Below are positions 1 to 64,000 of a DNA stretch of 64,000 nucleotides, piece after piece. Made by a program: the position numbers and the translations under genes. The notes below the pieces were generated by a model that was not told where the DNA came from, searched no databases, and saw nothing but the letters and a program-made list of their open reading frames with translations. Location: NCBI RefSeq assembly GCF_007097485.1, contig NZ_VKDE01000019.1:1-64000 (forward strand). Reading direction: 5' to 3'. Numbering within the stretch: the stretch's first letter is position 1; every line of letters begins with the position of its first letter. Source of the stretch: Carboxylicivirga sp. M1479. Lineage in GTDB: Bacteria > Bacteroidota > Bacteroidia > Bacteroidales > Marinilabiliaceae.

Positions 1-725
1 AAGTAAACATTATCGCCAGCCACTTCAAATGCATTGGCATTACTTCCCCATGGTATAAATGCAAAACCATTATAGCTTGTTATCTGGGTAAATTCAGGCG
101 TAGCAGCACTGAAATCAATCATTGATACCTGAAATTGCCCTCCATTAAAAGTTTCTAAATATCCATTAATAAACAGCTTATTTCCAACGACTGCGAAATC
201 AGAAGTACGAGAAGCTAAGTAATTTGTCTTTACTGGACCTAAATCACTACTGTGGTAGATATATCCACAATTTACATAGTCATTATCTTTCCAAACATCA
301 TCTTCTCCTATCCAAACATAAGTGCCATTTCCCATGCGGTATACTTCATTACGAATAGCAACAGGCGATGTAGCTACGGTAGATACTGTTCCACTTGCTA
401 ACTCCATAATGTCAGAACCAACTACATAATGAGCATTCCACGATGTACTTGAACCTGTTAAATCCATAACACTTCCACTTGTGTATGAAGGATTAGATGC
501 GTCAACCACTTCTAATGTAAAATCAGTACTCATTGGTACTGGTTTAGCGAATTTTAATACTTCATTGGTCCCATCATCAGACAAATACACAAAGTTACCC
601 ATATAAGGTACAACTACCTGTGCCTCACCATCTGTATTACCTGCACTAGTCAGGCAAAACGTATTTTGACCAAAACTGGTCATAACAGCCATTACAGCTG
701 CCAATAAAAGTGTAAATCTTTTCAT
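1..725 (-). CDS. Secreted protein of unknown function, C-terminus cut by window edge
   Basis: An open frame runs from an ATG at 725 to the window edge without a stop (241 codons visible). The start carries a clear Sec signal peptide (MKRFTLLLAAVMAVMTSFGQ, cleavage probably after SFG). The mature part is rich in Gly, Ser, Thr, Asn and aromatic residues. It contains spaced stretches such as YMGNFVYLSD, GNGTYVWIGEDD and FAVVGNKLFINGYLE, which look like beta-propeller or DUF4374-type blades, though I cannot assign a family. It lies 125 bp downstream of the DUF4625 lipoprotein gene on the same strand, with hairpins between, so it may be its own unit or the tail of that operon. Coding is well supported; function is unknown. 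Confidence 0.75.
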   Translation of the reverse strand, partial: MKRFTLLLAAVMAVMTSFGQNTFCLTSAGNTDGEAQVVVPYMGNFVYLSDDGTNEVLKFAKPVPMSTDFTLEVVDASNPSYTSGSVMDLTGSSTSWNAHYVVGSDIMELASGTVSTVATSPVAIRNEVYRMGNGTYVWIGEDDVWKDNDYVNCGYIYHSSDLGPVKTNYLASRTSDFAVVGNKLFINGYLETFNGGQFQVSMIDFSAATPEFTQITSYNGFAFIPWGSNANAFEVAGDNVY

Positions 726-790
726 GATTATATATTTAATTAATAAAGGTGTGGTTCCGTTGAACCACTGATTAAATTACATTACTATAG

Positions 791-839
791 CGTGGTAAAC
801 CACCCCGCCTTTGACACCCCGCCTTGAAAAAAGGAGGGG
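791..839 (-). terminator. Hairpin pair after the DUF4625 gene
   Basis: Two hairpins lie between the DUF4625 stop (851) and the next minus-strand start (725). GTGGT-AA-ACCAC spans 792-803. A 9-bp stem with one mismatch (CCCCGCCTT / AAGGAGGGG, 5-nt loop) spans 817-839. There is no good U-tract on the minus side, so this may be an mRNA end or processing structure and not a classic intrinsic terminator. Confidence 0.35.
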
Positions 840-850
840 AAGTAGTTTCT

Positions 851-1270
851 TTATTCTATCTCAATGTTTCTACTGAATTGGGTGAGGTTACCATCGCGGT
901 CGCTCACACGCACACTAATAACATAAGCCCCAGACATAATGTCGTAGGGTATTTCGCCATTAAATACAATGTGATCTTTTACTGTCATGCTACTACCGCT
1001 AAGCTGAACTATCTCTTCGTCAGGTATCCACGCATCGTCCCATCCTTTTAATACTGAATGTATTTGTAAGGCACACTCTTTTAAGCCACTGCCCCCCTCG
1101 TCGCTAAAGTGAGCATTCAGCTTTATAATTTCGCCACGGTAATATTTTTGTCCTATGGCTGGTGTTTCCATGTCCACTATTGGGCTAATAGTATCTTTTT
1201 CCTTTTCACAAGCTGTTGCCACCATTAGTAATAGCGCCAGAGCTGAGATTATGTATTTAAATTGCTTCAT
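851..1270 (-). CDS. DUF4625 family lipoprotein (locus 1)
   Basis: A 139-residue protein with a lipoprotein signal (MKQFKYIISALALLLMVATAC, lipobox ATAC at Cys21), so it is probably anchored in the outer membrane. The rest is one Ig-like DUF4625 domain: it opens with SPIVDMETP, has the middle motif GEIIKLNAHFSDEGGSGLKEC and ends in the GAYVISVRVSDRDGN strand. A clear paralogue sits at 39497-39934 and shares the layout 'P.V....P......RG...L.A.F.D...LKEC'. Here it follows the giant S8 gene but is separated from it by a strong terminator at 1467-1510, so it may be expressed separately. The domain's role is not known; a surface substrate-binding or structural role is inference. Confidence 0.85.
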   Translation of the reverse strand: MKQFKYIISALALLLMVATACEKEKDTISPIVDMETPAIGQKYYRGEIIKLNAHFSDEGGSGLKECALQIHSVLKGWDDAWIPDEEIVQLSGSSMTVKDHIVFNGEIPYDIMSGAYVISVRVSDRDGNLTQFSRNIEIE

Positions 1271-1466
1271 ATATTGTTTTCTTTAATGAATACCCTGATT
1301 TAAGCATAAATGATAAACTAAACACAGAGACGCAAAGACACAGAGTCGTTTTGGAGCCTGATTATAAAACTCTGATAATCAGTATCTCTGTATTAACTTT
1401 CTATTTTTTAAGTTTTGTCCTCGTTTTATGCATAATTACGGATATTCAAATGTTCTTTTATTGCTT

Positions 1467-1510
1467 AGATAAAACCGGCCCGCTAATCATGGGAATCGCT
1501 GCGAGCCGGC
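1467..1510 (-). terminator. Rho-independent terminator after the giant S8 gene
   Basis: The minus-strand sequence just after the S8 stop codon (1526) folds into a 10-bp GC-rich stem (GCCGGCTCGC / GCGGGCCGGT, two wobble pairs, 17-nt loop) followed by TTTTATC. It should end the protease transcript before the DUF4625 gene. Confidence 0.75.
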
Positions 1511-1525
1511 TTATCACAACCTAAC

Positions 1526-4500
1526 CTACGCTTTTACAAATCGTTTTACCGTTTTATTGTTATCAGTAATAACCTCAATCAGGTATATACCTGGCGCTAA
1601 ATCCGAAACATTCAGCTGAGTTGTTTCGCCTAAGCCTTCAGTAACAACCTTAATCAATTCACCCGATAAACCAAGTACTCTTACTTCTTGTAGCTCTTCA
1701 CCTTGTTCTGTTAGTTGAATATTTAGTACATCGCGAACAGGGTTAGGGTACAGTACAAAATTGTTATCCATCACATCGTCAATACCTACACGACGTTGTA
1801 CCCTGGCTGTTAAGTCAAATACTGCCGTGCCAAAAAAGCCATCGAAGACTGATATTTTAATACGTGCTGTTCCCAGTGCAATTGGATCTAATACAATGCT
1901 TCGATCCATTTCAAACATATTCACATAGTTCACACCTGTATTGATTACCGAATATGATATAGCATCACCATCAGGATCTTTAAAATAATCATCTAGGTTC
2001 AACTCATATGTATAGTCCCCATCCAGAATCATAACCAAATCATCCAAGGCATTCACCATTTCCGGCGCACGGTTGGTATGACTCACGTTCAGATTAATCT
2101 TTGTCATGTTGGCATTACCATGCTCGTCTCTTGCCATTATCTGTAGGCGATAAGCATCGGATGAGGACTCATAATCAGGCGTTAGGGTTAAATAAACCGC
2201 ACCATCCTTCTCTTCGTATTTGGCAAAATCAACCGTTTCGAATAACTCGTAACTAAAGGCATCACCTTCAGGATCACTGGCAGTTAATACCTGTACAAGC
2301 GTATCTCCTTCTTGCATGTTAATATTCAGGAACAAATCGTTCACAAACTGAGGCCCGTTGTTCTTGTTCAAGGTCATTTCTACTTCCACTTCCTTATTGG
2401 CCGGATCATTGGTAGCAATGCTTAGTATCACCTTGTTCAAACCCTGATCGGCTTGCTCCGGATTAAACTCAACAGGCACTGTTAAGCTTTCGCCAGCCGC
2501 AACGCTACCGATATATTCAATTTGAGGAGTGGCCCAACCAGCTACTTTATAGGTTTCTTCACCAGCCATAATCATGTGCATGGCACTGCTAAAGGCCGCA
2601 CCGGCAGTTATTAAGTCGGCCCACATGTTTTCATCGCCATAGTAGGAAACACCTTTCAAAGCCTCATCTAACTTAACATAGCCTTGAGGGAAGTTTATAT
2701 CTCCCGGGAAAGTGAAACTGATATAAAACTCTTCATTGGGGAAAAAGGTCATTTCTTCTTCCAGTTCAATCGTAATAATCTTTCCTTCACCTGGTTCAGA
2801 AGCATCTGCTTCCTGATGCACATACTCCATGGCATACAAGACCTCTGAGTCGTTAGGGTTGGCCTCTCCTGATAAAATCTCTATCTGGATGCGGGCATTT
2901 AAGTTTTCTTCCCATACAAAGAAGTTTTGCACATGGGTTAAATTAAAGCCATTTTCAGGCGCTTTAAACTTAACAGCCGTACGGAAGGTATTACCGTTAC
3001 CCCAACCAATAGCTCCATCGGGCTCACGCTTATCACTATAATCCAATAAGCGATTAAAATTAACATCGTTATAGGTCGATTTTAGCGAAGGTGAACTGTG
3101 CGCTTGCCCTCCTTTAAGCTCGGTAGTGTGCAGTATTGACTTTGAATAATTTACAGAACTTGCTTCCACCGATTCTTCAACGCGCTCATAAGCCATGCTA
3201 AAGCTATAGTTCAATTCCGATTCACCAGCTGTGTTATCAATAATCATGTTACGCATTTGCACATCGGCATCCGATTGCGCATACACATTCAAATCATCAC
3301 CCGTAATTGAAATAGATGGTGGGTTAAAATAACTCACTGTTAAAGGAATTTCAATATTGGCATTCTCCGATTTATCAGTGTAAACCGTAATAACATCAGA
3401 GTACTCACCCACTAATTCAGGCGTCACACGTATGGCAAAGGTTTCACTCTGGCCTGGTCGTAAAGTATAGTTCAATAACGAATATGAAATATCGTACCAG
3501 CCATCAATAGCTTCACCTGTTCCAAATTTGGCATCATCACCCAATAAGTAGCCTTTATAAGCCGATGCGCTCTTCAATCGCAGTCCTTTTATTAAGATAT
3601 CGTCGCTACCAGTGTTAGTAACAGTAAAAGTACTGTCGTAAGTCATGTAGGCACCTTCTTCTAGCGCTACCACCATCTTGCCGCCTAAGTCCATACTTGT
3701 TGGTAATTCAAGCTTTTGCTCTCCTGTTACAATTAAACTGGCAGGGATACTAAACGCTGCTTGATCAGGTGTGTTATTGCTTAAACTTATAGCTCCACTA
3801 TACTCACCACCAAACACAGTGCTTGCATCAAATACCACATCAAAATCCTGATAGCTTTGTGCCGCTATGCTATAAGTCATTTTAGGCACATAGGTCAAGG
3901 TTAAACCATCGGTTAAGAGCTGCTGACCACGTTTTTTATAAGTGCTTCCTTTACTACCATCGTGGTTTTCCATGGCTACAATACCCATTTTGGATGAGTA
4001 GTCAAAAGCAGGATCATGGAACTTATACATCATTTTAATGGTGCCATCTTTGTACAATACTAACTGGAACGACATGGGTTCCCCATCCATAAACATGGTA
4101 ATCATGTTGTTGTACTGGATAATCACCTTCTCTTTGTCGGCTAAAAAGTATTGACCAGGATTACGGTACCAGGCAGGATTATGCGAAGTAAGAAAGCCAT
4201 GATAAGGCGCTATGTAGTTGGTGATACCAGCATTAGGATCGGGTGCCACTTCATTACCCCCATAAAATAAACCGTTAATATCTTGTCCTTCACTAAAAGT
4301 AACAACACCACCCCATCCTACATAGAGGGTATCGTATTCCATTCCATAGAAGTTGAAATCAAAAGGTAAAGCACGTTTTTCGAAGTATTCACCTGCATTA
4401 AAGAATTCACCGTATTCAATAGCGTTTTCAGGTTCAGCAATATCAAACCAATAATGTTCAGGATCATTGGCATTTGTATGCTCGATCAAATGGTATTCAA

Positions 4501-7500
4501 AGTCAGCACCCAGAGTATTGTTACCCTGCTCCCATATTTTTAACCATTGGTTACCAGAAGTAGATAACTCCATCGGGTTCAAGCCATCGTTATTCACCCT
4601 TAAGCTGCGTATCACCGTTTCACCCACATTTAATGTTTCGGCATAGGAAGCTACATTGGCACTTATGACCGGTGCTTCAACAATAGAAGCATCTAGGTTC
4701 AACGTAAAGGTATTGCCCTTGTCATCGGTAAAAGTGATGACATCATTAGTAGTACCTAAAGTACTGGAATCAATGCTGAATGTGTATTTGGTTTTACCAT
4801 TCGGATTTAACTTGGCCGGTAAATAACCATCTATAGTATAATTTCCATTGGCACTAACAGCTGAGACGATGGTTCCAGTTGCTTTACCTTCGTTTGCTAC
4901 CAGAACAGACAGTTCCTTTGTTCCACCTTGAAATACATTGCCAAAATCAAGACTGTTTTCAGACAATTGATAATCGACCACACCTCCTGAAGTAATGTTC
5001 AGCTTAGCTGCATGGAAGATACTTCCGTTAACAGGGTCGTTGGAGGCCACACCTATTCGCTCCACAAAGTCACTCACAAACAAGGTATCCGTATCAATGG
5101 TGTAGTCAATGGTTACCGACTGGCCAGCAGGTAATGTACCCGATGCATTTGTTACTGCTGTTACCGCACCATAACCCGGGCTCTTAAAACCATAGTAATA
5201 GCCTGAACGAGGTGTGACCGATGCAGGGTTATAAGATGCTGGTGCGTCAGAGATCCCTTGATAGTTATAATGCCATTGACCGGCCAGCATTAAACCATCT
5301 TCTAGTTCTTTATCTTCAATGGCTATCAGCGTTTGAAAACGACCATTAACATCATCCCCTGCTTCTCCTATATCTTTCATTAACATGTCGATATCACCAC
5401 TGTCCCAAAGGATAACCTGATAAGTTATGTCCTCTTCAAATGATGGAGGAGCTATACCATCTTCTACAGACTCTCTAAAGGATTGACGAATGCCATCATA
5501 TTGTACCACAAAACGGTCGGGGAACGATTGTACATAGATATGCCCCAAGTCTCCTTTAGTTACGTCCATGCTAAACATTTGCCCATTAGCCGAAATGTAA
5601 CGGCGGTTATTATCGCGGTAACGATACCTTAAATTACTGGTATTAAAACGGAAGCGAGTATCAAATGTTAATAAGCCAGAGCGCTTAGTCAGGTAAATAC
5701 TATCTTCGGACAGACCGAAGAAAGGAAAATCAAATCCCATCTCCACCTGATAATAGGATTCTTGTGGATTGTCCAAAAAGAAAGGTAAAATATCGGTACC
5801 TGTTGCTGCAATATCGTTCCATGTAAAGGCTGGGTTATCCAGGTTACCTTCTTTTACCACACCCGTATAACCAGACTTATGGTCCCAGCTATCGGCATCC
5901 ACCACTGTTTCCTCTCCAAACTTAGGCACATAGTAGTCCAGTGGGTAACCACCAGTATTAGTTAAAGTAAACGAACCAGTTACCACATCCCCTAATGTCA
6001 AACCATTAAAGTCTGTACTTAAAGGCGTAATTTCAGCTTTTGGTGGTTCAATACCTACTCCGTATAATGTAAAGCGGTATTCATAACCTGTTTTGTCGCT
6101 GAGTGTTACTTCACAGTTTTGAGCCCCCACAACATCTGGCGAAAAGCGCACATTTAATCGAATGGTCTCCAAAGACTTAACATTAGGCCCTAGACTGTAA
6201 TCCAATGAAAATAATGGGTTAGATAAAGTTACATCCAAGGCGTTGCCCTCAGAAGCAAAATGTCCATAACCCAGGTTGGCAATCTCAATTTCTTTTTCTA
6301 CACTATTACCTACAAAAACGGACTGGTAATCGACAATACCAGCTGATTTTAACTGCGGTACATGTCCGCGTACTGTAAAATCAACCGGAACACGTTGCAA
6401 TTCTTTTCCGGTTTCGTTAGTAAACAAACTAAGACCTGCCTGGTAGTCGCCATTGGCCAGCGTTGCAGCATCCAACTCCATGGTCACCAATTGATTTCCT
6501 CCAGCACTTACACGACCGCTATCAGGCGTTAAGGTAATGTAGTTTTCTAAGGCTTCGTATTCGCTACCAGCGCCTATTACCCATACACGATCATTCTGCC
6601 AAATCAGATCTTCAAAAATCGCCCATGATTGCCCCAAGTTGGTACTGTAATAACAATTTTCTGAATTAGCATTGAATTCCTCAATACCAGCTGCCAAAGG
6701 ATGAGTTGCTCCCGCTGGAACATGCAACGCAATCCAGAAATAACTATCTGGCTCAAAATAAAACTGATCTTTCAATTCAATTTGATAGAACCAGGCACCA
6801 TCAGGTTTATCCGCTTCAAACTGATCTTCATAAATAAGCTGTGCATTATTAATATCGTAACCTGCATACAGCTGATAGGTAATTGTTCTATCTAAGTCTT
6901 CTGGAATATGGTTTAAAGCTAATTCAATGTTAGTTAGATTAAACCCACTTACTACTTTATTGTTGCCACCTAAAATATCATTATTCGTATCATCACCTTT
7001 TTCAATGTAATAGCGGATAGCTGCTGAGTTAGATAAACTCAAATCTGACTCGCCCATGAACATCATAAATGGCGGAATATCCTGCCACAACCAATTATAA
7101 GTTTCTTTTTGGCCATAAGGTACTATCTCAGGTCTATCAACCTCGTAAGATGAAATTGAATGGCGTAATGGCACAGGCGCTGTATTACCAATAACAATTG
7201 GTTCATTGGCTCCAAACACATCTATTACAGATGAGTGGCGAGGTGTACTCCACCACTTTAAATCGCCTTCACCAACATTATTGATCGTAAATTCACCCTC
7301 ACCCATTATTGATTGACTAGCATCAATGGCGATTGGTCCAACATTATCTGGATTAATCTCAACCGTAGGTCCCGAATTGGTGCGGCGCATCAATACATCC
7401 GTTAGAGGACCAAAATTCATAAAACGATCAACCGCACGAAGGGCAAAATAGTACTCTGTTAATGCATCCAGTTCCTCTAAGGTATGCTCCATGGCATCGC

Positions 7501-9223
7501 CCACCGAACGACGCTCTACTTGTATAATTATTTTTTTAGCTTGCTCTAACGTTGCCTCCGTAAAAGCAACTGTTGAGTAATATAATTCGAACTCATATGG
7601 GGTTGTATCATCTTCATCAGCTGGCACCGACCAATTTAAAATCGCATAATCCTGTGCAATGTTACTTACCTCAAAATCAACAACCGCATCGGGAGCAATA
7701 CCACTGTTCTCTTTCATGGAAGCTACAGCATCAATTAAACCAGCACCCAGCTTACCCATGTACTGTTCGTTAGACTCAACACCATAAATAGCATCGTAAT
7801 TAGCACCCGTTATTAAACGGCGCTTTAAATCATCACGCGTAAAGTCAGGCCCCTGGTACTTTGAAACAATCAATGCTGCTAAACCGGCCACATGGGGGCA
7901 AGCCATTGACGTTCCATTTAAATACCCGTATTTATTATCAGGCATGGTACTTAATACCCCTTCTTTATCATCGTAATCGGTATCACCTCCTGGTGCTGAT
8001 AAATCAATATAAGAACCATAGTTACTATAACTAGCTCTTTCATTGTTATGTATTGATGATGATACGGCTATTGCACTTTCATAAGCTCCCGGATAATGAG
8101 GCTCTGGGTCGTTATCATTACCCGATGCAAATATTACAACACCACCGCGCATCGGACTTCCTGTGTAATCACCTGCTTCGGCCACAAAGTAATCAATGGC
8201 ATCTAATACAGATTGCTCATAGATATGCGGTATGGTATAACCCCACGAATTTTGCGAAATAACCGCACCATTATCAGCCGAATACATAAAAGCCTGTGGA
8301 ACATACAACTTAGATCCAGAATACCCCCAAATATCACAAGACATCAGGCGTACACCATCACCATTACCAGTACCTCCGGCAACGCCAGCGACACCAATAC
8401 CGTTATTATTAACAGCAGCTACCGTACCGGCCACATGTGTTCCATGGTAACCAGGGTTAATCTCACCCATTTGGTCAGAAAAATTATAACCGTGTACATC
8501 ATCAATAAAACCATTTCCATCATCATCAACTCCAACCACTCCATTGAGTTCAGCTTCATTCACCCATAGGTTATCGATTAAATCCTCATGCTCGATATCA
8601 ATACCATGATCCATAATGGCCACTACCACATTATTAGCACCGGCGGTCTCTTTCCATACTTCTTCCACATTTATATCAGCACCAACCAATCCACCTGTTT
8701 GTCCGGTATTTTTATAGTGCCACTGCTGCGGTAAGTAACGATCATTAAAAACCTCATTATTTGTTCCTTTTAAAACAGTAGTATTTTCAACTATCGTTGC
8801 TTTAATAGGTCGCTGCACCTTTTCATATTCAGGCTCAGCATATTGTATTTCAGGTAATGCATTATATAAAGCTGCAATTTCCTTAGAGTCAAGACTCTCA
8901 TCAATTTCCATAACGTACCACAAGTGTAAGCTATGTTTGCGATGCCTCTCATCGTACTTAGCCGAATAAGGAAATAAGCGCTTCATCTCAACAGCTTTAA
9001 CATCGCTGTTTAATTTATCAATACGTTCAAAACCAGTTACAACTACACCTGTTTTGCGTGCCGACTTCATCTTACTTTCAATCCCTTGCAATTCAGGCTG
9101 AAGTTTTACCTTTATAATACCCTTTTGGATACCGTTGATAAATTCCTGACCATTAGCATTCCAACTAATCCCTATAAGGATTAATAAAAAAACTAATTGG
9201 TTGATTCGTAATAATTGTTTCAT
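1526..9223 (-). CDS. Giant T9SS-exported subtilisin-family (S8) serine protease, locus 1
   Basis: A 2,565-residue secreted protease. Order: signal peptide (residues 1-25), propeptide with the paralogue-conserved block KRLFPY..KYDERHRKHSLHLWY (about 81-103), S8 catalytic domain (about 190-500), a long array of beta-sandwich modules, then a T9SS type A sorting domain in the last 75 or so residues (starts FVLYPNPVRDVLNI, ends VKRFVKA). The catalytic residues are intact: Asp205 in MDHGID, His260 in HGTHVAG, oxyanion Asn369 in FASGND and Ser439 in NGTSMACPHVAG. The middle includes ASH-like modules (LDFGNVFQGG), two FPF/FYG-type modules and two cadherin-like modules near the C-terminus. The protein should be exported by T9SS and attached to the cell surface. 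A 62-residue ORF lies 61 bp upstream in the same unit. Substrate unknown. Confidence 0.93.
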   Translation of the reverse strand: MKQLLRINQLVFLLILIGISWNANGQEFINGIQKGIIKVKLQPELQGIESKMKSARKTGVVVTGFERIDKLNSDVKAVEMKRLFPYSAKYDERHRKHSLHLWYVMEIDESLDSKEIAALYNALPEIQYAEPEYEKVQRPIKATIVENTTVLKGTNNEVFNDRYLPQQWHYKNTGQTGGLVGADINVEEVWKETAGANNVVVAIMDHGIDIEHEDLIDNLWVNEAELNGVVGVDDDGNGFIDDVHGYNFSDQMGEINPGYHGTHVAGTVAAVNNNGIGVAGVAGGTGNGDGVRLMSCDIWGYSGSKLYVPQAFMYSADNGAVISQNSWGYTIPHIYEQSVLDAIDYFVAEAGDYTGSPMRGGVVIFASGNDNDPEPHYPGAYESAIAVSSSIHNNERASYSNYGSYIDLSAPGGDTDYDDKEGVLSTMPDNKYGYLNGTSMACPHVAGLAALIVSKYQGPDFTRDDLKRRLITGANYDAIYGVESNEQYMGKLGAGLIDAVASMKENSGIAPDAVVDFEVSNIAQDYAILNWSVPADEDDTTPYEFELYYSTVAFTEATLEQAKKIIIQVERRSVGDAMEHTLEELDALTEYYFALRAVDRFMNFGPLTDVLMRRTNSGPTVEINPDNVGPIAIDASQSIMGEGEFTINNVGEGDLKWWSTPRHSSVIDVFGANEPIVIGNTAPVPLRHSISSYEVDRPEIVPYGQKETYNWLWQDIPPFMMFMGESDLSLSNSAAIRYYIEKGDDTNNDILGGNNKVVSGFNLTNIELALNHIPEDLDRTITYQLYAGYDINNAQLIYEDQFEADKPDGAWFYQIELKDQFYFEPDSYFWIALHVPAGATHPLAAGIEEFNANSENCYYSTNLGQSWAIFEDLIWQNDRVWVIGAGSEYEALENYITLTPDSGRVSAGGNQLVTMELDAATLANGDYQAGLSLFTNETGKELQRVPVDFTVRGHVPQLKSAGIVDYQSVFVGNSVEKEIEIANLGYGHFASEGNALDVTLSNPLFSLDYSLGPNVKSLETIRLNVRFSPDVVGAQNCEVTLSDKTGYEYRFTLYGVGIEPPKAEITPLSTDFNGLTLGDVVTGSFTLTNTGGYPLDYYVPKFGEETVVDADSWDHKSGYTGVVKEGNLDNPAFTWNDIAATGTDILPFFLDNPQESYYQVEMGFDFPFFGLSEDSIYLTKRSGLLTFDTRFRFNTSNLRYRYRDNNRRYISANGQMFSMDVTKGDLGHIYVQSFPDRFVVQYDGIRQSFRESVEDGIAPPSFEEDITYQVILWDSGDIDMLMKDIGEAGDDVNGRFQTLIAIEDKELEDGLMLAGQWHYNYQGISDAPASYNPASVTPRSGYYYGFKSPGYGAVTAVTNASGTLPAGQSVTIDYTIDTDTLFVSDFVERIGVASNDPVNGSIFHAAKLNITSGGVVDYQLSENSLDFGNVFQGGTKELSVLVANEGKATGTIVSAVSANGNYTIDGYLPAKLNPNGKTKYTFSIDSSTLGTTNDVITFTDDKGNTFTLNLDASIVEAPVISANVASYAETLNVGETVIRSLRVNNDGLNPMELSTSGNQWLKIWEQGNNTLGADFEYHLIEHTNANDPEHYWFDIAEPENAIEYGEFFNAGEYFEKRALPFDFNFYGMEYDTLYVGWGGVVTFSEGQDINGLFYGGNEVAPDPNAGITNYIAPYHGFLTSHNPAWYRNPGQYFLADKEKVIIQYNNMITMFMDGEPMSFQLVLYKDGTIKMMYKFHDPAFDYSSKMGIVAMENHDGSKGSTYKKRGQQLLTDGLTLTYVPKMTYSIAAQSYQDFDVVFDASTVFGGEYSGAISLSNNTPDQAAFSIPASLIVTGEQKLELPTSMDLGGKMVVALEEGAYMTYDSTFTVTNTGSDDILIKGLRLKSASAYKGYLLGDDAKFGTGEAIDGWYDISYSLLNYTLRPGQSETFAIRVTPELVGEYSDVITVYTDKSENANIEIPLTVSYFNPPSISITGDDLNVYAQSDADVQMRNMIIDNTAGESELNYSFSMAYERVEESVEASSVNYSKSILHTTELKGGQAHSSPSLKSTYNDVNFNRLLDYSDKREPDGAIGWGNGNTFRTAVKFKAPENGFNLTHVQNFFVWEENLNARIQIEILSGEANPNDSEVLYAMEYVHQEADASEPGEGKIITIELEEEMTFFPNEEFYISFTFPGDINFPQGYVKLDEALKGVSYYGDENMWADLITAGAAFSSAMHMIMAGEETYKVAGWATPQIEYIGSVAAGESLTVPVEFNPEQADQGLNKVILSIATNDPANKEVEVEMTLNKNNGPQFVNDLFLNINMQEGDTLVQVLTASDPEGDAFSYELFETVDFAKYEEKDGAVYLTLTPDYESSSDAYRLQIMARDEHGNANMTKINLNVSHTNRAPEMVNALDDLVMILDGDYTYELNLDDYFKDPDGDAISYSVINTGVNYVNMFEMDRSIVLDPIALGTARIKISVFDGFFGTAVFDLTARVQRRVGIDDVMDNNFVLYPNPVRDVLNIQLTEQGEELQEVRVLGLSGELIKVVTEGLGETTQLNVSDLAPGIYLIEVITDNNKTVKRFVKA

Positions 9224-9284
9224 TTGATTTTATCTGTTAACTGTTGATTTAGTAGAGTGCATGCTTTTGACAATAAATTGTTCC

Positions 9285-9473
9285 TTATGCGTTTATTAAA
9301 CGCCTTATAGTCTTCCTAATCTTTTTTAATAGACCATCTGAACTAGGCTTTAACTTTGTCTTTTTTTGATCCTCCTTTAAATGAGTCATTATTTTTTTTA
9401 ATGCTTCATTTTCCAAAAGTCTCATCTCATATAAGCTGCTAATCTCTTTTTCTAACTTATCGTTTGATTGCAT
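9285..9473 (-). CDS. Small basic coiled-coil protein upstream of the S8 gene
   Basis: A 62-residue ORF with no signal peptide. The N-terminal half is an acidic/basic heptad-rich helix (LEKEISSLYEMRLLENEALKK) and the C-terminus is strongly basic (LLKKIRKTIRRLINA), so a cytoplasmic helical or amphipathic protein is likely. It begins 18 bp downstream of a perfect -7 box on this strand (9499-9506) and ends 61 bp before the S8 start, so it would be the first gene of that transcript. I do not recognise a family. Locus 2 has no equivalent gene between regulator and protease. It could be a leader peptide or a membrane-active small regulator; both are guesses. Confidence 0.5.
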   Translation of the reverse strand: MQSNDKLEKEISSLYEMRLLENEALKKIMTHLKEDQKKTKLKPSSDGLLKKIRKTIRRLINA

Positions 9474-9498
9474 CTTGTTATTGGATTTTAGGATTGCC

Positions 9499-9529
9499 CA
9501 AATATATTAGCGCCTAATAGCAGCCCCAA
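9499..9529 (-). promoter_or_regulatory. Promoter of the locus 1 S8 operon
   Basis: On the minus strand a perfect Bacteroidota -7 box, TATATTTG (9499-9506), lies about 20 nt from a TTG that can serve as the -33 element (9527-9529). The predicted transcript start, near 9491, is just upstream of the 62-residue ORF. Confidence 0.55.
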
Positions 9530-10077
9530 TTATTCAACCCCCACAACACTAGCAGAAATTAAAATTCAACCCATATTTCAATACAACACCCCAATATCAG
9601 ACTACAACATTCATACAACACAAAATCCATAATAACTAATAGTCAGTACTTTAAGTAAGCACATAGAATTACATACTTTTGTGAAGATTTTGAATCTTAC
9701 AACTGGCTTTTAGTACATTCGAATGGTAAATAAATAGTTATCTTTAAAGAACGAATACCCCTTCGCATGAAAGAATGAGCGGAAGTAAAATGAAGAAAAA
9801 TAAGTTGATTGAAGTTCACATAACGTTACCGCAAAGGGGGAATAGCAATTGTTTTTCAAAGTGAGTCTTTGTATAAGCTTTGTTATTACAATAGTAATGC
9901 CGATGGATAAATGGAGAAACATGGTAAGATGCAATCAAGAATAAGGCTTGTTGCAATGAACAATCTGTAGAAGAGCAAAAAAATAATTGCTACTTAACTT
10001 GTACTATCTTTAAACAGGAATGAAAGATCTACTCAAATTGTCGATCTCAACTTAAGTTGTGCAAAGTTTTAACACGA
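9530..10077. other. 548-bp non-coding interval between S8 operon promoter and regulator gene
   Basis: No convincing gene. A perfect plus-strand -7 box (TACTTTTG, 9674-9681) is followed by the palindrome AAGATT-TTG-AATCTT (9685-9699). A possible 24-codon plus-strand ORF lies at 9790-9864 with GGAAG seven bases before its ATG. A 74-codon minus-strand ORF here (9710-9934) looks spurious. Confidence 0.4.
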
Positions 10078-11709
10078 TTAAATATTGGATAAGTAAGTAA
10101 CCAAATTTACTTCTGTATTGGTTAAATCCAGTTTCTTACGCAAGCGGGTTCGTGCAGCCTCCACGCTTCTGATATTCTGGTGGGTTATGGCAGATATCTC
10201 TTTAGTAGTCATATTAAGGCTTAAGAAAGCACTTAGTCGAATGTCATTGGGTGTCAAATCAGGGTGTGCATTTTTCAAGTTGGTGTAAAACTCTTCATGC
10301 ACTTGTTGAAAACGGTATTCAAAGTCTTCCCATACATCTTTATCAGTTATACTTTGCACCTCATAAATAACACCTTGTACTTTCGTGGTTAGTTTTGAAG
10401 GCAATTCAGCTTTAAGCTCTAATAAACTATTGGTTATTGAATTAAGCACTTCATTTTTCTTTACAAGGTACATTACATTCGTAGCCAGTTCCTTATTTCT
10501 ATTGACCAAGTCTCCCTCTAACTTTTCATTCTCTAGGCGTCTTTTCTTTGATTTTAAACGCGTTAGATTAAGTATTAATAAGACTATAATTAAACCAATA
10601 AATAAAAAGGCAAGTAATAATGTTATATACAAGCGTTGCTTTTTAGCCTTTAATAACTTTTGCTCTTCCAGTTTTGAGTAATCGTACTTGAGCTGCATTT
10701 TTGCCAGTTCAGCTATCTTTTTCATATTGAACAAACTATCCTGCAAGGCTCTATTTTCCTCCAAAGCACTCACTGATTCTTTAAACAAACCGAGTTGCTT
10801 TGCTGCCTTAAACTGCACTTCTGTTGCCTCGAGTCTGTGATGCATGGAATGCACCTTTTCTGCGTGTTGGTACGCTAAATTACTGTACTTATACGCTTCA
10901 TCAAATTCCTCTACATATAAATGAAATATTGCTTTATGCGTTGCCGCTAAGCTTATCATTCTGCTGTCATTCATTTGAAATGCCAAATCATAAGATACTT
11001 TTGAATAATGTCGGGCACTGTCGATTAATTCAAGTTGGCGGTAGGCGTCTGCCAGGTTATTGTAAAGTGGTATGATAAAATCTTCAGCCGGATTATTTTT
11101 ATAATTATTAATACCCTTATGGAAATAATTGATGGCACTTTTATAATCCTTCTTCTCATTGTAGATTAAGCCAATATTATTATAAGTTCCGCTGAGGTGC
11201 TTTCTTTCGTTTTCGACTTCTTCTGCATTAAATTCTTTAAATACATTCAGAGCTTTAAAAAAATACTCCAAACCATCATCTAAATCATCGAATTTGAGAT
11301 TTAGTGTTCCCAAATTATTAAATGAATAAAAGACAAACTTCTTATAACCTTTCTCCTCTGCCGTATTTAATGCATCGAAATAATACCTACCGCCCAATTC
11401 GTAATTCCCAATGTTCACATGCAAGGCTCCCAACTTATTATTGATATCCGTAATTAAGTAGGCATGATTTATTTCATTGGCAATTTTTAATGCATCTTGT
11501 AGAATTTCAATCGCTTTTAATAAATCACTCTTCCTTAGGTGACCGGCCAAAACCAGTAAATTACGAATTTCATCTTCTCCTGCTTCTGCATTTTGAACTT
11601 CCAAGCGAAGGCTATCCTCAATAAATTTATTTTGCCCGTTTAATTTTATTGTACAACTCATAAACAGGATAAAAGTAACAACGATAAATATGAAAGATAG
11701 CTTACCCAA
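10078..11709 (-). CDS. TPR-membrane-HTH transcriptional regulator (locus 1)
   Basis: A 543-residue one-component regulator. Order: hydrophobic export signal (1-25, with a possible lipobox FMSC), five to seven TPR units (about 45-300), linker helix, one transmembrane helix (about 360-382), coiled coil (about 385-440) and a C-terminal LuxR-like helix-turn-helix (about 484-530, with LTPNDIRLSAFL and TTKEISAITHQNIRSVEAAR). The TPR part should be periplasmic and the HTH cytoplasmic. The frame opens with TTG directly after an in-frame stop. The first ATG is codon 17, which would destroy the signal peptide, so TTG is the likely start. It lies upstream of the S8 operon on the same strand. A close paralogue at 53676-55307 sits beside the second S8 gene, so the two probably control their neighbouring protease genes. 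Confidence 0.88.
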   Translation of the reverse strand: MGKLSFIFIVVTFILFMSCTIKLNGQNKFIEDSLRLEVQNAEAGEDEIRNLLVLAGHLRKSDLLKAIEILQDALKIANEINHAYLITDINNKLGALHVNIGNYELGGRYYFDALNTAEEKGYKKFVFYSFNNLGTLNLKFDDLDDGLEYFFKALNVFKEFNAEEVENERKHLSGTYNNIGLIYNEKKDYKSAINYFHKGINNYKNNPAEDFIIPLYNNLADAYRQLELIDSARHYSKVSYDLAFQMNDSRMISLAATHKAIFHLYVEEFDEAYKYSNLAYQHAEKVHSMHHRLEATEVQFKAAKQLGLFKESVSALEENRALQDSLFNMKKIAELAKMQLKYDYSKLEEQKLLKAKKQRLYITLLLAFLFIGLIIVLLILNLTRLKSKKRRLENEKLEGDLVNRNKELATNVMYLVKKNEVLNSITNSLLELKAELPSKLTTKVQGVIYEVQSITDKDVWEDFEYRFQQVHEEFYTNLKNAHPDLTPNDIRLSAFLSLNMTTKEISAITHQNIRSVEAARTRLRKKLDLTNTEVNLVTYLSNI

Positions 11710-11758
11710 TTAGTTCAAAGTTTAATTTATAATTAGACCTAGTATACTGCAAGTCAAC

Positions 11759-11766
11759 CAAAATTA
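11759..11766 (-). promoter_or_regulatory. -7 promoter element for the locus 1 regulator
   Basis: A perfect minus-strand TAATTTTG (TAnnTTTG) lies about 50 bp upstream of the regulator's TTG start. No clear -33 element is visible. Confidence 0.45.
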
Positions 11767-12091
11767 TAAAAAATACCCATTATAAAAAATATCTATACCT
11801 ATATGAAATCCCACTTTAATGAGGTGCTCAATGAAAAATACACAAAATCTATGGCTTTGTTAATTCCACACTTCTTTATTCTACAAGTCGTCTGTTTTGT
11901 AACCCATATAGTAATAAAAAAAAAGAGATTTTAAACGAGTAGTGCTTAACATCAAGAAATAGTAACCGGCAATCAAATTAAAACTATTACTGCGTATATA
12001 CAACACGTTATAAGACTAATCTCTTTATGATTAAACATGATAATTTACCTTAAATACCATAGAATAAAATGGCTCTTATTAATATATTATC
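11767..12091. other. Divergent intergenic region, AT-rich, no gene seen
   Basis: Between the minus-strand regulator and the plus-strand nitroreductase. Very AT-rich with short A-runs and no ORF or strong repeat. It should hold the upstream parts of both divergent promoters. Confidence 0.5.
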
Positions 12092-12099
12092 TACTTTCG
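12092..12099 (+). promoter_or_regulatory. -7 promoter element for the nitroreductase gene
   Basis: TACTTTCG followed by CAGCCC is a one-mismatch match to TAnnTTTG, 18 bp before the ATG at 12118. Confidence 0.5.
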
Positions 12100-12117
12100 C
12101 AGCCCAGATAAAAAGAC

Positions 12118-12942
12118 ATGATGTTAGATTTTAAAATTAACGAGGACCAGTGTACGCAATGTGGCATGTGCTCTAAAGAATGCCCAGTACTAATTATTAA
12201 TGGCAAAAACGGTATTCCTGAGATTAAAGAAGGGAAAGAAAAAAATTGTATAAAATGTCAGCACTGCTTGGCAGTATGCCCCACGGGTGCTCTTTCTATT
12301 TTTGGTAAAAATCCGAATGATAGTTTATTGCTTAATTCTGAAGTACCCAGTGCAGATGAACTGGAGCGTTTGATTAAAACGCGTCGTTCTGTACGTCGAT
12401 TCAAAAAGGAAGCTGTTAATCCAGAAACTATTAATAAACTGTTACAAACAGCGGCCTATGCACCCACAGGTCACAACAAAAATCAGGTTCTTTTGTCGGT
12501 AACAGATTCTAAAGAACGCCTAGCTGAAGTGAGAAACTTGGTATACGACACCATTAAACAGCTACATTCAAATGGTCAGTTACCAGAAAAGCTAGGCATG
12601 TATGGTAATTTTCAGCAAGTGTGGGAGACCAAAGGTATTGATGTATTGTTTCGCGATGCTCCTCACCTACTTATTGCCTCAGCGCCACAAAAGAATAGTA
12701 ACGGAGTGGCTGACGGTGTTATCAGCCTTAGTTACTTTGAATTATTAGCTAATTCAATGGGAATAGGTACACTGTGGAATGGCTTTTTAAAAGAAGTATT
12801 TGAGAAAGTGGCTCCTGAATTAAAAACTAAAATAGGCATACCTGAAGATCATTCTATTTCTTATATGATGATTTTTGGTTACTCAGCAGTAAAATTCTCA
12901 AGGTCTATTCAATCGGAAGGATTAAACCTTAATCGCATTTAA
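12118..12942 (+). CDS. Ferredoxin-nitroreductase fusion (2x[4Fe-4S] plus FMN nitroreductase)
   Basis: A 274-residue cytoplasmic flavoprotein. The N-terminus is a bacterial-type 2[4Fe-4S] ferredoxin domain with two complete CxxCxxCxxxCP motifs (Cys12/15/18/22 and Cys44/47/50/54). The rest is a nitroreductase-fold FMN domain starting at LIKTRRSVRRFKKE (86-97), with the usual APTGHNKN loop. This architecture is known as a family of ferredoxin-linked FMN reductases in anaerobes; the natural substrate is unknown. The start is either of two adjacent ATGs (12118 or 12121). The gene stands alone, divergent from the TPR regulator, and ends before a bidirectional terminator. Confidence 0.92.
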   Translation: MMLDFKINEDQCTQCGMCSKECPVLIINGKNGIPEIKEGKEKNCIKCQHCLAVCPTGALSIFGKNPNDSLLLNSEVPSADELERLIKTRRSVRRFKKEAVNPETINKLLQTAAYAPTGHNKNQVLLSVTDSKERLAEVRNLVYDTIKQLHSNGQLPEKLGMYGNFQQVWETKGIDVLFRDAPHLLIASAPQKNSNGVADGVISLSYFELLANSMGIGTLWNGFLKEVFEKVAPELKTKIGIPEDHSISYMMIFGYSAVKFSRSIQSEGLNLNRI

Positions 12943-12986
12943 TTATCCATTTGCTGTACCATTGGTGTCAGCCATATAATAATTTC

Positions 12987-13030
12987 AATACAGAGGCCTT
13001 AATGGGAAATACCATTGAGGCCTCTGTATT
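12987..13030. terminator. Bidirectional terminator between nitroreductase and ABC permease
   Basis: A 17-bp inverted repeat with one mismatch (arms AATACAGAGGCCTTAAT and ATTGAGGCCTCTGTATT, 10-nt loop) lies between two convergent genes. The outer ends of the stem are AT-rich and give short U-runs in both directions. Confidence 0.75.
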
Positions 13031-13085
13031 TATAGTACGATAATCTTCTAATCCATCGTTACTTTAGGAATACAGCTTCCATTCA

Positions 13086-14714
13086 TTAATTACTGTTACG
13101 AATAGTTCTGTAACTCAATGATATTACAAAAGGCATAAGTACACACAAAGCAATTGCTATACCTACATGCGCCATAGAAACCAGGTAAACTAAGCCTATA
13201 ATCAGGCCCATCAACATTAATCCCAAAAACATTTTCATGGTGTATTCTCCTTTGTTCATCATCTCACGGCATTGAGTAAATGGCAATTTATCACCCTGTA
13301 TACGTACCAATAGTACAGCCAAAGTGGTGCTTAATAAACCTCCTAACACAAACAAAGGAACCGTTGTCCATCCCCAAATAATGACAATTGGAATCAGAAA
13401 TAAAACATACAATGGAAGAAAAAAGGTAAACAACAAGGACTTAACTGCACCTGAATGGATGTGGTGTTTCTTGTTGGTTGATGCCATTGAATATATCCAG
13501 GCGGCTTTGGGCGTATCAGTAAAAGATATGATAGGAATGCCGAGCGTACCAAAAAAAGCAGCCAACATAAACATCAGGTATTTTGATGACTCGCCCAATT
13601 CAACAAAATAATTTGTTTCGCTCTTAAAATCGGGCTTGAGCAAAATCACAACCATTATTAAACTATAGGCCAACATCGGATAGAGTTGCTGCTTTAGTTT
13701 TCTATCACTCTTGATATGACTCTTCGTTAATCGCCAACCTGTTTTCTCTTCTTCAGAAATACAAAGCATGTTTAATACTTTATTGAGCCATTTTCCAGTT
13801 TTAGCAAGCTTTACGCTTTTTGTTTTAGTACTGCTACTTGCACTGCCACTTTCCGATATAATGGCACTAAAACCTGATGACAATACCCTTACTAAAAGAA
13901 TACTACCAAAAATAGTAACGCCCAAAGTCATTAAGAACAAATACAGATTTGAACCAATCCCTCCGGCATATTGTGTAAATCCTGCAAACCACACCGATGG
14001 CACCAAGTTAGTCCACCACGCTGATTGAAAAGTTAACTGTTCCATGTTGGCATCATCAATAAAATGAGGTACCAATTGGTAACTTCCCATAATTATAATC
14101 GCCAGCCCAATTTGGAAATAATTCAATACATCTTTAAAACGATTGACACTCACCAATTTTGAAAGCCACATATAAAAACCAACTACCAACAACAGTGTAA
14201 ACCAGGCACACAGAAGCACACCGAGTACAAACACCAAAGCTAAAATCCCATGCTGAAAAGCTAAATAAATAGTAAAAGGCAGACTTAAAGCCAATGCAAT
14301 ATTGGACATATAAACCAATATATGCGCCAAACGCACAAGTAATAGGGTGCGCGATGATACAGGTCGGGGTAGTAGCACATGGTTCTCATGCTCATCAAAA
14401 ATTACCGATGTAAACTCAGTGAGTAAAATAGTACCAGCAAACACAATTAGAAAAGCATAAAACACCGATAACTGCAACATTAAATCGGGTATCTGATACA
14501 AACTTCCCACCATAATTCCGCCCAATACACCATAGACGAGGAGCTGCTTAAGTAAGGTTTGTTTTTTACCACCTGATTGAAAACTATTAGGAGGACGTCG
14601 AAAGTCCATTTTAAGTTTGGCACCAAGCAAAACCCAAAAATGACGAACATCAACACCCAGAACCACCAGAATAACATTGACTGGCGATTGAATAATTTGT
14701 TTAAAAGTGCTCAT
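13086..14714 (-). CDS. ABC-2 type exporter permease
   Basis: A 542-residue integral membrane protein with about 11-12 hydrophobic segments (for example LLVYGVLGGIMVGSLYQIP, FYAFLIVFAGTILL, ALVFVLGVLLCAWFTLLLVV and MFLGLMLMGLIIGLVYLVSM). The N-terminal soluble stretch and the segment FDEHENHVLLPRPVSSRTLL are typical of Bacteroidota ABC-2 permeases that work with a single ATPase. The start is 3 bp after the stop of the ATPase gene, so the two are co-translated as one exporter. The substrate is not evident. Confidence 0.85.
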   Translation of the reverse strand: MSTFKQIIQSPVNVILVVLGVDVRHFWVLLGAKLKMDFRRPPNSFQSGGKKQTLLKQLLVYGVLGGIMVGSLYQIPDLMLQLSVFYAFLIVFAGTILLTEFTSVIFDEHENHVLLPRPVSSRTLLLVRLAHILVYMSNIALALSLPFTIYLAFQHGILALVFVLGVLLCAWFTLLLVVGFYMWLSKLVSVNRFKDVLNYFQIGLAIIIMGSYQLVPHFIDDANMEQLTFQSAWWTNLVPSVWFAGFTQYAGGIGSNLYLFLMTLGVTIFGSILLVRVLSSGFSAIISESGSASSSTKTKSVKLAKTGKWLNKVLNMLCISEEEKTGWRLTKSHIKSDRKLKQQLYPMLAYSLIMVVILLKPDFKSETNYFVELGESSKYLMFMLAAFFGTLGIPIISFTDTPKAAWIYSMASTNKKHHIHSGAVKSLLFTFFLPLYVLFLIPIVIIWGWTTVPLFVLGGLLSTTLAVLLVRIQGDKLPFTQCREMMNKGEYTMKMFLGLMLMGLIIGLVYLVSMAHVGIAIALCVLMPFVISLSYRTIRNSN

Positions 14715-14717
14715 TTC

Positions 14718-15503
14718 TTAGTTTTTAAAAACTTCGTCCAACACACTTGTTTCACTCTCACTTCTGTTAGCGCCGGTAAGTTTGGCAAACACTTGCTCCA
14801 ATGATGCTTTGCTATCCTGTCGTAACTCATCAAAGGTCCCATCGGCCACCACTTGCCCATCATCAATTAAAATAATACGGCTCGATATTTTCTCCACAAC
14901 ATCCATTAAGTGAGAGCTGTAAAAAATGGTTTTTCCTTGTGCCGATAATTTCGTTAACAAGTCTTTTACCAAGATGACTGAGTTAGCATCTAAACCCGAC
15001 AATGGCTCATCTAAAAATAAAATTTCAGGATTATTAATTAGGCCAGCAATGATGAGTATTTTTTGTTTCATCCCCTTGGAGAAAGTATCCATTCGCTGGT
15101 CGGCATGCTCTTGCATTTGAAAATACTGAAGCAAAGAAGTGCTTCGTTCAGCTATTAACGCAGGCGACATATCAAACAACACACCAACTAAGTTTAAATA
15201 TTCATTGGGAGTAAGCGCCTCATATAAAGCACCGTTCTCTGGAACATAACCAATTAAGCGCTTTACTGCCAACTCATTTTTACGAATGGGTAATCCCGAA
15301 ACTTCAATCTCGCCCTCAAAATCGGTCAGCAATCCACACAACACTTTCACAGTAGTGCTCTTACCTGCTCCGTTGGGTCCTATGTAACCTATAATCTGTC
15401 CGCGTTCAATACTAAGGTCAATACCTTTAAGCACCTCCTTTTGATCACCTTTTTTGCCAAAAGATTTACGCAATCCTTTAATACTAATGCTTGTCTGTTT
15501 CAT
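14718..15503 (-). CDS. ABC transporter ATP-binding protein
   Basis: A 261-residue ATPase with every core motif: Walker A GPNGAGKST (42-50), signature FSKGMKQK (141-148), Walker B ILFLDEP (161-167), D-loop GLD and H-loop His198. It is of the CcmA/DRA family that energises ABC-2 exporters. It is the first gene of a two-gene operon with the permease downstream (3-bp gap). A perfect -7 box lies 30 bp upstream. Confidence 0.93.
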   Translation of the reverse strand: MKQTSISIKGLRKSFGKKGDQKEVLKGIDLSIERGQIIGYIGPNGAGKSTTVKVLCGLLTDFEGEIEVSGLPIRKNELAVKRLIGYVPENGALYEALTPNEYLNLVGVLFDMSPALIAERSTSLLQYFQMQEHADQRMDTFSKGMKQKILIIAGLINNPEILFLDEPLSGLDANSVILVKDLLTKLSAQGKTIFYSSHLMDVVEKISSRIILIDDGQVVADGTFDELRQDSKASLEQVFAKLTGANRSESETSVLDEVFKN

Positions 15504-15532
15504 AATTTTGGTTCAGTTCAGTAAAAGATTAA

Positions 15533-15540
15533 CAAAAGTA
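15533..15540 (-). promoter_or_regulatory. -7 promoter element for the ABC exporter operon
   Basis: Perfect minus-strand TACTTTTG (TAnnTTTG), 30 bp upstream of the ATPase ATG. Confidence 0.5.
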
Positions 15541-15661
15541 GAAATTAACTCTAATTTTTCAACTTGTTACAAAGCTTTTAAATGAGTACATTTCGATGAC
15601 TTTTATAAAGCACTTTAACACCATCAAACATAAAGAGTTAATACCTTAAATTATTATCACA

Positions 15662-18600
15662 ATGTCTAAAACCTTCAAATCGTATTTCTTACTATTCGGT
15701 CTATTTTGTTGCACCGCCTTACTTTTCAACACCAAAGCACAGGGTACAAGACTATTACGCCAACCCAACTTAAATGGCGAACAAATTGTATTTGCTTATG
15801 GTGGAGATTTATGGCTAACTACCAAAACTGGAGGCTTAGCCACTCGCTTAACCAGCACAGCCGCAGTGGAAAAAGATCCATTCTTTTCTCCCGATGGCCA
15901 AACCATCGCTTTTACATCTAACCGCTCAGGTGTAGATGCTGTTTATACCATGGCATCTGCAGGCGGAAGCGCTAAACGCTTAACCTGGTACCCGGCAGCT
16001 TCGCAAGTACGAGGATGGACACCTGACGGAAAACGTATTTTATATGCTTCAAGCAGAGAAACGGCACCGAGCTCATACGACCGACTGTGGACTGTTGGTA
16101 TTAATGGTGGCCCATCTACTTTATTGAGCAAACAATGGGGAACCAAAGCATCATTTTCGGCCGATGGCAAATACATGGCGCTGGATAAGATGCGCCGATG
16201 GGACTGGGAATGGCGTGCCTACAGAGGTGGCCAAAACACACCTCTCATTTTACTTAATCTGGAAACCTGGGAAGAAGAACTGCTGCCCAATGATCGAACG
16301 ACCGATACGCAACCTGTTTGGGTTGATGATAAGGTTTATTTTTTATCGGACCGCGATTGGGTCAATAACATCTGGCTCTACTCTAGAGAAACAAAACAAG
16401 TACAGCAAGTCACAACCTTTGCAGCTACAGATATCAAACACCTTGCAGCTCATAAGCATGAATTGGTTTTTGAACAAGATGGCTATATCCATCTATTCAA
16501 CACCACTACTCAGGAAAGCACTCAGCTTAATATTGATGTGACTGGCGATTTTCCTTGGGCAGAAACAAAATGGGAAGACCTGAGTAAAAACATCCGCCAT
16601 GCTCGTTTGTCTCCCAACGGCAAGCGCGCTATCCTATCAGCCAGAGGCGAAATATTTACAGTACCCATTGAACATGGTAGCACGCGAAACATCAGCAATA
16701 ACTCCTTAACAGCCGATCGCCAACCATTGTGGTCTCCTACAGGGGATAAAATAGCTTGGTTTTCCGACATGAACGGGCAATATGAATTACACATTACCAA
16801 TCAAGATGGCTTGGGAGAGGTTGAGCACATTGGTTTAGGCGAATCAAAAATGATATGGGAACCAAGTTGGTCGCCCGATGGTAAACACATTGCTTTTTGC
16901 GATGATGATGTGCGCATACAGGTATTAACAATTGCCAACAAAAGCATTAAAACAATTGATACAGGTGGCAATAATCTGGAACGAGGAGACATGGGCATTA
17001 CCTGGTCGAAGGACTCCAAGCACCTGGCTTATGCCAAATCTGGTGCCAACCATTTTCGACGAATCTACATTTGGTCAATGGCTAACAACCTTACCCAGGC
17101 GGTAACCAACAGCATGGCCGATGCATTTTCTCCTGCTTGGGACAAAAATGAAAAACACATATACTTTTTGGCCAGCACTGATTTAGGCCTTGCATCAAGC
17201 TATGTCAATACCAGTGTTATGTCGCCCGATGATGCTAATTACAGTGCTTTTGTTATCAACCTACAAAAATCAGAACCCTCTCCTTTTGCGCTTCGCAGCG
17301 ATGAAGCTGAGCTTGTAAAAAAAGAAGAAGCAGATGATGAAAAGGACGATAAGAAAAAGAAAAGGTCAAAAAAGGATAAAAAAGAAGCTGAAGTCAAAGG
17401 CATGATCATCGACTTTGATGGCATAGAACGACGAATTATCGCCATGCCAATGCCAGCAAAAGCATACCAATATATGATAACTGGTGTTGCAGGAACTGTT
17501 TTTATTAGCGAGAGCACTGATAAAGGAAGTAGCATACATAAGTTTACGCTTAAAGATCGTAAAAGTAAAGAATTTGTGTCTGGTGCACGCTCTGTTTCCA
17601 TCTCAACAAATGGCAAACATATGTTAGCGAAAATGGGCTCATCGTGGACCGTTATGGATACCAATAAACCCAACGGCAAGGATGGCAAGAAGCTGAAAAC
17701 TGAATTAAAAACAAAGCTTAACCGTTACCAGGAATGGCAGCAGATGTTTGATGAGGCTTGGCGTTATCAGCGTGATTTCTTTTATGCACCAAATATGCAC
17801 GGCCGCAATTGGGACGAGGTGTATGAACGCTATGCTCCTTTGGTACCATACATTCAGCACCGAAGTGACCTCAACTATGTACTCGATATGATGAATGGAG
17901 AACTTTCTGTGGGACATAGCTTTGTATTTGGTGGGGATATGCCAGAAATTGAAAAAACAATGGTAGGCCTTCTTGGCGCCAACCTAAAGGCCGAAAGCGG
18001 ATACTGGAAAATTGAGCGCATTTTCAACACTGAGGTATGGAACCCGAAGCTTTCGAGCCCGCTTGAACAGCCTGGCTTAAAAGTGGAGGAAGGGCATTTT
18101 ATTGTTGGCATTAATGGTCAGGAGTTAAAAAGCGACAGTGATCCATACATGGCACTCGATGGTACACGCGGTGTACAGACAGTGCTGCACATAAACGATA
18201 AAGCCTCTTTTAATGGAAGTTGGAAAATTACCGTGAAGCCAATCTCCAGTGAAGGTGCCTTACGCCAGCGTGCCTGGGTTGAGGACAACCGTCGCTTGGT
18301 TGATAAATTATCGGATGGAAAGCTGGCCTATGTGTGGGTACCTAACACCTCAGGAGCTGGATTTGTATCGTTTAACCGCTACTATTTTGCGCAGCAAGAT
18401 AAAGAAGGTGCGGTGATTGATGAACGTTTTAACGGTGGTGGTCTGTTGGATGATTACATGGTTGATCTGATGAAGCGCGATCTACGTGCGGCTCTTACGA
18501 ACGAAGTACCCAATGGCTCTCCCATCCTTTTACCAGCAGGTATAAAAGGACCAAAAGTTTTAATCATTAATGAATTGGCTGGTTCCGGTGGCGATTTCTT

Positions 18601-18928
18601 CCCATGGGCATTTAAGCAGCAGAAGATTGGACCTGTGGTTGGCGCACGCACCTGGGGTGGATTGGTTAAATCATCGGTTCACTACCGCTTGGTAGATGGT
18701 GGCGCTTTAACAGCACCCGACAATGCGGTATTTGACCCAATCAACAATCAATGGGTAGGCGAAAACGAGGGTATAGCCCCAACCATTGATGTACGCATGG
18801 ATGCTGCTTCGATGCAGCAAGACGTTGACCCACAATTGGAGCGAGCAGTTAAAGAAGCCCTTTCCTTACTTAAGGAAAAGAAAAAAATAACGCCTCCGCC
18901 ATATCCAAGTCCTGCTACTAAAAAATAA
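15662..18928 (+). CDS. Tricorn-like S41 protease
   Basis: A 1,088-residue protein related to archaeal tricorn protease, here with a Sec signal peptide (residues 1-27), so it is periplasmic or exported. The N-terminal two thirds are beta-propeller blades with TolB/WD40-like repeats (PFFSPDGQTIAFTSNRSG, PLWSPTGDKIAWFSDMNG, PSWSPDGKHIAFCDDD). A charged Lys/Glu linker follows at about 546-575 (KKEEADDEKDDKKKKRSKKDKKEAE). Then come the helical core, a PDZ domain and the S41 catalytic domain. Likely catalytic residues are His752 (SVGHSF), nucleophile Ser975 (NELAGSGGDF) and a Glu in GENEG (1034/1036). Family members trim peptides made by other proteases. It is monocistronic with a terminator right after it. 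Confidence 0.93.
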   Translation: MSKTFKSYFLLFGLFCCTALLFNTKAQGTRLLRQPNLNGEQIVFAYGGDLWLTTKTGGLATRLTSTAAVEKDPFFSPDGQTIAFTSNRSGVDAVYTMASAGGSAKRLTWYPAASQVRGWTPDGKRILYASSRETAPSSYDRLWTVGINGGPSTLLSKQWGTKASFSADGKYMALDKMRRWDWEWRAYRGGQNTPLILLNLETWEEELLPNDRTTDTQPVWVDDKVYFLSDRDWVNNIWLYSRETKQVQQVTTFAATDIKHLAAHKHELVFEQDGYIHLFNTTTQESTQLNIDVTGDFPWAETKWEDLSKNIRHARLSPNGKRAILSARGEIFTVPIEHGSTRNISNNSLTADRQPLWSPTGDKIAWFSDMNGQYELHITNQDGLGEVEHIGLGESKMIWEPSWSPDGKHIAFCDDDVRIQVLTIANKSIKTIDTGGNNLERGDMGITWSKDSKHLAYAKSGANHFRRIYIWSMANNLTQAVTNSMADAFSPAWDKNEKHIYFLASTDLGLASSYVNTSVMSPDDANYSAFVINLQKSEPSPFALRSDEAELVKKEEADDEKDDKKKKRSKKDKKEAEVKGMIIDFDGIERRIIAMPMPAKAYQYMITGVAGTVFISESTDKGSSIHKFTLKDRKSKEFVSGARSVSISTNGKHMLAKMGSSWTVMDTNKPNGKDGKKLKTELKTKLNRYQEWQQMFDEAWRYQRDFFYAPNMHGRNWDEVYERYAPLVPYIQHRSDLNYVLDMMNGELSVGHSFVFGGDMPEIEKTMVGLLGANLKAESGYWKIERIFNTEVWNPKLSSPLEQPGLKVEEGHFIVGINGQELKSDSDPYMALDGTRGVQTVLHINDKASFNGSWKITVKPISSEGALRQRAWVEDNRRLVDKLSDGKLAYVWVPNTSGAGFVSFNRYYFAQQDKEGAVIDERFNGGGLLDDYMVDLMKRDLRAALTNEVPNGSPILLPAGIKGPKVLIINELAGSGGDFFPWAFKQQKIGPVVGARTWGGLVKSSVHYRLVDGGALTAPDNAVFDPINNQWVGENEGIAPTIDVRMDAASMQQDVDPQLERAVKEALSLLKEKKKITPPPYPSPATKK

Positions 18929-18936
18929 ATAATGAA

Positions 18937-18964
18937 AGGCCACTCTGCAAAGGGTGGCTTTTTT
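18937..18964 (+). terminator. Terminator of the tricorn-like protease gene
   Basis: A stem GCCACTC / GGGTGGC with a 6-nt loop followed by TTTTTT, starting 11 bp after the stop codon. Confidence 0.8.
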
Positions 18965-19031
18965 CATTCTAAAGCCTCAGACTTTTTTTCTGTCCGTGTC
19001 ATTTATCATATTCTGTCAATTTTAATCAAAT

Positions 19032-19039
19032 TACTTTCG
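19032..19039 (+). promoter_or_regulatory. -7 promoter element for the cysteine desulfidase gene
   Basis: TACTTTCG followed by CGCC, one mismatch to TAnnTTTG, about 70 bp upstream of the ATG. Confidence 0.4.
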
Positions 19040-19111
19040 CGCCAATTCTGATATATTTCATATTAATAGGCAGATAGAGCTTGATATTGATCAACTTTAA
19101 AAAGGGCAATA

Positions 19112-20395
19112 ATGGACACGAATGATATAAGGTACAACGCATACATTGATATACTACACGAAGAATTAATACCAGCCATGGGCTGCACCGAGCCCATTGC
19201 CATTGCCTATGCAGGCGCCATGGCACGTAAAATACTTGGTTGTGAACCCGAAAGAGTAGTCGTTGAAGCCAGTGATAACATTATTAAAAATGTTAAAAGC
19301 GTGGTGGTGCCAAATACAGGTAACCTTAAAGGCATTGAGGCCTCTGCTGTTGCAGGTATTGTGGCTGGCGATGCCGACAAAGTGCTGGAAGTAATTGCCA
19401 GAGTTGATGATGAGGGTAAAAAAGCAATTGCTGATTTCCTAGCTGCCAAAGAGGTAAAAGTTATTAACTCGGAAAGTGGCATCATATTCGACCTGATTGT
19501 GAATGTTTATAATGGAGAAGAATCTGCATCAGTACAAATATCGCACTACCACACCAACATTGTTAAAGTAACCAAAAACGACGAGACAACGATACACAAG
19601 CAACACTGTGATGACGTTGGCTCAAGCCATAAAACCGACCGCAGCATAATGACGGTTGAAGACATTATTGACTTTGCTGATTCGGTTGACTTAAGCAAAG
19701 TAAAAGATGCATTACAACAGCAGGTGAAATTTAATTCGGCCATTGCCAATGAGGGCATTTCCAATAAGTGGGGTGCCAATGTGGGATCGGTATTGCTACA
19801 ATCGTGGGGCGAGAACGACATTAAAGTGCGTGCCAAAGCATTTGCCGCCGCCGGTTCTGATGCGCGTATGAGCGGTTGCGAATTACCTGTGGTAATCGTA
19901 TCAGGAAGTGGTAACCAGGGATTGGCAACCTCAGTTCCTGTCATTGAATATGCCAAAGAACTTAAAGCTGACGAAGACACCATGTACAGAGCTTTATTGG
20001 TATCTAACCTGGTCACTATCCACCAAAAAACAGGCATTGGACGCTTATCAGCCTATTGTGGAGCTGTATCAGCTGGCGTAGGTGCTGGTGCTGGAATTAC
20101 CTACCTGTATGGCGGAAGATATAAAGAAGTAGCACACACCATTGTAAATGCACTGGCCATTGTATCAGGTATTATCTGTGATGGTGCTAAACCATCGTGT
20201 GCAGGTAAAATTGCCTCTTCGGTTGAAGCAGGCATCTTGGGCTACCACATGTATAAAAATGGTCAACAATTTTATGGTGGCGATGGCATTGTGGTGAAAG
20301 GCGTTGAAAACACCATTAAAAACATTGGTCGACTGGGAAGTGTTGGAATGCGCGAAACAGACAAAGAAATTATAAGAATAATGCTTGGCGAATAA
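19112..20395 (+). CDS. cyuA: L-cysteine desulfidase (UPF0597/YhaM family)
   Basis: A 427-residue cytoplasmic enzyme of the family that splits L-cysteine into sulfide, ammonia and pyruvate with a [4Fe-4S] cluster; it is related to the iron-sulfur L-serine dehydratase alpha chain. Hallmarks: PAMGCTEPIAIA (Cys25), SGCELPV (Cys256), IICDGAKPSCAGK (Cys356 and Cys363) and the glycine-rich VSGSGNQGLATSVPV loop. Length is normal for the family. It ends before a strong terminator, with an NhaC-type antiporter gene downstream. The gene symbol follows E. coli cyuA (yhaM); specificity for cysteine over serine is inferred from family. Confidence 0.9.
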   Translation: MDTNDIRYNAYIDILHEELIPAMGCTEPIAIAYAGAMARKILGCEPERVVVEASDNIIKNVKSVVVPNTGNLKGIEASAVAGIVAGDADKVLEVIARVDDEGKKAIADFLAAKEVKVINSESGIIFDLIVNVYNGEESASVQISHYHTNIVKVTKNDETTIHKQHCDDVGSSHKTDRSIMTVEDIIDFADSVDLSKVKDALQQQVKFNSAIANEGISNKWGANVGSVLLQSWGENDIKVRAKAFAAAGSDARMSGCELPVVIVSGSGNQGLATSVPVIEYAKELKADEDTMYRALLVSNLVTIHQKTGIGRLSAYCGAVSAGVGAGAGITYLYGGRYKEVAHTIVNALAIVSGIICDGAKPSCAGKIASSVEAGILGYHMYKNGQQFYGGDGIVVKGVENTIKNIGRLGSVGMRETDKEIIRIMLGE

Positions 20396-20420
20396 GCTTA
20401 TTCTAATCAAAATAGACAAA

Positions 20421-20454
20421 GAAGCTACTCTTAAAGGGTAGCTTCTTTTTTTTT
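20421..20454 (+). terminator. Strong intrinsic terminator after cyuA
   Basis: A 10-bp stem (GAAGCTACTC / GGGTAGCTTC, 5-nt loop) followed by nine T residues. Its position argues against a translation start at the TTG at 20469 for the next gene. Confidence 0.85.
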
Positions 20455-20546
20455 GCATACGATTATCATTGGCTACACCTGCCTATGTGTCAATTGGGAT
20501 TATCAAACTTACATGGTTGCTTAAAGCATTATCCTCACGAATCAGA

Positions 20547-21944
20547 ATGGAATTTCAGATTCATATTTCATATCTTGATGCGATGCCAGAAAATAGTATT
20601 AGTCTTCTTCCTCCTTTAGTTGCCATTCTCATTGCTCTGTGGCGAAAAAATGCCCTTATCGCGCTCCTCTCAGGGGTCATCCTAAGTTGGGTAATGGTTA
20701 ATAATTGGAATATACTCCATGGCTTAGGGGAAACTGTCACATCCATCGTCTCTACCTTTCAATCCACCAGTCAGTTTTACATTATCACTTTTAGCTTGCT
20801 CATTGGTGCACTGGTTAAGCTGCTCAACACATCAGGATCTGTTAATGGCTTCATCAGGCTTTTGAGAAGAGCCAAACTGGTTACGAATAAAAAAAGTGCA
20901 GCACTCTTGCCCACCCTTATCGGCACCAGCATTTTTACCGACACCAACCTGAGCATGTTTACTGCAGGAATGGCTAGTCAGCAGCTCTTTGATAAATACA
21001 AACTAAGCAGAGCACGCCTGGCTTACCTCATCGATTCGACTTGTGCACCCGTTAGTATTTTATTTCTTATCAATGGTTGGGGAGCCTACATTCTTGGGCT
21101 ACTCGAGGGCTTTAATTTAGATAATCCTGTAAAGGTATTAATCGGCACTTTGGCTTTTAACTTCTATCCCATTATTGCCTTATTTTTGGCCTATTACACA
21201 GCCATTAGCGGCAAGGTATACGGACCAATGAAGCAAAGTAATACAAAAGCAATAAGCACAACCCAAACTGATGAACAGAAAATAGCTCCCGCCAGCGTTA
21301 TGTGGCTACCTCTGCTTGCCCTTTTACTTATTACACTTCTCTTACTTTGGCATACAGGCAATGGTGACCTAAGACAAGGTGCAGGTGCTTTCTCTGTTTT
21401 TTGGGCCATCATAATGAGTTTATTCATCAGCATTAGCTTGATCCTTTTCAAGCGTTTACTAACTATTCGGCAGGTATTTAAAATCAGCCTCCTAGGTTTA
21501 AAAGATATGCTACCAGCCGTTAGTATTCTGGTGCTCTCATTTACATTTGGCGATGCTATTAAGGCTTTGGGCACAGGTATTTTTGTCAGTGAATTAATGA
21601 GTATGCAGGTATCTACGATACTAATTACACCAGTTATATTTATCATAGCCGCAGTAATGGCTTTTGCCACTGGATCGTCGTGGGGTACCTATGCCATACT
21701 CATTCCCATAGCTCTACCTGTTGCATTTAGCTCAGGCTTGCCAATACCATTTGTGCTAGCTGCTGTTTTGGGAGGTGGTATTTTCGGCGATCATGCCTCG
21801 CCTATTTCAGATACAACAGTGGTAGCGTCGATTGCCAGTGGCTGTAAGCATTACGAACATGTAAAAACACAGTTACCTTATGCGCTAATAGGTGCTGGTA
21901 TTAGCTTGCTGCTTTACATAGCACTTGGCTTCTTTTTTAGGTAA
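20547..21944 (+). CDS. NhaC-family Na+/H+ antiporter-like transporter
   Basis: About 465 residues with 11-12 membrane helices. The N-terminus SLLPPLVAILIALWRKNALIALLSG is typical of NhaC. The conserved GTSIFTDTNLSMFTAG region and the C-terminal FATGSSWGTYAILIPIALP and GGGIFGDHASPISDTTV motifs are present. The frame opens at a TTG (20469) only 15 bp past a strong terminator, so I place the start at the ATG at 20547; the ATG at 20583, directly before PENSIS, is also possible. NhaC relatives exchange Na+ for H+ or for organic solutes. Coupling to cysteine catabolism because it follows cyuA is only a guess. Confidence 0.85.
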   Translation: MEFQIHISYLDAMPENSISLLPPLVAILIALWRKNALIALLSGVILSWVMVNNWNILHGLGETVTSIVSTFQSTSQFYIITFSLLIGALVKLLNTSGSVNGFIRLLRRAKLVTNKKSAALLPTLIGTSIFTDTNLSMFTAGMASQQLFDKYKLSRARLAYLIDSTCAPVSILFLINGWGAYILGLLEGFNLDNPVKVLIGTLAFNFYPIIALFLAYYTAISGKVYGPMKQSNTKAISTTQTDEQKIAPASVMWLPLLALLLITLLLLWHTGNGDLRQGAGAFSVFWAIIMSLFISISLILFKRLLTIRQVFKISLLGLKDMLPAVSILVLSFTFGDAIKALGTGIFVSELMSMQVSTILITPVIFIIAAVMAFATGSSWGTYAILIPIALPVAFSSGLPIPFVLAAVLGGGIFGDHASPISDTTVVASIASGCKHYEHVKTQLPYALIGAGISLLLYIALGFFFR

Positions 21945-21983
21945 AGCATCAGGAAGCATACTATAAATCTTATGCATATAAAA

Positions 21984-22013
21984 ACTGCCCCTTGAATAAT
22001 CTCAAGAGGCAGT
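21984..22013. terminator. Bidirectional hairpin between antiporter and SDR genes
   Basis: A 12-bp stem with one mismatch (ACTGCCCCTTGA / TCAAGAGGCAGT) between convergent genes, flanked by AT-rich sequence. Confidence 0.65.
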
Positions 22014-22038
22014 AATAATTCAATCTATTCTAATATGT

Positions 22039-22902
22039 CTATTGCAAAAAGTCTTTTAAGCCAAAAGCGGTAAGAAAGTTAGCATGTTGTTCGGCCACCT
22101 GCTTATTGGCCGTTTCCACAAAATCACCAGTAATAGCATCTACCACGGTACGCAATGGCCGCTTACTTTTAGGTATATCTATTAATTTCAATACAGCATC
22201 GGGCACCATTTGTGGATTAGGTTTCATGGTTTCAAACATCTGCCCCATGCCCTCGCCTATTTTCTCTGGCACTTTGGCTAAATCACCATAGCCATCAACA
22301 ACCGTTTGGTCCGATCCGTATAACACTTTACCAAATATCTCTGTTGGGAAAGCACCCGGTTGAACTAAAACGACATCTACTCCCAATGGCCTTAGCTCGT
22401 AATGTAAACCTTCTGTAAGACCTTCAACAGCGAATTTAGTACTATTATAAACAGTCATAAATGGTGCTGAAAAACGACCTAAACCACTTGATATATTAAC
22501 GATTAAGCCGGAGCCCTGTTTGCGCATTTGCGGTAAACTAGCTTTAGTTACGCGCCAAGTGCCTTTAACATTTACATCAAACATTTTCTCCAAATCATCT
22601 ACACTAAATGCCTCTGTTAATCCTCCTCCGTAAAAACCTGCGTTGTTAACCACCACATCTAACTGACCTTCCTTATCAATAACACCGGCAACTACACTTT
22701 TAACCGTATCGCCATCTGTCACATCCAATTCAAGCACATTAATATTGTCAATGGCAGCCAACTCATTTGCCCTGTCGGCATTTCGCCCATTGGTATCTCG
22801 TATGGTAGCGTAAACAATGTAACCCTTGGAGGCTGCGCTCTTTGCCAATAAATAACCAAACCCACTATTCGTTCCGGTAATTAATACAACTTTCTTTCCC
22901 AT
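22039..22902 (-). CDS. Short-chain dehydrogenase/reductase (SDR)
   Basis: A 287-residue classical SDR. It has the nucleotide-binding TGTNSGFG (9-16), NNAG (86-89), catalytic Ser in NISSG (138/139) and Tyr152-x3-Lys156 in VYNSTKFAVEG, with the usual PGAFPTEI after it. Asp/Arg residues after beta-2 (YATIRD) suggest NADP(H). The closest known relatives are the YuxG/retinol dehydrogenase-like oxidoreductases annotated only as 'SDR family'; the substrate cannot be told. It is monocistronic. Confidence 0.92.
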   Translation of the reverse strand: MGKKVVLITGTNSGFGYLLAKSAASKGYIVYATIRDTNGRNADRANELAAIDNINVLELDVTDGDTVKSVVAGVIDKEGQLDVVVNNAGFYGGGLTEAFSVDDLEKMFDVNVKGTWRVTKASLPQMRKQGSGLIVNISSGLGRFSAPFMTVYNSTKFAVEGLTEGLHYELRPLGVDVVLVQPGAFPTEIFGKVLYGSDQTVVDGYGDLAKVPEKIGEGMGQMFETMKPNPQMVPDAVLKLIDIPKSKRPLRTVVDAITGDFVETANKQVAEQHANFLTAFGLKDFLQ

Positions 22903-23037
22903 TATTACAGATTTATGGTGATTATTAAACTAAAAGCTAAACACCACGCATCATTATTTGTTCGATATCAATAACATAGATCAAGAACAAAAAAGGACAC
23001 CCCTATTTTTAAGTCAGAAGTGTATATTGGTCATACT

Positions 23038-24573
23038 TTATTGAGCTGGCATCATCAATGTTAATGACTCCCCCTCTTTCTCAGGGTAAAGGGCATTCAT
23101 TTCATCCATCTCACTCTGTAAACCATTCATCATTATTGCCAGTTGCTCCGGGTTATCTGCTGAAAGATTGTTTGCTTCAAACGGGTCGTCTTTTAAATTA
23201 AACAACTCGTAGCGAGGGGCATCTTCTATTGGATAATGATAAATGACTTTCCAGTCTCCATCCACCAAGCTGGTAAAATAATTCGTTCGATGATTACCAT
23301 GCGGAAAATGATTTAAGAAGCGTTCATCGCGTTGCTTATTAATCTTGCCCTTTAGCTGCTCGTTTAAGGCAAAACCATCTGTTTGATAGTCATCAGGCAA
23401 TTGAATATCCAAAAGCTGGCAAAATGTGGATAACAAATCTAAAACTGTTCCTGTTTGTTGCTGAATAGCCCCCTGTGGCACAGGTAATTTCTTTTGCCAG
23501 TATTGTTTCACATTTGGTGTTGCCCAAGCAGCAATAAACGGAACGCGCATGCCACCTTCCCAATGGTGCCCCTTCTTACCTTTTAATGGCGATGAGCTAC
23601 TATACCCCTCGTGTACTACTAATGGTGCATCCGAACCATTATCACCTAAAAACAATATTAAAGTGTTATCGCCCAATCCTAAATCTTTCACATGCTGCAT
23701 TATATCACCCAAGGACTTATCAATCCCCTCGATTAAAGTAGCATAGGCCTGTGCCTTTTCCGATTTCCCTGAGTCTTTGTAGTTATCTGCAAAGCGGGCA
23801 TCGGACTGAAAAGGGGCATGCACCGCATAATGCGACATGTATAGGAAAAATGGTTTGTCCTCCTCGTGTGCTTTAGAAATGGCGGCATTAGCCTCTATGG
23901 TTAAAGCCTCGGTAAGAAATATATCCTGACCATGGTACTTTTCCAATCCTGGAACTGCCCTTGCTTTCCACCCATTAATGTGACCAAAACCATCAACACC
24001 ATAATAACTACCTGGTTGTCCGGCTGAATTACCACCGATATTTACATCAAACCCTAAATTAAGAGGATTTTCACCTTCACTGCCAATTGGACCGAAGTGC
24101 GCTTTTCCAGCATGGATTGTTTTATATCCTGCTTTCTGCAACTCACACGGCAAAGTAACATCGGCCTTTGTTAAGCCTTTCCAGTTCCAATCACTGGGTC
24201 CAAACTCAGTACGGTTATTACTTTCTGAATTAATCCAGTTGGTAGATGCATGACGCGCAGAATTTTGCCCCGTCATAAGCGAGGCGCGTGTAGGCGAACA
24301 TACAGAGTGAGCGTAAAAATTAGTGAAACGAATACCCTGCTCGGCCATTTTTTCCATATTAGGCGTGCGATAAAAACTATTTAAGGGGTATTTTACAGGT
24401 GTGCCTGTGGCATCGCATAAAAAGGGAACCGATGAATCCATTAATCCCATATCATCTATCAGGAATACAATAATATTGGGAGCACTAACTTTGTCTTTTA
24501 TGTTGGAGCAAGACAATAAGCTACTCACTAATAATAAGGTGATAAATACTGTTTGAATTTTAAATCTTGTCAT
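23038..24573 (-). CDS. Sulfatase (S1 formylglycine family), lipoprotein
   Basis: A 511-residue sulfatase with a lipoprotein signal (lipobox SLLSC, Cys22), so it is periplasmic or outer-membrane anchored. The metal-binding pair Asp40-Asp41 is in VFLIDDMG. The formylglycine motif is C-S-P-T-R at Cys92 (SVCSPTRASLMTG), the cysteine type that needs a maturing enzyme. GDNGSDAPLV and KGHHWEGGMRVPFIA provide the other active-site and metal ligands. The family hydrolyses sulfate esters on glycans, which fits marine or mucin polysaccharides. No glycoside hydrolase is adjacent, so the substrate is unknown. Confidence 0.93.
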   Translation of the reverse strand: MTRFKIQTVFITLLLVSSLLSCSNIKDKVSAPNIIVFLIDDMGLMDSSVPFLCDATGTPVKYPLNSFYRTPNMEKMAEQGIRFTNFYAHSVCSPTRASLMTGQNSARHASTNWINSESNNRTEFGPSDWNWKGLTKADVTLPCELQKAGYKTIHAGKAHFGPIGSEGENPLNLGFDVNIGGNSAGQPGSYYGVDGFGHINGWKARAVPGLEKYHGQDIFLTEALTIEANAAISKAHEEDKPFFLYMSHYAVHAPFQSDARFADNYKDSGKSEKAQAYATLIEGIDKSLGDIMQHVKDLGLGDNTLILFLGDNGSDAPLVVHEGYSSSSPLKGKKGHHWEGGMRVPFIAAWATPNVKQYWQKKLPVPQGAIQQQTGTVLDLLSTFCQLLDIQLPDDYQTDGFALNEQLKGKINKQRDERFLNHFPHGNHRTNYFTSLVDGDWKVIYHYPIEDAPRYELFNLKDDPFEANNLSADNPEQLAIMMNGLQSEMDEMNALYPEKEGESLTLMMPAQ

Positions 24574-24903
24574 GGTGTGTTTATAATTATTTCTGATATA
24601 CTTTAAATCAATATTTTCCTAATTATTTTTTTCGCTAAAGCCGCGATGGCTCCAACTTTTTTCTACAGTCAAAAAAGTTGGCAAAAAGTCCGTCGGCTGC
24701 ACCCACTTCTCACAAAAAACTAGGTTTCACGACTGAAATTGTTTAAACTCGACTTTTTTCGTTCCTACAAAAGCCTCAAACAGAAAACAATTTTTAATCG
24801 TCATTTCAATCCTGTTTTTTGGTTCACTGGCTGAGGCCGAGATAAAACAAGATGTATAGCATATTTTACAAAAACGTTTAGGGCGCTATTGACTGTAAAT
24901 ATA
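24574..24903. other. 330-bp intergenic region with a structured element
   Basis: Contains AGCC-N5-GGCT (24639-24651), then an 11-bp inverted repeat CCAACTTTTTT / AAAAAAGTTGG with an 8-nt loop (24652-24681), then a GC-richer stretch (GTCCGTCGGCTGC). The organisation resembles the one at 30387-30450. It looks like decayed or dispersed non-coding repeat material. No gene is seen. Confidence 0.4.
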
Positions 24904-25806
24904 TCATTTAACTCCTTTGGTGCGCATCTCAACTCGATAAATTGATGTACGGGCGGTAATATAAAGCTGGCTTCTGTTGGGGCCACCAAAACAAACATTG
25001 GACGGTCGTTCGGGCACGGTAATGGATTCTAACAAAACACCCGACGGAGTGTAAACCTCAACATCACTTTTTCCGCGCGGCGTAACATACACGTTACCTT
25101 TAACATCCACCGTCATGCCATCGCAGCCCAGGTCTATAAAAAGGGATTTATCCCTTAAGCTGCCATCTGCTTGAATAGTGTATCGATAGGTTTTTCCGGC
25201 GCCTGCATCGGTAATATACAGCTGCTTTCCATTGGGCGACCCTTTGATGCCATTTGGTTTTTCAAGATCATTGCACACCCTAATAACCTGTTTGTTGGGC
25301 GATATATAATAGACGTGCATGCCATCCTGCGGTATATCTTGGTCATTACCACCGTATTGAGGGTCGGTAAAGTAAATGCCTCCTTTAGCATCGAGCCATA
25401 AATCGTTGGGTTGATTAAAGCGTGTGCCTTTGTAGTGTTTTGCTACTACTGCGTACTCGCCAGTGGAGGTGGTTGAGCTGATCAGTCCATCTTCTCCTTC
25501 ACAAACGAATAGCTTATCCTTGGCATCGAAATATAATCCATTGGCCCGTCCGCTATTGGTTCGGAAGGTATCCAGCTTGTTTTTAATCGACCAGGTGTAG
25601 ATTTTGTGATCACGCACATCGGTAAAGTATACATTGCCTTTGGAATCGGCAGCAGGCCCTTCGGTGAAAATAAAATCACCAGCTAACTTCTTCACTTCTC
25701 CCTTAGTAATGGATGTCTGTTTATCGGTCTTATTGTTTTGCCCGCTTGCAGGCAGTAAAAAGCAAAACAAGCATAAAATACTAAATAAATTGGCGATGGA
25801 TTTCAT
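24904..25806 (-). CDS. SMP-30/gluconolactonase-like beta-propeller, secreted
   Basis: A 300-residue protein with a signal peptide (MKSIANLFSILCLFCFLLPASGQ). A six-bladed SMP-30/Gluconolactonase/LRE-like propeller follows, with FTEGPAADSKGNVYFTD (metal-binding Glu), RFNQPNDLWLDAKGGIYFTDP (Asn-Asp) and CDGMTVDVKGNVYV (Asp). These match the conserved divalent-metal ligand positions. Members hydrolyse sugar lactones; here it would act in the periplasm. It is not in an obvious operon, since 330 bp separate it from the sulfatase gene. Confidence 0.88.
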   Translation of the reverse strand: MKSIANLFSILCLFCFLLPASGQNNKTDKQTSITKGEVKKLAGDFIFTEGPAADSKGNVYFTDVRDHKIYTWSIKNKLDTFRTNSGRANGLYFDAKDKLFVCEGEDGLISSTTSTGEYAVVAKHYKGTRFNQPNDLWLDAKGGIYFTDPQYGGNDQDIPQDGMHVYYISPNKQVIRVCNDLEKPNGIKGSPNGKQLYITDAGAGKTYRYTIQADGSLRDKSLFIDLGCDGMTVDVKGNVYVTPRGKSDVEVYTPSGVLLESITVPERPSNVCFGGPNRSQLYITARTSIYRVEMRTKGVK

Positions 25807-26037
25807 AGTGAGTATTCTTTAAAATGAATGAAAATCATTTATCGAAACCCAATTTACATATCTTTCTTTTTGGAGGTGTGATATTGTAGTATTTTTTTTG
25901 ACTAAGATTTTATTTTTTGAAAAGGTCAAACAACATTGTTTAACATGCATACTCCGTCAACATTGGTCATTTTACACGTTTTTATTTCCTGATATTATTG
26001 ATCGTTTACAACGGCTTTATATGGTACTTAAAGGGAT

Positions 26038-27033
26038 TTAATCTTTTATGCATCTAACGCTTCTGCCCGAATTGATGTATCCATTATCTCCTGTTCTAAA
26101 ATATTGAGCTTCTGATATAGTATTGGAATACCACACACGCCCTTCATATTGAGTGTTTTCTTCTGGAATCAAAAAATAAGCTTGTCTATTTTGAAAAGCA
26201 TAAATTGAGTTTTTATCCCCAGTTAATTTAGTCCGCATACCAGCAGGAAGCGTTGTAAAACCACTTAAATTATTGGTATTGGCATGATAATAATCCCATT
26301 CTGCTGGGGCATTATATTTTAATAAGTTTCCCGCATTGTTATAACCACCAAGATAATCGATTAGAGTAGTCCACTCTTTATTATTTGGTACATGCCAACC
26401 ATCGGGGCAGACATTTCGGCTGTCGAGTACCACATATGAATTATACAAGCACCCATATCTAGTCATGTTATCTACATTATCATCATAAAAACAATAGGCC
26501 CCTTCTGTGGTACTTAACCATTCATCATCCGATTGCATAGTTAACTCTGGAATCGGATCGCCATTATTATAATGCTTTACTTTTAAATTTTCTTGCATCC
26601 AAACCTGATCTCCAATCCGAACAGTTGAATAGGTATTGTTATCAATATCATTAAGCGGTTCTTCTGTTTTATCTAACCAAAGTATAAAGGAACTTTGTTC
26701 ACCGTATGAAGTGCCCTCTCTATTTGTTGCGTAGGCACAAACGTAGTAATCTATATTTGATCTTAAGTTTTCCATACCAATGGTAAAACTCTCAACATTG
26801 CTTGAGTCAAATGGTAAAACATGATCTTTAGTAGATGGGTTTGGGCTTAAGCTCCAACAAATACCCATATCGATTAGATTGGCACCGCCATCGGATAAGA
26901 TATGGCCATTAAACATTACTTTATTGTATTGCTTATCGGCTAATTCAAGCACACCCAACTGAGGTAATTCAAAATATTCATCTTGAGTACAAGATGTTAT
27001 GATTATCAATAATAATACAGTAATATACTTCAT
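26038..27033 (-). CDS. FISUMP-domain lipoprotein
   Basis: A 331-residue lipoprotein (signal ending IIITSC, Cys15). Residues about 25-115 form an Fn3-like module of the kind that precedes FISUMP domains (ILSDGGANLIDMGICWSLSPNP). Residues about 130-330 are a Fibrobacter succinogenes major-paralogue (FISUMP) domain, with VRIGDQVWMQENLKVKHYNNG, CPDGWHVPNNKEW and the terminal GRSVRCIKD. The domain is common on the surface of Bacteroidota and Fibrobacteres; its function is not established. Confidence 0.9.
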   Translation of the reverse strand: MKYITVLLLIIITSCTQDEYFELPQLGVLELADKQYNKVMFNGHILSDGGANLIDMGICWSLSPNPSTKDHVLPFDSSNVESFTIGMENLRSNIDYYVCAYATNREGTSYGEQSSFILWLDKTEEPLNDIDNNTYSTVRIGDQVWMQENLKVKHYNNGDPIPELTMQSDDEWLSTTEGAYCFYDDNVDNMTRYGCLYNSYVVLDSRNVCPDGWHVPNNKEWTTLIDYLGGYNNAGNLLKYNAPAEWDYYHANTNNLSGFTTLPAGMRTKLTGDKNSIYAFQNRQAYFLIPEENTQYEGRVWYSNTISEAQYFRTGDNGYINSGRSVRCIKD

Positions 27034-27326
27034 TAGTTTAGTATTTGAATTATAGCAAAATACTAACTTTTACACTAAACTCCAACGGCTTCCGCATGAA
27101 GCATATAGAGGTTTAAGCTCATAAACTTTCCAAACTGAGCAGGGCCAAAGGCTTGAACTTGTTTTTAACTTTATTATTTGAAAACCATTTACATCTTGAT
27201 CACTTTTAAAACTAATAAATATTGAACAAACACAGTCGGATGGGATGAGGAATATTGACTAGCATCCATGCAATTTAAGACACTAAAACTGTAGTGAGCC
27301 GGGCAGTGTACAAGAGCTATAAAAGT

Positions 27327-29084
27327 TTATTCCACATATAATAGCTTTGTAAAATACGTATTGTTGCTAAGGTGTAGCGTAACTAAATAAGTTCCTTTTT
27401 TAATGTCTGTTAATTGCAATGTTTGATCTGATACTGGAACCGATGCAACAAATTTTCCGGATATAGTTCGAAAATTAGCGCGTTGAATACGTTTCTTTGT
27501 ATTTATAAAAACAGTTGAATTACTATTTGCTGGGTTAGGAAATAAAATAGCTTTTTGTTCATTCAGCAACTCGTCTATTGCAGTTGGTATTTGATTGGAA
27601 ATAAGCACCGATAATGTATCTGAAACAATTCTGCCACTTACAGAAGGATCTTCCCAATAACAAATAACATTCACTGTACCATCATTTAAGGCATTTAAAA
27701 ATGCGATGCTGGAATTAGTGACATCTGGAGTTACAGAAGCCAAACTTGGATTATCAACTTTCCAAAATATAGGTTCGCCATATGAAGGATAGTCATTTGA
27801 TCGAAGTTGTAGCATGCCTTTATCTTGATTTATTTCAGGTGGAAGCTCACCAATAATTACTAATTCCAAACGTGCTATACGTTTAGTTTGGTTCGATATA
27901 ACAACAGAAAAATCCTTTGAAGTACCATTGGGGTCGCTCGATTGAGCGGTAAACGTTGTATTCGTAGCTAGGCCATCGGCATCATTAATTGCCTGAACAA
28001 TACCTGTAGTACCACCTATTGCTCCATAAATAAACTGATTATTCGACGCATTGTTTGATTGCTCCCACGTTATACTTTTGAAACTGTTATCGGCATTTTC
28101 AGGTATGAACTCTACGTCGAATTCAAGCGTACCGTAGTCGGTATCAATTTTAAATTCTCCACCTCCCTTAACCAAAACATTCAATGCTTCTAAATGAATC
28201 TTTTGATTGCTTATTGTAATATCTGCATAATCAGTTTTCTGATTGATATCGTCAATGGTGGCATATACACGCACCGTCCCATTGCTCAATGCAGTAAGTT
28301 CACCTGCTATATTAATAGTAGCCAGATCGTAATCGCTAAGAGTCCAGTGTATCAGCCTACCTTGCGCTTCAATAGGCAATAAATTGGCTTCCATCTGAAG
28401 TGTACCATAGTCTTCTGTTATTTCACTTATGCCTCCGGCCCCTTGTATTTCTATTGATGATACAACTGGATTACCGTCATCTCCTGCTTGAATTCCTTGA
28501 GATGCTACAGTTTCATAAGCCAAACTTTTTACTTCAATGGACATGTAATCTGTAACATCTTTAATATTGTAAATTTTAATAAGCAACCAGGCGTAATGTA
28601 TATTGCCATCTTTCTCAAATTGAACACCTAAATATGAAAAATCCTTGTTGAGGAAATTAGGTTCATCTGTACAAAAATTATTTGCAATAATTACCTGTGT
28701 TTCTCCTGCACCTTGTACCGAACCGTTCCAATCTTCAGCACTTTGTTCAATGAATTTTTGTCCTGATTTATTGACAAAAGCCGAAAAGAGAGTAGGACTA
28801 CAACCAACACCGCTTAAAAATTTTGTATTTGCTTGCTCATTACTCGCATAAACACGTCCAATAAAGATGTTATCTGCTTCAGAAGCTATTCTAAAGATCA
28901 GGTCATTAGTTCCATCATCATCAATGTCAATATTTACAAATAAATCAGGATCATGGCGCCGAATTGTTTCACTTATATTAATTTCTCTATAAACGATAGT
29001 AGACGATGGAGTATGATCGAAAGGTTGGGCATAGGAAAGTAAACTTACCCATGAAATTAAAAGTATTAAACCTATTTTATTCAT
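27327..29084 (-). CDS. T9SS-exported protein with Ig-like (BIG2-type) repeats
   Basis: About 585 residues. I start it at the ATG at 29084 (MNKIGLILLISWVSLLSYAQ), which gives a clean signal peptide; an upstream in-frame ATG at 29105 adds seven residues. After an N-terminal domain of about 190 residues, three Ig-like repeats follow, each with 'I...D.GTLQ.....P......W'. Examples are EDYGTLQMEANLLP, TDYGTLEFDVEFIP and QDKGMLQLRSNDYP, and each ends near VxISNQ. The C-terminus is a T9SS type A sorting domain (ILFPNPANSNSTVFI ... KLLYVE). It should be a surface structural or adhesive protein. It is monocistronic with palindromes in its promoter. Confidence 0.85.
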   Translation of the reverse strand: MNKIGLILLISWVSLLSYAQPFDHTPSSTIVYREINISETIRRHDPDLFVNIDIDDDGTNDLIFRIASEADNIFIGRVYASNEQANTKFLSGVGCSPTLFSAFVNKSGQKFIEQSAEDWNGSVQGAGETQVIIANNFCTDEPNFLNKDFSYLGVQFEKDGNIHYAWLLIKIYNIKDVTDYMSIEVKSLAYETVASQGIQAGDDGNPVVSSIEIQGAGGISEITEDYGTLQMEANLLPIEAQGRLIHWTLSDYDLATINIAGELTALSNGTVRVYATIDDINQKTDYADITISNQKIHLEALNVLVKGGGEFKIDTDYGTLEFDVEFIPENADNSFKSITWEQSNNASNNQFIYGAIGGTTGIVQAINDADGLATNTTFTAQSSDPNGTSKDFSVVISNQTKRIARLELVIIGELPPEINQDKGMLQLRSNDYPSYGEPIFWKVDNPSLASVTPDVTNSSIAFLNALNDGTVNVICYWEDPSVSGRIVSDTLSVLISNQIPTAIDELLNEQKAILFPNPANSNSTVFINTKKRIQRANFRTISGKFVASVPVSDQTLQLTDIKKGTYLVTLHLSNNTYFTKLLYVE

Positions 29085-29164
29085 ATGATTATAATTTGCT
29101 TTCATTTGCCATATGGAACTCTCAAGTAAATTTTATCATCCTCCTGTGTGAAAAATTGGATAAT

Positions 29165-29224
29165 CAAATTTACATGGGTGTTTCATATGTACTTTGCAAA
29201 GTTGTTACCTACGCTTTGTAACAA
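29165..29224 (-). promoter_or_regulatory. Promoter and palindromic operator of the Ig-repeat gene
   Basis: Minus-strand -7 box TAAATTTG (29165-29172). The TTTG -33 element lies inside a perfect 12-bp palindrome, ACTTTGCAAAGT (29191-29202). A second inverted repeat, TTGTTAC-N9-GTAACAA (29202-29224), directly abuts it. The arrangement suggests binding of a dimeric regulator. Confidence 0.4.
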
Positions 29225-29446
29225 TAATCATTTATACTTTGTTCGGGAAAGGCCAAGCAGTGTGCACAAAGCTTCTGCACAGCTGCATATTGCCCATGCA
29301 GCCTACTTGAGCTAAAAACACAGCTGCAGAAAGTCCTTGCAGTCATGTTTGGGCGTTCTGCAAATGTGCAGAAGCCTTATGCAGACTACTTGAGCCTTAT
29401 TCAAACCTGCGGAAGCCTCAAACAGCTAGGCGTGCACTAAAACAAA
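29225..29446. repeat. TGCAG-rich repeat region
   Basis: About ten TGCAG/CTGCA words occur in 220 bp. A 17-bp direct repeat, ATGCAGnCTACTTGAGC, occurs at 29296-29312 and 29379-29395 (83 bp apart, one difference). No gene is seen. Confidence 0.5.
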
Positions 29447-29486
29447 AATGCAGAAACCTGTGGCATTTGGCACTGGTTTCTGCATT
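29447..29486 (-). terminator. Terminator of the DUF6261-like gene
   Basis: A perfect 12-bp stem (AATGCAGAAACC / GGTTTCTGCATT, 16-nt loop) followed on the minus strand by TTTTTGTTTT, 26 bp after the stop codon. Confidence 0.8.
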
Positions 29487-29511
29487 AAACGACATACAGA
29501 CGTACTAATTA

Positions 29512-30165
29512 TTAATTAACTGATTTGATTAACATTTCTATTTCACGATAGGCCTTAACAATGTTTTCGTTAGTGCCAATTTTAGCATGTGCAAACATAA
29601 GTGTGTATAAATCGTGTAAGCTTTCGGCCAATTGCGGTGCCAAATCGCTGGCAGCACTGGTGGTGGCCAATATGGCATTGCCCTCGATAAAGGCTTTGTT
29701 AGCCTTTTTAAAATCTTCGTTTGCATTTTTAATCAGTGGTAACCAACGCCCAATAGTTAGCGTTTCACCCTCTTGCAAATCTATTTTACTAATCTCAGTA
29801 AGCATATTATCCACTGCTGCCGTTTGTTCGTTGTAACTGTAGCGGTTGATATCGCTATACTTAGCAAGTATGACACTCAAAGTATCAATAAGTTGTGCTT
29901 TGTCCGTTTCATGAGGAAAATAAGTTTCAGACTTAACTTCTAATCTAAAGCCAGATATATACTTATCGCGTAACTTGTCTAACTCGACCTTAGTAACAGC
30001 AGGCACGTTTTCTTTTTGCATGCCTAATTTAAAGTCGCCAATCAATGACTTTACCTTGTCTGTGGCTGGTTTTACTTCGGGTATTGCTTCGCAAATACGC
30101 AAAGAGTTTTCGCCTACGGTCTGAAGTTGCTTCATCCGTAAACGGGGTAGGTTTACTATTTCCAT
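29512..30165 (-). CDS. DUF6261-like protein, all-helical, function unknown
   Basis: A 217-residue soluble protein with no signal peptide, predicted almost entirely alpha-helical. It begins MEIVNLPRLRMKQLQTVGENSLRIC and has a conserved-looking motif DINRYSYNEQTAAVDNML in the middle. This matches my memory of Bacteroidota DUF6261 proteins, but I am only moderately sure of the assignment. The gene has its own terminator. No functional clue comes from its neighbours. Confidence 0.7.
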   Translation of the reverse strand: MEIVNLPRLRMKQLQTVGENSLRICEAIPEVKPATDKVKSLIGDFKLGMQKENVPAVTKVELDKLRDKYISGFRLEVKSETYFPHETDKAQLIDTLSVILAKYSDINRYSYNEQTAAVDNMLTEISKIDLQEGETLTIGRWLPLIKNANEDFKKANKAFIEGNAILATTSAASDLAPQLAESLHDLYTLMFAHAKIGTNENIVKAYREIEMLIKSVN

Positions 30166-30284
30166 TGTTTTAATTTTTACAGGTAATCCTGTACATCGTC
30201 AATATTAAAAGTATAAACACTAAACCAATATTCAATCTTTTGTTAAGGTGATCTTTATCATATTTTTGTTGATAACTGAGATTG

Positions 30285-30331
30285 ACGGATGACATCTATG
30301 TAAGCAGTATACCAATATAGATGTCATCCGT
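30285..30331. repeat. Hairpin repeat, copy 1
   Basis: A perfect 15-bp inverted repeat, ACGGATGACATCTAT / ATAGATGTCATCCGT, with a 17-nt loop (GTAAGCAGTATACCAAT). A similar flank (…AAAAAAATGAG) follows both copies, so the repeated unit is about 63 bp. Confidence 0.8.
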
Positions 30332-30726
30332 TCTTTAGAAAAAAATGAGGAACTCGCCTGATTAGGCAAGTAACACACCCTGCTCAAGCCGCAGTGGCTT
30401 ATCCTCTTTCTCCTTGATGAGAAAAGGATACAAAAGAATCAAGGCTACTTTTAATCTTGCCTTCTTTTTTTTCTCAAGCCCAAGTGCAACCGCGTGATCT
30501 TCGAACAAGTTCTCAGCTTCTCGGTTTTACTAAGGCTTTTTTCAAAATGAAACCAATATTAAAAGAGGCCACTATGCATGGCGCTTAGAATAAAAACCGT
30601 AATTACTTAGTTCGAACCCCTCAATGCGAAACTCTCCATCCACCACTCGAAACAATTGTTTCGAACTATTGAAAGCCAGTGATAAGAGTGGATATTGCGG
30701 AATGGCGGCCTTGACGAAGAAGATTT

Positions 30727-30773
30727 ACGGATTACATCTATGTAAGCATTATGCCAATATAGATGTAATCCGT
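30727..30773. repeat. Hairpin repeat, copy 2 with compensatory change
   Basis: ACGGATTACATCTAT / ATAGATGTAATCCGT with the loop GTAAGCATTATGCCAAT. Relative to copy 1 the left arm has G->T and the right arm C->A at the paired position, so the stem stays perfect. The loop has two differences. Confidence 0.8.
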
Positions 30774-30855
30774 TTTCTAAAAAAATGAGAAATAACAACT
30801 AAAAAAAAGTCCTTATGTGAACTGGGTTTGCTTTATTCTCTAGGCGTGAATACTC

Positions 30856-31986
30856 TTACAAATCATCCACAATACTCAGCATGGTAGTTACCAATGACTC
30901 ACCAAGTTTTATTGAACGTTCCGACGACCAGCCAAGCAGCTCATCGGGGATATTGTTGTTTTGCTTAAAAGGCATTTCTAAAGTTTGAGAAAGACATTTA
31001 AACTCTTCACCCAAATTTTTAGAGCCAATCTGCAGGTTGGCTTTGCCTGGTTCATTCTTTGGGTAGCCGTATTGGTTTTGCATATCGGGGTTAATGACCA
31101 TCCAATTATTAATAAAGCTATCCGTTAGCTTGCTAAGCTTATCGTTAAACGATGGTATACCCTCTATGCCAGACAGAAAACAGTATGGTAGTCCCTCATC
31201 GCCATGCACATCTAAAACAAAGTCCATACCTATTTCTTGCATTTTTTGCTTGGTATAATATACTTCAGGACTTTTTGCAATACTCGGTTCTAACCACTCG
31301 CGATTATAGTTTACACCCAAGGCATTTACACGCAGGTTACCCAGTATACTACCATCAATATTCATATTTGGCACCAGGTAAAGGTTGGCCTTGTCTAAAA
31401 GCGAAAGGGATGTTGCATCTTCCTCATCCAACAAACGGTCGATCAACCCTAACATAAACCATTCGGCCATTGTTTCGCCTGGATGCTGACGGGCAATTAC
31501 CCATAGTTTCTTCTTACTGCTATCGCCATCTCCTATTCGTAAGAATTCGATGGGCCTGCCTTGTGTGGTATGACCAATACACTCCACCGCGCACTTGGGT
31601 GATAATTGTGCGTTATCAACCAAATCAAGGTGTTGCTCGTATGAGAATGGTGCAAAATAGGCGATATAAACCGTATCATGTTCAGGGTTTAAGTTCATGC
31701 TTAATACCTGCCCATCGTATTCTGTTGGTATTTGAAACCATGTTTCGCGGTCGTACGATGCTCGAGCCTGATAATTATCCCAACCCTCGGGATAGGCAGC
31801 ATCCCCAGCATTTAATAGGTTGAAACGGCAACTCTGTCCCTTGGCTCCCTGTACCCTAAAGTAGAACCATTGCAGAAAATCGGAATTGGTATCTTTTCTA
31901 ATTTGTAGTTGAATATCACTGGACTTATCTGCGTTGATGACTTCAACGTTACCAGCATCAAATGTGGAGGAGATTACTATACTCAT
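30856..31986 (-). CDS. M14 metallocarboxypeptidase of the cytosolic carboxypeptidase (CCP) type
   Basis: A 376-residue protein without a signal peptide. The frame opens with TTG at 31995, but I place the start at the ATG at 31986 (MSIVISSTF). Residues about 1-120 are the beta-rich N-domain typical of CCP/AGBL-type M14 enzymes (LQWFYFRVQGAKGQSCRFNLLN). The catalytic domain has the zinc ligands His168-x-x-Glu171 (RQHPGETMAEW) and His261 (LDVHGDE), substrate binders Asn228-Arg229 (GVNYNREW) and catalytic Glu337 (TLEMPFK). Eukaryotic relatives remove glutamates from tubulin tails. The bacterial substrates are unknown; peptide trimming in the cytoplasm is plausible. Confidence 0.9.
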   Translation of the reverse strand: MSIVISSTFDAGNVEVINADKSSDIQLQIRKDTNSDFLQWFYFRVQGAKGQSCRFNLLNAGDAAYPEGWDNYQARASYDRETWFQIPTEYDGQVLSMNLNPEHDTVYIAYFAPFSYEQHLDLVDNAQLSPKCAVECIGHTTQGRPIEFLRIGDGDSSKKKLWVIARQHPGETMAEWFMLGLIDRLLDEEDATSLSLLDKANLYLVPNMNIDGSILGNLRVNALGVNYNREWLEPSIAKSPEVYYTKQKMQEIGMDFVLDVHGDEGLPYCFLSGIEGIPSFNDKLSKLTDSFINNWMVINPDMQNQYGYPKNEPGKANLQIGSKNLGEEFKCLSQTLEMPFKQNNNIPDELLGWSSERSIKLGESLVTTMLSIVDDL

Positions 31987-32046
31987 GTGAATCAATTTTT
32001 ATTTCGTTTTAATTGGGTCTTAAGCAACTTTTGCCTCTGCCAAAAC

Positions 32047-32054
32047 CAAAGATA
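32047..32054 (-). promoter_or_regulatory. -7 promoter element for the M14 gene
   Basis: Perfect minus-strand TATCTTTG (TAnnTTTG), about 60 bp upstream of the ATG. Confidence 0.4.
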
Positions 32055-32197
32055 ATGCGATTTCCAATTTATCACATTAATATGGATATGTTTATAAACA
32101 GTACAGGCTAGCTCTGCAAGGTAGACTTCATTGTTATATCAGCTTATGCGTTTACTGATAAATCTTATCTTTATTGTCGTAATACAAAACCCATATC

Positions 32198-33841
32198 ATG
32201 CGAAATAAAATTCAGATTGCCTTTGCCTTGCTGCTACTTATGGCTTGTCAAACACCCGAACAAGCGCTTAAAAATGCTGAGTCGAGCATTTCAGGCGAAC
32301 GAATGAAAGAATACATACTGGAACTGGGCAGTGATGCCTATCAGGGGCGAAAACCCTTTTCTCAAGGAGAAAAACTGAGCATTGACTACCTAAAAAAATG
32401 CTTTCAGGAGATAGGCCTGGAGCCAGCCAATGGCAACAGTTACTTTCAGAAAGTACCTTTAGTAATGGTAAATGGTAAAGTGGGCACTCCCCTAAATATT
32501 ACAACGCCTAATACGACTTTATCCTTTGAATACGGTCATGATTTTGTGGCTTTTTCGCGCCAGATGACTCCCGAGCTTCAAGTTCAGGACTCTGAATTAG
32601 TTTTTGCGGGTTACGGCATTGTGGCTCCTGAATACAACTGGAACGACTATGCCGAGCTGGATGTAGCAGGTAAAACAGTTGTGGTACTGGTGAATGATCC
32701 TGGTTTAGACTCAGGGCGTCAGGATTTTTTCACGGGCGATGCTATGACCTATTACGGGCGTTGGAGTTATAAATATGAAGAAGCTGCACGACAAGGTGCC
32801 GAAGCAGTTTTTATAATTCATGATGACAAGGGCGCCGGCTATCCCTGGTCGGTAGTTGTTAATTCTGCCGCGGTTGCTAAAGTGTACCCCGAAACGGATG
32901 ATAACTACATGAATAGATGCAAAATAGAGGGATGGATACATCAATCACAAGCGAAAGAGTTATTTGCAGCCATGGATCTTAATCTCGATCAGATAATTGA
33001 GGAGGCGAAGAAAAACACCTATCAAGGCTTTGAAATGAAAGCCAAAGCCAAACTTAAGCTTAACAACAGCTGGCATAAAGATGTTTCGCACAATGTAATG
33101 GGTATGATACGCGGTACCGATCTGGCTGATGAGTACCTGTTTTATTCAGCTCACTGGGATCACCTGGGTATTGGTAAAACAATTGATGGCGATTCAATTT
33201 ATAATGGAGCGGTGGATAATGGCACCTCGCTAGCCTGGATGATGGAAATTGCGCACGCTTTTAAAGCCATGCCACAAACGCCACGCCGATCAGTTGTGTT
33301 TTTTGCACCAACGGCAGAAGAATCAGGACTTAACGGCTCGGGTTATTATGCCGATCATCCCATATTCCCTATTCGTAAAACAGTAGCCAACATCAATAAC
33401 GATTTAATGTTACCCTTTGGTCGATGCAAAGATGTGATGGTTACTGGTTATGGTAAATCAAGCCTCGACGATATACTTTTGCAAGAAGCACAAAAGCAAG
33501 ACCGTTATATTTTACCTGATCCCAATGCGCATACCGGTATGTATTATCGCTCCGATCATTTTAGCTTTGCACGCGTTGGTGTGCCAGCTTTATTTGCTCG
33601 CGGCAATAACCATCATAGGGAAAAAGGAAAAGAATACATGGCTGAGAGGGAGCAATACTGGATTAATAACTGTTACCACAAACCAGATGATGAGTATCAA
33701 GATTGGTGGGATTTAAGTGGCGTGGAAGAAGATGCTAAACTGCTATTTCGTGTGGGCTGGCACATTGCCAATAGCGACGAATACCCTCAATGGAAAGAAG
33801 GATCGGAGTTCAAAGCCATCAGGGATCGACAGTTTGATTAA
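32198..33841 (+). CDS. M28 family zinc aminopeptidase, lipoprotein
   Basis: A 547-residue lipoprotein (signal ending LLLLMAC, Cys17), therefore periplasmic or outer-membrane anchored. Residues about 110-290 hold a PA-type insert (ELVFAGYGIVAPEYNWNDYAELDVAGKTVVVL). The M28 domain has the di-zinc set: His319-x-Asp321 (AHWDHLG), Asp340 (AVDNGTS), Glu374-Glu375 (TAEESG; general base and ligand), an Asp in INNDLM and His454 (SDHFSF). The family removes N-terminal residues from peptides, which suits trimming of imported peptides. It is monocistronic. A weak -7-like TATCTTTA lies at 32166-32173. Confidence 0.93.
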   Translation: MRNKIQIAFALLLLMACQTPEQALKNAESSISGERMKEYILELGSDAYQGRKPFSQGEKLSIDYLKKCFQEIGLEPANGNSYFQKVPLVMVNGKVGTPLNITTPNTTLSFEYGHDFVAFSRQMTPELQVQDSELVFAGYGIVAPEYNWNDYAELDVAGKTVVVLVNDPGLDSGRQDFFTGDAMTYYGRWSYKYEEAARQGAEAVFIIHDDKGAGYPWSVVVNSAAVAKVYPETDDNYMNRCKIEGWIHQSQAKELFAAMDLNLDQIIEEAKKNTYQGFEMKAKAKLKLNNSWHKDVSHNVMGMIRGTDLADEYLFYSAHWDHLGIGKTIDGDSIYNGAVDNGTSLAWMMEIAHAFKAMPQTPRRSVVFFAPTAEESGLNGSGYYADHPIFPIRKTVANINNDLMLPFGRCKDVMVTGYGKSSLDDILLQEAQKQDRYILPDPNAHTGMYYRSDHFSFARVGVPALFARGNNHHREKGKEYMAEREQYWINNCYHKPDDEYQDWWDLSGVEEDAKLLFRVGWHIANSDEYPQWKEGSEFKAIRDRQFD

Positions 33842-33864
33842 CATGTCAATCGCATTTTAAAGTT

Positions 33865-34121
33865 GAATCCCTTTAGGATTCTATAATTGATAATTTTAAT
33901 TTACCCCAGATTTTATCTGGGGTTATTCTTGTTCAACCACGCTGTGGTTGTTGGTGATAAACCCTGAAAAAGATTTAATATTAATAACCTGCATGGAATG
34001 CAGGGGGTATGATATATACCTTTTTAATAACAACTACAAAGTGGTTGAATCTTAAATGCCATTGCTGTGGTTTGATTAAGCTGTACCGCTTAAACTATAA
34101 TAATCTATAGAGGATGTCCTC
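33865..34121. repeat. Cluster of different short hairpins (hairpin array)
   Basis: The 349-bp gap after the M28 gene holds at least eight short, mostly perfect stem-loops of unrelated stem sequence. They are GAATCC-N5-GGATTC (33865-33881), CCCCAGAT-N3-ATCTGGGG (33904-33922), CAACCAC-GCT-GTGGTTG (33934-33950), CCTGCAT-GGA-ATGCAGG (33988-34004), GGTAT-N5-ATACC (34006-34020), CAACTAC-AAA-GTGGTTG (34031-34047, one G-T pair), TTAAGC-N6-GCTTAA (34076-34093) and GAGGA-TG-TCCTC (34110-34121). Spacing is about 15-45 bp. The first or second may terminate the M28 transcript. The rest has no obvious gene-related role. Confidence 0.7.
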
Positions 34122-34190
34122 AAAAAACATCTGTTCAAGTACAAGAGGTAGTTTTGGGGAACCCTTTTCTCATGAATATTGCCAATTTAC

Positions 34191-34790
34191 TTAAGCCTGA
34201 ATACCTTTAATAAACTCCATTACAATGTTGCCAAAGTTGGTCATGAATAACTTTACCGCCATTGCCAGCAGAATAATACCGAAAAACTTCTTAAGGATAT
34301 AGATTCCTCCCTGCCCTATTACGCGCTCCACAAACTTGGATGATTTAAGAACAAAAAACACAACAGCAATATTCAGGAACAGTGCAATAATGATGTTGAT
34401 AGTTTCAAATTCGGCACGCAGAGATAAAAGTGTTGTAAACGAACCTGCACCAGCTATTAACGGAAACGCTATGGGTACAATGGACGCTCCTGAAGGTGAA
34501 TCATACTTAAATACTTCAATGCCTAATATCATTTCAAAAGCCATGATCAGCAATACAAAAGAACCCGCTATGGCAAAGGATGCGATATCAACACCAAAGA
34601 GCCCGAGTAAAGCCTCACCTACAAATAAAAATATAATCATAATGGTGAAGGCAACTGATGTGGCCTGAAAGGCTTTAATAGGGCCACTTTTCTTTTGAAG
34701 ATCAAGTATAATAGGCAGCGACCCCAGTATATCAATTACTGCAAACAATACTATAAAGGCCGAAACAATTTGTAAAAAGTTAATTTCCAT
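34191..34790 (-). CDS. MarC family inner-membrane protein (UPF0056)
   Basis: 199 residues with six membrane helices and the typical MarC start INFLQIVSAFIVLFAVIDILGSLP. The central VPIAFPLIAGAGSFTTLL matches the conserved family motif. The longer frame begins with TTG at 34808, inside the promoter's -7 box, so the ATG at 34790 is the start. Despite the name, MarC proteins are not shown to give multiple antibiotic resistance; their transport role is unknown. Confidence 0.92.
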   Translation of the reverse strand: MEINFLQIVSAFIVLFAVIDILGSLPIILDLQKKSGPIKAFQATSVAFTIMIIFLFVGEALLGLFGVDIASFAIAGSFVLLIMAFEMILGIEVFKYDSPSGASIVPIAFPLIAGAGSFTTLLSLRAEFETINIIIALFLNIAVVFFVLKSSKFVERVIGQGGIYILKKFFGIILLAMAVKLFMTNFGNIVMEFIKGIQA

Positions 34791-34805
34791 CGTGTAGGTT
34801 TTTGG

Positions 34806-34813
34806 CAAAGGTA
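34806..34813 (-). promoter_or_regulatory. -7 promoter element for marC-like gene
   Basis: Perfect minus-strand TACCTTTG. It implies a very short leader and sets the translation start at 34790. Confidence 0.5.
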
Positions 34814-34884
34814 ATTATTTCTATCATTTCAACTTATCTACCTATAACTACGATGCCCGTACAGAAGTAACAAACCTTAGCACA

Positions 34885-35409
34885 TTATTGCTCAACCTTA
34901 ATGAGTTTAGACACATCATAGCCCCGTTGGCTTATTTTAGACAACAGTTTAGTATACTCCTCATCATCCACAAAAGGAGTTCGCGATAAAATCCATAAAT
35001 ACTTATCCGAACTACTTCCAATGATGGCCCATTGGTAGTTATCATCCAGATCCAACACATAATAATCAGCGTAAAATATCCAGAAGAAAGAGACCTTAAG
35101 CTTGCCTTGTTCTTTTAAATCGGGGATTTTAGCTTTACCAACAGCAATGGATTCTTCTCCGTTTAATGAGTTTTTAAAACCTGCATTGACCACTTTTATC
35201 AATCCATCGTCGCGCATTGAATAGGTGGCCGACACCCCGACCAAGCCGCGCTCAAACGAATGGTCGTAACGTGCCAGTTCGTACCATTTTCCCATATAAC
35301 GTTCAATATCCAGCACTTTCACTACCGTTTTATCAACTTCGTCCGATTGCCCTTTGCAGGCCATTGTTAAAAAACTGATGACTGCCATTATAATTATATT
35401 TTTTCCCAT
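34885..35409 (-). CDS. blc: Outer-membrane lipocalin (Blc family)
   Basis: A 174-residue lipoprotein (lipobox TMAC, Cys18) with the lipocalin GxW motif YMGKWYELARYDHSFERG (Gly40-x-Trp42) and the C-terminal WILSRTP strand typical of bacterial lipocalin Blc. The length fits. Family members bind fatty acids or lysophospholipids at the outer membrane. Its start overlaps the end of the upstream pyrimidine-dimer glycosylase gene by 16 bp, so the two are translationally coupled. Confidence 0.93.
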   Translation of the reverse strand: MGKNIIIMAVISFLTMACKGQSDEVDKTVVKVLDIERYMGKWYELARYDHSFERGLVGVSATYSMRDDGLIKVVNAGFKNSLNGEESIAVGKAKIPDLKEQGKLKVSFFWIFYADYYVLDLDDNYQWAIIGSSSDKYLWILSRTPFVDDEEYTKLLSKISQRGYDVSKLIKVEQ

Positions 35410-35822
35410 GCTTCAATATCTCCTTGTAATAACGCAAATAATGGATGCACATCGTAATTAACCACAAAACGATGCTCATTGTACTTATCTGTATCGCGCA
35501 CCTTTAGTTTGTTAAGAAGATGGTTCACTTCAAAGGCTACTTGTCCGTTGGTTACAGGTATGACTGGTGTTGTTTCAATACCTACAAACTTACTCTTATC
35601 AAACTTATAATCGCGGTCAGTGGCCTCCTCCCATATCACTTGCAGGTAAAAATTAATGGCATCCAAAGGGCTGTCGGTCTTTTTAAAACGCTTCAGCTGC
35701 GGATGATTGCGGTAAGCTTTTGTTTTTCCCTCCAGCACATTTTTAGCCAGAAGGGTCTCACGCCACAAGGCTACCAGTCCTTTGGCATCAAGGTATTTCG
35801 GGTGTAAAGACCATAATCGCAT
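35394..35822 (-). CDS. Pyrimidine-dimer DNA glycosylase family (Pyr_excise, PF03013)
   Basis: A 142-residue protein starting MRLWSLHPKYLDAKGLVALW, the hallmark of the Pyr_excise family related to phage T4 endonuclease V. That enzyme cuts the glycosyl bond at UV-induced pyrimidine dimers and nicks the DNA. HPQLKRFK, INFYLQVIWEEATDR and the C-terminal VHPLFALLQGDIEAWEK are also characteristic. Activity on UV dimers is family knowledge and not tested in most members. It overlaps the lipocalin gene. A decayed copy of its 5' end occurs at 37488-37589. Confidence 0.88.
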   Translation of the reverse strand: MRLWSLHPKYLDAKGLVALWRETLLAKNVLEGKTKAYRNHPQLKRFKKTDSPLDAINFYLQVIWEEATDRDYKFDKSKFVGIETTPVIPVTNGQVAFEVNHLLNKLKVRDTDKYNEHRFVVNYDVHPLFALLQGDIEAWEKI

Positions 35823-35947
35823 ATGTAGTATCTTTAATTTTTCAGCTATGGAGCTTCAACTGCTGAATGAGTTGAGCCTATAGTAAAATACTTTTTGCGA
35901 TTAATTGTTTAATCATAAGTACCAGAATTACTTCTGTTTTCTTTCGA

Positions 35948-36763
35948 TTAGGGCAACCACATCGTAATATATTCGGCCACCTCTTCCCATTTTGAATCTC
36001 CCATTATCCAATGAGCTTTACCGGCATATACTTTCAACGTGCTTTGCGGTTTATATTTTTTAGCCAACTTTTTTGATATTTGGGGAGGAGATGCCAAATC
36101 TTTTTCTCCGGCAATAATCAAAACAGGTATATTCACACGCCCATAATTTATCTTATTCGGCTTAGGACCGAACACATTTTTGATCCATATCATTTCCTTC
36201 ATCACCAAACCCGATTCATAGCTCAAATCTGCATAAATTTGTTTCTGAACTTCAACTGGTAAAGTATACAATAAACTCTGTTGTGCTTGCTCAAAGGTGG
36301 GTTTTACCAAACTACTTTTCAGATTGGACTCTTTGTTAAGCCATTTTACCGATTGTATACTTTTCGGAGGCGGAATCATGCCATAATTAACAGGTGGTGC
36401 CAAAAGTACCATCTGCGATACCAAGCCCTCTGTCGCCAATCGTTGAGCCACAATACATCCCATTGAATGCGCTACAAGCACGGGTGCCTGTTCATACTCT
36501 TTGAGCAAATCTCGTATTTGTGCTATGTAATCTTCCATACTCAAACCTGCCAACCCCTTATTTTTTACATTTGAATGATACTTTAGATCTGGCAACAAAC
36601 ACTCGTACCCCTTGTTTGTAAAGTAATTACAATAATTATCCCATACTGCACCTGTTGACCAGGCGCCATGAATAAATACTACTTGCTTTGATTTCGTATA
36701 TTGTTGACTTATGCCATTAGTAAGTACTGAAAGAAATACCAACACGCCAATTAATTGCTTCAT
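35948..36763 (-). CDS. Secreted alpha/beta hydrolase
   Basis: A 271-residue alpha/beta-fold hydrolase with a signal peptide (cleavage near NGISQQ). Motifs: oxyanion FIHGAWSTGAVWD, nucleophile elbow AHSMG (Ser), acid Asp in GEKDLASP and base His in GKAHWI. It resembles small esterases of the MhpC/EstC type; the substrate is unknown. It has its own perfect -7 box 36 bp upstream of the ATG. Confidence 0.88.
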   Translation of the reverse strand: MKQLIGVLVFLSVLTNGISQQYTKSKQVVFIHGAWSTGAVWDNYCNYFTNKGYECLLPDLKYHSNVKNKGLAGLSMEDYIAQIRDLLKEYEQAPVLVAHSMGCIVAQRLATEGLVSQMVLLAPPVNYGMIPPPKSIQSVKWLNKESNLKSSLVKPTFEQAQQSLLYTLPVEVQKQIYADLSYESGLVMKEMIWIKNVFGPKPNKINYGRVNIPVLIIAGEKDLASPPQISKKLAKKYKPQSTLKVYAGKAHWIMGDSKWEEVAEYITMWLP

Positions 36764-36798
36764 TGTTTTTATTTTAATTGTGTTATAAAATGATGAAG

Positions 36799-36806
36799 CA
36801 AAAGTA
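36799..36806 (-). promoter_or_regulatory. -7 promoter element for the alpha/beta hydrolase
   Basis: Perfect minus-strand TACTTTTG. Confidence 0.5.
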
Positions 36807-36854
36807 GAGTGATGAGTAGCAACGCTCCTTAACCTATGGTAAGAAAAGCTAAGG

Positions 36855-37442
36855 TTAACTTTTTTTTCGTATGCGGCTTAATGATTCAGGAGTGACTCTT
36901 AAGTAGGAAGCAATCATGTATTGCGGTACACGCTGTGCTAATGATGGACGTTCTATAACGAGTTTTTTATAACGAGTTTCAGCATCATCAAGCATTAATG
37001 AAACTGCTTTGTTATGCCAATTTTTAAATAAAGCCTCAGCCATAAGTCTGCCTACTCGCTCAAACACCTGACTTTGTGTATACAAACGGTGGAGATCTTT
37101 TATGCTTATCACCAATAGCTCGGTATCTTCTATGCACTTCACTTTCTTTTCGGCAGGTTTGTTATCTAAAGCGCATGTGTAGTCGGCAATAAATTCGTTT
37201 TCCATTGCAAATTCGTCAATCACATTTACACCATCCTTATTGTATAAGCAAACCATACATCCTTTTAAAACAAAGCCAATTTCGTTTGCCTTACCGCCTT
37301 CCTCAATAAAGCTGTCGCCCTTTTTTAATTGCCGATATTTAAAGCATTTCATAAAACTCAATAAATCATCGCCATCAATGTTTAAAAAATGCTTAAAATG
37401 AGCTTGAACTCCGGTTCCGATTGTGTATTGCTGCTGTTCCAT
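36855..37442 (-). CDS. Crp/Fnr family transcriptional regulator
   Basis: A 195-residue regulator when started at the ATG at 37442 (MEQQQYTIG), which is the usual size in Bacteroidota. Residues about 20-115 form a cNMP-binding-like beta-roll (FIEEGGKANEIGFVLKGCM). The C-terminal HTH contains QYMIASYLRVTPESLSRIRKK. The open frame continues 44 codons upstream through a remnant of a Pyr_excise gene, which is not part of this protein as I read it. It has no FNR-type cysteine cluster, and the ligand is unknown. Members often respond to oxygen, NO or nutrient signals. Confidence 0.88.
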   Translation of the reverse strand: MEQQQYTIGTGVQAHFKHFLNIDGDDLLSFMKCFKYRQLKKGDSFIEEGGKANEIGFVLKGCMVCLYNKDGVNVIDEFAMENEFIADYTCALDNKPAEKKVKCIEDTELLVISIKDLHRLYTQSQVFERVGRLMAEALFKNWHNKAVSLMLDDAETRYKKLVIERPSLAQRVPQYMIASYLRVTPESLSRIRKKS

Positions 37443-37487
37443 AAAAATAATTGACTGTACTGCATCTATAATAAATAATTGAATTGA

Positions 37488-37589
37488 CTTTTTTTCCTCC
37501 ATCACATTTTTAGCCCAAAGGGCCTCACGGCACAATGTCATCAATCCTTTGGAGTCAAGGTATTTTGGGTACATAGATTATGATCGCAT
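37488..37589 (-). pseudogene. Remnant of a pyrimidine-dimer glycosylase gene (5' end)
   Basis: Reading the minus strand from 37589 gives ATG CGA TCA TAA TCT, where the intact gene (35394-35822) has ATG CGA TTA TGG TCT. The next 28 or so codons (YPKYLDSKGLMTLCREALWAKNVMEEKK) closely match the intact HPKYLDAKGLVALWRETLLAKNVLEGKT. Similarity then stops. The early stop and truncation make it a dead duplicate. It lies in frame with, and directly upstream of, the Crp/Fnr gene. Confidence 0.85.
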
Positions 37590-37846
37590 TGTAAGATATT
37601 CTTAATACAATGTACTTATAACGTTTATTTAAGGTATTTACTAAACAACATGGCTTTTATAAGGTTTAATCCAAAACCTTTGAACTTGTAGTATACCTCC
37701 ACCGTATACTACCAACATATTTAACTCAATACATCGACAAGGAAATTTCATGCTAAAACACAGCATATTTAACAATTAAATCAAAGTATAAATACTACTT
37801 CAAGGTGTAAAACCCCCTAAAAAAAGAAGCCACCCCCTACTTTTGG
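37590..37846. other. Intergenic region between remnant and chemoreceptor gene
   Basis: Holds a perfect 9+9 bp inverted repeat, GTAGTATAC-N7-GTATACTAC (37688-37712). No gene is seen; the rest is AT-rich. Confidence 0.5.
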
Positions 37847-37880
37847 GTTGTATGTACAACAAGGAAAACCAATATTTTTG
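37847..37880 (+). promoter_or_regulatory. Promoter of the chemoreceptor gene with embedded palindrome
   Basis: Perfect -7 box TATTTTTG (37873-37880) and a TTG at 37848-37850 as the -33 element. The -33 lies in the palindrome GTTGTA-TG-TACAAC (37847-37860), which therefore could be an operator. Confidence 0.5.
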
Positions 37881-37912
37881 CATTCAATAATTAATTCATT
37901 TAAAAATGTAAT

Positions 37913-39025
37913 ATGATGAGTGACATGATGATTTTCTTTTTGGGCGTTGGAGGCTCTCTTATTCCTGCGGCAATTTTAGTTCGTCTAATTTTTAAGAAAT
38001 CATTAATTGCAACCCTTCTTTACTTGATGCTGGTTATTATCTACACAGATATTATTGGTTTTTATTTAGTAGGAGTATACGGCATTAAATACTTTTTATA
38101 TGCTCTTACCATAGGATTTATAGTTGCTATACCAGTGTTAATGGTGATTAGCAAATTAATTAAAGAGCCATTAATTGAATCGGCCAAAAATATTAAAGAA
38201 ATAGCTAACGGCAACCTGACTATTAGAATGAGCGAATACAGCTTTGACAATGAAATTGGAACACTCAACAAATCACTTAAACAGCTTATCAACAACTCTA
38301 CCAACATCATTGCTAATATTAAAGATGGATCAGAAAATATCGATTCGGTAAGTAATCAATTAAGTGGTGCTGCACAAACTATTTCGTCTGGTGTTAGTGA
38401 GCAGGCAGCAGGAGCTGAAGAGGTATCTTCATCTATGGAAGAGATGGTATCCAACATTGAGCAGAATACCGAAAATGCATTAAAAACAAAGGATATATCA
38501 CAAAGAGCGGCCAAAGCTATGGAACAGGTATCCAAGGCATCGGAAAATAGCACTAAAGCTGTAAAAGATATATTCTCAAAAATAAATATAGTTGTTGAAA
38601 TAGCTGAAAAAACAGATTTATTGGCCATTAATGCTGCGGTGGAAGCTGCCCGTGCAGGTGAAGAAGGTCGTGGTTTCGCGGTTGTTGCAGGCGAGGTTAG
38701 AAAATTAGCCGAACGCAGCCAATTAGCAGCTAACGAAATTGTTGAGTTAGCCAACCTTGGGATGCAAACAACTGAAGAATCAACTAATATGCTAAAGGGT
38801 ATCCTTCCCGAAATCAAACAAACATCAAGGTTGGTTGAAGAAATAGCCGCTGCCAGTCAGGAACAAAATTCAGGTGCACAGCAAGTAAATTCTGCTATTC
38901 AACAGTTATCGATGATTACACAGCAAAATGCCTCATCATCGGAAGAGATGGCCAGTAATTCAGAAGAAATGGCATCGCAAGCGGCTCAACTAAAAGAAAT
39001 AACCAGTTTCTATCATTTACGATAA
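37913..39025 (+). CDS. Methyl-accepting chemotaxis protein (orphan)
   Basis: A 370-residue receptor. It has two to three membrane helices close together (about 5-27, 30-53 and 58-82), almost no periplasmic sensor domain, then a HAMP-like linker ([19 protein letters not shown]). A long cytoplasmic coiled coil follows, with the conserved hairpin tip [39 protein letters not shown] (about 231-269). The Glu/Gln-rich flanks offer methylation sites. It probably senses membrane state or internal signals. No che or flagellar genes are in the window, and gliding Bacteroidota rarely need them, so its output is unclear. Confidence 0.92.
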
Positions 39026-39117
39026 ATCAGATTTTAAAAACTATACCCAAACTACATGGTGTTTGAGAATATGATGAATTAAAACATTCCTTTATTTTTT
39101 TAGAAAAAGAAGATGCT

Positions 39118-39417
39118 CTATATGAATGTCTTCTTTTTACTTTTCCATTTGAACTGTAATAAGCTGATCAATGAAACCAGAGCCCACACTCCCTCTAATA
39201 TTATAAAAGGCATATAGTGCATTAGAATGGACGCCAGGCATGCCATACCAGCACCAACAAGGTTAAGAAGTATAAATGTCAAATCACCTTTATTCAACTT
39301 ACCCAGCATATTTAGCACGTAGGCCAATAATATTTGAAATACACCAATAGAACCAATCCAATCTACTCTATCCATAAAGCCATTTTTTGATGATGAATAA
39401 ACAGAAGTCGCACTCAT
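39118..39417 (-). CDS. CBU_0592-like small membrane protein
   Basis: A 99-residue protein with three membrane helices and the pattern VDWIGSIGVFQILLAYVLNMLGKL ... LLNLVGAGMACLASILMHYMPFIILEGVWALVSL, which I recognise as the CBU_0592-type family of unknown function. It lies convergent with the chemoreceptor gene and just after the terminator of the S8/SusCD operon. Confidence 0.75.
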   Translation of the reverse strand: MSATSVYSSSKNGFMDRVDWIGSIGVFQILLAYVLNMLGKLNKGDLTFILLNLVGAGMACLASILMHYMPFIILEGVWALVSLISLLQFKWKSKKKTFI

Positions 39418-39433
39418 CTTGTTTTCTCAATTA

Positions 39434-39475
39434 GCAAAAAAACAAAAGGCTGCTCAACAAAATTGAACAGCCTTT
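39434..39475 (-). terminator. Terminator of the S8-SusCD operon
   Basis: A 13-bp stem with one mismatch (AAAGGCTGTTCAA / TTGAGCAGCCTTT on the minus strand, 5-nt loop) followed by TTTTGTTTTTTT, 22 bp after the DUF4625 stop codon. Confidence 0.85.
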
Positions 39476-39496
39476 CCCATTTAAACTTATCCCTAT

Positions 39497-39934
39497 CTAT
39501 TCAATAATAACATTTACCTCCTGACGAGCTGGGTTTTTAGCTAAATCGTAAATATCAAACCTTAAGCGATAAATACCTGATTGAATCTGGTACGGGATAT
39601 CACCACCAAAAAGAACCAAGTTACTCACCTCTTGCAAAGTTTCCGACAATGGAATCACCATTTCTTCGGGTTCCCAAGGAGAGTCAATACCTTTTAAAGC
39701 AGCCCCCTCAATTGGTAACTCTTCAACAAACTCAATATTAACACGACACTCTTTTAGAGCCACATCATCTTCAAATATGGCATCCAGGCGTAAAACACCT
39801 CCACGAGCAAACTCTTGGTTATTGGTTGGTGAAAGAACTGTAACATGAGGTGGATTTTTATCACCTTCGTCTTTACTACAGCCCAAAACTATTACTAATA
39901 ATACCAGGCCTATTAAATATCTCATCTTTTTCAT
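39497..39934 (-). CDS. DUF4625 family lipoprotein (locus 2)
   Basis: A 145-residue lipoprotein (signal MKKMRYLIGLVLLVIVLGC, lipobox VLGC) with one DUF4625 Ig-like domain (PPHVTVLSPTNNQEFARGGVLRLDAIFEDD...LKECRVNIEF). Its ATG overlaps the stop codon of the preceding lipoprotein gene by one base (TAATG), so translation is coupled. It is the last gene of the S8-SusC-SusD operon. A paralogue at 851-1270 accompanies the other S8 gene, so the association with giant S8 proteases occurs twice in this window. Confidence 0.9.
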   Translation of the reverse strand: MKKMRYLIGLVLLVIVLGCSKDEGDKNPPHVTVLSPTNNQEFARGGVLRLDAIFEDDVALKECRVNIEFVEELPIEGAALKGIDSPWEPEEMVIPLSETLQEVSNLVLFGGDIPYQIQSGIYRLRFDIYDLAKNPARQEVNVIIE

Positions 39935-40812
39935 TATTCTTCTTTTTTAATTAATTCAGTAATTGAACATGCGTCAAAAGGCATATAGCCATTGTTGTAA
40001 TAAGCGAAAGCCCCCCACATAACTACTTCAATGCGTCCTTGCTCGTCATAGCTTGCTATTACATTTTCCTCAAGATGAATCTGCATATTCCCATCCTTCA
40101 TCGACCACTTATAAATTTTAATGGCACCAGCATCTGGATGAGCAGCAATTTCCTGAGGAGAAAACTCAATGGTTTTGTTTTCAAAATCAACCACCCCAAT
40201 AATAGTCCGTCCATACCCCCAATAGTTAAATACCTCTATTTGATTGTAAGTATTCTCGACTTGTTTGATTGTCATGTGACCATGTGTATCCCAATAGCCA
40301 CTTTCTTCGCCATTTATTATTCCGTAACGAATGCTGTGGTCTATCTGGTTATAAGTGCCAAACAAATAAGTATCTTCAAAAACTGGTGGCTCATCGGTCG
40401 TAAAGCTTTTGACCTCACTAAAGGAAAAACCATTCTCGGAATAGGTGTAGGCCTTATAGAAATACTCAGTACTACCAACTAACTGATTCACCCAATACGC
40501 AAGCACTAAATCATCATGCTCAACCATAATAGTATTGGTTAATGCTTCAGAAAAGTTTTTGTCGGTACTGACAAAAAAGCCACTTTCCAAAATATTCATA
40601 TCTCCATGTAAAGTTATATCGGCTCGCAACTGTGCTTTATCAAACGATATACCGTCAACATCAACATCAAACCCAGGCAATTGATCCTCCGATACTTTAT
40701 TATACTTATCTGCATCAATGCTCTCCTCACACGAACTAAGCCATAGTATAGCACTTAACTGTAGTACGGCACTTAGCAATAGTCTGAAGAATCTATTTAT
40801 TTCTGGTTTCAT
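39934..40812 (-). CDS. Surface lipoprotein in SusE/F position
   Basis: 292 residues when started at the ATG at 40812 (MKPEINRFFRLLLSAVLQLS), which gives a proper lipoprotein signal (lipobox LSSC). The longer frame starts with GTG inside susD and is not credible. Residues about 40-140 look like an Fn3-like module (NILESGFFVSTDKNFSEA...VGSTEYFYKAYTYSENG). The C-terminal half is a beta-rich domain I cannot name. It lies 25 bp after susD and overlaps the DUF4625 gene. By position it is a substrate-binding accessory lipoprotein of the SusCD complex. Confidence 0.8.
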   Translation of the reverse strand: MKPEINRFFRLLLSAVLQLSAILWLSSCEESIDADKYNKVSEDQLPGFDVDVDGISFDKAQLRADITLHGDMNILESGFFVSTDKNFSEALTNTIMVEHDDLVLAYWVNQLVGSTEYFYKAYTYSENGFSFSEVKSFTTDEPPVFEDTYLFGTYNQIDHSIRYGIINGEESGYWDTHGHMTIKQVENTYNQIEVFNYWGYGRTIIGVVDFENKTIEFSPQEIAAHPDAGAIKIYKWSMKDGNMQIHLEENVIASYDEQGRIEVVMWGAFAYYNNGYMPFDACSITELIKKEE

Positions 40813-40837
40813 AACTATTAATTTATGCTTAAAAATA

Positions 40838-42370
40838 TTAATCATTCTGTTCACTCTCATCAATGTGTACGTTATCCTGTATCTCACGTCGAGGAATCTG
40901 AAATACCCAATTATCAGCACCAGCCTTCACTTCAAACTGTCCGGGAATACTATGATTTGAGTTCGAATAAGCCCTGTTAATACCTTTATACAAACGCTTT
41001 AAATCAAAATAAGAGAACCCTTCGCCCCATAGCTCGATACGACGTTGATGGTATATGTATTCAACATCAACTTCAATCATATTCCAGCCTGGCTGTCGGT
41101 TCTCCATCAGAGAACGCATGGCATCTGCTGCCAAAGTCATCTCATTAATTTGTGCATAAGCTTCTGCTTCAATCAAAATCATTTCGGCAGCACGCATGTA
41201 TGGATAGTCCTGAGTCCAGTCATCTTTACGACCAAACTTTAGACTGGCATAAGGATTCTGAATACTAGGCGCTGTCTCAATATCCTTCTTAAACCGTTGA
41301 TAATCCTCGGGAGAAATGCCCTCCGGACCGTTAAACAATTGCTTACGCACATCCTCATCCGGAATACTTACGTACAAATCATAATCGATTAAGCGGGGAG
41401 ATAAGATACCTGCATAACCTGGACTATTATTAGATATATGCGAAAACCAAGAGATTAGCGTTGTTTGCGTTTCAATGGTATGGCGGTACCCCCAAATCCA
41501 TTCCGTGTTATTGGAATCCATAAAGCCACTTTTTAATTGCTCTAGACTCATCAGGTTGTAACTGGCATGTGCTTTATTCGCATGCTCAGCTGCTTTATTC
41601 CACTGCTGCGACAACAAATAAAAACGAGCCAACAAACCATGTATAACATCACTATTAATGGAACGTATATCCCCTAGCCTGTTATAGTTCTCTGATAATT
41701 GTAAGGCCATAGTCAAGTCGTGCTCAATTTGTTCAAAAACACGCTCAACAGTATTCCTGCCTTTTAAAGCTTCAGCCTCCAACTCATCAATACCATCAAT
41801 GGTTGAGAAGTACAATGGTACACCAGGCGCTTGCAAGTTAATGGCATCCTTTGTTGTTACTTCCTGATATAATTGAATCAGGTATAAATACGCCATTCCT
41901 CTAACTGCATAAGTCTCAGACAAGCAGCTATTATAGAAATCCTCATCGTAAGCAATAATGTATTCAGATAACTCATCGGCCATATCGAGTAAGCGATTAC
42001 CATTAGCAATAGCTGTGTAAAAGGTATTCCAGATATATGCCGTACGAACATTTGGAGCCAACCTGTAGCGATGCAAGTAATCCCACGAAAAATAGTGACT
42101 GGTAGGTTGTGAAATGTCCTGTGCCATCATATCGGTAGCATGCAAAGTCATTGCAAAGTTAAAGGAATCGTGGTCGCCCTGATAGCTTACCATAAATAGG
42201 TAAAGTCCATCAACAAGTGACTTTAATTTCTCAGGATATTCCCTTATAAGGCCCTTCAAATCATCGCCCCCAAGACCTGTTGTATAATCAGTATCTAAAT
42301 CGTTATTACATGCTGTTATTGAAATCAATAACAGTAGGGCACCAATTTTAATATTCTTCAAATATTTCAT
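40838..42370 (-). CDS. SusD/RagB-family nutrient-uptake lipoprotein (locus 2)
   Basis: A 510-residue lipoprotein (lipobox ITAC, Cys21). The SusD-like TPR scaffold shows in IWNTFYTAIANGNRLLDMADEL, YAVRGMAYLYLIQLYQEV and HGLLARFYLLSQQWNKAAEHAN. The C-terminal RagB/SusD domain ends with ELWGEGFSYFDLKRLYKGINR. It forms the lid on the SusC barrel and captures substrate at the cell surface. It starts 8 bp after susC. The operon context with an S8 protease suggests peptides, as for RagB, and not glycans (inference). Confidence 0.93.
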   Translation of the reverse strand: MKYLKNIKIGALLLLISITACNNDLDTDYTTGLGGDDLKGLIREYPEKLKSLVDGLYLFMVSYQGDHDSFNFAMTLHATDMMAQDISQPTSHYFSWDYLHRYRLAPNVRTAYIWNTFYTAIANGNRLLDMADELSEYIIAYDEDFYNSCLSETYAVRGMAYLYLIQLYQEVTTKDAINLQAPGVPLYFSTIDGIDELEAEALKGRNTVERVFEQIEHDLTMALQLSENYNRLGDIRSINSDVIHGLLARFYLLSQQWNKAAEHANKAHASYNLMSLEQLKSGFMDSNNTEWIWGYRHTIETQTTLISWFSHISNNSPGYAGILSPRLIDYDLYVSIPDEDVRKQLFNGPEGISPEDYQRFKKDIETAPSIQNPYASLKFGRKDDWTQDYPYMRAAEMILIEAEAYAQINEMTLAADAMRSLMENRQPGWNMIEVDVEYIYHQRRIELWGEGFSYFDLKRLYKGINRAYSNSNHSIPGQFEVKAGADNWVFQIPRREIQDNVHIDESEQND

Positions 42371-42378
42371 AGCAATAA

Positions 42379-45300
42379 TTATAATTGAAGTGATAATCCA
42401 AATGAAATAGTTCGTAATGCCGAATAGTTAAAGCCGACTGCTCCGTAAAGACTCTGACGTGGATCTAATCCTTTTCGAGCTGATTTTAACCAGAGGTTAT
42501 CACCTGTAAAATATATTCGGCAGCTTTGCATATTCAGGCGATTAAGCACTTTACCTGACAAAGTATAACCTACAGTGACGTTACGCAGACTAAAGTATGA
42601 GGCTGAAGTATAAAAACGGTCAGATGTCATATTTGCCTGATAGTTATGCTCGAGAATTGGCACGTCAGTATTGGTATTATTGGGCGTCCATCGTTTAAGC
42701 ATATCGCGGTGGTAATTAGAGCCAGCACGACTATTCATTAAGGATTGGTAGTTACTATCCATAACATATCCACCGATTTGGTACGCTGTTTGAAAAGACG
42801 CATCAAAGTTTTTAAACATTAATGATGATCCCAAACCACCTGTTAAATCCGGGATTGAACTTTTCCCTGTTTTTTGCATGGTAGCATCACCAATATCATC
42901 AACCTTGGTTATGGTTGCGTTTCCGTAATGGTCGTACTCATATCTATAATACAAAGCTCTGCCTGTTTCAACATCAACACCTGCATACTGAAAATCATAA
43001 AAATCGTAGATAGATCCACCCAGTTCACGCCAGAAAACGCCTTCGGCATAACCATTCTGATCTTTAGAACTTGGCAATTTAAGCAACTCATTCTTATAAT
43101 GAAGTGCATTCAAATTGATGCTCAATTTTAAATCTTGCTTTTTAAGAACATACACATTCATATCCAACTCCACACCTGTATTGCGCATATCCAAATGATT
43201 ACGCCACTGAAAGCTTGGTAACCCCTCTGAAAGCGGCAATTGATATTGGAACAATAAGTCTTTGGTGTCTTTAATAAAGAAGTCGAATGATAAATTAACA
43301 CGATCAATAAAGTATGACTCAATACCCACATTAAAATTGTTGCTCTTTTCCCATGTCAAATCCGCATTACCGCGCGCACTAAACACAACAGCCGCTTGCC
43401 CTCCAATGTCTCTAACGGTATACTGATCATCATAGCCATACCAGGTGCCTATGTTATCATTACCTTGGGTACCATAACTGGCACGCAGCTTAAGATTATT
43501 TACAAAAGAAATCCCTTTCATAAAATCCTCCTCAGAAATACGCCACGATGCACCGGCCGACCAGAAATTACCCCAACGGCTATCGGGATGAAAAACAGAT
43601 GAACCATCGCGACGGAAACTGGCTGACAAGTAATACTTATCAGATAAGTCGTACTCCAAGCGACTCAGGAATCCCTCTAATGCATATTCGCTATATCCCG
43701 ATGTAAGGCTTCGATAGGATGATGCATTAGCAAACTCAGGATTTGAAGGGTCAAAAAAGTTAGCCATATTACCCGAAAGGTTATTATTCTTATTTTGCTT
43801 TGTTTCATGACCAAGCAATGCTTTTATGGTATGAGCACCAAAGTTTTTCGAATAATTCAATAACTGATTAAAGTTGGTAGCAGTATAGCGTTGTGACGTT
43901 TTATAGCCCAAACCTCCCGCTGCAGCTGCGTCACCTCCCAAAGGTGTTAGAAAAGTAGACATGGTGTTAAAATACAAGTCATAAGCACCATTAACAGTTA
44001 ATGATAATCCGTCTATAATATTAAAATCAACAGCGCCACGCAGATTAAAATTGTCGGCCTTGTTATTATTAATATTGGCTTTTGTGGTAGCTACCGGATT
44101 GGCCATTGTACCAAATGGACGGCCTGTTTTCTCACCATAATCATAAATCGGGTTGCCATTGTGATCCAATAACTGCTCACCTGTATTAAGGTCGTACATA
44201 TAAACCGGATAGATGGGCGCAACCATTTGAGTAAACATAAATACATTACCTTGACTGGCTCCTCCTGCAGATACCGAGTTCTGCAACGTTCCGGTATAAG
44301 CCACATTAGCAGATAGCTTTAACCAATTACTAAAACGCTGGTCTATTTGTAATCTGGCATTTAAACGATCAAATTCGGAACCATCAACAATACCTTCATC
44401 GGATAAATATCCAAAAGAAGTGTAATAGGTTGATTGATCTGTTCCACCGCTAAAACTTAAGTTATACTCTTCGCGAATACCATTATTAAATGGCTCTGTT
44501 TCCCATTCGTTACCCCACTTCTTATCTGTGGCAGAAGCGTTAATCCGACCTGTAAAAGGGTCAACTAACTGATTGTCGGCAACACCATTGTACACGTTAT
44601 ACTTTAAGCTATTACTGATAAGATCATTAGATACAGCAATACCTGCTTGAGCATAACCCATGTGACCGAGGTAACTATTTCTTAAACCTTCCCAGCTTAG
44701 CTCATAGTACTCTGCAGGATCCCTCACAATATCATAGTTTGGAACCCCACGTGAATTAACTCCATAACGTGAATCGAAGTTGATACGAAAAGTACCAGCC
44801 TTTCCTTTTTTGGTTGTTATCAAAACTACTCCATTAGCACCGCGCGCTCCATACATTGAATTAGCGGCTGCATCTTTTAGTACCGAAAGGTTATCAATAT
44901 CCTGTGAAGAGATTGAATTGAGCGAACCTTCATAAGGGACACCATCTAATATAATGAGTGGTTCCTTAGAGGCCGAAATCGAACCTAAGCCGCGAACAAT
45001 AATTTGTCCACCAGCACCAGGTTGACCTGAACTCTGGGTAATTTGAACACCTGCCAAACTTCCTTCCAAAGACTTAGCCAAGTTAGCTGACTGCATTTTG
45101 GTCAAACTCTCGCCTTTTACCGTACTGGCAGCTCCTGTAAATGAACTTTTCTTGGTTGTTCCATATGCGACGGCAATCACCTCATCCAATCCAACAACAT
45201 CACTCTCAAGCATTACCACATAATGGTTGCGCTCATCGAGTGCTATGGTTTGCGTTTGCATACCAATAAAGCTGACTTGTATTGAAGTAAAGCTTTGTTC

Positions 45301-45495
45301 TATCGATAAACTAAAAGCTCCATCCATATCAGTAACAGTACCTATGGTAGTTCCAGGAACAACAATTGTTACCCCTGGCATTCCCATATCTGTTCCTTGC
45401 TCAATTACATTACCTGTAATTGTTCTGTTTTGGGCATAACAAACAGATATACTGTATATGGCATACACCCAAAATACTATTAATAGTTTCTTCAT
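42379..45495 (-). CDS. SusC/RagA-family TonB-dependent transporter (locus 2)
   Basis: A 1,038-residue outer-membrane transporter. Order: signal peptide (1-21), carboxypeptidase-like regulatory domain (RTITGNVIEQGTDMGMPGVT...), plug with the SusC signatures VIAVAYGTTKKSSFTGA and DAAANSMYGARGANGVVLITTKKG, and the 22-strand barrel ending in an aromatic/hydrophobic terminus (ISFGLSLQL). It has no STN domain, so it should not signal through a FecR/ECF pair; this fits control by the neighbouring TPR-HTH regulator instead. It lies between the S8 gene (54 bp upstream) and susD (8 bp downstream). Confidence 0.95.
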   Translation of the reverse strand: MKKLLIVFWVYAIYSISVCYAQNRTITGNVIEQGTDMGMPGVTIVVPGTTIGTVTDMDGAFSLSIEQSFTSIQVSFIGMQTQTIALDERNHYVVMLESDVVGLDEVIAVAYGTTKKSSFTGAASTVKGESLTKMQSANLAKSLEGSLAGVQITQSSGQPGAGGQIIVRGLGSISASKEPLIILDGVPYEGSLNSISSQDIDNLSVLKDAAANSMYGARGANGVVLITTKKGKAGTFRINFDSRYGVNSRGVPNYDIVRDPAEYYELSWEGLRNSYLGHMGYAQAGIAVSNDLISNSLKYNVYNGVADNQLVDPFTGRINASATDKKWGNEWETEPFNNGIREEYNLSFSGGTDQSTYYTSFGYLSDEGIVDGSEFDRLNARLQIDQRFSNWLKLSANVAYTGTLQNSVSAGGASQGNVFMFTQMVAPIYPVYMYDLNTGEQLLDHNGNPIYDYGEKTGRPFGTMANPVATTKANINNNKADNFNLRGAVDFNIIDGLSLTVNGAYDLYFNTMSTFLTPLGGDAAAAGGLGYKTSQRYTATNFNQLLNYSKNFGAHTIKALLGHETKQNKNNNLSGNMANFFDPSNPEFANASSYRSLTSGYSEYALEGFLSRLEYDLSDKYYLSASFRRDGSSVFHPDSRWGNFWSAGASWRISEEDFMKGISFVNNLKLRASYGTQGNDNIGTWYGYDDQYTVRDIGGQAAVVFSARGNADLTWEKSNNFNVGIESYFIDRVNLSFDFFIKDTKDLLFQYQLPLSEGLPSFQWRNHLDMRNTGVELDMNVYVLKKQDLKLSINLNALHYKNELLKLPSSKDQNGYAEGVFWRELGGSIYDFYDFQYAGVDVETGRALYYRYEYDHYGNATITKVDDIGDATMQKTGKSSIPDLTGGLGSSLMFKNFDASFQTAYQIGGYVMDSNYQSLMNSRAGSNYHRDMLKRWTPNNTNTDVPILEHNYQANMTSDRFYTSASYFSLRNVTVGYTLSGKVLNRLNMQSCRIYFTGDNLWLKSARKGLDPRQSLYGAVGFNYSALRTISFGLSLQL

Positions 45496-45512
45496 TTAAC
45501 CGTAGATTAATC

Positions 45513-45544
45513 ATATGCACCCCTTACGGGATGCATATTTTTTT
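45513..45544 (+). terminator. Terminator-like hairpin opposite the S8-susC junction
   Basis: A stem ATATGCA(C)CCC / GGG(A)TGCATAT with a 4-nt loop, followed by seven T residues on the plus strand, 18 bp upstream of the minus-strand susC start. On the minus strand no U-run follows. So it either ends a plus-strand RNA or acts as an mRNA-stability hairpin between protease and susC cistrons. Confidence 0.5.
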
Positions 45545-45549
45545 GGTCA

Positions 45550-48500
45550 CTATAGTTTTGTAAACTTGTTAGTTAGAGAAATCTCATTGGATGATAATTC
45601 CAGCATATACATGCCTTTAGTTAAAGTAGTCACCTCAATTACTGCAGAAAGATTTCCTGCACTGATAATGCCGTTTTTCACAACTTCTCCTGTTACAGAT
45701 AAGATTCGGTAGTTGACATCCCCTGCAAGAAGCATGTTCGATGATACATTCAACACATCACGAACTGGATTCGGGAAAATACTCACCTTAGGTCCATCAA
45801 CATCATCAATACCAACACGAACGACCACATTAATTACTGCTTCAGAAACTAATTGCGCGCCATGCGGATCTTCCGTGATTATTGTTAATGTAGTACGACC
45901 TAGCTCTAATGGTTTAACAATTAATTCATTATTACTGTAAAACAGTTCAATCTTATCATTGTCTTTAGTAACCGTATAAGTCAATTCCTCACCATCTGGA
46001 TCTGTAATGTACTCGGTTAAATCAAGGTTATACTTAAGGTGCTTGTCAAGCTCATAAGTAAAATCTAATTCCTGAACCTCAACTGGTGCCCTGTTAACAT
46101 TATTAATTCGAACTATGAAAGTATAATTGTTAACTAATCCTTTTGAGTCTTCACCCTTAACGACAACACGGTACAATCCTGCACTGTAATGATCAGGAAC
46201 AAATTGCAAGTTCATGTTCTGACCATCAAACTCACTGTTTACAAAGGCATAATCTTGAGCCATTGTTAAGGTATAATCTAAACCTCCCAAGTGAGATGCA
46301 TATAATACGAAATCTAGTGTATCATTCTCATTTATCTCAATCACAAAGTTTTGATCTATTCCATAACTTGGACCATTATTCTTGATCAACTCGGCGGCAA
46401 TTCTCGATTGCTTATTATTCGGATCGTTAGAATTAACATAGATCTTAGCCTTATTAACAGTGTTAAACACACGTGATCCAAACATTTCAAAATCGATGTT
46501 CATTGATTCACCGGGAGCAATTATTCCTTCGTAAACCGATGGCATTAACCATTGTGGGTTAATCTTCTCTGTTTCGACGGCTTTTATCATCCAACCAATT
46601 TCAGGCACGCCTAATTCACTCACTTCACGGTACACAATACCCTTTGAACCAAACAAGTTACCCTCCTCATTTTTGGCTTCAATTTGACCAAGTGCAGCCG
46701 GTGAAATCATTTCAGCAGCATATATTATACGGATGTAAAATGTTTCACCACCTTGTATCAACACAGGCTTTTCTAAGTCAACTAATTCTTTAACAACCTG
46801 ATTCCCATACAATGGTGCATCGTAGCTATAATTTACACGTTGACTATAGATTAATCCAGTTTTCAGAAATTCATCATCGCCAGCAAATACCTGGACAGTA
46901 TAATAACTTTCAAGTGTATTGCGGTATGTAAAGTAATGCTCTAATTGGTTAAAACAGAATCCATCTTCGGGTGCAACCAAACGTGTAACGGTATGTACTT
47001 CTGCATCTGGTGTACCCCAACCAAAAGTATGTAGCACTTCATCTGAAAGCAATTGTGTTAATATACGGCTGTCGTCAGCTACTTTTAAACGTTTTGACTT
47101 AAGCTTTCCAGCATCCTGAAGTTCTGCCTCATTCCGTATTGGGCCACCATATGTTACTAAATCTTCCGATGCATAAGTATCAGACAAAGCCATGTAGATA
47201 TACTCATAGCTAATATCCAATGAGAATCGTAACTCATACTTGCCGTCAGTATTGTTAATGTTAAGTGTTTCATTACCAACAAAAGTATCATCTGCAGCAT
47301 AAGCCGTTATTTCATTCTTATCAAAACCTATTGATGGTACATCCACTTGGTTGGCTTTAAATGAAATATTAATTTTATACTCATCAGCAACATCACTCAG
47401 TTGCAAAGCATTCAACTCAATACGCGACATACCTTCTACAGCTGCATAATCAATAAGCACAATATCGCCTACTAGTTCCTTAACTTCATTTGGTTTTTTC
47501 TTGATATATACCCTTGCTGGCAACTCACCCTCGGCAGGAATTAACAGCGGAATTTGTTCCGGATTAAACCAGTCGGCAGTGTAGGATGGTAATTGACCAA
47601 CATCTGTAAAGCCCTCAATCATAATAGCACCAAAAGGATTAGTCTTAGAATATAGGTCTACTCCTAATTCCCCTTGAAGTCCATCGCTAAATATCTTACC
47701 AATTCTAAAGTTTTTGCGTCCATTATTAATTAATGCAAAATCTAGCACCCAACTTTCATCTTCAGTAGAATTTGCTGTTACCCAACCTTCTTCTTCTACA
47801 ACAAAGATTTCACCCATGTTGTACTCTTCATCAATAACTAAGTCATCATTTCCATCTACATTCAGGTTAAATGGCACTTCGAGTATTCCGTTGGCAACTG
47901 TATTATTTAATATGGTTACAGTTTCGGTATACTCGCCAGCATAAATTTCTGCTGCATCTACAATAAAATTGTGTGTTGCGCTTTCGCCAGGCTCGAGTGT
48001 TTTCTTCTCAAAAGGATAAAACTCAATAGCAGTATCATCATTTATATAGCTCGAGTTGTATGAAATTGTAATACCCTCAGTACCGTTTTCATTCTCAATA
48101 CCAATAGCTGATACGCTTGGATTCATCGAAAACAGGTGCCCATTGAAATTATACTGAAACTTAAAAGAACCGTCTTTTCGTAATATTACTTGCCATGAGA
48201 TTGGCCCGGTTGACATTCCAAATCCATCAGTAAATGACTGATACTGTACAATCACCTCTTCTTCAAATGCCTGATAATATACTCCGGCATTTTTATCGTT
48301 GTATAAATCGTTATACACGAAGCCAAACATCGGAGCAATTATATTATTCGGACCATCTTCAGAAGGTACTTGAATGCCGCCTCTTTCAAAACTTTCCTCA
48401 TGTTCCGAGAAAGAAAGAACACCACAGTAACCAACATTCATTGTACTATATTCATTGCCATAATAGTTAAATGTCCATGGCAGTTCAACCGTATTCCAGA

Positions 48501-51500
48501 AATCCTCATGTGTTTTAAGATCCATCGCCTTTAGCTTGGTTCCACTGATTGAGATATCAATCCATTCATACTTAACAATTGGATTATGCTTTTGCTGAAA
48601 AGCTTGATACTGGTAATCTTTAAGCGAAGAACCTGATTTTAAGCCCAATTCATCTACATGTACAATAGCTGTACCTTTAATACCATACTCCAAAGTGCTT
48701 TGACCTGTATTTGAAACAGTTAATGCTGCTGTGGCTTTTTCTCCAGACATTACATTAACATCAACACTTGTTTTATCTGTTGAAATAAGCGGTGCTTCAA
48801 TAATGATACTATGTAACGGAATAGTTACATTTTCTGAATCATTAAAGGTTATTTGAACTTCAGCGTTATACTCACCTACTTGGTCGGAAATGCCCTCTAC
48901 AACAAATGTTTCGATCATTTCGGCCTTCAGCTCATATGGGAAAGTGCGTTCTGTCAGTAATGTAAATTGATCAGCATTAGTTCCAGTGATTACAATGTTT
49001 GTGATTTCACCTGGTGCTCTTCCATCATTTCTGATCAATAAGTTTTGACTCAACTCAGCTAAATGATAATTTTCACCAAAATCAAAAGCTTCTGCATCAG
49101 TACTTAATTTGGATTCGCCTCCCTCAGTCACATTAATTTCAGCTCTGAAATTAAAGAATGGTTGTTTTGGCTCGTTAGTCAATACTGGCAGATATTCAGA
49201 GTAAGTATCTTCATTCAGAATATCTGTTGCCATTGTATAATCAATGGTTACCGATTCGCCTTGCAATAATACACCAGTCGCGTTATTAACAGACTTAAAT
49301 AAGCCTAAACCAGGATTAATGAATTTGATATTAGTTCCTTGGTTGATATCTATTTGCCTTTCACCAAAGTAGTTGCCAATTATTGCATCATTTTGCTCCA
49401 AATCATGAGCCCAAACCGACCACCATTTGGTATTTGTGAAGCCATCCAACTCTTTATAACGAACTTCCATATTTCCGTTCTTATGCAATACTAATTGAAA
49501 GCTCAATTCGTGCTGAACTAATTTCAATTCAACTTCATCCAGACTACCCATAGGTATATCCTGAAATTGCACAACAAAGTGATCTCCAAAATCTTGGTAA
49601 AGAACTTTACTATCTATATTAGGATCAAATCGAATAGGTTCTCCCAAAACGCAAAACGCACGTGTAGGGCTTGAACTATCTAGCGGTGCCATTGGATAAC
49701 GATTGAAAGTACCATCTTTAGTAAAAGCCAAAACGCCGAATGGTGATATAAAAACTTTGCGTTCTATTTTCCCGAAGAATGGGAAGCCAAAGTTTAATTC
49801 TACTTCGTGAACTTTACGATTATTACCATCATTATTTATCAAACCAGGAATTAATGTTCCGGTTGTAGAGATGTCTTCCCAAGGTCCCCAAGACTTTTCT
49901 TCACTAAAATAACCAAACTTACTTATGTTGGTATCTTCATTATCAAATCCATCAGGCTTATCGCTAAACTTTGGTATGTAGTAGTGTAAAGGATAATCTC
50001 CACTATTGTCAATTGTAAACGAACCGTTCAATTCATCTCCAATAGCAATAGCATCAAATATTGTATCCGCAGGTGTAACATTACCAACTGGTGGATTAAT
50101 GGCATAACCTGTTACTTTAATAGTGTATTCTTCGGTACCACTACTATTATAAAAACGAATGTAGTTATTAAATGGCCCTTGCGTACTTGGCTTGAATCCA
50201 ATATTGAAAAACACTGAAGATAGTGCTTCAATAATTTTAGGTGACTTATATGAACTAGAACTTCCATTAAAAAGTATCTCACGGCTATTACCTTCTCGTT
50301 CACTTCTATTAAGTATAAAATCGCCTAATCCCGTATTGGTCATATACGCTTCAATATGCTTCTCTTTACCAATCATTACTCTACCAAAGTCTATTAAAGT
50401 AGTACCTGTTATGATTGGTTCGTGTCCTTCAATCGTTGCTTTTAAACGATAACTCAACAGCTCGTTATTAGCGTCATTTGTTGATGTATTTACATCAAAA
50501 TTATAGGTTCCGTTTATGATGTTGCTTGCATCTATATCATAGGACACAACTTCCTGCTCATCGGCATAAATGTTTCCATCATCTTTTTGTAGAGTTATAA
50601 ATGAGTTGCCTTGTGAGAAAAAACTAATTGCCTCCACCATATAAGCAAAACCATCAATGTACACATCAGCCAACGACTTCCACGACTGTCCATAATCTGA
50701 GCTGTAGAAACAATTTTCACGGCCCCAGCCGTTACCATCTTCAAAAGCAATACCTAATGGATACTTATGTCCGGTTGGTGGATGAATCACCACCCAAAAA
50801 TAAGTTCCTTCTTCGAAAAACAGTTGTGTTGTTAAGGCATGCTTTGTTGTTTGCTGAAGCGTGTTCGTTTGTAAGGCCTGTCGATGACGTAATTTGGCAG
50901 ATTGAATGTCACGCCCTTCAAATATCTCTGCAATAATTTCCTCATCATCTGATAGTTCAACATTTAATCTGGCAGCAATATGCGTTAAGTTAAAACCGTT
51001 GCCAGCTCCTCCATTATCCCCTGTTTGAACACGATATCGAGTAGCGGATGAACTTGGATCCTCAGGCGAAGCTTCTCCTATGTAATAATACGACGAAGCT
51101 TTAAGGTATCCTTTAAACAAGGAAGTATCAGCTACTTGATTATACTCAACTACAGTTTGAAAAGGCGATGCATCATAAACTTCTGTATTGGTACTTTGTG
51201 GAGAAACAGATCTACCATTTAAACTGAGCAATGGAGCTGTCCAGTTTGCTTCAGTAGTAAAATCGATGTTTGTAACCCACTTAAGAATACCTTCACCGGT
51301 ATTAAACAGTTTAAATTGACCATTGGCTACTGAGCTAGTTTTAACATCGATTAAATGTTCAACAGTATGCTTATCAACATCAGTATAATCAACCTCTAAT
51401 ACCGCCTCGGGTCCGGCAGTTGTTTGTTTTTGAACTACGTTTGACAATAAAGATTTATTGCCCCATTTATCCACCGAAACGATACCCACATAATAGTTTG

Positions 51501-53286
51501 TTAGCGCTTGCAAGTTGGTTAGTTCAACTGTTGTTAGGGCTCCAACTTCAGATTGCTTAACGTCCATCTTCTGATGAGCAGTCATACCCAAATTGCTATC
51601 ACTAAACGATGAAGAAGAATAGTAAACCTCATAATGATTTGGCGCTCTTCCGTAACCTGTTGCAGGCACTGTGAACGCCATTTCAAACATATCTTGACTA
51701 GTTAAGTTAATAGCCAAATCAGCTATTTTGTTCGGTCCATTACTGGTCTTTTCGTCGAGTGCGTAAAGAGCATTAATTCGACCAGTACCTAATTTATCGA
51801 AATGCTTATGATCCTCGGGAAATTCCCCATAAACATTATCTACCGAACCTTCTAAAATGGAAAAAAGCTCGTCATTTGTAAGGTTTTTATCCTTTAAGTA
51901 AGACACAACCAAGGCAGCCACACCAGTAACATGTGGTGTAGCCATACTTGTACCTTCAAGCCAACCATAACCACCATTGGAAACTGTACTAAAAATTCCA
52001 TGGTGCATAGGATGCTCCTTTTCCTCTTGGGTCAATAATTCATCATTATCCATGTCACCTCCCGGCGCAGAAATGTTAATCCAGTTACCATAATTGGAAT
52101 AACCTGCCTTTTGGTTTTTATAATGAATGGCAGCAACAGTAAATACTTCCGGCATGTATCCAGGATATAGCTCATCATCCATATTAGCATTACCAGAAGC
52201 AAAAATAACCATACCTCCTTTTAATGGACTTCCTTCATAAGCTCCTGCTTCTTCGATAAAATAACGAATACCTGCCTCTACAGACTCCTCTCTATTTCCT
52301 GGTGTGGGATAGCCCCAACTATTTTGAGAAATAACAGCACCATTATCGGCCGCATATACGAATGAAGCCCCAATACCTCCTTGGTTGTTGCCATCAAAAA
52401 TCTGACAGCTCATTATACGTACGCCATCGTCATTACCAGAGCCACCGGCAATACCTGCACCTCCAATACCATTGTTATTAACAGCACTAATGGTTCCGGC
52501 AACGTGTGTTCCATGATTTCCAGCGCTTATATACCCCGTATTGGAAGCAAAATTGTAACCGTACTTATCTCCAACATAGCCGTTAAAGTCATCATCCTTA
52601 TTATCACTACCATTTATTTCCGATTCATTTCTCCACATGTTAGCTTCTAAATCAGGGTGATTAAACTGCACACCCAAATCATGAACCGAAACAATAACAG
52701 AGGCATCTCCGGCATTTGTTTCCCACGCTTCAAAAAGGTTAATATGTGCAAGGTCAAATCGCTCTAATAAACCGGTTGGCGCATAATGGTAATATTGCTC
52801 GGTATATTCGTCGTTAAACTTATAGTTTGAATTGGTAGATTTTAGCGACTTTTTACTCGGGTCAAAGGGCACATATTTATGCGAATGAAGGCTCTTCTCT
52901 CTAATTTTCTCTGCTTTTTCCACCACTGACAACTCACCAAATACCTTAACGACGTTATCTAAATCGTCACCTGATGAATAATCAATTTCATACCATAAAT
53001 GCAATCCATGTTTACGATGCTTAGCATCATACTGGTCATTATAGGGAAATACCCTTTTCATTTTAGTAGCACGAAAATGCGTTAAAGCATTATCCATTTC
53101 AATGATACCCACCTTAGGGTTATCAGTAGAAGCTGACTTTAGCATGGCCAGCTCAATTTCGGGCTTAATCTTTACCCGAAAAGTTCCTTGCAAATGACCT
53201 TCTTTATATATCTGCTGCGCATTTGTAGCAACAACTGACATAATAAAGAACAGTCCCAACAAAAAGAGATTTTGGTTCTTGTTCAT
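45550..53286 (-). CDS. Giant T9SS-exported subtilisin-family (S8) serine protease, locus 2
   Basis: 2,578 residues, starting at the ATG at 53286 (the frame opens with TTG two codons earlier). Paralogue of the 1526-9223 protein along its whole length. It has a signal peptide (MNKNQNLFLLGLFFIMSVVA...), a propeptide with KRVFPYNDQYDAKHRKHGLHLWY and an S8 domain with intact Asp203 (VHDLG), His258 (HGTHVAG), oxyanion Asn366 (FASGNAN) and Ser447 (EGTSMATPHVTG). Fn3-like, ASH-like and two FPF/YYG-type modules follow, then cadherin-like modules. The C-terminus is a T9SS type A sorting domain (SIFPNPVRDVLNVSS ... LTNKFTKL). It is the first gene of the SusCD operon and should sit on the cell surface cutting the polymer whose fragments SusCD imports. 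Confidence 0.94.
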   Translation of the reverse strand: MNKNQNLFLLGLFFIMSVVATNAQQIYKEGHLQGTFRVKIKPEIELAMLKSASTDNPKVGIIEMDNALTHFRATKMKRVFPYNDQYDAKHRKHGLHLWYEIDYSSGDDLDNVVKVFGELSVVEKAEKIREKSLHSHKYVPFDPSKKSLKSTNSNYKFNDEYTEQYYHYAPTGLLERFDLAHINLFEAWETNAGDASVIVSVHDLGVQFNHPDLEANMWRNESEINGSDNKDDDFNGYVGDKYGYNFASNTGYISAGNHGTHVAGTISAVNNNGIGGAGIAGGSGNDDGVRIMSCQIFDGNNQGGIGASFVYAADNGAVISQNSWGYPTPGNREESVEAGIRYFIEEAGAYEGSPLKGGMVIFASGNANMDDELYPGYMPEVFTVAAIHYKNQKAGYSNYGNWINISAPGGDMDNDELLTQEEKEHPMHHGIFSTVSNGGYGWLEGTSMATPHVTGVAALVVSYLKDKNLTNDELFSILEGSVDNVYGEFPEDHKHFDKLGTGRINALYALDEKTSNGPNKIADLAINLTSQDMFEMAFTVPATGYGRAPNHYEVYYSSSSFSDSNLGMTAHQKMDVKQSEVGALTTVELTNLQALTNYYVGIVSVDKWGNKSLLSNVVQKQTTAGPEAVLEVDYTDVDKHTVEHLIDVKTSSVANGQFKLFNTGEGILKWVTNIDFTTEANWTAPLLSLNGRSVSPQSTNTEVYDASPFQTVVEYNQVADTSLFKGYLKASSYYYIGEASPEDPSSSATRYRVQTGDNGGAGNGFNLTHIAARLNVELSDDEEIIAEIFEGRDIQSAKLRHRQALQTNTLQQTTKHALTTQLFFEEGTYFWVVIHPPTGHKYPLGIAFEDGNGWGRENCFYSSDYGQSWKSLADVYIDGFAYMVEAISFFSQGNSFITLQKDDGNIYADEQEVVSYDIDASNIINGTYNFDVNTSTNDANNELLSYRLKATIEGHEPIITGTTLIDFGRVMIGKEKHIEAYMTNTGLGDFILNRSEREGNSREILFNGSSSSYKSPKIIEALSSVFFNIGFKPSTQGPFNNYIRFYNSSGTEEYTIKVTGYAINPPVGNVTPADTIFDAIAIGDELNGSFTIDNSGDYPLHYYIPKFSDKPDGFDNEDTNISKFGYFSEEKSWGPWEDISTTGTLIPGLINNDGNNRKVHEVELNFGFPFFGKIERKVFISPFGVLAFTKDGTFNRYPMAPLDSSSPTRAFCVLGEPIRFDPNIDSKVLYQDFGDHFVVQFQDIPMGSLDEVELKLVQHELSFQLVLHKNGNMEVRYKELDGFTNTKWWSVWAHDLEQNDAIIGNYFGERQIDINQGTNIKFINPGLGLFKSVNNATGVLLQGESVTIDYTMATDILNEDTYSEYLPVLTNEPKQPFFNFRAEINVTEGGESKLSTDAEAFDFGENYHLAELSQNLLIRNDGRAPGEITNIVITGTNADQFTLLTERTFPYELKAEMIETFVVEGISDQVGEYNAEVQITFNDSENVTIPLHSIIIEAPLISTDKTSVDVNVMSGEKATAALTVSNTGQSTLEYGIKGTAIVHVDELGLKSGSSLKDYQYQAFQQKHNPIVKYEWIDISISGTKLKAMDLKTHEDFWNTVELPWTFNYYGNEYSTMNVGYCGVLSFSEHEESFERGGIQVPSEDGPNNIIAPMFGFVYNDLYNDKNAGVYYQAFEEEVIVQYQSFTDGFGMSTGPISWQVILRKDGSFKFQYNFNGHLFSMNPSVSAIGIENENGTEGITISYNSSYINDDTAIEFYPFEKKTLEPGESATHNFIVDAAEIYAGEYTETVTILNNTVANGILEVPFNLNVDGNDDLVIDEEYNMGEIFVVEEEGWVTANSTEDESWVLDFALINNGRKNFRIGKIFSDGLQGELGVDLYSKTNPFGAIMIEGFTDVGQLPSYTADWFNPEQIPLLIPAEGELPARVYIKKKPNEVKELVGDIVLIDYAAVEGMSRIELNALQLSDVADEYKINISFKANQVDVPSIGFDKNEITAYAADDTFVGNETLNINNTDGKYELRFSLDISYEYIYMALSDTYASEDLVTYGGPIRNEAELQDAGKLKSKRLKVADDSRILTQLLSDEVLHTFGWGTPDAEVHTVTRLVAPEDGFCFNQLEHYFTYRNTLESYYTVQVFAGDDEFLKTGLIYSQRVNYSYDAPLYGNQVVKELVDLEKPVLIQGGETFYIRIIYAAEMISPAALGQIEAKNEEGNLFGSKGIVYREVSELGVPEIGWMIKAVETEKINPQWLMPSVYEGIIAPGESMNIDFEMFGSRVFNTVNKAKIYVNSNDPNNKQSRIAAELIKNNGPSYGIDQNFVIEINENDTLDFVLYASHLGGLDYTLTMAQDYAFVNSEFDGQNMNLQFVPDHYSAGLYRVVVKGEDSKGLVNNYTFIVRINNVNRAPVEVQELDFTYELDKHLKYNLDLTEYITDPDGEELTYTVTKDNDKIELFYSNNELIVKPLELGRTTLTIITEDPHGAQLVSEAVINVVVRVGIDDVDGPKVSIFPNPVRDVLNVSSNMLLAGDVNYRILSVTGEVVKNGIISAGNLSAVIEVTTLTKGMYMLELSSNEISLTNKFTKL

Positions 53287-53478
53287 TTTCAATGATTTTG
53301 TGATTTAATTAACTTTAGATTGTATAGACGATCTAATTGGATTTGCCTTTTAAAGAAACCATGTGATGATTTCCCGGCATTCTAAAAATCGCTTCACAAA
53401 ACAGCTAGTTTTAATACCTCAATCAAAAAAATAGGCCTTATAAGAACCTCACATCTTATCAATAAAACCTCAACATCA

Positions 53479-53486
53479 CAAACCTA
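53479..53486 (-). promoter_or_regulatory. -7 promoter element for the S8-SusCD operon
   Basis: Perfect minus-strand TAGGTTTG (TAnnTTTG), about 190 bp upstream of the S8 ATG. A matching -33 element is not clear, which would fit an activator-dependent promoter. Confidence 0.4.
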
Positions 53487-53626
53487 TCATTAAAAAACAA
53501 CCTCTCTTTACTTATTTTAAACCACTCTTTATCTGCACCTTAAAACCTCTCACAATAAAATAATATGTTTACTTTCTTAAGCGTGTAAAAATCTATTATA
53601 TGTTACCGCCTTGCAAATTGTTGAAG

Positions 53627-53634
53627 TACATTTG
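53627..53634 (+). promoter_or_regulatory. -7 promoter element for the locus 2 regulator
   Basis: Perfect TACATTTG (TAnnTTTG). The predicted transcript start, near 53641, rules the TTG at 53649 nearly out of a normal leader and favours the ATG at 53676. Confidence 0.5.
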
Positions 53635-53675
53635 GAATATGATTCTCTTTGGATAGCAATAATACAAGTTGTAAC

Positions 53676-55307
53676 ATGACACTTAAATCAATTGGAAAAC
53701 TACCAGGTCTTTTATGCTTACTTTTATTTGTCTCTGTTAATTCATATGCTGATAGTTTATTAAAAGAAGACAGTTTAATGATTCAATTAAACCGAACGAA
53801 AGAAAAAAAAGAACGCTACAGCATTTTAATGGCACTTATCAAACATACCAGAACATACGATTATAAAAAATCAATCTTATACTCCACCCAAGGGGAACTT
53901 TTAGCATCCAATAGAGATGATAAACAATGGTTAGCCAAGTTTTTATTTGAAGGAGGTGTAACCAATTACTACCTCACGTCATACGACACCTCATTAGATA
54001 AGTACTTAAAAGCAACCAAATACTTCGAAACAAATAACGATTTTATTAGCTTAACAAAGTGTTATAACAACACAGGCATGATCTATGACCGAATTGAAAA
54101 ATATGAAAAGGCAGTTCAGTATTACCAATTAGCAATCGCAAGTTTTAATCGTTTAGATGATAAGACAAGGGAAGAATACATCAGGTTTTTACCACAGCAT
54201 TATAATAACATTGCCAGTGCTTACAACAAATTAAAACAAACAAACAAGGCACAAGCATATTACAAAAAAGCTTTAGAAGTAGCTCTAAATATTGATTTTA
54301 GATATATACTGGGAGCTATTTACAATAACCTGGGAATAGTTGACATGGAAAAAGAACTGTATCCTTCAGCTAAGCAATATTTTGACCAATCAATTTTAAT
54401 TCGACAAGAAGACAATGAAACCATTGGCCTTGCCCAATCATATAATATCTTATCCCAATATTACATGAATATTGCAGATTATGATAGTTGTATCTGGGCA
54501 TCTAAAAAATCGTTAGAAATTTCGTCGACAAATAACCTTCTAGAACTACAAAAGTCATCGCATTATAGGTTAATAACAGCTTATGAGAAAAAAGGCATGT
54601 TAGCTGAAGCTCTGCAAGAACAAAAGAATTATAGCATAATAAACGATAGCATTGGAAATAGTCATAAGATGAACCGCCTAACGCAGCTTGAAATAGCACA
54701 AGAGGTTGAGAAAATTGAAAAGGCTAATAAGGTCAAACTAACAAAGTTAAAATACCAATATGCCATCCTGTTACTAATTCTATTCTCATTGGCTATAATC
54801 TCAATATTGACTGCTCGATTGTATAAAATACAAAAGAAAAAGCTTAACCTAGAGTACTCTAAACTTAAACTTAGTGTTGATACAAAAAATAGAGAGCTTA
54901 CAACTAACGTTATGCAATTAATTCAGAAAAATGAGTTAATTAACAATGTTGTTAAAGAACTTCTAACACTAAAGAATGATATTAATAATAAATCACAACA
55001 AACACTTCATAAGATCATACTTAACCTGCAGTCACAAACAAATAAAGAAATTTGGCAAGAATTTGAATTTCGCTTTAATAATGTGCACACCGATTTTTAT
55101 TCACGATTAATGCATGAGCATCCATCTATTACCGCCTCAGAAAAAAGGCTTTGTGCGCTTTTGCGCCTAAATATGACATCTAAAGAAATTGCCGCCATAA
55201 CCCATCAAACATTAAGAGGAGTTGAAGTAGCCAGAAGTCGATTAAGAAAACGATTATGCTTAACCAGAAAAGATACCAGCTTAAACAGCTATTTGGAAAA
55301 CTTTTAA
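53676..55307 (+). CDS. TPR-membrane-HTH transcriptional regulator (locus 2)
   Basis: 543 residues from the ATG at 53676 (MTLKSIGKLPGLLCLLLFVS, a good signal peptide); the frame opens nine codons earlier with TTG. About six TPR units (for example YNNTGMIYDRIEKYEKAVQYYQLA, YNNIASAYNKLKQTNKAQAYY and YNNLGIVDMEKELYPSAKQYF) precede one membrane helix (about 362-383). A coiled coil and a C-terminal HTH follow (ASEKRLCALLRLNMTSKEIAAITHQTLRGVEVARSRLRKRL). It has the same length and layout as the locus 1 regulator. Periplasmic TPRs would sense peptides or envelope state while the HTH binds DNA. It is divergent from the S8-SusCD operon, its likely target. Confidence 0.9.
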   Translation: MTLKSIGKLPGLLCLLLFVSVNSYADSLLKEDSLMIQLNRTKEKKERYSILMALIKHTRTYDYKKSILYSTQGELLASNRDDKQWLAKFLFEGGVTNYYLTSYDTSLDKYLKATKYFETNNDFISLTKCYNNTGMIYDRIEKYEKAVQYYQLAIASFNRLDDKTREEYIRFLPQHYNNIASAYNKLKQTNKAQAYYKKALEVALNIDFRYILGAIYNNLGIVDMEKELYPSAKQYFDQSILIRQEDNETIGLAQSYNILSQYYMNIADYDSCIWASKKSLEISSTNNLLELQKSSHYRLITAYEKKGMLAEALQEQKNYSIINDSIGNSHKMNRLTQLEIAQEVEKIEKANKVKLTKLKYQYAILLLILFSLAIISILTARLYKIQKKKLNLEYSKLKLSVDTKNRELTTNVMQLIQKNELINNVVKELLTLKNDINNKSQQTLHKIILNLQSQTNKEIWQEFEFRFNNVHTDFYSRLMHEHPSITASEKRLCALLRLNMTSKEIAAITHQTLRGVEVARSRLRKRLCLTRKDTSLNSYLENF

Positions 55308-55321
55308 CGACATACGAAAAA

Positions 55322-55347
55322 GGGCTTATCTCCTTTGAGATAAGCCC
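55322..55347. terminator. Bidirectional terminator between regulator and GH3 gene
   Basis: A perfect 11-bp stem (GGGCTTATCTC / GAGATAAGCCC, 4-nt loop) between convergent genes. On the minus strand it is followed by TTTTTCG and serves the GH3 operon. Confidence 0.8.
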
Positions 55348-55382
55348 ACAACTTAACTGTTTAACCAAAAAATTTAAGTTGC

Positions 55383-57668
55383 TTATTGAATAACAAATTG
55401 TGTTTGCTGAAGTTCAACAGAGTTACCACCTACAAATAGATTAAACTGTCCGGCCTCTACTACATATTTTCCACATGGGTAAAAATACCCCAACTCTTTT
55501 TTGGATAAAGCGAATGTTACCACTTTGGTTTCACCTGCCTTAATCAATACCTTTTCAAAACCTTTCAGCTCTTTTACAGGGCGTGTGTAGGTAGCTGCCA
55601 TGTCCTGAATATACAACTGCACCACTTCTTCTCCGTCAAGCTGACCTGTATTGCTCACCTTTATGCTTGCGGTTAAGGTTCCATTTTCATCCATTACTGT
55701 CTTATCCAAAACAATATCTGAATACTCGAAACTGGTATAACTTAAACCAAAGCCGAACGGAAACAAGGGTGTATTGGGTGCATCGGTAAAGCACGACCAC
55801 AATACTTGCCCTGGCGCTTCGGCTTGCGGACGGCCTGTGTTTTTGTAGTTATAATAAATTGGGCATTGCCCAACTGTACGCGGAAATGACATTGGCAGCT
55901 TACCCGACGGGTTATAATGTCCCATCAGCACATCGGCAATGGCATATCCTGCTTCAGAACCTGCATGCCAGGCCTCTAGTATGGCTGGCGCTTTATCAAC
56001 CAGCTCAGGAATAGCCAGTGGGCGACCATTCATGAGTACCACCACTATGTTTTTATTCACCTTATAAATGGCATTGAACAGTTCCATTTGCAAGCCCTTT
56101 AAACCAATATCTGTTTGGCTGCGACCCTCACCACTCTGAAAACAATCCTCACCAATAGCTAAAAGTACCAGCTCTGATTTCTTGGCCGCTTGAATGGCCT
56201 TGGCAAAACCAGAACGATCGCTTTCGTTATAGGTCATTTTATCAGGGAAAGTGCGCTTTCCAATCGATAGCTTACAACCCTCGGCATAGTTGATTGTTAC
56301 GCTTTTGCCCACGGCAGCTTGTATACCTTCCAATAAGGAAACGGCTGAATCATATTCTCCCTGAGCTCGCCAGTTACCTATTGGCGAATCCTTATCGTTG
56401 GCCAAAGGTCCAATAACAGCAATGCTCTTCACCGATGATGCAATAGGAAGCAGTTGCTTCTCATTTTTCAACAACACCATCGATTCTCGTGCTACTTTAC
56501 GTGCTGCATCGCGATGCTCAGCTGTGTATAACATGGATTTTTCATTCTCCACATTGCAATATTTATAAGGATCATCAAATAAGCCCAAACGGTATTTGAT
56601 GCGTAATATTCGCCGCGCAGCATCGGTAATTTTCGCTTCATCCACTTTACCCTCTGCTACCAATTCTTCAAGATGATTAATGTAAGCGCGAGCTTCCATA
56701 TCCATATCGGAACCACCTTCAATGGCACGATACGCCGATTCTTTGAGGTCGGCCGCAGCACCATGAGGAATCATCTCACCAATACTGTTCCAGTCAGACA
56801 CCACAAAACCTTCAAAAGCCCATTGCTTTTTTAACAAATCGCGCTGTAAATAGCTACTGGCTGTTGCAGGCATGCCCTGTATGGTGTTAAAGGCATTCAT
56901 AAAGGTAGCAACACCAGCATCGGATGCAGCCTTAAAAGGAGGCAACACAATATTTTGCAAGGTCTCATCTCCAATCTCTACTGAGTTATAATCACGTCCA
57001 CTCTCGGAAAAGGCATAAGCTGCAAAGTGCTTGGCACAGGCCGCAATGCTTAATTCATCACTCAGGTCATCGCCCTGAAAACCTTCAACTCGGGCACGAG
57101 CAAAGACACTGCCTAAATAAGGATCCTCGCCAGCACCTTCCATCACTCGTCCCCAACGTGCATCTCGTCCAACGTCCACCATGGGCGAAAAGGTCCAGTG
57201 AATACCAGATGCTGCAGCTTCTTTAGCTGCGATTTTTGACGATAAATAGGCCAATTCAGGATTCCACGAAGCTGCTTCGGCTAAAGGAATTGGAAACATG
57301 GTTTTATAACCATGAATCACATCGTAACCAAAAATTAAAGGAATACCCAAGCGTGTGTTTTCAACTACGGTCTGTTGGGCTTTGCGCGTGGCTTCAGCTC
57401 CATTTACGTTCAGCATGGAACCGACCATCCCACTCTTTAACTGCTCCAATTGTGACTGCGCACCTTCATCGCCTTTGGGTGCAGGCCCTGTCATTTCCCA
57501 ACGGCTGGTATATTGGTTCAGCTGCCCCACTTTCTCAGCCAAGGTCATTTGGCTCAGTAAATCTTCAATAAACCTATCCTCTTCGTTCATTGGCTTCTGT
57601 TGATTTGTGCATGCCGATAATATAAGGATTATTAGCATTATAAAAATACCAATCTTTCTCATTGTCAT
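55383..57668 (-). CDS. GH3 beta-glucosidase (BglX type), lipoprotein
   Basis: A 761-residue glycoside hydrolase family 3 enzyme with a lipoprotein signal (lipobox LSAC, Cys20), so periplasmic. It has the GH3 N-domain, catalytic nucleophile Asp292 in GFVVSDWNS, the (alpha/beta)6 sandwich with the likely acid/base Glu514 (SGEGRSQTDI) and a C-terminal Fn3-like domain. KHF (about 213-215) and GRDARWGRVMEGAGEDPYL are family hallmarks. It is the last gene of the FecR-SusC-SusD locus and would release glucose (or xylose) from imported beta-linked oligosaccharides. An ATG at 57662 is an equally possible start. Confidence 0.95.
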   Translation of the reverse strand: MTMRKIGIFIMLIILILSACTNQQKPMNEEDRFIEDLLSQMTLAEKVGQLNQYTSRWEMTGPAPKGDEGAQSQLEQLKSGMVGSMLNVNGAEATRKAQQTVVENTRLGIPLIFGYDVIHGYKTMFPIPLAEAASWNPELAYLSSKIAAKEAAASGIHWTFSPMVDVGRDARWGRVMEGAGEDPYLGSVFARARVEGFQGDDLSDELSIAACAKHFAAYAFSESGRDYNSVEIGDETLQNIVLPPFKAASDAGVATFMNAFNTIQGMPATASSYLQRDLLKKQWAFEGFVVSDWNSIGEMIPHGAAADLKESAYRAIEGGSDMDMEARAYINHLEELVAEGKVDEAKITDAARRILRIKYRLGLFDDPYKYCNVENEKSMLYTAEHRDAARKVARESMVLLKNEKQLLPIASSVKSIAVIGPLANDKDSPIGNWRAQGEYDSAVSLLEGIQAAVGKSVTINYAEGCKLSIGKRTFPDKMTYNESDRSGFAKAIQAAKKSELVLLAIGEDCFQSGEGRSQTDIGLKGLQMELFNAIYKVNKNIVVVLMNGRPLAIPELVDKAPAILEAWHAGSEAGYAIADVLMGHYNPSGKLPMSFPRTVGQCPIYYNYKNTGRPQAEAPGQVLWSCFTDAPNTPLFPFGFGLSYTSFEYSDIVLDKTVMDENGTLTASIKVSNTGQLDGEEVVQLYIQDMAATYTRPVKELKGFEKVLIKAGETKVVTFALSKKELGYFYPCGKYVVEAGQFNLFVGGNSVELQQTQFVIQ

Positions 57669-57723
57669 ATTGTTTGCGTTAGACTTCAGTGCTCCTAAAC
57701 ATATTTCATTCAGGTTTAAGCAA

Positions 57724-57751
57724 CAAAGGCTGCCGATGGAGGCAGCCTTTG
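57724..57751 (-). terminator. Hairpin between susD and the GH3 gene
   Basis: A perfect 11-bp stem (CAAAGGCTGCC / GGCAGCCTTTG, 6-nt loop) after the susD stop. The U-run on the minus side is weak, so it may act as a partial terminator or stabiliser that lowers GH3 expression relative to SusCD. Confidence 0.6.
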
Positions 57752-57776
57752 TAATTAACGAAAATTAGTGTAATTA

Positions 57777-59333
57777 TTAGTTATAACCTGGGTTCTGATC
57801 TTCGGTTGATATTCCTCCATTTAAGTCAATTTCCTCTTGTGGAATAGGGAATAATTCGTTTTTACCTGTTTTGAAACCACGTGAAGCCAATTCTGCTCCT
57901 GCATCACCCCAGCGAACTAAATCCCAAAAGCGATGTCCTTCAAATGCTAACTCCAATGAGCGTTCTTTTTTGATGATGTTAAAAAGATCATTTCCTACTA
58001 AGGTTTCCCAGGCGGTATGATCGGTAAAACCAGCACGCTCGCGAACATCTCTAATTAAAGGTACGGCGTGTGCATCCATACCATCGCGGTTGTAGGCCTC
58101 TGCAGCCATCAACATCACATCAGATAAACGGATTAGTTTAAAAGGCGTGTTCCAGTTAACTTCTTTTACACCGCCATCAGATGTTTCAGATGGTAAAGTA
58201 GAGTACTTCAAGCGAATATAGCCCTCATAAGCATCCCAGTTATTATTACCTCCAGGATTGTTAACTTCACCACCAGCGGCTTCAAAGTCAGCCTCTGAAA
58301 TAACGGATGTTGCGGCACGCTCAGCTCCTGCTTCGGCATTTAACAAAGCACCAAACTTACTGGTAGGCACATTAAAGCCCCAACCATTAACGTAACCAAT
58401 GGCATCCATGTTGTTAAACGAATCATCACCACGAGGCCCCATTAGCTGCACCACAAAGTTAGATTCAGCAGTACCATCCCATGGTCCACCCCAATCATGC
58501 GCATTTTGGCTCGAATAAAGCACTTCAAAAATTGACTCAGAACCAGCACGTTCGCCTCTCATCCATATGGTACTATAATCTTCGGTTAGTGAATAGCTTG
58601 CGTCATCTATCACATCTTGTAACAATGGATGAGCTGCAGCATAATCTTCTTGATACAAAAACACTTTGCCTTTTAATGCTTGAGCAGCACCTTTAGATAC
58701 TCTAAACTTTAAGCCTTCTTCCAAATCCTTTTTAACAGGTAAAACAGCAATAGCTTCTGTTAAATCTTTATGTATCTGGGTATAAATAGTGGCTTTATCA
58801 GCACGCGGGTTATTAACACTTATCTCGGTTGTGTTCTCCAAGTAAAATGGAACATCGCCCCACATTGTTACCAACTCAAAATAGGCAAAAGCACGGAAGA
58901 ACTTAGCCTCAGCCATTATCTGTTCAGCATTTTCCAAATCAGGAGAAACGGTGTTTAAAATGGCATTTGAAGCATTCACTATTTTATAATATGAGTGCCA
59001 AACATCCTTAATAGCAGGATTATCGTACTCGTAAGAAAAGTCGTTCAACTGCTGTAGCTTAGGCTGATCGGCAGAAGAACCTCCACCAGTATTTACATCG
59101 TCACCAGATAACAATTTAATAAAGAAAATACTAGACCAATCGCCATAGTTATTATATCCAATCTGTAAATAATCATACACGCCAATAATAGCTGCCTCGG
59201 CCTCGGCCTCGGTTGTAAGGTAATCGGCGCTATTGAATTTACCGATTGGTGTTTTATCCAATACACTATCTGAACATGCACCAAAAGCAAAAATCAGAAG
59301 CAATGTATATATACTTAATTTTATATTTTTCAT
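57777..59333 (-). CDS. SusD/RagB-family lipoprotein of the glycan locus
   Basis: A 518-residue lipoprotein (lipobox FGAC, Cys20) with the SusD signature beginning LDKTPIGKFNSADYLTTEAEAEAAIIGVYDYLQ. The TPR scaffold includes AEAKFFRAFAYFELVTMWGDVPFYL, and the C-terminal RagB/SusD domain has RSLELAFEGHRFWDLVRWGDAG. It starts 17 bp after susC. It binds glycan at the cell surface; the GH3 neighbour points to a beta-glucan-type substrate (inference). Confidence 0.95.
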   Translation of the reverse strand: MKNIKLSIYTLLLIFAFGACSDSVLDKTPIGKFNSADYLTTEAEAEAAIIGVYDYLQIGYNNYGDWSSIFFIKLLSGDDVNTGGGSSADQPKLQQLNDFSYEYDNPAIKDVWHSYYKIVNASNAILNTVSPDLENAEQIMAEAKFFRAFAYFELVTMWGDVPFYLENTTEISVNNPRADKATIYTQIHKDLTEAIAVLPVKKDLEEGLKFRVSKGAAQALKGKVFLYQEDYAAAHPLLQDVIDDASYSLTEDYSTIWMRGERAGSESIFEVLYSSQNAHDWGGPWDGTAESNFVVQLMGPRGDDSFNNMDAIGYVNGWGFNVPTSKFGALLNAEAGAERAATSVISEADFEAAGGEVNNPGGNNNWDAYEGYIRLKYSTLPSETSDGGVKEVNWNTPFKLIRLSDVMLMAAEAYNRDGMDAHAVPLIRDVRERAGFTDHTAWETLVGNDLFNIIKKERSLELAFEGHRFWDLVRWGDAGAELASRGFKTGKNELFPIPQEEIDLNGGISTEDQNPGYN

Positions 59334-59350
59334 TTTTCTTTGTTTTGGGA

Positions 59351-62300
59351 TTAGAAATTAACGTTTAGACCAAACATTACTTTTTTAGTTGTTGGGTACA
59401 AACCTTTATCAATACCCTGGCGATTATCCTCGCTTGAACCAGCTTCAGGATCCATACCTTCGTACTTTGTAAATGTGAAATAATCATCCAAAGAAACGAA
59501 TGCACGAACACGCTGTAACTTAATTTTTGCAGTTAATGACTTTGGTAAAGTATAGCCAAGCTGTATCTGCTTAATACGCATGTATGAAGCATCTTGTACA
59601 ACTAAATCACTACGGTAAATGTAATCGCTTGTGTTATTAGGCTTTGGCATGCTCGCATTGTCGCCTGGACCTGTCCAACGGTCTTCGAAGAAGAAAGCAG
59701 GTTTGTTACTTAACTTACGGTCGGTACGGAACCAAGCCATAAACACTTCGTTACCAGCCATCCCTTGCATAAACAAGTTAAAATCGAAATTCTTATACTC
59801 TAAGTTAAATGTAGCACCATATAACAAATCAGGATGCGGATCACCAATTTCAGTTTGGTCAGCAGCTGTAATTTCACCATCATCATTAACATCAACAACA
59901 ATTGGCTCACCTGTTGCCGGATCAATACCTGCTGTTTTGTATCCTTTGAAATAGTAAATTGGGTAACCTTCTTCAAACCAAGTCATGTTGTAACCACGTA
60001 CGCTTGCTCCTGGTTGTGGAGTATCATCCGACACTTCAGTAACCTCATTCTTCAAGGTACTTAAGTTAAGGTTGATGCCGTACTTTAAACCGTAAGATGT
60101 TGTGTTACGCCATCCTAATTCAAATTCTAAACCTGAGTTTTCAACAGTACCTAGGTTAGCCGAAACATCTTCACCAAAACCAGCTGAAGGAGCCATTTTG
60201 TTTGGTTTGATCAAACCGTCGGTAATCTTCTTATAGTAATCCATAGAGAAGCTTAATTTACTACTGAAAGCACGTAAATCAAGACCAATATTTGTTTGTT
60301 CTGATGTTTCCCAACCTAAATTTGGATTGGTAGGACGTGGGCTTCTTGCACCTCCTGATAATACTTCTCCTTCGTTAGGATAGTTAATATTTTGCGATGT
60401 CCAGAATGCCATATCGGCAAACGGTACCACATTAAAAATACTACCATTTTGTCCCCAACTGGCACGTACTTTCAAATAGTCAATTGCTTCAACAGACCAA
60501 AAGTCTTCTTGCGAAATTAACCAACCACCTGATATTGCCGAAAAAGTAGCCCAACGGTTATCTTGAGGCAACACGCTTGCACCATCTCGACGTAAAGAAC
60601 CTTCCAACATGTATTTACCAGCATAATTATAGCTTAAACGACCAAAGTAAGACACCTTTGTATTCTCTTCCAGGTTACCACCTACCATGTTATTATCACG
60701 GTCGGCATAGTAATCGTGGTAAGCATATTGGTCACCTTCTTTTGGCATTTCCGATTTCATGTAGTAATTCGGGTGGGTGTACTCTTCAAATGACATACCT
60801 CCTAAAAGAGTAAAGTCGTGGTTATTAAACTTTTTATTGTACGATGCAAAGTTCTCCCACAAAGCTTTGTAATATTTATCAACCCAATCCTGAGCAATAT
60901 TTAAGCTATTTGAACGCTCCGATGAGAAATAGTATTTAGGAGACCATTCCTTACGAGTCACATAAGTCAATTCTAAACCAACCCGAGAGGTAATACTAAG
61001 ACCTTTCAATGGTTTTAAAGTACCATAAAATGAAGCCAATAACTTGTCCGTAATCTCTTTGTTATGGGTGTTCTCCATAAAGGCAACAGGGTTAGCTGTT
61101 TCTCCTGTTACAAATCGGTTAAGTCCATAATACTCGCCCCTTGAGTTTTGCAATGGTGTGTTACCTGCTGCATATATGGCATCAATACGACTCATATCCG
61201 ACTCAATAACTGGGGTATATGGATCTAATAACAAGGCACTGTTAACAATAGAACGGTACTCATCGTCCTCTGGTAATATATTACGGTTCGAATGTGAGAA
61301 GTTAAGGTTGTTCCCCACTTCCAGCCAATCAGCCACATCATTCTTCGTATTAATTCTGAAAGTATAACGTTCGTAACGAGCATCTTCGCCTCCAATAGCA
61401 CCATCTTGACGCAAGTATGAACCAGACAGTAAATAGGTTGATTTTTCGCTTCCGCCAGAAAAACTTAAGCTATGACGTTGCATTGGAGCTGCTTCCGAAA
61501 TTTCATCTAACCAATTAGTATCGTAATTTTCACCTGCCGGAGGGTTAATTGTTTCACCGGCTTCCTCCATGAATTGTTTGTACTGGGCAGCGTTCATTAA
61601 CTCAGCATTGGTTGCTAAATTTTGAATACCATACTGGAAGTTGTATTGTATCTGTGACTTTCCTTTTTTACCACTTTTGGTTGTAATTAAAACCACACCA
61701 TTGGCACCTTCGGTACCATAAATAGCAGCAGAAGCAGCATCTTTCAATATCTCCATCGACTCAATGTCATTCGGATCTAAATCGTCAATACCACCCGTTT
61801 TCATACCATCAACTATGTATAAAGGATTACTGTTTCCGTTTGATCCAGTACCTCGAATACGAATTTTAACGCCTGCACCCGGAGCACCCGATGTTGGAAG
61901 TACAGCAACACCTGCTGTTCGACCTTGAATAGCATGTTCCACACGACCGTTTGATACTTTTTCTAATTCCTCCGATTTAACCGAAGAGATAGCAGCAGTT
62001 ACAACACTTTTGCGCTGCACACCATAACCAATTACCACTACTTCATCCATATCAATGGCTTCTTCAACCATGGTAATATCCATAGCTGTTTTACCTGCAA
62101 TCTGAATTTCCTGAGGTTCAAATCCTACAAATGTATAGCTCACAACAGCATCCGGTGATGATAATGTAATGCTGTATGTTCCATCAACAGCGGTAATGGT
62201 ACCATTGCTTGGATTAGCTTTCTCCAGAATGGTTACACCAGGTATTGGATCTCCATTAACATCGGTTACTACACCCGTTACGGTATGCTCTTGCTGAATG

Positions 62301-62677
62301 GCAGAAATAAATTCCGGCGCCTTAGTTAATACAATTTGATTGTCAATAATGCGATAGGTAACATCGGTAGAAGTAAATACTTTGTCAAGAACATCAAGCA
62401 CCGCCTCCTTCTCAACGTTGACCGTAATCAATTCTATTTCTTCGAGTAATTGTTGGTTGTACAAAAATGTATAACCCGACTGTTTCTCAATCTCATCAAT
62501 AATTTGTTCTATTGATGCATTGTTCTTCTTTAAAGAAAGAGTTGCCTCTTGCGAATAAGAGTTGGTGGCCCATATTTGCGAAACGCCAACAAGTAAAAGA
62601 ATAGCTAACATTCTCATACGTCTGTAAATTTTTTGCAAGGCATAGTTATCCCATACCTTAAGTGGATTTTTTTTCAT
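59351..62677 (-). CDS. SusC-family TonB-dependent transporter with STN signalling domain
   Basis: A 1,108-residue outer-membrane transporter. After a signal sequence (hydrophobic core about 26-43) comes an STN domain (ATLSLKKNNASIEQIIDEIEKQSGYTFLYN, ... YRIIDNQIVL), then the carboxypeptidase-like domain (HTVTGVVTDVNGDPIPGVT). The plug has VVVIGYGVQRKSVVTAAISSV and DAASAAIYGTEGANGVVLITTKSG, and the barrel ends VMFGLNVNF. The STN domain is the contact for FecR-type anti-sigma factors, and such a gene lies 88 bp upstream. The transporter should therefore report ligand binding to an ECF sigma factor. Confidence 0.95.
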   Translation of the reverse strand: MKKNPLKVWDNYALQKIYRRMRMLAILLLVGVSQIWATNSYSQEATLSLKKNNASIEQIIDEIEKQSGYTFLYNQQLLEEIELITVNVEKEAVLDVLDKVFTSTDVTYRIIDNQIVLTKAPEFISAIQQEHTVTGVVTDVNGDPIPGVTILEKANPSNGTITAVDGTYSITLSSPDAVVSYTFVGFEPQEIQIAGKTAMDITMVEEAIDMDEVVVIGYGVQRKSVVTAAISSVKSEELEKVSNGRVEHAIQGRTAGVAVLPTSGAPGAGVKIRIRGTGSNGNSNPLYIVDGMKTGGIDDLDPNDIESMEILKDAASAAIYGTEGANGVVLITTKSGKKGKSQIQYNFQYGIQNLATNAELMNAAQYKQFMEEAGETINPPAGENYDTNWLDEISEAAPMQRHSLSFSGGSEKSTYLLSGSYLRQDGAIGGEDARYERYTFRINTKNDVADWLEVGNNLNFSHSNRNILPEDDEYRSIVNSALLLDPYTPVIESDMSRIDAIYAAGNTPLQNSRGEYYGLNRFVTGETANPVAFMENTHNKEITDKLLASFYGTLKPLKGLSITSRVGLELTYVTRKEWSPKYYFSSERSNSLNIAQDWVDKYYKALWENFASYNKKFNNHDFTLLGGMSFEEYTHPNYYMKSEMPKEGDQYAYHDYYADRDNNMVGGNLEENTKVSYFGRLSYNYAGKYMLEGSLRRDGASVLPQDNRWATFSAISGGWLISQEDFWSVEAIDYLKVRASWGQNGSIFNVVPFADMAFWTSQNINYPNEGEVLSGGARSPRPTNPNLGWETSEQTNIGLDLRAFSSKLSFSMDYYKKITDGLIKPNKMAPSAGFGEDVSANLGTVENSGLEFELGWRNTTSYGLKYGINLNLSTLKNEVTEVSDDTPQPGASVRGYNMTWFEEGYPIYYFKGYKTAGIDPATGEPIVVDVNDDGEITAADQTEIGDPHPDLLYGATFNLEYKNFDFNLFMQGMAGNEVFMAWFRTDRKLSNKPAFFFEDRWTGPGDNASMPKPNNTSDYIYRSDLVVQDASYMRIKQIQLGYTLPKSLTAKIKLQRVRAFVSLDDYFTFTKYEGMDPEAGSSEDNRQGIDKGLYPTTKKVMFGLNVNF

Positions 62678-62690
62678 AAATTTGAAATGT

Positions 62691-62750
62691 TTAGTAAAAC
62701 AAATTGATTTGGAGAGTGTAAGAAGGTGGTGCTTCTGACTCTCCTTTTTT
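62691..62750 (+). ncRNA. Possible short antisense RNA to the susC leader
   Basis: A perfect plus-strand -7 box (TAAATTTG, 62677-62684) lies next to the susC start codon. A nested hairpin with a T6 run ends at 62750 (see the terminator entry). Together they would define an RNA of about 60 nt antisense to the susC 5' leader. No convincing -33 element is seen, so this is tentative. Confidence 0.25.
62711..62750 (+). terminator. Plus-strand intrinsic terminator between fecR and susC
   Basis: Nested stem: GGAGAGT / ACTCTCC enclosing AGAAG / CTTCT, followed by TTTTTT on the plus strand. Both flanking genes are on the minus strand, so it has no annotated client. Confidence 0.65.
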
Positions 62751-62765
62751 ATTATTCTCTCATTA

Positions 62766-63779
62766 TTAATTCATTTTTAATACGACTTTCTGTCTTTCAA
62801 AGCTACCATCCTGTAGCTGTTTTGGTTCTATAATCTGGTATGATATTGGTGCGGTTAGCTTCATCAAGCGCAACACATCATTAATACTTTCATCTTTAAA
62901 TGTGGCTCTGAATTTATACTCAAGTGGATAATTACCTTGTAGTTCTACATCCACATTATACCATTCACTTAGTTTTTCAGCCACCTGTTGTAGGTTGTCA
63001 CCTCTGAAGACCAGATTACCTTTTACCCAAGCAATATGAACCTCGGCTTCAACTTCATTAACCTTCACGGTTTGATCAAGGTGTGCATAAATCAATCGTT
63101 CGCCAGGTTTTAAAAACGTTGGCTGACCATTGCTTTTGGGCACAAACTTCACCTTACCGCTTTCAAGCACCACTTCTGTTGAATTATTGTTAGGCCACAT
63201 ATTAGCACTAAAACGAGTACCTAAAACCACAATCTTAGATTCTTTACCTAAGACTTCAAACGGACGGTCGGCGTTATGAAAGACATCAAAAAATGCTTCT
63301 CCACTTAAATTCACGTGACGCTGAGAAAACTGGGACGAATAGCTTAACTCAGAACCTCCTTTAAGCCACCCTTTAGTACCATCGGGTAATAGAAATTGTA
63401 CTTTAGAGCCTATCGGAGCATATATTGAAGTTAGGGTTTGGTTAGCTTGCTTATAATCGTTGTTCAAACTTTTTAGCACAAACAAAATAGCCAAGGGAAC
63501 TATTAAAACCGCTGCAATGCGCGAGTATGTTTGATAAAGTCGTGCCATTTTACCGGCCTTAGGCGATACTTGAATATTAGTATGAATCGAATCCAGCACA
63601 TGACTTAAATCCTTCTTTTCTATCTCTGCTTTCTCAGAATTCCAATCATCCTCCATCTCCTGATTAAGCTCAGAAACAGCTTCTTTATCATTAAACTGAT
63701 TCATCACATAACGCTCATCCTGCGCTGTATAATTATTGCTTAAGTAGCGTTTAAATATGTCTTTATTCAATTTTGTCAT
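62766..63779 (-). CDS. FecR-family anti-sigma factor
   Basis: 337 residues from the ATG at 63779 (the frame opens with TTG three codons earlier). A cytoplasmic N-terminal region (about 1-85) binds the sigma factor. It is followed by one membrane helix (IAAVLIVPLAILFVLKSL), a periplasmic FecR domain (YAPIGSKVQFLLPDGTKGWLKGGSELSY, ... VVLGTRFSANMW) and a DUF4974-like C-terminal domain (VFRGDNLQQVAEKLSEWYNVDVEL). It holds an ECF sigma factor inactive until the STN domain of the downstream SusC reports substrate. The sigma gene should lie just beyond the right edge. Confidence 0.94.
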   Translation of the reverse strand: MTKLNKDIFKRYLSNNYTAQDERYVMNQFNDKEAVSELNQEMEDDWNSEKAEIEKKDLSHVLDSIHTNIQVSPKAGKMARLYQTYSRIAAVLIVPLAILFVLKSLNNDYKQANQTLTSIYAPIGSKVQFLLPDGTKGWLKGGSELSYSSQFSQRHVNLSGEAFFDVFHNADRPFEVLGKESKIVVLGTRFSANMWPNNNSTEVVLESGKVKFVPKSNGQPTFLKPGERLIYAHLDQTVKVNEVEAEVHIAWVKGNLVFRGDNLQQVAEKLSEWYNVDVELQGNYPLEYKFRATFKDESINDVLRLMKLTAPISYQIIEPKQLQDGSFERQKVVLKMN

Positions 63780-63876
63780 GCTATTCAATTATTGGCAAAC
63801 CTGCCCGGCTACATTATTTAATTACAATCGTATCTGGATTTTTCATTAGCCTCTACTAGTTATATCCCATAAAAAG

Positions 63877-63906
63877 AAAAATCTCCCTTGGAAAAAGGAG
63901 ATTTTT
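63877..63906. terminator. Bidirectional terminator upstream of fecR
   Basis: A perfect 10-bp stem (AAAAATCTCC / GGAGATTTTT, 10-nt loop) with U-runs in both directions. It lies between the probable sigma-factor stop (63942) and fecR. Confidence 0.7.
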
Positions 63907-63941
63907 TTAATATTTTTCTTAATCAACTACTAAACTGATAC

Positions 63942-64000
63942 TTACAACAGCAAAAAAACAAATAAGATCACTGCTATTTCGCTCAAGTCAACTTGCTTCT
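63942..64000 (-). CDS. C-terminal tail of an upstream protein, probably an ECF sigma factor
   Basis: A minus-strand frame enters from the right edge and ends in TAA at 63942-63944; the last residues read KQVDLSEIAVILFVFLLL. A hydrophobic tail like this is common at the end of Bacteroidota ECF sigma factors, and a sigma gene is expected directly upstream of fecR. Only 19 codons are visible, so the call rests mainly on position. Confidence 0.35.
   Translation of the reverse strand, partial: KQVDLSEIAVILFVFLLL

Follow-up and report, generated by a model that had tools for sequence, protein, structure and literature searches.

Glycans are the substrates usually ascribed to SusCD pairs, and an operon that joins such a pair to a protease raises the question of what it serves to take up. 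One such operon is predicted at 39497-53286 on the minus strand of the window, the 64,000-nucleotide stretch of Carboxylicivirga sp. M1479 DNA analyzed here. The original prediction had read it as a locus for capturing, cutting, and importing one protein or a class of proteins. The broader part of this reading remained the best supported, and the gene order proved to be conserved. The narrower part, on the number of proteins served, was not retained, as the genome holds six giant S8 genes. Overall, 39497-53286 is probably a protein-utilization locus, in which the giant S8 protease would cut proteins at the cell surface and SusCD would import the peptides.

Gene content of the predicted operon

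The open reading frames and Pfam domains bore out the claimed order of five genes on one strand. A giant S8 (subtilase) protease of 2,578 aa (45550-53286) is followed by a SusC/RagA-type TonB-dependent outer-membrane channel of 1,038 aa (42379-45495), a SusD/RagB-family lipoprotein, the lid, of 510 aa (40838-42370), a lipoprotein of 292 aa in the SusE position (39934-40812), and a DUF4625 lipoprotein of 145 aa (39497-39934), all on the minus strand. The coordinates also agree with the claimed spacing, with gaps of 54 bp between S8 and SusC, 8 bp between SusC and SusD, and 25 bp from SusD to the ATG at 40812, while the last two genes have base 39934 in common. The expected terminator was recovered as an intrinsic terminator-like hairpin of 15 pairs with a T run at 39476-39444 (minus strand), a site that is weak by itself (10 such sites in the scan vs 8.6 expected) and is located at the operon end. 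As originally stated, no glycosidase, lyase, or sulfatase was among the Pfam matches of the five genes, and by its lack of a CAZyme, lyase, or sulfatase the operon does not class as a PUL.

The protease consists of a signal peptide (recognized by eye), an S8_N prodomain, a catalytic domain, Ig-like/choice-of-anchor D modules, and a T9SS C-terminal sorting domain, with Pfam matches to Peptidase_S8_N, Peptidase_S8 (118.5 bits), HYDIN-type Ig, and Por_Secre_tail (42 bits). The predicted intact triad was confirmed and places the protein in the S8 (subtilase) family: Asp203, His261, and Ser447, together with the oxyanion Asn366, were unchanged across a four-row alignment, and the D, H, N, and S were invariant in every fetched S8 sequence with a letter there (72, 73, 73, and 73 of 74 sequences, which include fragments). 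Secretion through the type IX system, also predicted, is suggested by the sorting domain, for which TIGR04183 was likewise over its cut-off, and by the presence in the genome of the T9SS component SprA (SprA_N).

The SusC protein carries plug and barrel domains and matched TIGR04056 at 776.6 bits (cut-off 368), which places it in the SusC/RagA family. SusD matched SusD_RagB and SusD-like_3 (PF07980 and PF14322) at 48 and 47 bits.

Conservation and recurrence within Carboxylicivirga

The search for the gene order in relatives, proposed with the original prediction, found the five-gene order together with a divergent TPR gene in 4 of 13 congeners. The order is thus conserved, and its absence from relatives, one of the refutations offered with that prediction, does not apply. 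S. aurantiacus showed TPR-S8-SusC-SusD, as far as fetched. Across 14 genomes of the genus, 51 giant S8 genes were identified, of which 38 had SusC/SusD within five same-strand genes (38 of the 45 not cut by contig ends); six were cut by contig ends and seven were unlinked. Chance neighborhood is ruled out by the conserved order together with the recurrence of the S8/SusCD pairing.

Several paralogous kits exist alongside this locus and form with it an expanded family. A second giant-S8 locus was found at the start of the contig (3-11709), with all of its genes on the minus strand. It encodes a TPR protein (10078-11709), a protease of the same family of 2,565 aa (1526-9223), a DUF4625 lipoprotein (851-1270), and the start of a further gene that is cut off by the contig end (3-725). 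Over 234 aa, the product of the latter is 93% identical to a portion of an ORF located ahead of SusC-SusD where contig C63 ends. Neither this locus nor the TPR gene beside the operon had been part of the original prediction.

When all 43 SusC of the genome were placed in one tree, those linked to S8 occupied three regions, so that either the pairing had repeated origins or partners were exchanged. The distances of S8 and SusC correlated (r 0.79, 31 pairs), a value reached by none of 5,000 within-genome shuffles.

The protease might instead act in attack, adhesion, or the processing of other cells' surfaces, with SusCD as a mere scavenging neighbor. The Ig-like modules and the unlinked giants would fit such a role, as would the loci in other families of the order: SusCD was found in none of the seven giant-type S8 loci there (two of which run off contigs), and a TPR protein accompanied the S8 in 4 of the 7. 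The absence of SusCD from these seven loci was also counted against protein utilization, as was that of an adjoining SusCD from the 2,668-aa S8 of L137. However, the linkage of most judgeable giants of the genus, which occurs in both gene orders and with SusC from all three tree regions, and the correlated distances make this alternative very improbable.

Affinities of the SusC and SusD proteins

Match scores and lists did not favor RagA and RagB as the nearest relatives of the operon's own SusC and SusD, which was counted against protein utilization. Among solved structures, this SusC matched 8aa4 at 361 bits and RagA at 333, and its nearest relative in the same genome, the unlinked control L025, was equidistant too (391, 382, and 364 for RagA). 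The SusD match list included no entry with the name RagB below an E-value of 0.01, and its two best matches carry names of carbohydrate binding.

The large region of S8-linked SusC was nearest to RagA in the two members tested, L214 and L221 from sister loci (515 and 417 bits, where the highest-scoring other SusC reached 431 and 342). In contrast, two unlinked controls scored 231 and 279 with RagA against 558 and 508 with 8aa4. For the type B SusC, 5t3r reached 440 vs 400 for RagA. BT_2264, a SusC reportedly found loaded with peptides, scored 106, 115, 126, and 120 with four tested SusC of S8 loci and higher with three controls (129, 154, and 178). These low scores and the result for the type B SusC were likewise counted against protein utilization.

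Upstream region and the neighboring GH3 locus

A divergent TPR protein (53649-55307, plus strand) is the probable regulator of the operon. Its transmembrane segment and its LuxR-like HTH end were both recognized by eye rather than as Pfam matches. The four congeners and S. aurantiacus all conserve its gene beside the operon. Upstream of the S8 gene, a Bacteroidota-type scan gave TAGGTTTG (53479-53486, minus strand) as a possible Bacteroidota -7 element, a weak candidate with 46 such 8-mers on the same strand of the window; the same scan found none in the S8-SusC gap. A general promoter scan returned 52 sites vs 54.0 expected.

Past the TPR gene, a GH3-SusD-SusC-FecR locus starts (55383-63788), which was counted against protein utilization. 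It raises the alternative of a glycoprotein locus, where the protease would strip the protein part and SusCD, possibly acting jointly with the GH3-SusCD locus, would import the glycan or glycopeptide thus released. In C. sediminis and C. mesophila, too, the operon adjoins SusD, SusC, and a GH3 of 76-77% identity. The C38 locus has a sulfatase upstream, and the affinities of the operon's SusC and SusD are compatible with this reading. Kappelmann et al. suggested a glycoprotein for a peptidase-bearing PUL, in the available part of that paper (PMC6298971). However, the GH3 operon is separate, with FecR rather than TPR as its neighboring regulator, and no GH3 relative was found in the flanking sequence fetched for C. 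linearis and S. aurantiacus. Moreover, for 43 same-strand neighbor proteins of giant S8, no CAZyme, sulfatase, or lyase was among the 25 families listed out of 33, and both tested members of the largest group of S8-linked SusC are RagA-like. A glycoprotein locus is thus considered unlikely.

The window also encodes Tricorn-like S41, M28, and M14 peptidases and a serine dehydratase, which were counted in favor of protein utilization.

The two accessory lipoproteins

The SusE-position protein had no Pfam family at an E-value of 0.001 and no curated family over its cut-off, and was accordingly not assigned to SusE/SusF. Its N-terminal half is FnIII-like, while no relatives of the C-terminal half were found. 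Among fetched loci, the full-length family occurred only in the window operon and the four orthologous operons, and no full-length relative outside the genus was among the matches listed for 295 genomes of the order (121 with a match, the window's own counted). Structure models were poor for both lipoproteins, with a mean pLDDT of 35.8 for the SusE-position protein and 54.9 for the DUF4625 lipoprotein.

The DUF4625 protein matched its family (PF15418) at 30.2 bits against a gathering cut-off of 27. Its place in the importer reading was amended, as within the genus it co-varies with the protease and not with SusC: partial correlations were 0.74 with S8 vs 0.19 with SusC among 21 loci, and 0.70 vs -0.14 among nine representatives. 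Additionally, each giant had its own DUF4625 in five of seven tandem loci of the first layout (the exceptions being G001 C96 and G005 C8), and G012 contains S8-DUF4625 pairs with no SusCD nearby. These observations make DUF4625 more likely a protease partner, in docking or inhibition, than a fixed importer part. Quite possibly, though, it serves the importer as an ordinary accessory lipoprotein: of 20 loci fetched from other genera, 17 have an adjoining TonB-dependent receptor of 716-829 aa (10 confirmed by Pfam and seven by a weak SusC-model match) and none has S8, and two DUF4625 genes of the window genome sit in SusCD loci that lack a giant S8.

Comparison with other Bacteroidales and known systems

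The locus resembles a Sus-type PUL in its SusC-SusD-lipoprotein order, TonB-dependent importer, and regulator alongside, while it differs in having no CAZyme and a T9SS-type protease as its enzyme. Its TPR-type regulator also differs from the usual PUL regulators.

The original prediction implied that the pairing of S8 with SusCD was exceptional, which was not borne out. S8, SusC, and SusD formed a same-strand run in 37 of 59 S8 loci of a Bacteroidales sample (33 of 55 without giants), and the pairing is thus not unique but common in this order for smaller S8. In these other S8-SusC-SusD-lipoprotein operons, the S8 is likewise of the S8_N type and shares one same-strand run with SusCD, whereas it is of 534-1141 aa and lies downstream of SusCD; in the four giant loci of the sample it lies upstream.

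The ragAB operon of Porphyromonas gingivalis is not known to contain a protease. RagAB is alike in its SusCD pair and in that RagA is the best solved match of the SusC of sister loci L214 and L221, and unlike in that RagA is not the closest match of the SusC in the window operon. It takes up peptides made by proteases, according to the available text of PMC11817032.

Peptidases alongside SusCD have already been noted in print, in the accessible parts of PMC7768429 and PMC9723704. The latter describes SusCD co-expressed with a secreted protease in Flavobacterium psychrophilum and proposes oligopeptide uptake. This collagenase-SusCD-Dcp2 group shares the association of SusCD with a secreted protease, while its collagenase belongs to a co-expression cluster and the accessible text mentions no giant S8. 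In Tannerella forsythia, a small potempin lipoprotein gene adjoins a KLIKK protease gene and varies with it (PMC7296668, as far as available). DUF4625 is likened to it by co-variation, the shared features being a secreted protease gene that adjoins a co-varying small lipoprotein gene, and a KLIKK end in a few giants. Unlike here, potempin lies upstream of its protease, and SusCD is not mentioned in the accessible text. The literature covered, which leaves most subscription journals outside, yielded no account of giant-S8/SusCD loci, no papers with the term protein or peptide utilization locus (or loci), and none on Carboxylicivirga, peptidase, and TonB-dependent combined.

Proposed function

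The protein-utilization reading would proceed as follows. The TPR protein probably turns the operon on, and the giant S8 would leave the cell via type IX secretion and be retained on the cell surface, cleaving proteins there. The adjoining SusCD would import the released peptides in a TonB-energized manner like that of RagAB, probably assisted in capture by the SusE-position lipoprotein, with the DUF4625 lipoprotein the likelier partner of the protease for docking or inhibition. Among the paralogous kits, protease and DUF4625 co-vary while a few SusC lineages are reused. Dozens of similar pairs in the genus suggest a kit for proteins rather than sugars.

More tentatively, the protein-utilization loci of Carboxylicivirga may be exchangeable cassettes of a regulator, a giant surface subtilase, a cognate DUF4625 that guards or docks it, and one of a few reusable SusCD importers, RagA-like or other. 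If true, such loci would be the protein counterpart of the multi-PUL glycan repertoire. The co-variation of protease and DUF4625 offers a testable idea for a family with no known function. With dozens of protease-SusCD operons, the genus also offers natural material on which to test how sequence distinguishes importers of peptides from those of glycans, and how marine Bacteroidota take up protein.

Organization and conservation of the protease-SusCD operon

The five-gene operon on the minus strand (39497-53286) encodes an S8 protease of 2578 aa, SusC, SusD, a SusE-position lipoprotein, and a DUF4625 lipoprotein in an assembly of 5.44 Mb and 130 contigs. The gene content and order of the original prediction agreed with the open reading frames and domain matches, as did its intergenic gaps and closing terminator with the sequence. 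The protease contains a prodomain, an S8 domain with the intact catalytic residues that had been claimed, Ig-like modules, and a T9SS sorting domain; the genome also encodes SprA, and the protein is predicted to be sorted by the T9SS. A GH3-SusD-SusC-FecR locus (55383-63788) adjoins the operon, and its GH3, SusD, and SusC genes are retained there in two congeners. The window also encodes a Tricorn-like S41 peptidase, a serine dehydratase, and M14 and M28 peptidases (15662-20395, 30856-33841).

Orthologs of the protease were present in Carboxylicivirga sediminis, C. mesophila, and C. linearis. The search for the gene order in relatives, proposed with the original prediction, recovered all five genes in order in four of 13 congeners (G001, G002, G009, and G011), each time accompanied by the divergent TPR gene, a probable regulator. 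The orthologous S8 frame was broken in G002 (L016:1960-9675), with the other four frames intact. In Saccharicrinis aurantiacus, the order TPR-S8-SusC-SusD was read as far as the fetched stretch extends. Since the TPR gene always accompanies the operon and the downstream sequence varies (common to G009 and G011, different in G001 and G002), the conserved unit, judged by gene order, is the TPR gene together with the five operon genes.

Giant S8 loci in the genus

Flanking sequence was fetched for each of 65 S8_N-type matches in 14 Carboxylicivirga genomes. Counting genes that form one uninterrupted frame of 2400 aa or more, and excluding shorter, split, and contig-cut genes, 51 giant S8 genes were identified. 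A SusC or SusD lay within five same-strand genes of 38; six were truncated from their context by a contig end, and seven were unlinked, one of these with a SusC as the sixth gene away. Neither of two S8 genes encoding 3079 and 3078 aa (L179:3240 and L182:6208) had a SusCD, TPR, or DUF4625 neighbor.

Two layouts were observed. The protease precedes SusCD in 27 giants, while in 11, including two that stand second in tandem, SusCD is followed by a protein of about 475-502 aa and then the protease. The TPR gene adjoined the protease in 23 of 27 cases in the first layout but in none of 11 in the second, and DUF4625 lay no more than five genes downstream of it in 26 of 27 versus none of 11. Fib_succ_major was matched by nine of 43 proteins neighboring giant S8 genes; the two read singly were the second-layout proteins of approximately 500 aa on contig C38, where one SusCD is followed by two tandem giant S8 genes, each preceded by a Fib_succ_major protein (L124:897-17655).

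The host genome contains 43 SusC genes over the TIGR04056 cut-off, and by an arithmetic estimate about 8% of positions fall within 5 kb of one. Four of its six giant S8 genes were within this distance, and a fifth was in tandem behind one of the four. For the sixth (1526-9223), the contig end truncates the context. This gene belongs to a second giant S8-DUF4625-TPR locus (3-11709), cut by the contig start and absent from the original account. As the cut gene after DUF4625 shares 93% identity over 234 aa with part of an open reading frame that lies ahead of SusC-SusD where contig C63 ends, this locus is probably linked to SusCD too and probably continues on C63.

Co-variation and a possible role of DUF4625

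The S8 and SusC distances were correlated (r = 0.79 over 31 pairs; 0.77 in 14 representatives), the value for the 31 pairs being reached in none of 2000 free and none of 5000 within-genome shuffles, although the split into SusC groups may account for a large part of it. The TPR protein and S8 gave r = 0.85 over 31 and 0.56 in 13 representatives. At the 21 loci where S8, SusC, and DUF4625 are all present, DUF4625 tracked S8, with a partial r of 0.74 (0.70 in nine representatives), and barely tracked SusC, with a partial r of 0.19 (raw 0.68; -0.14, raw 0.41, in nine representatives). Because the sequences are related and thus not independent of one another, these figures serve as indications.

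Neighborhoods of DUF4625 in other genera speak for an importer link: the adjoining gene encoded a TonB receptor (716-829 aa) at 17 of 20 fetched loci and an S8 at none of the 20. Noted separately, L262:5270-14363 reads SusC-SusD-lectin/sortilin-like protein-DUF4625, with no S8 within the fetched stretch. Among tandem loci of the first layout in the genus, each giant had its own DUF4625 copy in five of seven. KLIKK proteases of Tannerella forsythia are paired with inhibitor lipoproteins (PMC7296668). A protease inhibitor or docking partner is a fair hypothesis for DUF4625.

SusC lineages

A midpoint-rooted FastTree phylogeny was built from the 43 SusC of the host and those of S8 loci. By eye, S8-linked SusC occupied three regions (the window operon, the second layout, and one large group); a strict scripted listing gave seven linked-only clades, because two host SusC whose fetched surroundings include no giant S8 nest inside the large group. 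The C63 gene is the first of these, and the second, on contig C54, has DUF4625 and, further on, an S8 of 1291 aa.

Against solved structures, both tested members of the large group were closest to RagA, the SusC-type channel of the Porphyromonas gingivalis peptide importer, and two unlinked controls were far from it. The window operon SusC, the second-layout SusC, and a third control were roughly equidistant or nearer to SusC other than RagA; among the structures, 5t3r and 8aa4 are presumably glycan importers, labeled just 'SusC homolog' in the structure table. BT_2264, a SusC reported to be peptide-loaded, was distant from every SusC tested, scoring 106-126 with SusC of S8 loci versus 129-178 with the three controls.

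Wider distribution

Among S8 loci of GTDB genomes, a sample biased by its retrieval with two peptide patterns, 43 of 60 had SusC or SusD anywhere in the fetched stretch. S8, SusC, and SusD formed a single same-strand run in 37 of the 59 with a readable S8, or 33 of 55 with four giants excluded. The non-giant S8 proteins were 534-1141 aa long and lay downstream of SusCD where linked. At seven giant-type loci from other families of the order, two running off their contigs, SusCD was found in none and the TPR gene in four; hence, the regulator-protease pair may be older, with SusCD recruited later. The window operon is likely a protein-utilization locus; among SusCD operons linked to a protease, it represents a new and expanded variant.
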